From: Gammaproteobacteria bacterium
GTDB lineage: Bacteria; Pseudomonadota; Gammaproteobacteria; Ga0077554; Ga007554
Reading direction: 5' to 3'
Assembly: GCA_005240065.1 (NCBI GenBank)
Contig: SBBG01000060.1
Coordinates: 1-38,638, forward strand
DNA length: 38,638 bases
Under the pieces are notes generated by a model. The model saw only the letters and a program-made list of their open reading frames with translations, did no database searches and had not been told where the DNA came from. The first letter of the stretch is position 1; each line of letters starts with the position of its first letter. Positions 1 through 38,638 of the stretch are shown here, in pieces. The translations under genes were made by a program, and so were the position numbers.

Positions 1-171
1 CTTCGGATCGGGCGCCTGCCGCGAGCCCGTGATGACGGCCACGGGCTCCGCCCCGGCGGAACATGCAAGCTCGCGGAACTCGTCGATTTCCTCGCGCATT
101 CCCGCCGCGCGGAAGTCGACGTTCACCAGAATCGCGCGTTCTGATTTACGGGGACGTTCGAACAGACTCAC
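1..171 (-). CDS. hflX: GTPase HflX, N-terminal part (runs off window start)
   Basis: Minus-strand translation from GTG at 171: (V)SLFERPRKSERAILVNVDFRAAGMREEIDEFRELACSAGAEPVAVITGSRQAPDPK, typical HflX N-terminus; CAGGAG ribosome-binding site; conserved miaA-hfq-hflX order. Confidence 0.88.
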   Translation of the reverse strand, partial: MSLFERPRKSERAILVNVDFRAAGMREEIDEFRELACSAGAEPVAVITGSRQAPDPK

Positions 172-199
172 TCCTGCGTGCTTGTCAACCAGCCTGCGG

Positions 200-442
200 C
201 TATTCTTCCTCGCCTTCCCCAGTCTCGCCGGTCAACTTGACGTTGCGCGCCGGCACGACGGTGGAAATAGCGTGCTTGTAGACCATCTGGCTGACGGTGT
301 TTTTCAGCAGCACGGCGAATTGATCGAAGGACTCGATCTGGCCCTGCAACTTGATACCGTTCACCAAGTAGATGGAAACAGGAATACGCTCCTTGCGCAA
401 TGCGTTCAGAAAAGGGTCTTGTATCGTCTGCCCCTTGCTCAT
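200..442 (-). CDS. hfq: RNA chaperone Hfq
   Basis: [66 protein letters not shown] is canonical Hfq; start placed at MSKGQ rather than the longer ORF start at 484. Confidence 0.98.
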
Positions 443-548
443 GTGCTCTCTCCTTTTTTGTTGTGTAATCCAATCGGCTGTCAATCCGCCGCTTCGTTGA
501 CCTTCATACCCCGCAGGTGCAAAGTTCTGACATTATAACAGCATTCGA

Positions 549-1490
549 TCAGCGTTTTAAGATCAAGGCATCGTCCAACAATTTCAATATCTTGTCCAGA
601 ATATTTTCCCGATTACCTAACCATACCACATCCGGCATGGCGCGCAACCAGGTTAATTGACGCTTGGCGAACTGGCGCGTGGCGGCAATGCCTTTTTCCA
701 TCATCTCATGATGTGACAGCCCCCCGTCGAGATAATTCCATATCTGCCGGTATCCCACTGTGCGCATCGACGGCAGATCGGGATACAGATCGCCCCGGCT
801 GCGCAAGCATTCCACCTCTTCCACGAAACCGGCATCGAGCATGGCGCGAAACCGCGCTTCGATACGCCTGTGCAGCTCGGCCCTGTCCGCCGGGGAAACA
901 ACGATTTTCAACGGGCGATAGGGAAAGCGCGGCACGGTGCCTTGCCCATACAACTCGCTCATCGGCATCCCGCGCAATTCGTAGACTTCCAGGGCACGCT
1001 GGATGCGTTGCGGATCATTGGGGTGAATGCGTTGCGCGGCGGCGGGATCGACCTCGGCCAGCCGCGCATGGAGAGCAGCCCAACCCAACGTTCTAGCCTC
1101 CTCCTCCAACCGCACACGAACCGTACTGCTCGCCGAGGGCAGATCCGATAGCCCCTGTTCCAGCGCCCGGAAATACAGCATGGTACCCCCCACCAGGAGG
1201 GGAATGCGCCCAGCATGGCTGATTTTCTCCATCTCGCGCAAGGCATCTTCGCGGAACTGCGCGGCTGAGTAGGATTCGGACGGATCACGGATGTCGATCA
1301 AGCGGTGTGGCGCGGCCGCCAGCACCTCCGGCCCCGGCTTGGCTGTGCCGATGTCCATGTCACGATAAACCAGCGCCGAATCGACACTGATGATTTCACA
1401 CGGCAAACACCGTGCCAGCGCCACCGCAAGATCGGTTTTGCCGGCGGCGGTGGGTCCCATGAGGAAAATGGCCGGAGGAAGAGAGGACAT
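549..1490 (-). CDS. miaA: tRNA dimethylallyltransferase MiaA
   Basis: [19 protein letters not shown]-loop, [27 protein letters not shown] motifs; next to hfq. Confidence 0.97.
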
Positions 1491-1523
1491 CTAAAACAGC
1501 TAAAACGTATAAAACCTGATTGG

Positions 1524-2162
1524 TTAGACTTGATCTATGACACCGTAACGCATCGCCAGGTGTGTCAGATCGACATCACCCTGCACACCCAGTTTCTCGA
1601 ACAGGCGATAACGGTAGGTGTTGACTGTCTTCGGGCTGAGGCAAAGCTTGTCGGAAATGTCGGCGACCTTCCAGCCCTTCGCCACCATCAGCATCACCTG
1701 AAGCTCGCGTTCCGACAATTTGTCGAAGGGCGATTCTTCGGCGCCGGGCAGCAGGCTGAGCGCCATGCCTTGGGCGACTTCGCCCGCCAGGTAGCGTCCC
1801 CCTTTATGCACCGTTTCGATGGCCCGCACCAGCTCGTCGACGCCGCAGCCCTTGGTGAGATAGCCTGCGGCGCCCACTTGCATGAAGCGGCTGGGGAAGG
1901 GTTCGTTGCCGTGCACCGTGACGGCGATGATTTTGAGCGTCGGATCGGACAACAGCAACTTGCGCGCCGCCTCCAGACCGCCGATGCCTGGCATATTGAC
2001 ATCCATCAGCACCACGTCCGGCCTGGACTGCCTGCATAAGCGTATCGCTTCTTCACCGCTATCCACTTCGGCAACGACGCTGACGCCTGGCACATCGACC
2101 AACATCCGCTTGATACCGGCGCGCACCAGCGCATGGTCGTCAACCAGCATTATCTGGATCAT
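1524..2162 (-). CDS. uvrY: LuxR-family two-component response regulator, UvrY/GacA-like
   Basis: MIQIMLVDDHALVRAGIKRMLVD receiver domain and LSERELQVMLMVAKGWKVADISDKLCLSPKTVNTYRYRLFEKL HTH. Start set at MIQIM because the longer ORF reads through the tRNA gene. Confidence 0.9.
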   Translation of the reverse strand: MIQIMLVDDHALVRAGIKRMLVDVPGVSVVAEVDSGEEAIRLCRQSRPDVVLMDVNMPGIGGLEAARKLLLSDPTLKIIAVTVHGNEPFPSRFMQVGAAGYLTKGCGVDELVRAIETVHKGGRYLAGEVAQGMALSLLPGAEESPFDKLSERELQVMLMVAKGWKVADISDKLCLSPKTVNTYRYRLFEKLGVQGDVDLTHLAMRYGVIDQV

Positions 2163-2200
2163 GCAAGCACTCCGGCTTAGTTCTGTTGCCTTGTTTGATA

Positions 2201-2288
2201 TGGCGGAGAGGGAGGGATTCGAACCCCCGGACCCTCGCGGGCCAACGGTTTTCAAGACCGCCGCTTTCGACCGCTCAGCCACCTCTCC
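2201..2288 (-). tRNA. tRNA-Ser (anticodon UGA)
   Basis: Minus strand GGAGAGGTGGCTGAGCGGTCGAAAGCGGCGGTCTTGAAAACCGTTGGCCCGCGAGGGTCCGGGGGTTCGAATCCCTCCCTCTCCGCCA: class II tRNA with long variable arm, paired 7-bp acceptor stem and encoded CCA. Confidence 0.96.
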
Positions 2289-2449
2289 AGATGCAATCGG
2301 CGCAAGGATAACCGAAACAGGTTCCCGAATGCCAGTACAGCAGATAGAAACTCGACGGCCAGCCCACTGAAAGTATCGGCACATGAATGCCGATATTGAG
2401 TTACGGAAGATCTTAAAGAATTGACCACCCTACCATCCAGATCCAAACA

Positions 2450-3967
2450 TCATGAAGCATTATACAAATCCACCATCGCCAGCTCCGCATCGCGCGCCTG
2501 GGCAGCCTTGCTGAGGTCGCAGCGACGCTGTTCGAGCTGGTCGAGATAGGTTTGTGTGACATCGCCGGTGACGTATTCGCCGGTGAACACCGAGGCGTCG
2601 AAACGCTCCAGCCGGGGATTGCCCTTGCACACGGCTTCGATGAGATCGGAGAGGTCCTGGAAGATCAGCTTGTCGGCGCTGATGGCCTCGGCGATTTCGG
2701 CTTCTGTCCTGCCATGGGCAATCAACTCGCTGGCGGCGGGCATGTCGATGCCGTAGACGTTGGGATAACGCACCGGCGGCGAGGCGGAAGCGAAATAGAC
2801 CTTGCGCGCGCCAGCGTCACGGGCCATTTCGATGATCTGCTGCGAGGTGGTGCCGCGCACGATGGAATCATCCACCAGCAGCACGTTCTTGCGCTTGAAC
2901 TCGAGGTCGATGGGGTTGAGCTTCTGGCGCACCGATTTCTTGCGTTGCTTCTGGCCGGGCATGATGAAGGTGCGGCCGATGTAGCGGTTTTTGATGAAGC
3001 CTTCGCGGTAGGTCACGCCCAGCCGGTTGGCGAGCTGCAACGCGGCGGTGCGGCTGGTGTCGGGAATGGGGATCACGACATCGATATCGTGATCCGGCCA
3101 CTCGCGCAGGATCTTGTCGGCCAGCTTGTCACCCATGCGCAGCCGCGCCTTGTATATCGATACGTCATCCATGATCGAATCAGGACGCGCCAGATAAACA
3201 TACTCAAACAGACACGGCGAATAGACCGGCTGTTCCGCGCATTGACGGGTGTGCAGCCCCCCATCCAGATCGACATATACCGCCTCGCCGGGAACGATAT
3301 CGCGTATCCTCTCGAAACCGAGCGCGTCGAGCGCGACGCTTTCCGAGGCGATCATGTATTCCGTACCTTTATCGGTGTCGCGCTTGCCGAACACAACGGG
3401 GCGTATACCGAATGGATCGCGGAAACCGACGATGCCGTGGCCCGCGATCATCGCCACCACGGCGTAGCTGCCCCGGCAACGGCGGTGCACGCCGGCGACG
3501 GCATTGAAGATATCCTGTGCGTCGATCCTGAGCTTGTTCTGTTCCTGCAATTCATGGGCGAACACATTCAACAAGACCTCGGAATCGGAATCGGTGTTGA
3601 TGTGGCGGCGATCCTCCAGAAACAGCTCCTGCTTGAGCTGGGCGGCGTTGGTGAGATTGCCATTATGTGCCAGCGCGATACCGAAGGGAGAGTTGACGTA
3701 GAACGGTTGCGCTTCGGCGGAAGAGGCGCGGCCCGCGGTGGGATAACGCACATGGCCGATGCCCATGTCGCCGCGCAGATTGAGCATGTGGCGGCTGCGA
3801 AATACGTCGCGCACCAGGCCGTTGTCTTTGCGCAAATAGAATTTGCCGCCGTGGCCGCAGGTGATAATGCCCGCCGCGTCCTGCCCGCGATGCTGAAGTA
3901 CGGTCAGGCCGTCGTAAAGCGCCTGGTTGACGGGGCTTCCGCCGACGATGCCGATAATTGCACACAT
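2450..3967 (-). CDS. purF: Amidophosphoribosyltransferase
   Basis: [35 protein letters not shown]-terminal Cys glutaminase, and [30 protein letters not shown] motif. Confidence 0.98.
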
Positions 3968-3976
3968 GAGGATTAC

Positions 3977-4477
3977 CTATCTCTTCAAACCATCAATGAA
4001 ACTGCCGGCCACACCGCGCGGCAGCCAGTCGCGTGCCCAGAAAATCATACCCTGGAAATAGTCTACGAACACCGAGGTTTTCCACCACGGCGCCTGGACC
4101 AGCGGGGTGACCCCCACCAGCACCACCAGCACCGACACCACTAGCGCGCCCCGAGCCAACCCGAACACCATGCCCGCCACACGATCGGCACTGCTCAAAC
4201 CGCTTTTTTGCACCAGCTTTGAAATCAGGTAGGTGGAAATACCGCCGATGACGAACGCGGCGACAAACAGCACGACAAACGCCACGGCAAGGCGTATCGA
4301 GGATACCGGTATGTGATCGGCCAAAAGACCGGCGAGTTTAGACGAATAAGCCAGCGCGATCCAGACGGCGAGCACCCAGACCACCAGCGACAGCGCCTCG
4401 CGCACGAAGCCGCGCATCAGGCTCAGCAAGGTCGAAACAGCGAGAATGCCGAAGATGGCGTAATCAACCCAGCTCAT
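3977..4477 (-). CDS. cvpA: CvpA family membrane protein
   Basis: MSWVDYAIFGILAVSTLLSLMRGFVREALSLVVWVLAVW typical CvpA start; directly upstream of purF. Confidence 0.94.
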   Translation of the reverse strand: MSWVDYAIFGILAVSTLLSLMRGFVREALSLVVWVLAVWIALAYSSKLAGLLADHIPVSSIRLAVAFVVLFVAAFVIGGISTYLISKLVQKSGLSSADRVAGMVFGLARGALVVSVLVVLVGVTPLVQAPWWKTSVFVDYFQGMIFWARDWLPRGVAGSFIDGLKR

Positions 4478-4551
4478 AAGTTAGGCCAGTAGCGAGGGCA
4501 GAGTAAGGAAAACGCCTATTCTATCAAATTGGGAAGGCTCCATAACAGTTT

Positions 4552-4602
4552 CGTAGGGTGCGCTCACGCACCAACCGTCTGGTGCGCACGGCGCACCCTG
4601 CA
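4552..4602. repeat. Intergenic palindromic repeat of the GTAGGGTGCG...CGCACCCTGCA type, copy 1
   Basis: cgtagggtgcgctcacgcaccaaccgtctggtgcgcacggcgcaccctgca; related copy at 9841-9910 and a partial one near 35000. Confidence 0.7.
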
Positions 4603-4653
4603 CCGGGAGAAAAGCTGGAAAAGCAGAATGAATGGATTGCCGGGCCAACAAAA

Positions 4654-4793
4654 GGGCACCTCTAAAAATTCGATCAAGGCGCGAGGACAAGGCGGAAATG
4701 CGCGAAAAAGCGGAGTGTACACGTAGTACATGAGCATTTTGAGCACATTTCCAACGCCGCCATCGCGGCTTCAGCGAATTTTTAGAAGTGCCC
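4654..4793. repeat. MITE-like long interrupted palindrome
   Basis: Terminal inverted repeat gggcacctctaaaaattcg (4654-4672) / cgaatttttagaagtgccc (4775-4793), 18 of 19 positions complementary, with further internal palindromic segments (ggaaatg...catttcc). Confidence 0.75.
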
Positions 4794-4799
4794 TAAAGA

Positions 4800-5750
4800 C
4801 TATCGCGCATCCTTGGCGCAACGAAATCCGACATCACTATACGTAGCGCCGGGGTCGAGAAAACCACGATAGGCGCCGCGCTGGAACAGGCTCAGCGCAT
4901 AATGGCCCTGGCCGCCGGAACCCGCGCCCCGCACCACCCGGTATTTTTCGCCAAATTCCTTGGTTTTGTAGACTGCACCGGGATAAGGTTTGTACCAGTC
5001 CGCCACCCACTCACGGGCATTACCGGCCATGTCATAGACATCATAAGCCGATTTATCCGTTTTGTAGGAACCCACGGGGGCGACGCCATACTCCCAGGAT
5101 TGTTCGCCGGTGTTGGACTGCCCTTCCTTCCACTCATTGCCCCAAGGAAATTCCAAGCCGTTCTCGCCACGCGCGGCCTTTTCCCACTCCGCCTCGGCAG
5201 GCAGGCGCTTGCCTGCCCAGCGGCAATAGGCGTTGGCGTCGTTCCAGGAGACATAAATCACTGGCAGTTTGTCGATGGCCTGAAATTTCTTCTCGATCTC
5301 TTTCAGCAAATCGTCTTTGCTCATGGTGCGGGTGTCCATGTCGAGACGGAATACCTTCACCGCCACCTTTCTGAGCTGCTCGACATCCAGAGCATAAAGT
5401 TTGTCCTTTTTCAGACTGGTAAGATAACCCGTTTCCATCCAGTGATCCGGCGGTGGCACGTTGGTCTTGAGCATGAAATCGCGGTACTGGGCATTCGTCA
5501 CCTCGTATTTATCGATCAAAAATGCTCTGAGATTCACCTTGCGCTCGGGGTGTTCGTCCTGATACCAGGGTTTGGTGGCGCCGAACTCACCGGTCTTCTT
5601 CGAACGATCAACCTTGTTGCTGCCCATAATGAATTCGCCGGCGGGCACTTTCACCATTTCCGCCTCGCTTGCCATCGCCATGTTCGCTGAAAATCCCGCA
5701 GCGCATACCGCGGCAAGCGCCATCATGATGTGCAGTCTTTTATTTTTCAT
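4800..5750 (-). CDS. Secreted SUMF1/formylglycine-generating-enzyme-fold domain protein
   Basis: Signal peptide; VKVPAGEFIMGSN, DEHPERKVNLRAFLIDKYEVTNAQYRDF, VSWNDANAYCRWAGKRLPAEAEWEKAARG, YDMAGNAREWVADWY, DVGFRCA: SUMF1 signatures. Confidence 0.9.
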   Translation of the reverse strand: MKNKRLHIMMALAAVCAAGFSANMAMASEAEMVKVPAGEFIMGSNKVDRSKKTGEFGATKPWYQDEHPERKVNLRAFLIDKYEVTNAQYRDFMLKTNVPPPDHWMETGYLTSLKKDKLYALDVEQLRKVAVKVFRLDMDTRTMSKDDLLKEIEKKFQAIDKLPVIYVSWNDANAYCRWAGKRLPAEAEWEKAARGENGLEFPWGNEWKEGQSNTGEQSWEYGVAPVGSYKTDKSAYDVYDMAGNAREWVADWYKPYPGAVYKTKEFGEKYRVVRGAGSGGQGHYALSLFQRGAYRGFLDPGATYSDVGFRCAKDAR

Positions 5751-5768
5751 TTGAATGCTCCCCCGTCA

Positions 5769-6869
5769 TTACGATGATCTATGCGTTGCAGGCGCTCTGT
5801 CGCTGGCGCAGCGGAATCCGAAACTGTTGTTCTTAGTGGTTCTCATAAAAAAGGAGCGGTTGTACACTGGCGCGGAGATGCCGCATTTGTAAAACGAACA
5901 ATCCCACCACGAGCCGCCCTTCAGGGTCTTATACTTTTCGCCATAATTCTCCGTCGGCCTGGTGTTGCCTGGATAGGCCTTGTACCAGGACTCGGTCCAT
6001 TCCCAGACATTGCCGGACATGTCGTAAACACCATAAGGACTGACTCCTCCTTCGAAGGCACCCACCGGCGTGGTGTCCCCCTCCAGCTTCAGGGTCGTCC
6101 AGCGCACCGGACTATTGACCTTGTTGATGTCGAATACATTACCCCAGGGATACGTTCTGCCATCGACGCCGCGGGCGGCCTTCTCCCATTCCTGATCAGT
6201 GGGCAAACGCTTGCCCGCCCACTCGCAATAGGCCTTGGCATCGTGCCAGGTAACGAAGGTGACAGGGTGATCAGCCTTTCCGGGCGGGAAAGTGCGGTTC
6301 TCGAAATGATCGGGAGATTTGCGTTGCGTGGCGTCGATGAACCGCTGATACTGAAGGTTGGTCACTTCGTATTTGTCGATGTGGAAATCGGGCAAGGAAA
6401 CGGTGTGCTGTGGGCCTTCGTCGGACAAACGCTGATTGGTGCCGCGGATGAACTCTCCGGCCGGGATCAGCACCATCTCGTTCGGCGACGCGCCGATCCG
6501 GGTTTGTTCATAATACATCGGCACGCTCATCCCCGGCCCCTGCCCTTCCGCCTTGGGCCAGGATGGCTGTTCTTCCTGCGCTGGTCCGGCCTCGGCTTGC
6601 GGCGCGGGCTGGGCGGCGGACCGGCGCATCGCCGCTTTCTGCAACCCGGCGGCGTCTGTTGTATGGCACGCCACGCACTTGTTGCTCAGCGTTGGGCTGA
6701 AAACCGCCTCTGCCGCACCCTGATGACACTGGAGACACTCACCCGCCCGAGGATGCGAGACGGGATGCGCCACCCGGCGCGGCTGCGCGGTCGCGACAGC
6801 GCCGACCGCTGTCAGACACAATACGCCGGTGAACCCATAAAACAATGTCTTGCGCCTTACCCGCCGCAT
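5769..6869 (-). CDS. Exported di-haem c-type cytochrome / SUMF1 fusion protein
   Basis: N-terminal export signal, two CxxCH motifs (CLQCH, CVACH), then a SUMF1 domain (VLIPAGEFIRGTNQ, DKYEVTNLQYQRF, VTWHDAKAYCEWAGKRLPTDQEWEKAARG, YDMSGNVWEWTESWY, GGSWWDC, FGFRCA). Confidence 0.88.
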   Translation of the reverse strand: MRRVRRKTLFYGFTGVLCLTAVGAVATAQPRRVAHPVSHPRAGECLQCHQGAAEAVFSPTLSNKCVACHTTDAAGLQKAAMRRSAAQPAPQAEAGPAQEEQPSWPKAEGQGPGMSVPMYYEQTRIGASPNEMVLIPAGEFIRGTNQRLSDEGPQHTVSLPDFHIDKYEVTNLQYQRFIDATQRKSPDHFENRTFPPGKADHPVTFVTWHDAKAYCEWAGKRLPTDQEWEKAARGVDGRTYPWGNVFDINKVNSPVRWTTLKLEGDTTPVGAFEGGVSPYGVYDMSGNVWEWTESWYKAYPGNTRPTENYGEKYKTLKGGSWWDCSFYKCGISAPVYNRSFFMRTTKNNSFGFRCASDRAPATHRSS

Positions 6870-6957
6870 ATCCCCTCCCGGCCATTAACCATCCAAAGCA
6901 CTCAACTTTAAACGATAGACCAAGCAATACTCAACAGCGATTTGCAAACCGTCCTTT

Positions 6958-7788
6958 CTACTCGGGAACCAGCCACTCCACCCTCGCCCCGCCGGGCGCA
7001 TCCCGCAACCGGGCGAGCAACTCCGGCAACAAGCGCTTCAGCCGCTCATCCAGCCCCCACGGCGGATTCAAAATCACCATGCCGCAGCCGTATAACTGCC
7101 CCGGCATGGCATGGAAAGAAATCTCCGCCAACAGCAACTTGCGCAGCCCGCTGCCGGCGAGCTTCCGGTAAAAGCGCTTCACCTCCTGCGGGTCTTTGAG
7201 CGGATACCAGACAGCGTAGATAGCCGTGCTCCATCGCGCATGAGCGGCTTGCAGCGCAATCACCACGCGGTCAAACTCGTCCACACGCTCGAACGGCGGG
7301 GCGATCAGCACCAGTCCTCGTCTTTCTTGCGGCGGCAGAAACGCCTTGAGGCCGGAAAAACCATCCATGTGATGAACATGAACCTGTGGATCGCCGCGAA
7401 ACTCCAGTTTCAGTGCCTGCGCTTCTTCAGGATGAAGCTCCATCAGCACCATGCGATCCTGCGCACGCAACAAATGGCGCGCAACACGCGGCGAACCAGG
7501 GTAGCAACGCAACTCGCCGCCTTCGTTGACAGCGCGCACGGCCGCGAGATAATCGGCCATTTCCACAGGCACGGGCGGCCCTTTCTGGAATCGCGCGATG
7601 CCTTCCCGGTATTCCCCGGTCTTTTGCGCCGCCTCACCCAGCAGGTTGTACCGCCCCGCGCCGGCATGGGTATCGAGATAGCAAAAGGGCTTGTCCTTGG
7701 CGCGCAGGGCCTGTAACAGCAAGGTCAAGACGACATGCTTGAAGACATCGGCGAAATTGCCGGCGTGGTAGCTGTGGCGGTAGTTCAT
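6958..7788 (-). CDS. rlmJ: 23S rRNA (adenine(2030)-N6)-methyltransferase RlmJ
   Basis: MNYRHSYHAGNFADVFKHVVLTLLLQAL start and LIAPPFERVDEFDRV / NPPWGLDERL motifs. Confidence 0.95.
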   Translation of the reverse strand: MNYRHSYHAGNFADVFKHVVLTLLLQALRAKDKPFCYLDTHAGAGRYNLLGEAAQKTGEYREGIARFQKGPPVPVEMADYLAAVRAVNEGGELRCYPGSPRVARHLLRAQDRMVLMELHPEEAQALKLEFRGDPQVHVHHMDGFSGLKAFLPPQERRGLVLIAPPFERVDEFDRVVIALQAAHARWSTAIYAVWYPLKDPQEVKRFYRKLAGSGLRKLLLAEISFHAMPGQLYGCGMVILNPPWGLDERLKRLLPELLARLRDAPGGARVEWLVPE

Positions 7789-7853
7789 CGAGGGTTTTGA
7801 GAAATTTTGGAAGCTGATGATTATAACCAACCACCCGCCCCTGCGGAGAATGG

Positions 7854-8438
7854 TCAATCAAGATCCGCCGCCAATGAGACACGTACCGGATCAGGCATGG
7901 AATCCACCTCGTGGATATAGGCTTGATGATCGATGCCCGCAGTAATCTCCGCCCCGCTCTTGACCGCAACGGCCATCCCGGGCGTGAGTTCAAAGCGCAG
8001 GAAATGCACCGCCGAGGTCTTGCTCCGGGTTTCGCGCTCCAGATCCTCATCCGCGATCGCAAAAACACGCTCGAAACCATTCACCCCGATCCACACCCGG
8101 TCTTCGATACCCATCATCCGGCCCAGGGCCTGCTGGCGTTCGGCGATATCGGCATATTCGATCATCATGGTCGCCTTCCAGTTGCCGCCGTCGGGAATCA
8201 GGGGATTGTAGGCTTCCAGCTCTGCCTCGATGCCATCGGCCTCGAAGATACGTTCGGCGCGCAGCATTTCCTGGATCTGATAGTGGATCGTCAAACGGTC
8301 CTCGAAATACAGCGTGACATGCGGCCCGATGGCAAGTTGACGGTTTTTCTTGTGCGCCATCACCCGGCTGCGAAAACCGGGACGCAGTTCGGCGTAGTGT
8401 TCAAGGCTGTATAAATCGGCGCGTGTCAGTTTCTGCAT
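7854..8438 (-). CDS. DUF3501 family protein
   Basis: MQKLTRADLYSLEHYAELRPGFRSRVMAHKKNRQLAIGPHVTLYFEDRLTIHYQIQEMLRAERIFE; partner of the adjacent Fe-S/rubrerythrin genes. Start moved downstream of an intergenic repeat-like tract. Confidence 0.85.
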   Translation of the reverse strand: MQKLTRADLYSLEHYAELRPGFRSRVMAHKKNRQLAIGPHVTLYFEDRLTIHYQIQEMLRAERIFEADGIEAELEAYNPLIPDGGNWKATMMIEYADIAERQQALGRMMGIEDRVWIGVNGFERVFAIADEDLERETRSKTSAVHFLRFELTPGMAVAVKSGAEITAGIDHQAYIHEVDSMPDPVRVSLAADLD

Positions 8439-8475
8439 TGCCCTCACCCTACCCTCCCCCGGAGAAAGAGCATCA

Positions 8476-9822
8476 TCATATCCCATATGCCATGCGCAGC
8501 AGCGTCATCGGATGTTCGAAATGGCTGCCGTCGCGCAGGCCATTTTCGATTTGGCGGCCGGCCATCGGACAATCGCTGCTGTAATGATCGGCGCCTGCCT
8601 GTTTCACGCGATTGACCACCGGCTTGCCGATTCTCATTGAAGTCTCATGGAACTCGCTCTTCACCGCATAGGTGCCGTTGTGTCCCGAGCAGCGTTCGAT
8701 GGTCTCGATCCGGGCGCCCGGCACCAATTGCAGCACGTCGCGGGTTTTGAGGCCGATATTTTGCACCCGCAGATGGCAGGCGACGTGATACGAGACACTA
8801 CCCAGCGGCTTCTTGAAATCAGTTTTCAAAAGACCACTCTTGTGACGCAGCATCAGGTACTCGAAGGGATCGAAAATCGCATTGCGCACCTTGAGCACAT
8901 CCGCATCGCCCGGGAACATCAACGGCAGTTCCTGCTTGAACATCAGCACGCAGGACGGTACCGGCGCGACAATGTCCCAACCTTTATCCACCAGGTTGGC
9001 CAGCACCGGGATATTGGCCTCTCTGGCGCGCGCCACGGATTCAAGGTCACCCAGTTCCAGCTTGGGCATGCCACAACACTGCTCCTTTTGCGCCAGCGTC
9101 ACCGGGATATCGTTGTGCTCGAACACGGCGATCAAATCTTCGCCAATCCGTGGTTCGTTGCGGTTGCCATAACAGGTGGCGAACAACGCGACCTTACCGC
9201 GCGTGTTTCCGGCCGGAACGGCAGAGATCCCGCCCGCCCGCCGCCGCTCCGCGCGCTGGCGCAGGGTGTCGCTATGATATTCGGGCAAGATGGCGTCGGG
9301 ATGCACACCCAGCGCCTTGTCCAGCAGCTTGCGCACAGCCGGATTCCTGTTGGCGGCATTGACCGCCTGCGCCACCACCGGAATGCCCGCAAGACGGCCC
9401 ACCTCGTCGGTAGAAGTCAGTAACCTGTCGCGGAACCTCGCTCCGCCCTTTTTGTATTTCACCACCTTGCCGCGCAACATCAAGTGCGGAAAATCGACAT
9501 TCCACGGATGCGGCGGGACGTAGGGGCACTTCGTCATGTAACACATGTCACACAGATAGCAGTGATCCACCACCTGCCAGTAGACCTTCTTATCGATACC
9601 ATCCAGCTCCAGCGTCTCCGAGGCATCTATGGCATCGAACAGCGTCGGAAACGCCTGGCACAGACTGAAACAACGGCGGCAGCCGTGGCAGATATCGAAC
9701 ACCCTATCCAGCTCCTGGAACAGAGAAACTTCGTTGTGGAAATCGGGATTTTTCCAGTCCAGCGGATGGCGAGTGGGCGCCTCCAGGCTGCCTTCGCGCT
9801 GGGGTTCGGACGGTTTTGACAT
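8476..9822 (-). CDS. Heterodisulfide reductase/GlpC-related (Fe-S) oxidoreductase subunit
   Basis: Two 4Fe-4S motifs (CHGCRRCFSLCQAFP; CYLCDMCYMTKCPYVPP) and CCG-type domains (ATCYGNRNEP...EQCCGMPKLELGD; HVACHLRVQNIG...ERCSGHNGTY). Confidence 0.92.
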   Translation of the reverse strand: MSKPSEPQREGSLEAPTRHPLDWKNPDFHNEVSLFQELDRVFDICHGCRRCFSLCQAFPTLFDAIDASETLELDGIDKKVYWQVVDHCYLCDMCYMTKCPYVPPHPWNVDFPHLMLRGKVVKYKKGGARFRDRLLTSTDEVGRLAGIPVVAQAVNAANRNPAVRKLLDKALGVHPDAILPEYHSDTLRQRAERRRAGGISAVPAGNTRGKVALFATCYGNRNEPRIGEDLIAVFEHNDIPVTLAQKEQCCGMPKLELGDLESVARAREANIPVLANLVDKGWDIVAPVPSCVLMFKQELPLMFPGDADVLKVRNAIFDPFEYLMLRHKSGLLKTDFKKPLGSVSYHVACHLRVQNIGLKTRDVLQLVPGARIETIERCSGHNGTYAVKSEFHETSMRIGKPVVNRVKQAGADHYSSDCPMAGRQIENGLRDGSHFEHPMTLLRMAYGI

Positions 9823-9840
9823 GGTAGCTCCCTGTATCAC

Positions 9841-9910
9841 GCGTAGGGTGCGTCATACGCACCGAAGCAACGAAGACGGTGCAAGCGCGATGCGCACGGC
9901 ACACCCTGCA
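9841..9910. repeat. Intergenic palindromic repeat of the GTAGGGTGCG type, copy 2
   Basis: gcgtagggtgcgtcatacgcaccg...gatgcgcacggcacaccctgca, shares its ends and inversion pattern with 4552-4602. Confidence 0.65.
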
Positions 9911-9973
9911 TAGCATGCAGATGACGACATGCACATGCGCCCTCAAACGGCGAATGCGCAGCGCACCCGTTCC

Positions 9974-10396
9974 TCAACTTTCCAGGCTATCCAGCGCCTT
10001 CTGAAAGCGATTGGCATGGGAACGCTCGGCCTTGGCCAGGGTCTCGAACCAGTCGGCGATCTCATCGAACCCCTCTTCGCGCGCGACCTTGGCCATGCCG
10101 GGGTACATATCGGTATATTCGTGAGTTTCACCCGCAATCGCGGCCTTGAGATTGTCGGCGGTCGGGCCGATCGGCAGGCCGGTGGCCGGATCCCCCGAAG
10201 CCTCCAGGTATTCCAGGTGACCATGAGCATGTCCAGTCTCGCCCTCGGCGGTGGAACGGAACACCGCGGACACGTCGTTATAACCTTCAACATCGGCTTT
10301 GGCGGCGAAATACAGATAACGGCGATTGGCCTGCGACTCGCCGGCGAAGGCGTACTTCAGATTCTCTTCGGTTTTGCTGCCTTTCAGATTTTTCAT
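9974..10396 (-). CDS. Rubrerythrin family protein (no C-terminal rubredoxin domain)
   Basis: [64 protein letters not shown]...[44 protein letters not shown]: two ferritin-like E..ExxH motifs; only 140 aa. Confidence 0.95.
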
Positions 10397-10461
10397 GAGC
10401 TATCTCCTGTAGAACTTGATCCTTATATCGAACATACTCAACGGATCGGCCACCTGCCGAT

Positions 10462-10478
10462 TTTAGACCACGTCTAAA
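10462..10478. promoter_or_regulatory. Operator-like perfect palindrome TTTAGAC-CAC-GTCTAAA upstream of the rubrerythrin operon
   Basis: 7-bp perfect arms, 3-bp spacer, just downstream of a predicted sigma70 -10. Confidence 0.65.
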
Positions 10479-10490
10479 GCACGCGCCTTG

Positions 10491-10518
10491 AGTATAAACC
10501 CGCCCCCTCCCGTGTCAA
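10491..10518 (-). promoter_or_regulatory. Predicted sigma70 promoter of the rubrerythrin operon
   Basis: Minus strand TTGACA (10518-10513), 16-bp spacer, TATACT (10496-10491). Confidence 0.7.
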
Positions 10519-10681
10519 TGGCCCGGCCCCATTACGTCATGATTTCAAGACAAACCGCGCCAAGCCGATATCTACAGGAATTGTCTTACAAAATCCTTTA
10601 ACAGTGGCTTACGCGGCAGACAGGGTGTCCATGTGATAAAATCACCGCAAATTGTGAGAAAATTCATAGAACACAAACACG

Positions 10682-11500
10682 ATGATCCAAGCAGCCAAAA
10701 ACTTGATCACTTACCGTGAGCTACTGGCTGTGCTCGCCTGGAAAAACATCGCCCTCCGTTACAAGCAGGCCTACGTCGGCATCGCCTGGGCGGTTTTCAA
10801 GCCGATCACCCTGATGCTGATTTTCACGTTGGTGAAAAGCTTCGTCGGTATCGACAGCGGCGCCATCCCCTACCCGCTGCTCACCTTCGCCGCGCTGATG
10901 CCCTGGATCTTCTTCCAGGAAGCCACCGCCGACGGCGTCGGCAGCGTGGTCTCCAATGCCCACCTGATCCGTAAGATCTATTTCCCAAGGGAAATCTTTC
11001 CCCTCACCACCGTCATCACCAAACTGGTGGAACTGGGCATCAACTTCGTCATCCTCGCCGGATTGATGGCCTGGTACGGTTTCATGCCCACCGCTGAGGC
11101 GCTGTGGCTTCCCCTCATCATCCTCTATACCATCCTGGCCTCGCTGAGCATCTCCCTGATCGGCGCGGCGATGAATGTCTATTCGCGCGACGTAGCCAAT
11201 GTACTGCCCATTCTGCTGTCGCTAATGATGTACGCCTCACCGGTAATCTACCCGCTCGCCCTCGTCAAGGAAAAGCTCCTGGTCAACCAGGCCGCCGGAG
11301 AATGGTCCGGCACCCTCTATACCCTTTACACCCTCAACCCCATGGCCGGCATCATCGACGCCTTTCAGCAAACCCTGCTGCACGGCCAGCCGCCCGACTT
11401 TTCTGCAATGCTGCCGGGCATGGTGCTGGTAACCATTCTGTTGCCCATTGGGTACATGGTTTTCAAGCGGGCGGAAGCGTATTTTGCGGATGTGGTGTAA
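10682..11500 (+). CDS. wzm: ABC-2 type polysaccharide export permease (Wzm family)
   Basis: MIQAAKNLITYRELLAVLAWKNIALRYKQAYVGIAWAVFKPITLMLIFTLV...; NVYSRDVANVLPILLSLMMYASPVIYPLALV typical of polysaccharide/polyol-phosphate exporters; Wzt downstream. Confidence 0.93.
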   Translation: MIQAAKNLITYRELLAVLAWKNIALRYKQAYVGIAWAVFKPITLMLIFTLVKSFVGIDSGAIPYPLLTFAALMPWIFFQEATADGVGSVVSNAHLIRKIYFPREIFPLTTVITKLVELGINFVILAGLMAWYGFMPTAEALWLPLIILYTILASLSISLIGAAMNVYSRDVANVLPILLSLMMYASPVIYPLALVKEKLLVNQAAGEWSGTLYTLYTLNPMAGIIDAFQQTLLHGQPPDFSAMLPGMVLVTILLPIGYMVFKRAEAYFADVV

Positions 11501-11583
11501 CAAGCGCTCATTATGATGGTGAGGGAGATAAATTCCAAACAGCATGAGTCACTACACTAGCGTTTGCCGGAGGTAACCATATC

Positions 11584-12025
11584 ATGCGGGAAAATTTTGT
11601 ACGTAAGATTGACGAACTACGCCCGACTCCAGGCGGAAGTTGAAGATTTTGTGGAGTTCATAAAATGTTACTTGCACAGATCAGGACTGAGGAAGCGCGT
11701 AGTTTGCTGCTCAAATATGATAATCGCGATCTTTACATAAGTGATTTTTTTACATTCCATTGGGCTGCTTGTCTTTCGTCAAAAGCAGCATGCGGTTTAT
11801 AGCCAGTTTCTAAGCGACATGATCTTGACTACCGGAATAAAAATTTCCTCCATATCGCCGGAGGACATTGAATCGGTGATCGATGCAGCACGGAAATTCA
11901 ACATTGATTTCGATGACGCCTACCACTACACCATAGCGTTAGAGCATAATCTGACCATCGTGAGCTTCGACAAAGACTTCGACCGTACCGCGAAAAGCAG
12001 AAAAAATCCCTCGGATATTAAATAG
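11584..12025 (+). pseudogene. Decayed toxin-antitoxin module: DUF2281-like antitoxin remnant plus frameshifted, truncated PIN-domain toxin
   Basis: Frame fragments MRENFVRKIDEL / RLQAEVEDFVEFIK (frame changes between them), then MLLAQIRTEEARSLLLKYDNRDLYISDFF, then in another frame FLHSIGLLVFRQKQHAVYSQFLSDMI...FNIDFDDAYHYTIALEHNLTIVSFDKDFDRTA (PIN C-terminal motif). Confidence 0.75.
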
Positions 12026-12036
12026 ACCCATCGCCA

Positions 12037-13320
12037 ATGCCCATCATCGAAGTCAACCACGTCACCAAGGAATACCGCCTCGGGCAACTGCAAAGCCTGA
12101 AGCACACCCTGCAACGCATCGCCGCCAGACTGCGCGGCCAGCCCCTGCCCGAGCGTCCATTGTTCAAAGCTCTGGATGACGTGGACTTCAAGGTGGAAGC
12201 AGGCGAAGTACTCGGCATCATCGGCCACAACGGCGCGGGCAAGAGCACGTTGTTGAAGATGTTGGCGCAAATCAGCGTACCCACTCGGGGAAGCGTTAAA
12301 GTGCATGGCAAAGTGGCGCCATTGATTGAAGTCGGCGCGGGGCTGATAGGCGACCTCACCGGGCGCGAGAACATCTTCCTCAATGGCGCGATCCTCGGCA
12401 TACCCAAGGCGGAAATCAGAAAAAAATTCGATGAAATCGTCGCCTTCGCGGAGCTGGAAGAATTTATTGATACTCCCCTCAAGCGTTACAGCTCGGGCAT
12501 GTCGGTGCGACTGGGATTCGCCATCGCCACCAGCATCGATGCCGATATCCTGATCGTTGACGAGGTGCTGGCGGTGGGGGATCTTGCGTTTCAGCGCAAG
12601 TGTTTTGACCGGATGGAGGAGATGATCAAGCGGCAGGGAAAGACGGTGTTGCTGGTTAGCCATAATATTCGGCAGGTTGAAAGATTATGCAGCCGCGTGC
12701 TGCTGCTTGATCATGGACGGATTGATTTTGCAGGCGAGCCACGAACGGTTTGTGACCGTTTTTACACAAAAAATGACGCGATCATCGCAGACAACTCAAA
12801 ATCTCTTTCCAGTATTGCGCGAAACACTTATCAGACCGGCGAAATCGAGCTTGTAAGTGCCACCATTCTAGATAGCACAGGACACCCTATAACCCGAATA
12901 CCCTATAAGGCAGACATTACGATTGTGATGCGATTCAAGATAACAAACACGCTGAGAACTCCAACCTTTGGAGCAGGAATTCACACAACAGATTTTCTTT
13001 ATCTGACAACCCATAACAGCGAACAGCAGGTAACCTTGGAATTCGTTGACAAAGGAGAATGCGAGATACATTGTCATATACGAACGCTTCCCCTGCTTCC
13101 AGGGCCTTATAGCTGGAGAATTGGCGTCACCGAAGGAGACGCCGCAAGAACTGTCTTCTACGCGGAAAACGTGCTCCATTTCCAAATTGTAGCGGATTCG
13201 AACCATCCCGTGCCCATCACCAGTCGCCAAGGATTTTTCGAATTGGATGCCAACTGGAGCTTCGAATCAGAGCCAAACGTGAAACATACTCCCGCCGTTG
13301 CGGGACGAGCTGTACATTAG
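12037..13320 (+). CDS. wzt: Polysaccharide ABC exporter ATP-binding protein with C-terminal carbohydrate-recognition domain (Wzt family)
   Basis: Walker A GIIGHNGAGKSTLLKML, signature RYSSGMSVRLGFAIATSIDADILIVDEVLAVGD, and about 170-aa C-terminal extension as in Wzt proteins. Confidence 0.94.
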   Translation: MPIIEVNHVTKEYRLGQLQSLKHTLQRIAARLRGQPLPERPLFKALDDVDFKVEAGEVLGIIGHNGAGKSTLLKMLAQISVPTRGSVKVHGKVAPLIEVGAGLIGDLTGRENIFLNGAILGIPKAEIRKKFDEIVAFAELEEFIDTPLKRYSSGMSVRLGFAIATSIDADILIVDEVLAVGDLAFQRKCFDRMEEMIKRQGKTVLLVSHNIRQVERLCSRVLLLDHGRIDFAGEPRTVCDRFYTKNDAIIADNSKSLSSIARNTYQTGEIELVSATILDSTGHPITRIPYKADITIVMRFKITNTLRTPTFGAGIHTTDFLYLTTHNSEQQVTLEFVDKGECEIHCHIRTLPLLPGPYSWRIGVTEGDAARTVFYAENVLHFQIVADSNHPVPITSRQGFFELDANWSFESEPNVKHTPAVAGRAVH

Positions 13321-13322
13321 TC

Positions 13323-14342
13323 ATGCAAGCGTTCACCATAAAACATCGATGCCGAATCTGCGGCACTAATGGATTTCACACTCTGCACAGAGCAAGAGAA
13401 ATGATGTTTGGCACTCGAGAGGAATTTGACTACTTTCAGTGCGAAAAATGTGGATGTTTACAAATAAAAGATATACCACCCGATCTTCACAGGTTCTATC
13501 CAGATAACTATTATTCTCTGAATATCTCACCAAACAACGAACGTCCCAGAAAATTTTATTCTTTACTGCAAAAACAAAGATGCAGGACAGCATTATTTGG
13601 AAAAGGTTACAAACTGAATCGACTTATAAGAAAGTTCGTTGAACTCCCGGATGAAATCCATATTCCTTTAGGAATTTCAACCGGCGAGATCATTCGAAAA
13701 TGTAACATCAAGGACTTCATGGCGCCTATCCTAGATGTAGGCTGTGGAAGCTATTCGTCATGGCTAGATCGCCTTCAGATTCTCGGTTTTGAAAATCTTA
13801 CAGGTATCGATCCATACATAGCAGAAAATAGACAACACGGAAAAGTCCGGGTATTGAAAAGCGATATTTCATGTCTAACCGGTCAATTTGACCTTATCAC
13901 ATTCCATCATTCTTTCGAACACATTGCTGATCAACTTTCGACACTACAAAAAATAAAAGATTTGCTCTCGCCCGATGGAGTCTGTCTTATCCGTATACCA
14001 GTTGTTTCGTCTTATGCTTGGGAAAAGTATGGTATCAACTGGGTGGAATTGGATGCCCCACGGCATTTATATCTGCACTCTAACTTGAGTATGGAATCAC
14101 TGGTTCGCAAGGCGGGGCTGAAAATCTTTGATACCGTTTACGATTCGCTACCGTTTGAATTTTATGGAAGCGAGCAATATGCCAGAAACATACCATTGAA
14201 CGACAAAAACTCATTATGGACCAATCCCCATAGCACACTATTTTCTATAGATGAAATCGCCTCATTCGAGGCATTAGCCAAGAAAGTCAATAAAGAGAAA
14301 AAAGGTGGACGTGCCGGATTTTACTTGCGGAGGACATCCTGA
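13323..14342 (+). CDS. Class I SAM-dependent methyltransferase with N-terminal Cys-rich (CxxC) zinc-binding-like segment
   Basis: CRICG...CEKCGC N-terminus; ILDVGCGSYSSWLDRLQILGFENLTGIDPY SAM motif; FDLITFHHSFEHIAD; LSPDGVCLIRIP. Confidence 0.88.
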   Translation: MQAFTIKHRCRICGTNGFHTLHRAREMMFGTREEFDYFQCEKCGCLQIKDIPPDLHRFYPDNYYSLNISPNNERPRKFYSLLQKQRCRTALFGKGYKLNRLIRKFVELPDEIHIPLGISTGEIIRKCNIKDFMAPILDVGCGSYSSWLDRLQILGFENLTGIDPYIAENRQHGKVRVLKSDISCLTGQFDLITFHHSFEHIADQLSTLQKIKDLLSPDGVCLIRIPVVSSYAWEKYGINWVELDAPRHLYLHSNLSMESLVRKAGLKIFDTVYDSLPFEFYGSEQYARNIPLNDKNSLWTNPHSTLFSIDEIASFEALAKKVNKEKKGGRAGFYLRRTS

Positions 14343-15394
14343 TGCCCTCGAACCTTGGGAGCCGAGGAGTTAGCATCTGTATTCCAACCTATAATGGCCA
14401 AGAGTATCTCCAGGAATGCCTGGACAGCATTCTGATTCAAACATATCCCGACACCGAAATACTTATCGTCGACGACTGCTCTACCGACGATACCGTGCGA
14501 ATCGTGGAAGAGTACGCCATCCGCGACAACAGGATTCGCCTGATAAAAAACGAACAAAACCTGGGGCTGGTCGGCAACTGGAATCGCTGCATCGAACTGG
14601 CGCAAGGCGAATGGATCAAATTTGTTTTCCAGGACGACCTGATCGCGCCGACATGCTTGGAAAAGATGCTGTCAGCAGCGACCGCTCAAGAAAAGCCCAT
14701 CGTATTTTGCCGCCGTGAATTCATTTTCGACAGCACAACGGACGTAGAGACACGATTCCATTACAATGCCATTCCACTTATCGATCAACTTTCCTCGGGA
14801 GAAGAAAATATTCCATCCCAACAGGCTAGGGCAATGGTGCTACAGGAAACAAGAAATTTTTTTGGCGAACCGACTTCCGTTCTGATTCATCGATCAGTCT
14901 TTCGCAGATTCGGCGCTTTCAACCCACACCTGGCACAGCTCTGCGACCTCGAATATTGGATTCGCGTGACCGTGAATACAGGCCTTGCATACGTCCCCGA
15001 GAGCCTGGCACAGTTCCGATTTCACCCGGCATCGACGAGCGCCGCGAACAGGGCGGCGAAACTTTTTCGCAGCGATCTGCTCGACCGTTTGGTGTTGTTA
15101 CATGAATACGCATACAACCCGCTGTATGCGCCTCTGCGCACAGCGGCGCAAAAACTTAATCCCCCCCGGAATTTCGCACGGGAATTCGCCAGACGAGCCG
15201 ATTGGGCAAAAGCCGTGGCACTTGCCGCCTGTACGGACAAGGCACGACCCGATACAGGGCCAATCTCCGAATGGAATCAACTGGCGATGGTTTATCCAAG
15301 ATTGAATTGGACGATACACCAAACCCCTCACAAGGTTCGACGGTGGCTGGACAGAACCGTCCTGTGGCGTTTTCGTTCGCACGAAAAAAGCTGA
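14342..15394 (+). CDS. Family 2 glycosyltransferase
   Basis: VSICIPTYNGQEYLQECLDSILIQTYPDTEILIVDDCSTDDT...FVFQDD. Confidence 0.92.
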   Translation: MPSNLGSRGVSICIPTYNGQEYLQECLDSILIQTYPDTEILIVDDCSTDDTVRIVEEYAIRDNRIRLIKNEQNLGLVGNWNRCIELAQGEWIKFVFQDDLIAPTCLEKMLSAATAQEKPIVFCRREFIFDSTTDVETRFHYNAIPLIDQLSSGEENIPSQQARAMVLQETRNFFGEPTSVLIHRSVFRRFGAFNPHLAQLCDLEYWIRVTVNTGLAYVPESLAQFRFHPASTSAANRAAKLFRSDLLDRLVLLHEYAYNPLYAPLRTAAQKLNPPRNFAREFARRADWAKAVALAACTDKARPDTGPISEWNQLAMVYPRLNWTIHQTPHKVRRWLDRTVLWRFRSHEKS

Positions 15395-15411
15395 AAAAGA
15401 AATCGTCTATT

Positions 15412-16449
15412 ATGTCCCTGAATCAACATTCCGTCGATTCGCCCTTGGTGGTGATCATCGTGCTGAACTGGAACGGCAAGAATGACACGCTGGAATGCCT
15501 GGAATCGCTCGAAACGATGGATTATCCGAACTATCGGATAATCGCCGTGGATAACGGTTCGACAGACGGCTCTGTGACTGCCATTCGGGCACGTTTTCCG
15601 CAAATTACCGTTCTTGAGACTGGCGTCAACCTGGGTTTCGCCGAGGGTAACAATGTAGGAATTCGTTATGCACTGAACCAGCGTGCCGACTATGTTTTTT
15701 TATTGAATAACGATACGGTGGCCGATCGGGGACTGATTTCCACGCTCGTTGAAGCGGCCAAGGCATATCCTGCGGGCGGCGTATTCGGCCCGAAGATCTA
15801 TTACCACTCCGACCCATCCCGGATATGGTATGCCGGGGGCGTCTGGAATGAAGAGAAAAAATATTTCGAACAACAAGGCGACGGCGAAATAGATAGTGGA
15901 CAATACGAAACGCCAGGAAGCACGGAATTCATCATTGGCTGCGCGATGTTCATACCAGCAAAAATTTTCGATAAGATCGATATGCTCGAGCCCAGGTTTT
16001 TCCTCAACTACGAAGAAATAGATTTCTGCACGCGAATCAAGGCAGCGGGCCTGGAAAACATCTATGTTCCACGCGCGAAGTTATGGCATAAGATTTCGGC
16101 CTCGTTCGGCGGCGAAGACTCGCCGCTCAAGATATACTTCACTTTTCGCAACAGATTACTGTGGGCTGAAAGAAACCTGCCCTGGCATCGCGCCATCGGC
16201 ATCCACTTGTCGATTTACGGTGGTTTCAAGCGAAGATTCATGATCCCCATCTCACACGGTATGGCAGGGCAATCGCTCTTGAAGGGGGGGCTTTGGGCGC
16301 TTGTCAGCGCATTTCGCAGTCCCGGCAATCAGGCATGGCTCAAGGGGATCCGAGATTATTGGCTAAGACGCTTTGGAAACTGTCCGAAAGATGTGTGGCG
16401 CCTCCAGCAACGATGGAAGGCGGCCAGGGCAGAGAGAGTCAACGAATGA
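15412..16449 (+). CDS. Family 2 glycosyltransferase (rhamnosyltransferase-like)
   Basis: VVIIVLNWNGKNDTLECLESLETMDYPNYRIIAVDNGSTDGS...LNLGFAEGNNVGIRYAL...FLLNNDT; start set at MSLNQHS. Confidence 0.92.
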   Translation: MSLNQHSVDSPLVVIIVLNWNGKNDTLECLESLETMDYPNYRIIAVDNGSTDGSVTAIRARFPQITVLETGVNLGFAEGNNVGIRYALNQRADYVFLLNNDTVADRGLISTLVEAAKAYPAGGVFGPKIYYHSDPSRIWYAGGVWNEEKKYFEQQGDGEIDSGQYETPGSTEFIIGCAMFIPAKIFDKIDMLEPRFFLNYEEIDFCTRIKAAGLENIYVPRAKLWHKISASFGGEDSPLKIYFTFRNRLLWAERNLPWHRAIGIHLSIYGGFKRRFMIPISHGMAGQSLLKGGLWALVSAFRSPGNQAWLKGIRDYWLRRFGNCPKDVWRLQQRWKAARAERVNE

Positions 16450-18431
16450 ATATCGGTTCATCCATCACCCAAAATCTCGACTTCAATCTCGATGATCTGA
16501 TGGCACTACCAGCGGCTTTGGAAACAGAGAGCAGGGATCGGGATCTCGGCCGCCGCAGAGTGGAATCTCGCATCGAATCCGAAATTGTCATCGATGAGTT
16601 TCCAGGACACGCAATACAGTGCGCTTTCGTGAGGGCTTCCGCCAAGGCATCGCCATTGCTCACACGCTTCCAGGCGGCGGGAGAATATGCCATAACCACC
16701 TGCCACGCCGGAGGTTGGCTGCTCATACCTTCCGCAACGGACAGCGTTGCCTACTGGTTGCCATTGCAACCGATGATGCGTGAATTGGATGATGCCCTGC
16801 ATGTGGTGTCAGAGAAACCAGCCCAAATCGACGGCGTGGATTTATCCCGCGCTCGGATGGCAATGCAAATCACTCTTCCGGCTTACACAGACCTGGACTG
16901 GTCATTCTGGAAATTCCCCAGAAAAGATGAAGCGTTCATCGGCGAACTGACCGCATTTTCCCCGTTGGAAACGCAACCACATTTCCTGTGGGGCTCGCAC
17001 ACACTTTATAAACAACCATCAGACATTTACCAACATCTGATCCATGGCCATGTCTATGAAAATCGCTACGCCTGGCCATACAAGCGAAAGATCTGTTCCG
17101 AAAACGACGCTCATGCGCTGTATGTGACGCTATGTGGCTTGGAGCGCGCCACAGGTAAACGCATCTATGGACTACTGAAAACCCAGTTGCTACTGTCGGT
17201 GTTGTCACGTCAGAGTGAAGACGGCGGGTTCCGCCATGGCGAGTGGACGGATGGCATGGAATCGCACTACCGCCTGCATTGCAGCGCCATGCACATGATG
17301 ATGGACGCGCTGGCGGAGCGGGAAAATCCGGCGGTGCGCACGGCGCTGGAGAGGGCGGCGGCTTTTATCGCGCGGCAGACGGATGATACCAATCTGGGGC
17401 GCTGGTTCATTCATGACGAGCTGGAACACCGGTCCGAGACGATGAACAAGGGACCCTTCGGCTGGATACCGGGTGGCGTCATGGGCAAGTCCGAATCCAA
17501 CATGCTGGTACTGAACACCCATCTGGATGCCACCATCGCGCTGGATCGATACCGTGAACTGACGGGGGACGGGCAATATGCCGGACTGGTGCGCTCCGCG
17601 TGCGACGCGGCCAAAAAAGTACTCGCCTTGCGTCCGGCTGAGTGGCTTTATGACGCGCTGTTCCGTGCGATCGGACTGACGTTGCGGCCCACGGCGGTGG
17701 CGGAAAGATTGCCGCTGCCGGCGCGCGCGCTCAAACGCATCGCCTGGAAATATCTCGTGCCGAGGCTGCCGGCCATCAAGACCCGCTGGCCGCGGCTGGT
17801 GATGCCCGGCGGCTATATCGACCGGGAAATTTCGCTCAAGGTCTGGGCGCATGACTATCACAGCATCAACGTCATGGATCTGCTGCGCTTTCTGCGGCGC
17901 TTTCCGGACGAGGCGCTGTGGGAGATCGCCGAGGCGGCGCTGCGCTTCGGTCAGGAAAGCGGCTTGCGCGAACGATGGCTGGAAATCAAGGGCAGGGAGT
18001 ATGCCGCCGGCTTTTGGGCGGAGGCGCTGTATCATGCTTGCGCTTTGCGTCCCGACCTGCGCTATCGCGCCTGGCTGGCCGACACCATGTTGCTGCTGGC
18101 GGACCGGAACATCGGTTTGCCGCCATCGTTGTTGGGCGCGAATGCAGAGGCGATGCCGCCATGCGAACAGGCACCCTGCCCCATGCCGGTGGATGGACGG
18201 CTGCGCGTGGCCAATCTGAGCCGGCGCGACCACCTCGAAGTGCTGGTGGTCAATCCCGCGCCGGAGCCCGTACCGCTCGGTTTCGGACGTAACTGGGATG
18301 TCGCGCTCGTATGGTCGGATGCAGAAGGCGCCCGGCACGGCGGCCAGACTCCCACCGTGGTGCCGGCGCGCGGCTGGGTGTTGGGACACGCCCGGCGTGA
18401 AGCGCACTCCACCAACGCAGGAACCAGGTGA
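16446..18431 (+). CDS. Uncharacterised 661-aa protein of the polysaccharide locus; possible alpha/alpha-toroid carbohydrate-active fold
   Basis: ATG overlaps previous stop (ATGA). Central region DGGFRHGEWTDGMESHYRLHCSAMHMMMDALAE...AAFIARQTDD...THLDATIALDRYRELTGD resembles helical-toroid repeats. Family not recognised. Confidence 0.8.
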   Translation: MNIGSSITQNLDFNLDDLMALPAALETESRDRDLGRRRVESRIESEIVIDEFPGHAIQCAFVRASAKASPLLTRFQAAGEYAITTCHAGGWLLIPSATDSVAYWLPLQPMMRELDDALHVVSEKPAQIDGVDLSRARMAMQITLPAYTDLDWSFWKFPRKDEAFIGELTAFSPLETQPHFLWGSHTLYKQPSDIYQHLIHGHVYENRYAWPYKRKICSENDAHALYVTLCGLERATGKRIYGLLKTQLLLSVLSRQSEDGGFRHGEWTDGMESHYRLHCSAMHMMMDALAERENPAVRTALERAAAFIARQTDDTNLGRWFIHDELEHRSETMNKGPFGWIPGGVMGKSESNMLVLNTHLDATIALDRYRELTGDGQYAGLVRSACDAAKKVLALRPAEWLYDALFRAIGLTLRPTAVAERLPLPARALKRIAWKYLVPRLPAIKTRWPRLVMPGGYIDREISLKVWAHDYHSINVMDLLRFLRRFPDEALWEIAEAALRFGQESGLRERWLEIKGREYAAGFWAEALYHACALRPDLRYRAWLADTMLLLADRNIGLPPSLLGANAEAMPPCEQAPCPMPVDGRLRVANLSRRDHLEVLVVNPAPEPVPLGFGRNWDVALVWSDAEGARHGGQTPTVVPARGWVLGHARREAHSTNAGTR

Positions 18432-19600
18432 TGCGCATCGGCATCGTAGCGCCCGAGTTTCCTCCCGACATTGGCGGGATGCAAACCTATGCCTTCGAGT
18501 TTTCCCGCGAATTGGCGAACCGGGGCTACGAGGTCCATGTGTTCACGAAACCCCACCCGGAAGGTGAGATCAGGATTCCCGGCATCCGGGTCATTCCCGT
18601 TCTGGCCGGGTGGCGCCGGCGCGACCGGCGTATCCTGACTGAATATCACATCGATGTATGGCATGTCATGAATGCCGCCTATGGCTGGCTTGCGCTGGAA
18701 ACGTCGCCAGTGATCATCTCGGTGCATGGCAATGATTTCTTACGGCCCTATATTCCGCTGGAACGTCTCGGCCTCAGTCACTGGCCAGGTTTGTGGCGAT
18801 CCGGGAAGTGGGTGCCCGCCATCGAGAGCACGCTGGCGCGCTGGCTTACTCTTCGCACCGTGCGCAAGGCATTGCCAAAGGCAACTCATATCATCGCCAA
18901 CAGCTGCTATACTGAAAAGGTATTCCTTGAACGCTATCCCGCGTGCCGGGGAAAAACGTCCGCCGGCATGGTGGGAGTCTCACAGGACTATCTGGAAGTC
19001 GCATATAACCTGCCCCATCGGCAAAAGACGTCGCTGGTGACGGTCGCCCGCCTTGCAGAGCCACGCAAGAATGTCGATCTGGTGTTGCGCGCGCTCGCCG
19101 GATTGAAAGAAAAACACGACTTCACCTATACGATCGTCGGTGACGGCGGGCTGCGCCCCGCACTGGAATCGCTCAGCACGGAGTTGGGCCTCTCCGGCCG
19201 AGTGCGCTTTACGGGTTTCGTCTCCCATGACGAGCTGAAAATCATCCTTGGCCGCAGTGATCTTTTCATTCTGGTATCATCCATCATCCCCGGCAGCCAC
19301 GAAGGCTTTGGCATTGCTTACCTGGAAGCGAACGCCTGCGGTGTGCCGGTGCTGGCGGCGCGCCTGGCCGGAGCGGTGGAGGCGGTAAGCGAGGGGGTAA
19401 GCGGAATGTTCGTCGACGAGATCACGGTTCCCGCCGTTGGCATGGCATTGGATCGATTTCTGAGCGGACAAGCCGCCTTCGAGGCATCCTCCTGCCGTGA
19501 TTTCGCGAGACAGTTCACCTGGAAAAAGGTCGTTGATCATGCGATCGGATCGTATCAATCTCAACCGCACGCAACCGGATTGGCGGACCGGGTACCGTGA
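18431..19600 (+). CDS. Family 4 glycosyltransferase
   Basis: MRIGIVAPEFPPDIGGMQTYAFEFSRELANRGYEVHVFT; SLVTVARLAEPRKNVDLVLRAL; GSHEGFGIAYLEANACGVPVLAAR. Confidence 0.94.
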   Translation: MRIGIVAPEFPPDIGGMQTYAFEFSRELANRGYEVHVFTKPHPEGEIRIPGIRVIPVLAGWRRRDRRILTEYHIDVWHVMNAAYGWLALETSPVIISVHGNDFLRPYIPLERLGLSHWPGLWRSGKWVPAIESTLARWLTLRTVRKALPKATHIIANSCYTEKVFLERYPACRGKTSAGMVGVSQDYLEVAYNLPHRQKTSLVTVARLAEPRKNVDLVLRALAGLKEKHDFTYTIVGDGGLRPALESLSTELGLSGRVRFTGFVSHDELKIILGRSDLFILVSSIIPGSHEGFGIAYLEANACGVPVLAARLAGAVEAVSEGVSGMFVDEITVPAVGMALDRFLSGQAAFEASSCRDFARQFTWKKVVDHAIGSYQSQPHATGLADRVP

Positions 19601-20535
19601 ATCATCGCGCGCTGATCAGCGTCATCATGCCCTGCTACAACGCTGTTTCCTTCGTTGAGGAATCGGTGCGATGCGTACTGGATCAGACCCACGGCAATGT
19701 CGAATTGCTAGTGGTCGACGATGGCTCCACAGATGGCTCGCAAGAAATATTACGGCAACTGGGAGCGCGCTATCCCGAGCGTATCAGGATATATCATCAG
19801 GAGAACAAAGGACCTTATCCCGCGCGCAATCTGGCCCTCAAGCATGCCAGAGGCGAGTATGCCGCGTTTCTGGATGCCGATGATTTCTGGCATCAGGACT
19901 GCTTGGCGAAACTTTATGACGCCATGATGACCAGCCATGCCGATCTCGCCTACTGTGGTTGGCAGAATGTCGGCGAAGGCGCGCCGGGCACGCAACCCCA
20001 TGTCCCTCCGAAGTATGAAGAGGATGATCCGGTAACCCGATTCCTGAAAGGATGCCCATGGCCTATCCATGCCGCATTGATCCGGCGTGAAATCATTGAT
20101 GCGGTGAACGGCTTTTCCGAGCGCTGCTTCAGCGCCATGGACTACGACCTCTGGCTACGGATACTGGCAGTTACGCGCAAGATGATACGAGTGCCTGAGG
20201 TTCTTTCCTTTTACCGGTGGCATGATAAAGGCCAGATATCGTCGATAAAATGGAAACAGGTGCTGAATGCCTGGCAGGTGAGGCAAGACTTCGTTCGCAA
20301 CAACCCGGCACTGGTTTCGCACATCCCGCCCGATACCCTGCGGACGCTCAGACATCAATGTCTGCTCGATGCGGGATACAAGGCCTATTGGAAGCGTGAT
20401 CTGGCATCTTCTCAAAAACTGTTCCGGCAAGCGTTGAAAGCAGGTTATTGGCAACTCAAGGATTTGAAATATCTTCTCCCTGCCTTGCTGGCGGAAAAAA
20501 TCTATCGATCGCTGATCCTCCATGCCGACAAATAA
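19597..20535 (+). CDS. Family 2 glycosyltransferase
   Basis: LISVIMPCYNAVSFVEESVRCVLDQTHGNVELLVVDDGSTDGSQEIL...AAFLDADDFW. Confidence 0.93.
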   Translation: MNHRALISVIMPCYNAVSFVEESVRCVLDQTHGNVELLVVDDGSTDGSQEILRQLGARYPERIRIYHQENKGPYPARNLALKHARGEYAAFLDADDFWHQDCLAKLYDAMMTSHADLAYCGWQNVGEGAPGTQPHVPPKYEEDDPVTRFLKGCPWPIHAALIRREIIDAVNGFSERCFSAMDYDLWLRILAVTRKMIRVPEVLSFYRWHDKGQISSIKWKQVLNAWQVRQDFVRNNPALVSHIPPDTLRTLRHQCLLDAGYKAYWKRDLASSQKLFRQALKAGYWQLKDLKYLLPALLAEKIYRSLILHADK

Positions 20536-21355
20536 TCTCACGCCATCAGATGCCGCCATGAACGCCGGCCGCATTCCGGTACTCATGTATCACCGCGTCG
20601 GCGCAGCGGTGAACGACTGGGAGCGCAAGTATTGTATCGCACCGGACAGTTTCGCCGCCCACATGCGTATCCTGCACGAGCAAGGCATGCGGCCGTGCGC
20701 CATCGAAGATTTCGTGGCATGGTTGTCCGGCCGGAAATCGTTGGGTGACAAAACATTCCTGCTGACATTCGATGACGGTTTTTATGGCGTCTATGAACAT
20801 GCGATGCCGGTGCTCGCCCGACTCGGCTGGCCGGCCACGGTATTTCTGGTCAGCTCGCTCACTGGCAAGAGAGACGTGTGGTGTGAAAAGGAAAACCCTT
20901 CCGGCCACACCTATCCCCTGCTCGGCCGCAACCACATCGAGGAGATGCGCAAGCATGGCTTCTCTTTCCATTCCCATTCGCGCACCCATGCCGATCTGAC
21001 AAAGACCACGGATCAGGATTTGAAGGGCGAGCTTTACGGAGCGAAGGCGGAGCTTGAAGATTTGTTGGGCACGGATGTCCCGTATCTCGCCTATCCCTAC
21101 GGACGCCATGACGAACGCGTGCTTGCCATGACCCAAGAAGCCGGCTACCACGCCGCCTTTTCGGTGCAACCCGGCTTCAACCGGCCGGGCCTCGATCCTT
21201 ACCGGATTCGCCGCCTGGATGTGTTCGGCACCGACACGCCCGCGCAATTACGCCGCAAAGTCATGTTGGGCAGCAACGATGGCTCATTGCAACATTCCCT
21301 CCGCTACTATGCCGGCCAGCTCGCGGCAAAGCTCGGGATTGGTAACCAGTCATGA
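20522..21355 (+). CDS. Polysaccharide deacetylase (NodB homology domain)
   Basis: IPVLMYHRVG; FLLTFDDGFYGVYEHAMPVL; FHSHSRTHADLT; YLAYPYGRHDERV. Confidence 0.93.
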   Translation: MPTNNLTPSDAAMNAGRIPVLMYHRVGAAVNDWERKYCIAPDSFAAHMRILHEQGMRPCAIEDFVAWLSGRKSLGDKTFLLTFDDGFYGVYEHAMPVLARLGWPATVFLVSSLTGKRDVWCEKENPSGHTYPLLGRNHIEEMRKHGFSFHSHSRTHADLTKTTDQDLKGELYGAKAELEDLLGTDVPYLAYPYGRHDERVLAMTQEAGYHAAFSVQPGFNRPGLDPYRIRRLDVFGTDTPAQLRRKVMLGSNDGSLQHSLRYYAGQLAAKLGIGNQS

Positions 21356-22293
21356 CCAACCCTGCCGCTATGGAAAATACACCGCATCCGGCCATCCGCT
21401 ACACGGTGGCGCTGTGCACCCATAACCACGTCGAAAGATTAAAGCGCACCTTGGCCGATCTGGGCAAGCTCGAACCGCCATGGGAGCCATGGGAATTGCT
21501 CATCATCGACAACGCCAGTTCAGATGGCACAGCCGAGCTTTTGAATGCCACAGACTGGCAAGGGCTACCGGCACGCGTAGTACGGGAAGAGAAGCTGGGG
21601 TTATCCAACGCCAGAAACCGCGCCATTGACGAGGCGCGGGGCGAATACATCCTCTTCATGGATGACGACGAAACGCCCGCTCCCGAATGGCTGACGAGCT
21701 ACGAGCATGCCATTCAGAATCATTGGCCGGATGCTCTCGGCGGCAGAATAGAAGTAATGTTCGAGGACGGCGACCGCCCGGTATGGTTGCAGGATGAGCT
21801 GCTGGGATTCCTCGGCAAACTCGATCACGGCCCCGAATCGCGCCGCCTCACCGAACCTGGCACGCCGATCTTCGGCGGCAACTTCGCCTTCAAGACCCGT
21901 CTGTTCCAGCGCATCGGGAACTTCGATGCCGGACTGGGACGCAAGGGTAGCGACAACACCGGCGGCGAAGACACCGAAATTTACCGCCGCATGATCGAGC
22001 TGGGATGCGATGTCCGCTGGGTTCCCAATGCGGTGATCCATCACCGGATACAGGCCAACAAACTCAGGCGTGGCTATTTCATTGATCTTCATTATCGACA
22101 GGGACGGATGGAAGGCATGAGAAAACGTGGCGGAAAACCCAGAATCCCTCCAGCTTATCTGATTCCCCAGCTATGGCGTGCCATTCTTGCCGTTATTCAA
22201 CAGTGGCGGAGTGGCGGCGGCAATACGATCTTGCGCAAGCAAATGAACGTGGCCTATTTTTGGGGATACATTTCCGGGTGGGCATTCGGGTAA
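21352..22293 (+). CDS. Family 2 glycosyltransferase
   Basis: YTVALCTHNHVERLKRTLADLGKLEPPWEPWELLIIDNASSDGTAELL...ILFMDDDETPAPEWL...GGNFAFKTRLF. Confidence 0.93.
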   Translation: MTNPAAMENTPHPAIRYTVALCTHNHVERLKRTLADLGKLEPPWEPWELLIIDNASSDGTAELLNATDWQGLPARVVREEKLGLSNARNRAIDEARGEYILFMDDDETPAPEWLTSYEHAIQNHWPDALGGRIEVMFEDGDRPVWLQDELLGFLGKLDHGPESRRLTEPGTPIFGGNFAFKTRLFQRIGNFDAGLGRKGSDNTGGEDTEIYRRMIELGCDVRWVPNAVIHHRIQANKLRRGYFIDLHYRQGRMEGMRKRGGKPRIPPAYLIPQLWRAILAVIQQWRSGGGNTILRKQMNVAYFWGYISGWAFG

Positions 22294-22296
22294 TAC

Positions 22297-25200
22297 ATGA
22301 ATCTCACCATTCTGATCTGCACGCATAACCGCTCGCGCCTGCTGGAGCAAACTCTCGACTCTCTCAATCGGGCGGTGCGCCCGGGTGATTGCCGCATCGA
22401 GATACTGGTGGTCGCCAACGCCTGCACGGACGATACCGTCGATTTCTTGCATCAGTACCGGCAAAATACGTCAGCGAAAAATCTTCTGCCTATTGGATGG
22501 CTGGAAGAAAAAACACCCGGAAAATCGCACGCGCTGAATCGTGCCATTCCGTTGCTTACCGGCGATGTCGTCGCCATGGTGGATGACGATCATCGCGTCG
22601 ATCCCGGCTTTTTCACCAACATTTGCAATGCGATCAAAACCTATCCGCAGGCTACCATGTATTGCGGCCGCATCCTGCCGGACTGGAATGGCAAGGAACC
22701 AGGATGGGTGCATGACCAAGGCCCTTACCGCATCTATCCCCTGCCCGTGCCCCGCTATGACTATGGCGATCAACCACAACCGGTTATAGCCGGTGGCCAA
22801 TTACCCTTGCCCGGTGGAGGAAATTTATTCCTGAAACGCGAAGTATTCGAGCGGATCGGTGGTTTTTCCACAGAACTCGGCCCGCACGGACATGATCTCG
22901 GCGGCGGCGAGGACAGCGATTTCGTATTGCGCGCGCTGACAGCGGGTGAAAAACTCCGGTACGTACCCAACGTGGTGCAACACCACTATGTGGATCTGGA
23001 GCGATTCAGCCTGCGCTATATCCTGCAAAAGAGCTATCAGCGCTCGCGCTCCGTTGCTCGCGTCCATAGCCAAGGCCGGTCGATCCCGCGCTACATGTGG
23101 CGCAAACTCGCGGAATACGCAGGGGGCGCCACGCTTTCGCTGAGCTGGGCGCGCACCCGTTTCTATCTCGTGCGATTGGCGGCCACACTGGGCGAGATGC
23201 GCGGGATGGCGGCAAAACCCTTTTCCGATGCGACCGGACAGACACCCTCCGCCTCCGGCCAAGTTGCGCCGGGGATTGCTCCTGTCGCATTGGCGTTTGG
23301 CATGGCGACAGCCTCCGCGATTGTGTCGTCACCGCCGCAGGCGCTATCGCAAGGCGCGTTGTCCGCCACCGGGGCCGCCACCCTCTTTACCTCGGCCCTG
23401 CTGCTGAAATCGATCATCGGTTTTTCACGGACGGGGCCCGCGCTGAAGGAAGAAATCCAGAAACATTACTCCCGTTATTCCCTGTTCGCCTTCGGGCGTC
23501 TCGCCGCCTGGGCGCTGTTGATCAGCGGACTGATGGCGGTGGCGGGCGTTGCCGTCTATTCATCCCTGGGCCGGGCGGCGGCTATCGAATTCACCATCAC
23601 AGGCGCGGTGATCGCCGCCTTCTGCGGCATCGGCGCCGTCACGGCGTTACAGTTCTGCCGCCACCTGCTCTATCTGCCCGCCACCATCGCCGCCTCCTCC
23701 CATTACCGGTTGAGCCGCTTGTATCCGTTGTGGCGACGGCTGTCGCCGGCACGACTACAGATAGCGCACTGGACACTCGTTCTACTGGCGGCGCTTGCGG
23801 TCGTCGCGGATCTGGCGGGCATGGTGGGCCAGGGACAGTGGGCTCGGCTGGCGATGTGGGCGATGCTCGCAAGCGCGGCGGCGGTGATCGTGAGGACGCT
23901 GTCGCCCGGAGATGAAAGCCCGCCGGTGAGCGATGCCGCCGTAACCGATCCGGCCCGGCCCAACATCGTCATGATCGGATCGGACACGTTGCGCGCCGAT
24001 CGCGTGGGAAACGGTCAGTATCACCGCGACTTGACCCCTCATCTGAACGCACTCGCCCGGCGCGGCACGCATTTTACCCACTGCTATGTGCCCTGCGCAC
24101 GCACCGCGCCCAGCCTGATCTCCCTGCTCACCGGCACATGGCCGCACACTCATGGCATACGCGACAACTTCGCCGGTGACGATCAGCTCGATTTGCCCGT
24201 AGCCGTGCTCCCCGCCTTGCTGACCAAAGCCGGTTACACGACAGCGGCGATCGGCGATTGGGCGGCCGCCGACATGGGCAAGTTCAATCTCGGCTTCGAG
24301 CAACGCGATCTACCCGAAGATCAATGGAACATCAAATTCCTCATCCGCCAGGGACCGAAGGATCTGCGGCTGTTTCTTTCCCTTTTCACCCACAACGGTT
24401 TCGGCAAGCGTTTTCTGCCCGAGATGTATTATCTTGGCGGCATCCCGCTGACGCGCGAAATCGGCCGCGATGCGCGGGCGATGATCGGCCGCCTTGTCGC
24501 CGCGTGCCGCCCGTTTTTCCTCAACATATTCATGGCTACCACGCACCCGCCATTCGGCTCGGAGTACCCCTATTACACCCTATACTCCGAACCACATTAT
24601 GACGGCGAATCGAAGTTCGTGATGGCGCGGCTCACCGATCCATTCGAGATCATCCGCCGGCAGGGTGACAGCAAAAAGGAATTCGACCTCGACCAGATCA
24701 TCGACCTTTATGACGGTTGCGTGAAAAGTTTCGACGACGAAGTCGCCAGGATCGTCGAGCACATCGAAAAACTAGGCATCGCCGACAATACCATCATCGT
24801 CATTTACAGCGATCACGGCATGGAGTTTTTCGAGCATGACACCTGGGGTCAGGGCAATAGCGTCCGTGGAGATCAGAGCGCACGCGTTCCATTGATCATC
24901 GTGGATCCGCGCAAACCACCAGGCGGCGTGGTGTCGAATATCACGCGCACCGTCGACATCGCGCCCACCCTGCTCAATCTGCTTGGCATGGCGCAACCAC
25001 AGCGCATGGACGGCGTGTCGCTCGCACCTTATATGGAAAACCGTGAGGCAAACCTTGATTTGGCAGCGTGCAATGAAACCGGGATCTGGTTGACCACTTT
25101 GCCGGGAACACCGCCGGATCATTTGCGTTATCCCGACCTGCCGGAGTTGCTCGAAATACCGGACAAAGGCAGCGGCACGCTGGCGATCAAGAGGGAATAC

Positions 25201-25467
25201 CGGGACATCATCGTCAAGGCCAAAGACCGGATGATCTGTAGCGGGAGGTGGAAACTCACCTATCAGCCGACACACAACGGCGGAATCTACACGCTGTTCG
25301 ATCTTGTGGATGACCCTGAATGCCGCTCGGACGCAAGCCATCTCTATCCGGATGTCATGGTGGAGTTACGACACAAACTCAGGGCGTGGATGGCGCCTGA
25401 CCTGGCTGTTGCAACTCAGGGGGAGGACAAAAGCGGCACCAAGGGTTTGCCGGAGAGCCTATCGTAG
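22297..25467 (+). CDS. Fusion: N-terminal GT2 glycosyltransferase, multi-TM linker, C-terminal alkaline-phosphatase/sulfatase-superfamily domain
   Basis: MNLTILICTHNRSRLLEQTLDSLNR...VAMVDDDHRVDPGFF (GT2); hydrophobic stretches about aa 330-540; PNIVMIGSDTLRADRVG...CARTAPSLISLLTGTWPHTHGI...IVIYSDHGMEFFEHDTWGQGNSVRGDQSARVPLII. Confidence 0.92.
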   Translation: MNLTILICTHNRSRLLEQTLDSLNRAVRPGDCRIEILVVANACTDDTVDFLHQYRQNTSAKNLLPIGWLEEKTPGKSHALNRAIPLLTGDVVAMVDDDHRVDPGFFTNICNAIKTYPQATMYCGRILPDWNGKEPGWVHDQGPYRIYPLPVPRYDYGDQPQPVIAGGQLPLPGGGNLFLKREVFERIGGFSTELGPHGHDLGGGEDSDFVLRALTAGEKLRYVPNVVQHHYVDLERFSLRYILQKSYQRSRSVARVHSQGRSIPRYMWRKLAEYAGGATLSLSWARTRFYLVRLAATLGEMRGMAAKPFSDATGQTPSASGQVAPGIAPVALAFGMATASAIVSSPPQALSQGALSATGAATLFTSALLLKSIIGFSRTGPALKEEIQKHYSRYSLFAFGRLAAWALLISGLMAVAGVAVYSSLGRAAAIEFTITGAVIAAFCGIGAVTALQFCRHLLYLPATIAASSHYRLSRLYPLWRRLSPARLQIAHWTLVLLAALAVVADLAGMVGQGQWARLAMWAMLASAAAVIVRTLSPGDESPPVSDAAVTDPARPNIVMIGSDTLRADRVGNGQYHRDLTPHLNALARRGTHFTHCYVPCARTAPSLISLLTGTWPHTHGIRDNFAGDDQLDLPVAVLPALLTKAGYTTAAIGDWAAADMGKFNLGFEQRDLPEDQWNIKFLIRQGPKDLRLFLSLFTHNGFGKRFLPEMYYLGGIPLTREIGRDARAMIGRLVAACRPFFLNIFMATTHPPFGSEYPYYTLYSEPHYDGESKFVMARLTDPFEIIRRQGDSKKEFDLDQIIDLYDGCVKSFDDEVARIVEHIEKLGIADNTIIVIYSDHGMEFFEHDTWGQGNSVRGDQSARVPLIIVDPRKPPGGVVSNITRTVDIAPTLLNLLGMAQPQRMDGVSLAPYMENREANLDLAACNETGIWLTTLPGTPPDHLRYPDLPELLEIPDKGSGTLAIKREYRDIIVKAKDRMICSGRWKLTYQPTHNGGIYTLFDLVDDPECRSDASHLYPDVMVELRHKLRAWMAPDLAVATQGEDKSGTKGLPESLS

Positions 25468-26176
25468 GAGAGGAAGGTGTAGGGGGGGGGGCCGCCGCGC
25501 CCGCATTGCTGGTCGAGTTGTTCGTTTCGGTCTTGGTGTCCGCCGGGGTTTCCTCCTGAGAGAAAGCCGACGGCCCTTCCGGGAGAACACGAGCCTCCGC
25601 TACTTCCGGAACCTGCTCGGGAGCCGGATAAGGCAATTTCCCGCCCAACTCGATATACCGGCGTTGCAGCGTCTTGGATCCGGAAACACGTTTCAAGCCG
25701 TTTGTAACCACTTCCAGCGCCATTTTTTTATTGCCCTGACGATCGTAAAGAGCAGCAAGGTTGTAATAAGCCGGCGCATAGTTGGGATTCATCTGCAACG
25801 CAGTTGTAAACGCCACGGCTGCCTCGGTATCCTTATTGAACAATCTCAGAGCCTTGCCTTTTGTTACGAGCACTTCCGGGCGCATATGGAAATCCGGCGT
25901 GGTGTGAGAGAGAACATAATCACAACCGCCAACCGCTATCTGCAGATTGTACTTGAAGTCGTACTTATTCCCCATCGTCGCCAGCGCCCGATCCGTGAAC
26001 CGCACGCAATCACAATAATGGTGCATATGCTGCCAATTATCACGATCGGAATCCTTCCGGGCATAAATCATCGTCTGGCACATCGCTTGTTCTTCGGGGG
26101 TGACGTGAAACGGTGGCACCGCCCATGCCAGACTCGCGCTCAAGAATAACAAACCCGTCAACCACACCTTTTTCAC
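25379..26176 (-). CDS. Secreted TPR-repeat protein
   Basis: Signal peptide MKKVWLTGLLFLSASLAWA; TPR-like ALRLFNKDTEAAVAFTTALQMNPNYAPAYYNLAALYDRQGNKKMALEVVTNGLKR. C-terminus depends on a C10 tract. Confidence 0.8.
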   Translation of the reverse strand: MKKVWLTGLLFLSASLAWAVPPFHVTPEEQAMCQTMIYARKDSDRDNWQHMHHYCDCVRFTDRALATMGNKYDFKYNLQIAVGGCDYVLSHTTPDFHMRPEVLVTKGKALRLFNKDTEAAVAFTTALQMNPNYAPAYYNLAALYDRQGNKKMALEVVTNGLKRVSGSKTLQRRYIELGGKLPYPAPEQVPEVAEARVLPEGPSAFSQEETPADTKTETNNSTSNAGAAAPPPTPSSPTIGSPANPWCRFCPPPELQQPGQAPSTP

Positions 26177-26221
26177 ATTAAACCTCCATAGTGGCTCATA
26201 TTCAGAACGACCGGGGATTTG

Positions 26222-27133
26222 TCACGATTCACATAGTTCATCGATGATGGCCATTCCCATCCCTGCATATATGCCATCATTGAATCGATGACTACCAATA
26301 AAATGGATAAAGGCCGTTCCCGCTCCTTCTTTTAACTTGTTTGAAGCGCAATACTTCGGATGGGGAAGAACAACGGCGCTGGCAATGTTGGCCACAACGA
26401 TATTCGACATCACCTGTTCGCTACCCCAGGCGGCCCATTTGTCTCCTATCGCGGCCTGCATCTCTTGTGAAATTTTTTCCATGAAATCAATCGAAAAAGA
26501 CCCTTGCGGAAAACCCGCGAATCCCGAACAACCGCGGATATAGTTCAAATTTTCATAATCGGATAACTTGTCGAAATTTGCTTCGGCAACGAGCTGCACA
26601 TGGGTATCCAGTCCCGGCTTCAAGGATTTCGCCGTGGCGCACCTTTCCTGCATTTTTTCACTCTGTTGATTATCCCAGGTGCCGATGGAAAAACCGATAC
26701 CATCGGCAACGCAGCGCGCCACTTCGTCGATGCCGCCAACGGTCAGAGTGTCACTGTCCAACTGAATCACGTAACTCTTTTTGACAAGCTCGGAGATAGC
26801 GATCAGCCGCTCCCATGTGCCTCCTTGCGGACAATGCGGGTTTCTGAAATCGGCGATACTGCGCAGGTTAAGAAAGGGGATGTGATGCCTCAATACGGCG
26901 ATGTCTTCAGCATCAAGACTACCATCGTCGAGCACATGAATATCTTTGACACCGATATGCCGCGTGAATGATTTCACCGCCAACAAATACATCAACAAAT
27001 CCTTGTGCTGAAGCTGGCTGATGACCGTCAGATTCGACTCTGGCCACGAAACGAGCGGAGCCGTATCGAGGATACCACCACACTTCGCTGCGAATATCCG
27101 CCTATTGATTTTGTCTTTGATGGTATAAAACAT
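26222..27133 (-). CDS. Putative nucleotide-diphospho-sugar (GT-A-like) transferase, uncharacterised
   Basis: KSFTRHIGVKDIHVLDDGSLDAEDIAVLRHHIP...SYVIQLDSDTLTVG with DxD motif. Confidence 0.65.
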   Translation of the reverse strand: MFYTIKDKINRRIFAAKCGGILDTAPLVSWPESNLTVISQLQHKDLLMYLLAVKSFTRHIGVKDIHVLDDGSLDAEDIAVLRHHIPFLNLRSIADFRNPHCPQGGTWERLIAISELVKKSYVIQLDSDTLTVGGIDEVARCVADGIGFSIGTWDNQQSEKMQERCATAKSLKPGLDTHVQLVAEANFDKLSDYENLNYIRGCSGFAGFPQGSFSIDFMEKISQEMQAAIGDKWAAWGSEQVMSNIVVANIASAVVLPHPKYCASNKLKEGAGTAFIHFIGSHRFNDGIYAGMGMAIIDELCES

Positions 27134-27221
27134 TTACATGATTTTCATTTGGATCACAAAATGGTCCTGATCCGAGAATCAGGGCATTGGGCATGCGCCA
27201 TCCAAGTATAACCGATTCGCT

Positions 27222-28961
27222 CTAATCAATCCTCACCGCCAACACCTCCTCAATCGAGGTCTTCCCTTGCCGCGCCAGCGTCAAGGCATTTTCCGTCAAG
27301 CGTGTCATGCCCTGGGAAATGGCAATTTGTAGAATCTCCCGCATCGCTTTTCCGCCATTGATGGCCTCGATGATTTCGGGGGTGACATGGAGCAGTTCGC
27401 ATACCGTCATGCGTCCGTGATAACCGGCGAAATTGCAGGCAGGGCATCCCTTACCGCGATGAAACGCTTCGGCTGGGCCGATGTTCAAAGCCTTACGCAA
27501 GGACGGTTCAATGTTCTCTTTCTCGACACAATGAGGGCAGTTCACGCGCACCAGACGCTGCGCCATGACACCCAGAAGGGTGGCTCCGAGCAGATAGGGT
27601 TCGATACCCATTTCCACCAGACGGGTGACGGTTCCAGCTGCGTCGTTGGTATGAAGTGTGCTAAGCACGAGGTGGCCGGTCAGTGCGGCCTTGTTGGCGA
27701 CAGCGGCGGTTTCTTCATCGCGGATTTCCCCGACCATGATGACATCGGGATCATGGCGCAGAAAATTGCGCAGCACAGCAGCGAAGGTATAGCCGCGATC
27801 GGAGGCCACCTGGACTTGCTCGATCCCGTCCATGTCGTATTCCACCGGATCTTCCACGGTGAGAATGTGCGGATTTCTTTTTCTGATCTCGTTGAGCAGC
27901 GCATACATCGTTGTCGATTTGCCAGAACCGGTCGGCCCGGTGACCAGAAACAGGCCATGCGGTTTCGCCAGAAGATGCTTGATAATGCACAACTCTCTTT
28001 CCTGCAAGCCGAGCTTGTCGAGCGGCTTGAGACCGGCCTCCTTGTCCAGAATCCGAATCACCACACTCTCACCCCTGACCGTCGGGATGATGGAGATGCG
28101 CAGGTCGATGGTCTTGTCGCCGCGTATTAGCCGCGCATGCCCATCCTGGGGCAGGCGGCGTTCGGCAATGTCCATCTGGCCGGTGATCTTGATGCGGCTA
28201 ACCAGGGCGGGGAGCAGGGATTTGCTTATGGCATTGGAAAAATGGAGCTTACCGTCGATGCGGTAATAGACGTTCACCCGGTCTTTCTCCGGCCGGATAT
28301 TGATATCGGAAGCGCCGCGCGTCACGCCTTGCAGCACGATGGAATTGAGCAGGCGCACGATCGGTTTCTTGTGCGCCTGTTGCTCGATGAGATGGGAGGA
28401 CTCCCCCGATGAGGCCGCTTCCTTGATGGGGTCCATCTTGAGGTCTTCGAGCGCCTCGGTCTCATCGGCGGTACCGTAGTATTTGCCAAGGACGACACTG
28501 AGATCTTGCGGTGAGGCCATAACGGCTTCGATATTCATCCTGGTATTGAAGCGCAGGGCGTCGATCATGGCCTGATTCAAGGGATTTTCCATGGCGACAA
28601 CGAGCTTGCCGTTCACTTCGCCGAGCGGAAAAACATTGTGTTGCAACGCGATCTCGGCCGGCAAACGGGCGATGGTGCGCGGATCGGCCTGAAAATCCTG
28701 AAGCTTCAGATAAGGGATACCCAGCTTGCTCGCTAGAACTGTGCTCACTTGCGCCGGCGTCAGCACTCCCATATCGATGAGTATCTGCCCCAACTGCTTG
28801 CCGGTAGATTGACGCTGGGTTGACAAAGCGTCGGCGAGCTGGGTTTCGGTGATCAATCGTTCCTTCACCATCGTCTCGCCAAGGCGCATGTCGGGCAGCG
28901 GGCGATACGTGTCGAGCGCACCCTTGAGATCATTCGCGTTACTGACAACCAATCTATTCAT
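27222..28961 (-). CDS. GspE/PilB-type secretion/pilus ATPase with N-terminal MshEN domain
   Basis: MRLGETMVKERLITETQLADALSTQRQSTGKQLGQILIDMGVLTPAQVSTVLASKLG (MshEN); GLFLVTGPTGSGKSTTMYALL Walker A; VEDPVEYDMDGIEQVQV; Zn site CPHC...CPAC. Confidence 0.94.
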   Translation of the reverse strand: MNRLVVSNANDLKGALDTYRPLPDMRLGETMVKERLITETQLADALSTQRQSTGKQLGQILIDMGVLTPAQVSTVLASKLGIPYLKLQDFQADPRTIARLPAEIALQHNVFPLGEVNGKLVVAMENPLNQAMIDALRFNTRMNIEAVMASPQDLSVVLGKYYGTADETEALEDLKMDPIKEAASSGESSHLIEQQAHKKPIVRLLNSIVLQGVTRGASDINIRPEKDRVNVYYRIDGKLHFSNAISKSLLPALVSRIKITGQMDIAERRLPQDGHARLIRGDKTIDLRISIIPTVRGESVVIRILDKEAGLKPLDKLGLQERELCIIKHLLAKPHGLFLVTGPTGSGKSTTMYALLNEIRKRNPHILTVEDPVEYDMDGIEQVQVASDRGYTFAAVLRNFLRHDPDVIMVGEIRDEETAAVANKAALTGHLVLSTLHTNDAAGTVTRLVEMGIEPYLLGATLLGVMAQRLVRVNCPHCVEKENIEPSLRKALNIGPAEAFHRGKGCPACNFAGYHGRMTVCELLHVTPEIIEAINGGKAMREILQIAISQGMTRLTENALTLARQGKTSIEEVLAVRID

Positions 28962-29135
28962 AACATTACATTCCATTCGCTCCAGCGAGCGTCAATAGTT
29001 TGACTCGAATGGCGGACAATGCCGCTTGCAAACAAGGTTCATAAGCTGATTACTCCTCACTATTTCGGCAAATAGATATCAAACATGAGGTGGCATGATC
29101 CTCGCATGTTTTGCAGCACCAGGAAGGAGGTGTTT

Positions 29136-30065
29136 ATGAGCACGGTTCAACAACCAACAAGTAGCTTGGTTTATTCCGATTTCACTGCGAATACACTGGC
29201 CACATTGCCCCACTCCGCCGGCCTCGAGCAGCAATCACCCGCACCGGATCACGCGCTGCGCATTTCCGGCATCCTGCAAACCACTCTGAATGTGGAACAG
29301 ACACTTGATCTGTTCGGCCGCGAAATCAGGCGGATGGTTTCCCATGACAGCATCACCTACCGGAACCCGCTGCAAAACATCGAACTCACACAGGGAAAGC
29401 CGGGCCGTCATTCGGGCGCCTACCAACTGATCGTCGCGGGACAAGCATTGGGAGAGATCATCTTCACCCGCAAGAAAAAATTCACCGGTCAGGAGACCAC
29501 GCTGATCGAACAGCTACTTTGCGGCCTGGTTTATCCGCTGCGTAATGCCCTGCTGTATAAACAAGCCGTGGAAGCAGCACTGAAGGATCCGCTGACCGGG
29601 GTACACAATCGCACTGCCATGGATGCCATTTTGCAACGCGAGGTCGATCTGGCTCACAGGCATGGTGCCCCCCTGTCGCTGATCGCTGTGGATATCGATT
29701 ATTTCAAATCCGTCAATGACACCTACGGTCACTCCATCGGTGACGGTGTTCTCAAAACAGTGGCGGAGGCCACCGCTGCCAGCATACGTGGCACGGACAT
29801 GTTGTTTCGCTATGGCGGCGAAGAATTTGTCGTGCTGTTGAGTAATACTGGTCAGGAGGGCTCGCTTTGCCTGGCGGAACGTATTCGCCGCAAGGTGCAA
29901 ATGGCGCACTACATTTGCAATGAGGCAATGATTTCCAGCACCATCAGCCTGGGCGTGGCATGCCTGAGTCCCGGTGAAAATGCCGCCACCCTCTTCATTC
30001 GCGCAGATCAGGCGCTTTATCAGGCCAAAGCGGCGGGGCGTAACTGCGTGAAACTGGCGGAATAA
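29136..30065 (+). CDS. GGDEF-domain diguanylate cyclase
   Basis: DPLTGVHNRTAMDAIL...VDIDYFKSVNDTYGHSIGDGVL...IRGTDMLFRYGGEEFVVLLSNT; strong Shine-Dalgarno aggaaggagg before ATG at 29136. Confidence 0.93.
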   Translation: MSTVQQPTSSLVYSDFTANTLATLPHSAGLEQQSPAPDHALRISGILQTTLNVEQTLDLFGREIRRMVSHDSITYRNPLQNIELTQGKPGRHSGAYQLIVAGQALGEIIFTRKKKFTGQETTLIEQLLCGLVYPLRNALLYKQAVEAALKDPLTGVHNRTAMDAILQREVDLAHRHGAPLSLIAVDIDYFKSVNDTYGHSIGDGVLKTVAEATAASIRGTDMLFRYGGEEFVVLLSNTGQEGSLCLAERIRRKVQMAHYICNEAMISSTISLGVACLSPGENAATLFIRADQALYQAKAAGRNCVKLAE

Positions 30066-30154
30066 TAACGGTGCACATGGCGCACCCCGCGAAAACCTGC
30101 CGCGGTTTGTTGTGTTAAAATCTTGCGCCATTCCACTGGCGCGGATCGTGACAC

Positions 30155-31189
30155 ATGACAATATTCCACCTCCCCCCCGAATGGGCGCCGCAAAGCGCCG
30201 TGATGCTCACTTGGCCGCACGAACATGGCGATTGGCGCGACAAACTGTCCCTGGTCGAACCGGTGTTCGTCGAGATTGCGCGTCACATCAGCCTGCACGA
30301 ACGTGTGATCATCGCCTGCTGGGATGAAACGCATCTTGCCCATGTAAAAATGCTCCTGAGAGATTCCGGCGCGGCCCTCGACAAGATTACACTCCATGCC
30401 GCGCCCTCGAATGACACCTGGACGCGCGACCACGGGCCTATCACGGTGTTAGACAATGCCGCGCCGCGTCTGCTCGACTTCACTTTCAACGGCTGGGGCC
30501 GCAAGTTCGATGCCGAACTGGACAATCAATTAACGGGGCGGCTGCATGCCGCGGGCGCATTCGGCAAAACGCCGTTGCAAACCATCGATGTGGTGCTGGA
30601 AGGCGGCAGCATCGAAGTGGATGGCGCGGGCACGCTGTTGACCACGCGCCGCTGTCTAATGTCGCCGATGCGCAATCCACATCTGACCCAGCCGCAAATC
30701 GAGACACTGCTGGGCGAACTGTTCGGTGTCGAGCGTTTTCTGTGGCTGGACAACGGCTATCTCGCCGGAGACGATACCGACAGCCACATCGACACGCTGG
30801 CACGCCTGTGCAACCGGCACACCATCGCCTATGTCGCGTGCGACGACCCTGCCGATGAGCACTATCAGGAACTGAAGTCAATGGAAGAAGAACTCAGACG
30901 CTTCCGCACCCCCGATGGCGCCCCATACCATCTGGCCGCCCTGCCCTGGCCACAGCCCAAATATGACGAAGAGGGGCATCGCCTGCCCGCCACCTATGCC
31001 AACTTCCTGATCGTCAATGGCGCGGTGCTGGTCCCCACTTATGCCGACCCGGCCGACGAAACCGCCTTGACCCGTATCAGGGAATGTTTTCCGGATCGTG
31101 AAGTGATCGGCGTTCCATGCCTGCCACTGATCCTGCAACACGGCAGTCTGCACTGCGTCACCATGCAATTACCCGCCGGAGTCCTGTGA
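30155..31189 (+). CDS. aguA: Agmatine deiminase
   Basis: LPPEWAPQSAVMLTWPHEHGDWRD; NDTWTRDHGPI; VLEGGSIEVDGAGTLLTT; GDDTDSHIDTLARL; C-terminal HCVTMQLP. Confidence 0.95.
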   Translation: MTIFHLPPEWAPQSAVMLTWPHEHGDWRDKLSLVEPVFVEIARHISLHERVIIACWDETHLAHVKMLLRDSGAALDKITLHAAPSNDTWTRDHGPITVLDNAAPRLLDFTFNGWGRKFDAELDNQLTGRLHAAGAFGKTPLQTIDVVLEGGSIEVDGAGTLLTTRRCLMSPMRNPHLTQPQIETLLGELFGVERFLWLDNGYLAGDDTDSHIDTLARLCNRHTIAYVACDDPADEHYQELKSMEEELRRFRTPDGAPYHLAALPWPQPKYDEEGHRLPATYANFLIVNGAVLVPTYADPADETALTRIRECFPDREVIGVPCLPLILQHGSLHCVTMQLPAGVL

Positions 31190-31191
31190 CC

Positions 31192-32079
31192 ATGAAAAAA
31201 CTGACAGTCGGACTGATTCAGCATGACTGCGGCAACGACCGTGCGGCAAATCTCGACCGCACCATTGCCGGCATTCGCAAAGCGGCGGCACAAGGTGCGC
31301 GACTCATGCTGCTGCAAGAGTTGCATACCGGGATTTACTTTTGCCAGACCGAAGATACCAGCTATTTCGACCTGGCGGAAACTATCCCTGGACCGAGCAC
31401 GGAACAACTGGGCCAAGTAGCCGCGGAGTTGCAGGTGGTGATCGTTGCCTCGCTGTTCGAGCGCCGCGCGGCAGGGCTCTATCATAACACTGCGGTGGTG
31501 ATCGAAACCGATGGCCGCATCACGGGCAAATACCGCAAGATGCACATCCCGGATGATCCGGGCTTCTACGAAAAATTTTATTTCACGCCGGGCGACCTGG
31601 GTTTCAATCCCATCGATACTTCGGTGGGACGCTTGGGCGTGCTGGTGTGCTGGGACCAGTGGTTCCCCGAGGCCGCCCGGCTCATGGCACTGGCCGGCGC
31701 CGATTTGCTGCTCTACCCCACCGCGATCGGCTGGAATCCCGGCGATGACGATGCGGAAAGAGCGCGGCAGCGCGACGCCTGGATCACCATCCAGCGCGCC
31801 CATGCCATCGCCAACGGCCTGCCGGTGCTGGTCTGCAACCGCACCGGCTTCGAGGCCGACCCGTCCGGCCACAGCGCCGGGATAGATTTCTGGGGATCGA
31901 GCTTCGTCGCCGGACCGCAGGGCGAAATGCTCGTCATGGCGGAGTTTGACATCCCCGCCCCCCTGATTGCCGAGGTCGATCTCGGGCGTGGCGAACAGGT
32001 GCGGCGCATCTGGCCCTATCTGCGCGACCGGCGCATCGACGCCTACGAAGAGTTGATGCGGCGCTATCGGGATGGGTGA
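31192..32079 (+). CDS. aguB: N-carbamoylputrescine amidase (nitrilase superfamily)
   Basis: MKKLTVGLIQHDCGNDRAANLDRTIAGIRKAA...LQELHTGIYFCQTED...GRITGKYRKMHIPDDPGFYEKFYFTPGD...GVLVCWDQWFPEAARLMAL; immediately follows aguA. Confidence 0.96.
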   Translation: MKKLTVGLIQHDCGNDRAANLDRTIAGIRKAAAQGARLMLLQELHTGIYFCQTEDTSYFDLAETIPGPSTEQLGQVAAELQVVIVASLFERRAAGLYHNTAVVIETDGRITGKYRKMHIPDDPGFYEKFYFTPGDLGFNPIDTSVGRLGVLVCWDQWFPEAARLMALAGADLLLYPTAIGWNPGDDDAERARQRDAWITIQRAHAIANGLPVLVCNRTGFEADPSGHSAGIDFWGSSFVAGPQGEMLVMAEFDIPAPLIAEVDLGRGEQVRRIWPYLRDRRIDAYEELMRRYRDG

Positions 32080-33263
32080 TCGCGCCGCACGCAGTCCCAT
32101 GCATCACGCGCAATCAACAATGCTTCATTGACCGGAACGACATACGCCGCCATCTTTGACGAAGGGGGCGAGATGCACGCTTCCTTTCCAATCGCCCTCG
32201 CATTGGCAGCCTCATCCACCGCCAAGCCGCACCACTCCTGGCCTGCACAGATCCGCTCCCGGATAACCGGCGCATGTTCGCCGATGCCGCCGCCGAAGAC
32301 AATGGCATCGGCGCCGCCAAGCACGGCGAGATAGGCTCCCAGGTATTTGCGGGCACGGTGGCAGAAGGCATCGATGGCGCGTTTTGCACCGGCGTGACCT
32401 TGAGCCCCCAGCATTATCAGCTCGCGCATGTCCGCACTGATCCCGGATATTCCCAGCAACCCCGCGCGCTGATTCAATGCTTCGCGCAAGGGTTCGACAC
32501 CCAGCTGTCCGGCCAGATGGAGCAGTGCGCCCGGGTCGATATCGCCACAGCGAGTCGCCATGATCAAGCCTTCCAGCGGTGTGCAGCCCATGCTGGTCTC
32601 CACCGGCACGCCGCCGCGGATCGCGGTCATCGAGCAGCCTTGCCCCAGTTGCAGGGTGATGATCCGGCTGGCGCCGATGCCGGCACCGCTGATCTCATGA
32701 TAGCGCTGACAAAGCCACCGATGAGCCAGGCCGTGGAATCCATAACGCCGGATGCCGTGGTTTCGCGTCCATTCGTCCGGCAAGGCATAACGGCGCGCAT
32801 GATCGGGAAGATCGCGGAAAAAGGCGGTATCGAACACCGCCGCCATCGGCACGGGAGGCTTGAAAAAACTCTCGCAGGCGTGGATGACCTGGAGTGCGAG
32901 GGGATTATGCAAAGGCGCGAGCGCGCTCAAGGATTCGATCGCCGCCACCGCCGCTGGATCGATCAACACCGGGCCGGTGAAAACATCTCCACCGTGCACG
33001 ATGCGATGGCCAATGGCCGCCAAGCCCTTCGTCAAGCCCCGGTCTTGCAGCCAGTTCAAAACCCATACCGCAGCGGCATGATGATCGACGATACTGCCGC
33101 GCACTTCACCGCGCTGCCCATCGGATAGCCAGGTACAGCAGGCTTGCCCGCCGAACGCGGTGACCGTCCCGTGCGCGCACGGCGTTGGGTCACTTGCGGC
33201 CGTTGCCTCGAAAAGCTGCCATTTGAGCGAGGAGCTGCCGCTGTTGAAAACCAGGATGAACAT
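32064..33263 (-). CDS. ackA: Acetate kinase
   Basis: MFILVFNSGSSSLKWQLFEA; GHRIVHGGDVFTGPVLID; VFDTAFFRDLPDHARRYALP; RRYGFHGLAHRWL; FGGGIGEHAPVIRERIC. Confidence 0.96.
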   Translation of the reverse strand: MFILVFNSGSSSLKWQLFEATAASDPTPCAHGTVTAFGGQACCTWLSDGQRGEVRGSIVDHHAAAVWVLNWLQDRGLTKGLAAIGHRIVHGGDVFTGPVLIDPAAVAAIESLSALAPLHNPLALQVIHACESFFKPPVPMAAVFDTAFFRDLPDHARRYALPDEWTRNHGIRRYGFHGLAHRWLCQRYHEISGAGIGASRIITLQLGQGCSMTAIRGGVPVETSMGCTPLEGLIMATRCGDIDPGALLHLAGQLGVEPLREALNQRAGLLGISGISADMRELIMLGAQGHAGAKRAIDAFCHRARKYLGAYLAVLGGADAIVFGGGIGEHAPVIRERICAGQEWCGLAVDEAANARAIGKEACISPPSSKMAAYVVPVNEALLIARDAWDCVRRDHPSR

Positions 33264-33269
33264 GCGAAA

Positions 33270-34961
33270 TTAGCGAATATACGCTTCGGTGGCGTAACGC
33301 CGCATCATGCGGTGGCTGTTGAAAAAGGATGCGCTTTTGCATATCGCGCCCTTCATCACCGCGATCCAGGCCGGGCGATCCATATAGTAGAGCGGCAGTA
33401 CCACCTGAGCCAGTTTGATATAAAGGGAATCCTGGTCCTCGCCATTGGCCGACTCCATGGCATTGCCTATCGCCCATCCCGTCACACCCTCGATGCAGCC
33501 TTCCACCCACCATCCATCGAGCACGCTCAATTGCGGCACGCCATTGAAGGCGGCCTTCATGCCGCTGGTGCCCGAAGCTTCCATGGGTCGCAATGGCGTG
33601 TTCAGCCAGACGTCGGAACCGGACACCATGGCGAGCGCCGTCTCCATGTCATAATTGGGAAGATAGACAATGCGGATGGTGTCGGCAAGCTCATGTATGT
33701 GGCCATGCAGGGCTTCGATCAATCTCTTTCCACCTTCATCGCGCGGATGAGCCTTGCCTGCCAGCACGATCTGGAAAGAACGCTCCTGGGCGATGGTTTT
33801 CAGGCGCGCCAAATCGGCAAACAACAAATCGGGACGCTTATAGGCGGTCATGCGCCGGGCAAAGCCGAGAATCGGAATCTTCGGGTGCAATTCCACCCCC
33901 GTCAGCTTTTTTACCCGCTCGATCAAGTCATTCTTGGCTTGGGTATGGGTCTCCCAGATCGCCGCATCCGGTATTCTGTCGGCGCGCACCAGAACCGCGG
34001 GCTCATGACACCAGCCCGGTAAATGCGTATCGTAAAGCTTGATGAACGCCGGGTGACTCCAGGTGAAAGGATGCACTCCGTTGGTGACGGCGTGCACACG
34101 GTATCCTGGATAAAGTTTTTTGGAGACCTCGGCGTGGCTCTTGGCGACACCGTTGACATACTCGCTGAGACTGAGGGCGAGACTCGTCATGTTGAGGTTT
34201 TCACTTCCCGCCAGCGTTTTGAGTGTCGGCAAGGAAATGAAATCCCCCAGTACGCGCTGCACCATGTCATAAGGAAATTTGTCATGCCCCGCCTCCACCG
34301 GCGTGTGCGTGGTGAAATTGCACAGCTCCCTCACGCGCGGTATATCGTAGGGCGACTCGCCGGGCCGGACATCCTCCGGCGGATAGGCGTAACGCCGCAG
34401 CAACTCGATCACCAGCAAGGCGGAATGGCCTTCGTTCATGTGATACTGGCGAATCTCGAACCCCAACGCCTGGAGCATGCGCGCGCCGCCGATCCCCAGA
34501 ACGATCTCCTGCTTGAGCCGGTAGGCCGCATCACCGCCATAGAGATAATGGGTGATCTTGCGATCGTCGTCATGATTCAAGGGCAGATCGGTATCCAGCA
34601 GAATGACGGGTACTCGGCCATTCATGTGGCCCTGCAGGATATACAGCCACCCGCTCACCCAGACCTCGCGCCCCTCGATCCTCATGGCGATACCGGCGCT
34701 CAGGCGTGTCGCAAAGCGGCTGGGATCCCAATACTCCGGATGCTCGACCTGCCGCCCCTGGGCATCAATTTCCTGGCGGAAATATCCGGCGCGGCTAACC
34801 AGGGTTACCGCCACCAGCGGCAACTCCAGATCGGCGCTAGAGCGCACCGTGTCCCCGGCCAGCACCCCAAGACCGCCACTGTAAGTGGGAATCTCGTTGC
34901 GCAAGGCGATCTCCATGGAGAAATATGCGATGCGCGGTTCATGGATGAACTCATCCAGCAT
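33270..34961 (-). CDS. glgP: Alpha-glucan (glycogen) phosphorylase, GT35, short form
   Basis: RIAYFSMEIALRNEIPTYSGGLGVLAGDTVRSSADLELPLVAVTL; HMNEGHSALL; FARRMTAYKRPDLLF; EASGTSGMKAAFNGVPQLSVLDGWW. Confidence 0.95.
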   Translation of the reverse strand: MLDEFIHEPRIAYFSMEIALRNEIPTYSGGLGVLAGDTVRSSADLELPLVAVTLVSRAGYFRQEIDAQGRQVEHPEYWDPSRFATRLSAGIAMRIEGREVWVSGWLYILQGHMNGRVPVILLDTDLPLNHDDDRKITHYLYGGDAAYRLKQEIVLGIGGARMLQALGFEIRQYHMNEGHSALLVIELLRRYAYPPEDVRPGESPYDIPRVRELCNFTTHTPVEAGHDKFPYDMVQRVLGDFISLPTLKTLAGSENLNMTSLALSLSEYVNGVAKSHAEVSKKLYPGYRVHAVTNGVHPFTWSHPAFIKLYDTHLPGWCHEPAVLVRADRIPDAAIWETHTQAKNDLIERVKKLTGVELHPKIPILGFARRMTAYKRPDLLFADLARLKTIAQERSFQIVLAGKAHPRDEGGKRLIEALHGHIHELADTIRIVYLPNYDMETALAMVSGSDVWLNTPLRPMEASGTSGMKAAFNGVPQLSVLDGWWVEGCIEGVTGWAIGNAMESANGEDQDSLYIKLAQVVLPLYYMDRPAWIAVMKGAICKSASFFNSHRMMRRYATEAYIR

Positions 34962-35045
34962 GACTGTTTATCTCCTCGAAACGGTACCCCCTGCAAACTA
35001 CAGGATGTGGCGCGTAAGACGCACCCTATGCAGAAAATAATGCCA

Positions 35046-35354
35046 TCACTTCGACTGACTTACTATATAGTCCACTGCGGCCTTCACATCCGCATCGCTC
35101 AAATCCACCTTGCCGCCTTTGGGTGGCATGGCGCCCTTGCCCTTGAGGGTGTTGTTGTACAGGCTGTCCATGCCGCTCTTGATGAGCGGCGCCCAGCGCG
35201 CCTTGTCCCCTGTCTTCGGCGCTCCCATGGCGCCCGTGGCATGGCACATGGCGCAGGCCGAGGAATACACCGCTTTGCCATCCGCGGCATTGGCGTGGCC
35301 CGCCAGCGACAAGACCAACACTGCCGCCGCAACACCTGCAAAGCTGTTTCTCAT
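35046..35354 (-). CDS. Class I cytochrome c (cytochrome c5-like), secreted
   Basis: Signal peptide MRNSFAGVAAAVLVLSLAGHANA; SACAMCHATGAMGAPKTGDKARW; KGAMPPKGGKVDLSDADVKAAVDYIV. Confidence 0.94.
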   Translation of the reverse strand: MRNSFAGVAAAVLVLSLAGHANAADGKAVYSSACAMCHATGAMGAPKTGDKARWAPLIKSGMDSLYNNTLKGKGAMPPKGGKVDLSDADVKAAVDYIVSQSK

Positions 35355-35391
35355 AACATTCTCCTTTCCGGTTGAAATTGGGTTCTGAAAA

Positions 35392-35397
35392 AGTATA
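35392..35397 (-). promoter_or_regulatory. Predicted -10 element of the cytochrome c gene
   Basis: TATACT on minus strand, 29.5 bp from the FNR-box centre. Confidence 0.55.
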
Positions 35398-35419
35398 CGC
35401 CATTGCCTCTGAGATAACT

Positions 35420-35433
35420 TTGATCTATATCAA
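35420..35433. promoter_or_regulatory. FNR/Anr-type binding site TTGATCTATATCAA
   Basis: Perfect match to consensus TTGAT-N4-ATCAA between divergent genes 35046..35354(-) and 35489..37894(+). Confidence 0.85.
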
Positions 35434-35455
35434 ATCAGCGCTGGTCTGATTGGCA

Positions 35456-35461
35456 TATACT
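35456..35461 (+). promoter_or_regulatory. Predicted -10 element of ppsA
   Basis: TATACT, 29.5 bp from the FNR-box centre. Confidence 0.55.
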
Positions 35462-35488
35462 GAGAACAATGTTGATCGAGAGCTTGCC

Positions 35489-37894
35489 ATGTCCAACTTC
35501 ATCCGCTGGTTTGAAGACATCACCCTTCAGGATATACCCCTGGTCGGCGGCAAGAACGCCTCGCTGGGCGAAATGTACCGCGAGTTGAGTTCCCAGGGAG
35601 TGAAAATCCCGAACGGCTTTGCTGTTACCGCCCCCGGTTACTGGCGCATGCTCGATGACGCCGGGCTGCGCGACAAGCTGCGCGCCTTGATGACGGGCAT
35701 CGACAAAAACAATGTTTCCGATCTGGCGCGACGCGGCCACGCGGCGCGGGATCTGATCCGCGGCGCCGGTCTGCCCGCCGGGCTGTGGGCGGAAATCGAG
35801 GCGGCCTACACGCGCCTGTGTACCGAGTATGGCGAACACACCGATGTCGCGGTGCGTTCCTCCGCCACGGCGGAAGACCTGCCCACGGCCTCGTTCGCCG
35901 GTCAGCATGAAAGCTATCTCAATATTTCCGGCACGGCGGCGCTGCGCGAGGCCTGCATCAAATGTTTCGCCAGCCTGTTCACCGACCGCGCCATCGCCTA
36001 CCGCATCGACCACGGCTTCGATCACATGAAAATCGCGCTGTCGATCGGCGTGCAGAAAATGGTGCGCGCGGACCTTGCCGCCAGCGGCGTGATTTTCACG
36101 CTCGATACCGAAACGGGTTTCCGCAACGTGGTCTTCATCACCGCCAGCTACGGCCTGGGCGAAAACATCGTCCAGGGCACCGTCGACCCGGACGAGCTGT
36201 ATGTCTTCAAGCCGACGCTGCGCCAGGGATACAAGCCGATCATCCGCAGACGATTGGGCGCCAAACAACTGCGCATGGTCTATGTCGCAGGCGAGGCGGG
36301 CGGCACGACCCGCAATATCCCCGTCGGCGAAGACGAACGCCGCCGCTTTTGCATCAGCAACGATGAAGCCCTGCGCCTTGCCGATTACGCCATCAAAATA
36401 GAAGACCACTACAGCCATAAGGCGGGCGCCGACCAACCGATGGACATCGAGTGGGCCAAGGACGGCATCAGCGGTGAACTGTTCATCGTGCAGGCGCGCC
36501 CGGAAACAGTGCAGGTTCACCGCCGCGCCGATCTATTGGAAAACCATATACTGGAAGAATACGGCAAAACGCTCGTTCAGGGCAAGAGCGTTGGTCAAAA
36601 AATCGGCGCGGGCAAGGCGCGTGTGATCGCCGATCTCGAACATCTGCGTGACTTTCAACCCGGCGAAGTGCTGGTGGCCGATACCACCACACCCGATTGG
36701 GAGCCGGTGATGAAACAGGCCGCCGCCATCGTCACCAATCGCGGCGGGCGCACCTGCCATGCCGCCATCGTCGCCCGCGAATTGGGAATACCCGCCGTGG
36801 TGGGCACGGCTGACGCGACCCGTCTGATTACGTCCGGCCAGGACATCACCGTCTCCTGCGCCGAAGGTGAAGCCGGCCATGTCTACGCGGGCATGGCGAA
36901 ATACCGAGTGGAGCGCCTGGCCTTGCGCGACCTTCCCAGACCGCGCACCAGGATCATGATGAATCTCGGCGATCCCGACCAAGCCTTTGCCCTCTCTTTC
37001 ATTCCGAACGATGGCGTGGGACTGGCCCGGCTCGAATTCATCATCAACAACAGCATCAAGATTCACCCCATGGCCTTGATCCACCCCGAGCGCATCACCG
37101 AACGCCGCGCACGCCGGACCATCGACGCCATGACAGCAGGCTATCAGGACAAGACCGAATATTTCGTTTCGCGGCTGGCCGAAGGCGTAGCCACCCTCGC
37201 CGCGGCGTTCCACCCCAAACCGGTGATCGTGCGCCTTTCGGATTTCAAATCGAACGAATACGCCAGACTGCTGGGAGGGACGGCCTTCGAACCCAAGGAA
37301 GAAAATCCCATGCTGGGCTTTCGCGGCGCAGCGCGCTACACCCACCCCACCTATGCGGAAGGATTCGCCCTTGAATGCCGCGCTCTCAAGCGTGTGCGTG
37401 ATGACATGGGCTTGACCAACGTCCGCCTCATGGTGCCATTCTGCCGGCGCGTGGAGGAAGCCGCGCGTGTTCTTGCCGAACTTGAAAAACACGGCCTGCA
37501 GCGCGGCGTGAACGGCCTTGAAATCCATGTGATGTGCGAGATACCCAACAACGTATTACAAATCGACGCCTTCGCCAAACTGTTCGATGGCTTCTCCATC
37601 GGTTCGAATGACCTCACCCAACTGGTGTTGGGTGTGGACCGTGACTCCGCGCTGGTAGCCTTCGAGTTCGACGAACGCGACCCCGGCGTGCTGGAAATGC
37701 TGCGCCTCACCGTGGAAGGTGCACGCCGCAACCAGCGTCACTCGGGCATCTGCGGCCAGGCGCCCTCGGATTACCCAGAGATCGCCGAATACCTGGTACG
37801 CCTGGGCATCGATTCGATGTCGCTCAATCCGGATGCCGTGCTCAAGACGACGCTCAAGGTGTTGGAGATTGAGGGACGGATGACGAATCGATGA
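35489..37894 (+). CDS. ppsA: Phosphoenolpyruvate synthase
   Basis: VGGKNASLGEMYREL; RSSATAEDLPTASFAGQHESYLNISG; TNRGGRTCHAAIVARELGIPAVVGT; GSNDLTQLVLGVDRDS; GICGQAPSDYPE. Confidence 0.97.
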   Translation: MSNFIRWFEDITLQDIPLVGGKNASLGEMYRELSSQGVKIPNGFAVTAPGYWRMLDDAGLRDKLRALMTGIDKNNVSDLARRGHAARDLIRGAGLPAGLWAEIEAAYTRLCTEYGEHTDVAVRSSATAEDLPTASFAGQHESYLNISGTAALREACIKCFASLFTDRAIAYRIDHGFDHMKIALSIGVQKMVRADLAASGVIFTLDTETGFRNVVFITASYGLGENIVQGTVDPDELYVFKPTLRQGYKPIIRRRLGAKQLRMVYVAGEAGGTTRNIPVGEDERRRFCISNDEALRLADYAIKIEDHYSHKAGADQPMDIEWAKDGISGELFIVQARPETVQVHRRADLLENHILEEYGKTLVQGKSVGQKIGAGKARVIADLEHLRDFQPGEVLVADTTTPDWEPVMKQAAAIVTNRGGRTCHAAIVARELGIPAVVGTADATRLITSGQDITVSCAEGEAGHVYAGMAKYRVERLALRDLPRPRTRIMMNLGDPDQAFALSFIPNDGVGLARLEFIINNSIKIHPMALIHPERITERRARRTIDAMTAGYQDKTEYFVSRLAEGVATLAAAFHPKPVIVRLSDFKSNEYARLLGGTAFEPKEENPMLGFRGAARYTHPTYAEGFALECRALKRVRDDMGLTNVRLMVPFCRRVEEAARVLAELEKHGLQRGVNGLEIHVMCEIPNNVLQIDAFAKLFDGFSIGSNDLTQLVLGVDRDSALVAFEFDERDPGVLEMLRLTVEGARRNQRHSGICGQAPSDYPEIAEYLVRLGIDSMSLNPDAVLKTTLKVLEIEGRMTNR

Positions 37895-37925
37895 CACTTT
37901 TCATGCTCAGCAAACGAGGTCAACC

Positions 37926-38638
37926 TTGCTCTCCACCTGGCTGCAATTCGCCGTTTGTATCGCCCTAATCGGATTCGCCGGTTACAACCTGTCGCGCTAT
38001 GGCGATGTGATTGTGGACAAGACGGGTTTGAGCGCCACCTGGATCGGCATGATCCTGCTGGCCACAGTGACCTCGCTGCCCGAACTGGCGACGGGCATCT
38101 CCGCCGTCACCGTTGCCGACGTGCCGAACATCGCCGTGGGGAATGCGCTGGGAAGCTGCGTCTTCAACCTGCTCGCCATCATGATTCTGGATTTTCTGCA
38201 CCGTGAGGAGTCGATATACACGCGTGCCAGCCAGGGACACATTCTGTCGGCGGGATTCGGCGTCATTCTGATCGGTTTTGTCGGTTTCAGCCTGCTGCTG
38301 GACGAGAAGGCCGTAGCGCTCTCCCTAGGGCGCGTGGGCATCTATACTCCCGTCATCGTGCTACTTTATGCCATCGCCATACGCACCGTATTCCGTTACG
38401 AACAGCAGCAGATGAAGGCGTATGCCGAACGAGTGGCGGCACGCTACCCCGCCATCACGCTCCGGCAGGCGATATTCCGCTATGCCATGGCCGCCCTGAT
38501 CGTGATCGGCGCGGGCACATGGTTGCCCTTCGTGGGCACGGAAATGGCGGCAGCGATGGGTTGGAACAAAACCTTCGTCGGCACTCTATTTGTTGCATTC
38601 GCCACCACCATACCCGAACTGGCGGTCACTTTGTCCGC
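37926..38638 (+). CDS. Sodium/calcium exchanger (CaCA family) membrane protein, partial at window end
   Basis: From TTG at 37926: LLSTWLQFAVCIALIGFAGYNLSRYGDVIVDKTGLSATWIGMILLATVTSLPELATGISAVTVADVPNIAVGNALGSCVFNLL, alpha-1 repeat; second repeat TFVGTLFVAFATTIPELAVTL at the end. Confidence 0.9.
   Translation, partial: MLSTWLQFAVCIALIGFAGYNLSRYGDVIVDKTGLSATWIGMILLATVTSLPELATGISAVTVADVPNIAVGNALGSCVFNLLAIMILDFLHREESIYTRASQGHILSAGFGVILIGFVGFSLLLDEKAVALSLGRVGIYTPVIVLLYAIAIRTVFRYEQQQMKAYAERVAARYPAITLRQAIFRYAMAALIVIGAGTWLPFVGTEMAAAMGWNKTFVGTLFVAFATTIPELAVTLS

Follow-up and report, generated by a model that had tools for sequence, protein, structure and literature searches.

A perfect FNR box centred symmetrically between divergent predicted promoters of a cytochrome c gene and ppsA in a gammaproteobacterium

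In a 38,638-nucleotide stretch of a gammaproteobacterial genome (contig SBBG01000060.1 of assembly GCA_005240065.1, a draft in 243 contigs; the whole stretch is called the window below), the intergenic region between a c-type cytochrome gene and ppsA is probably a two-fold symmetric, FNR-dependent bidirectional promoter. The original prediction proposed that one FNR dimer could activate transcription from class II positions in both directions, and this proved to be the best-supported reading: the genome encodes Fnr, 22 bp is its preferred distance between FNR box and −10 hexamer, the cytochrome half of the arrangement is kept in three relatives, and a degenerate FNR-type site at that distance stands before the ppsA gene of another genome (locus L092). 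Such a promoter would place PEP synthase under the same oxygen-sensing site as a respiratory carrier and the genes for glycogen breakdown and acetate production. Being two-fold symmetric, it is also a clean system in which to ask whether two polymerases can work simultaneously from a single activator dimer.

The box, TTGATCTATATCAA at positions 35420 to 35433, matches TTGAT-N4-ATCAA with 0 mismatches, and the window contains no second TTGA-N6-TCAA palindrome. It lies between two divergent genes, with 65 bp from its edge to the start of the cytochrome gene and 55 bp to the start of ppsA. On either side a TATACT hexamer stands 22 bp from the box, to the base: at 35392 to 35397 on the minus strand for the cytochrome promoter and at 35456 to 35461 on the plus strand for the ppsA promoter. 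The distance from the box centre to the first T of TATACT is 29.5 bp on each strand. The coordinates first claimed for the box and both hexamers all check, as does the perfect consensus match. When transcription start sites are placed 7 bp past each −10, at 35385 on the minus strand and 35468 on the plus strand, the box centre falls at −41.5 for both predicted starts, the value near which it had been proposed to sit. The −35 regions are poor on both sides (AAGTTA and AATCAG at a 17-bp spacer), and a sigma-70 scan of the shared intergenic region called no promoter.

With the centre at −41.5 on both sides and no good −35 at either promoter, recruitment of the class II type would be expected both ways. 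When oxygen falls, Fnr would gain its iron-sulphur cluster, dimerise and bind the palindrome, and the bound dimer would recruit RNA polymerase in either direction. The leftward output would be the cytochrome c–glgP–ackA operon and the rightward output ppsA.

An exclusive either/or switch, in which two polymerases compete for one dimer and just one of the promoters is active at any moment on a given chromosome, is a refinement of the bidirectional promoter rather than an alternative to it. RNA polymerase covers about −55 to +20 of a promoter. With 83 bp between the predicted starts, the two footprints would be expected, from this geometry, to overlap across the box. Against exclusivity, both directions are active at the comparable nirS–nosR2 region of Dinoroseobacter shibae, but these directions were assayed in separate reporter fusions, so that system does not decide the question (PMC5398030). 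We regard the exclusive form as possible, though we lean against it.

The proposed bidirectional promoter is flanked on the left by a gene for a single-haem c-type cytochrome of 102 amino acids (35046 to 35354, minus strand), which has a signal peptide, one CxxCH motif and matches to Pfam Cytochrome_CBB3 (1e-18) and Cytochrom_C (1e-9). A ribosome-binding site, AAAGGAGA, precedes it at 35360 to 35367 on the same strand. The protein had been described as cytochrome c5-like; the c-type assignment stood, and the analysis gave no showing of c5 membership. It is followed on the minus strand by glgP, encoding alpha-glucan phosphorylase (33270 to 34961; TIGR02094 above cut-off), and ackA, encoding acetate kinase (32064 to 33263; TIGR00016 above cut-off), the probable second and third genes of the operon. 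On the right lies ppsA (35489 to 37894, plus strand), which encodes a PEP synthase (pyruvate, water dikinase) of 801 amino acids that scores above cut-off for both TIGR01418 and NF005057.

The gap between the cytochrome gene and glgP is 84 bp and that between glgP and ackA is 6 bp. We looked between the cytochrome gene and glgP for a terminator, in the form of a stem with a T run behind it on that strand, and found none; the fold of the 96-nt spacer was unremarkable (z −1.28). The cytochrome gene, glgP and ackA read as one probable operon, and the tight spacing and the conserved gene order both speak for the original suggestion that glgP-ackA might lie downstream in the cytochrome operon. A palindromic GGGTGCGT repeat was also suspected in the spacer and at other places, but the pattern searched for gave no support for it.

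Elsewhere in the window, positions 30155 to 32079 hold agmatine deiminase-like and then N-carbamoylputrescine amidase-like genes in overlapping frames, both below their NCBIfam equivalog cut-offs. A polysaccharide cluster at 12037 to 25467 includes a Wzt-type ABC transporter, several glycosyltransferases, a polysaccharide deacetylase and a 1056-amino-acid fusion of a family 2 glycosyltransferase with a sulfatase-type domain. A reading frame of 712 amino acids in this cluster (16293 to 18431) has no Pfam match.

Shuffled versions of the window contain a mean of 0.58 TTGA-N6-TCAA matches, so a palindrome with this core can be expected by chance in roughly every second window and carries little weight by itself. 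More telling is the distance to the hexamers. At the local base composition, a hexamer matching TATAAT in at least five of six positions occurs at one fixed place with a chance of about 0.01, and on both sides with a chance of about 1e-4. The genome contains 21 perfect FNR boxes, compared with 0 matches to the reversed pattern. A −10 hexamer of at least 5/6 stands at 22 bp in 8 of the 42 flanks of these boxes (6 without the two that belong to the cytochrome/ppsA site), whereas any other spacing from 8 to 44 bp is found in at most 1 of the 42. Class II FNR promoters with exactly this spacing are therefore in general use in this genome, and the preference for 22 bp strongly supports the existence of a class II FNR regulon.

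Two other boxes of the genome also stand between divergent genes, with −10s that are nearly symmetric. The box at C170:30267-30280 (L125) separates a NuoF-like gene from a phosphoketolase gene, with −10s at 22 and 23 bp, and that at C170:24727-24740 (L124) separates a CBS-domain gene from a phosphoribosyltransferase gene, with −10s at 21 and 22 bp. Further neighbors of FNR boxes encode ribose-phosphate pyrophosphokinase, a di-haem cytochrome c peroxidase, an archaeal-type FBPase and a GGDEF protein. In this genome, and also in the one with the closest ppsA relative, a small DksA/TraR-like gene has a perfect FNR box next to it (L156 1216; L118 1556).

The phosphoketolase bears on what the leftward operon might do. 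Phosphoketolase makes acetyl-phosphate, which AckA converts to acetate and ATP. In the proposed scheme GlgP would degrade glycogen, AckA would form acetate and ATP from acetyl-phosphate, the cytochrome would carry electrons and PEP synthase, acting in the direction of PEP as it is named for or possibly in reverse, would adjust the pyruvate/PEP node. GlgP, AckA and a phosphoketolase gene adjoining an FNR box together suggest fermentation of glycogen to acetate at low oxygen. Here the start sites, the oxygen response and the direction of carbon flow are all inferred from sequence.

We then counted symmetric sites across the class, with −10s written as TANNNT. Among 274 genomes, 13 sites had a −10 at 22 bp on both sides (12 without the window's own, which was known beforehand), compared with 1 site at a control spacing of 19 bp on both sides. 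As a fairer control, we adopted a count in which one side was fixed at 22 bp while the opposite side could take any distance from 15 to 29 bp. Off-peak spacings gave a mean of 5.5 hits per spacing over both orientations, which corresponds to about 2.75 expected at 22/22, in contrast to the 13 found. About one-fifth of the symmetric sites in the class may be due to chance, and some of the sites are without a gene on one side.

Several of these sites in other genomes lie between gene pairs of a low-oxygen type, with the box at about position 1529 of the locus (880 in L135). The pairs encode SCP2- and U32-family proteins (L138), a tetrapyrrole methylase and a cytochrome cd1 nitrite reductase (L134), a DsbD-like protein and Usp (L135), and a globin and GcvH (L131); cytochrome bd subunit I also flanks one symmetric site. 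The class-wide count can serve directly as a catalogue of further symmetric sites, several of them between typical low-oxygen genes. One could go further and propose that FNR promoters with exactly −41.5 both ways are a recurrent, selected module in the class, in which the shared dimer would enforce a fixed ratio or mutual exclusion of two low-oxygen genes, rather than a by-product of palindromes between divergent genes. We offer this generalization tentatively and consider it rather doubtful.

For comparison with relatives we used a sample of 8 genomes from the family (and order). Three genomes of the same family and another genus (G004, G006 and G007) encode orthologues of the cytochrome that are 77 to 80% identical. 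Upstream of each orthologous gene lies the identical 14-mer box, with a −10 at exactly 22 bp (TATCTT in G004, TATTCT in G006 and TATTCT in G007). The cytochrome gene is followed by glgP in all three, and then by ackA in G004 and G006, where enough of the gene order was recovered. In a genome of another genus (G003; L157 3545-4009), the cytochrome gene has no FNR box and the glgP before ackA seems shortened or broken, with only its ends matching.

The other side of the conserved box differs in these relatives: G004, G006 and G007 have no −10 there at 22 bp and no divergent ppsA beside it, and the upstream gene, read in two of them, is neither ppsA nor divergent. None of the 75 named ppsA-relative loci and none of the five family relatives has a box-plus-cytochrome arrangement ahead of ppsA. 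The cytochrome gene is absent from every other ppsA locus found, and the five same-family ppsA genes (55 to 59% identical) have no FNR box. The closest ppsA relative found, that of L092, is 76% identical. It is preceded by TTGAGCTATGTCAA, which has 2 mismatches to the FNR consensus and a perfect TTGA-N6-TCAA core, with TACAAT exactly 22 bp on; this site was missed when at most 1 mismatch was allowed and was found by rescanning with the TTGA-N6-TCAA core. The L092 genome contains 8 perfect FNR boxes. The site supports an FNR-type control of ppsA that would be independent of the cytochrome, as a single case from about 80 loci.

The divergent cytochrome/ppsA pairing was thus seen in one genome only, with each half matched in a different lineage. 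The idea that relatives might keep the box and both −10s at their spacing held for the cytochrome half, in three genomes; the ppsA half is matched in another genome, but the two together were found in no second one. This distribution suggests that the box first belonged to the cytochrome operon and gained a divergent client, or else that the client was lost in the other genus.

The same distribution invites a narrower reading, in which only cytochrome–glgP–ackA is activated by FNR and the TATACT facing ppsA is there by coincidence or belongs to an FNR-independent promoter. The three relatives, which keep the box and the cytochrome-side −10 with nothing at 22 bp opposite, speak for it, and it would fit the fraction of symmetric sites in the class that could be chance. 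However, the ppsA-side hexamer matches in five of six positions at the genome's preferred spacing, an event with a chance of about 0.01, and is not accompanied by a −35. The predicted start lies 21 nt before the ppsA ATG (35489), and in L092 the closest ppsA relative is preceded by an FNR-type site with the same spacing. We therefore consider the narrower reading unlikely.

Activation of both genes by FNR presupposes the regulator, and the original prediction had counted the lack of an FNR homologue in the genome as evidence against it. We found a bona fide fnr gene on contig C78 (L001 1006-1743). Its product has the cluster cysteines C19, C22, C28 and C120 and the recognition helix ETISR, matches solved FNR structures with an E-value of 4e-53, and scores 237.1 bits against the NCBIfam Fnr profile, above the cut-off of 228. 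Just downstream of fnr lies a second exactly symmetric site (C78:52240-52309; L001 2304-2373), between genes for hsp20 and a D-2-hydroxyacid dehydrogenase; its −10 hexamers at 22 bp are TATAAT and TATGCT.

The box might instead be used by another protein of the CRP/FNR family, such as a Dnr-like nitric-oxide sensor. The genome encodes three further HTH proteins of the CRP/FNR type, one of which (L002) has an E-x2-SR helix without the cluster cysteines and could bind sites similar to the FNR box; moreover, the D. shibae site is driven mainly by DnrD. However, among the regulators read, only Fnr has the four cluster cysteines, and it scores above the Fnr cut-off. In addition, a symmetric box adjoins the fnr gene itself, and TTGAT-N4-ATCAA is the FNR form of the site. 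We consider use by another regulator quite improbable. Hardly credible is a functionless chance arrangement of box and hexamers, which could appeal to the palindrome frequency in shuffled windows but runs against the spacing statistics of the genome, the conservation in relatives and the second symmetric site in the same genome.

Collectively, these comparisons favor an FNR-dependent promoter firing in both directions, for which there is precedent. In D. shibae, a single Fnr/Dnr site lies centrally between nirS and nosR2, at −39.5 and −41.5; lacZ fusions showed regulator-dependent activity in either direction, and nirS expression was abolished when the site was mutated (PMC5398030). The hemA3–dnrE region of the same organism likewise has a bidirectional Fnr/Dnr site (PMC5398030). 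There the box is TTAAC-N4-GTCAA, with DnrD as main driver and FnrL as co-regulator of denitrification genes (PMC5398030). A single FNR-family palindrome between divergent genes is common to nirS–nosR2 and the cytochrome/ppsA site. In contrast, the site described here, known from its sequence, combines a perfect FNR box with a predicted position of exactly −41.5 in each direction and adjoins genes of carbon metabolism and a cytochrome.

In Escherichia coli, 19 of the 23 promoters that are directly activated by FNR and have a known start carry the site at −41.5 ± 4 (PMC3688515); the position is the same, but those are single promoters, whereas the cytochrome/ppsA box would serve two. E. coli CRP, a related activator rather than FNR itself, can activate divergent promoters from one target (El-Robh and Busby 2002, as cited in PMC3105977), and 11 single-site CRP cases of this kind are listed (PMC3105977). 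The divergent E. coli operons ubiT and ubiUV are both activated by Fnr without oxygen; we rejected them as a shared-site precedent because they have two separate Fnr sites, one per direction (PMC10470549). In contrast, the SCP2- and U32-family genes at L138, which belong to the families of UbiT and UbiU/V, have a single symmetric box in common. The cytochrome/ppsA site is thus a well-supported candidate for a new example of an architecture already known from D. shibae, and what sets it apart is its exact symmetry and the pair of genes that it would control.
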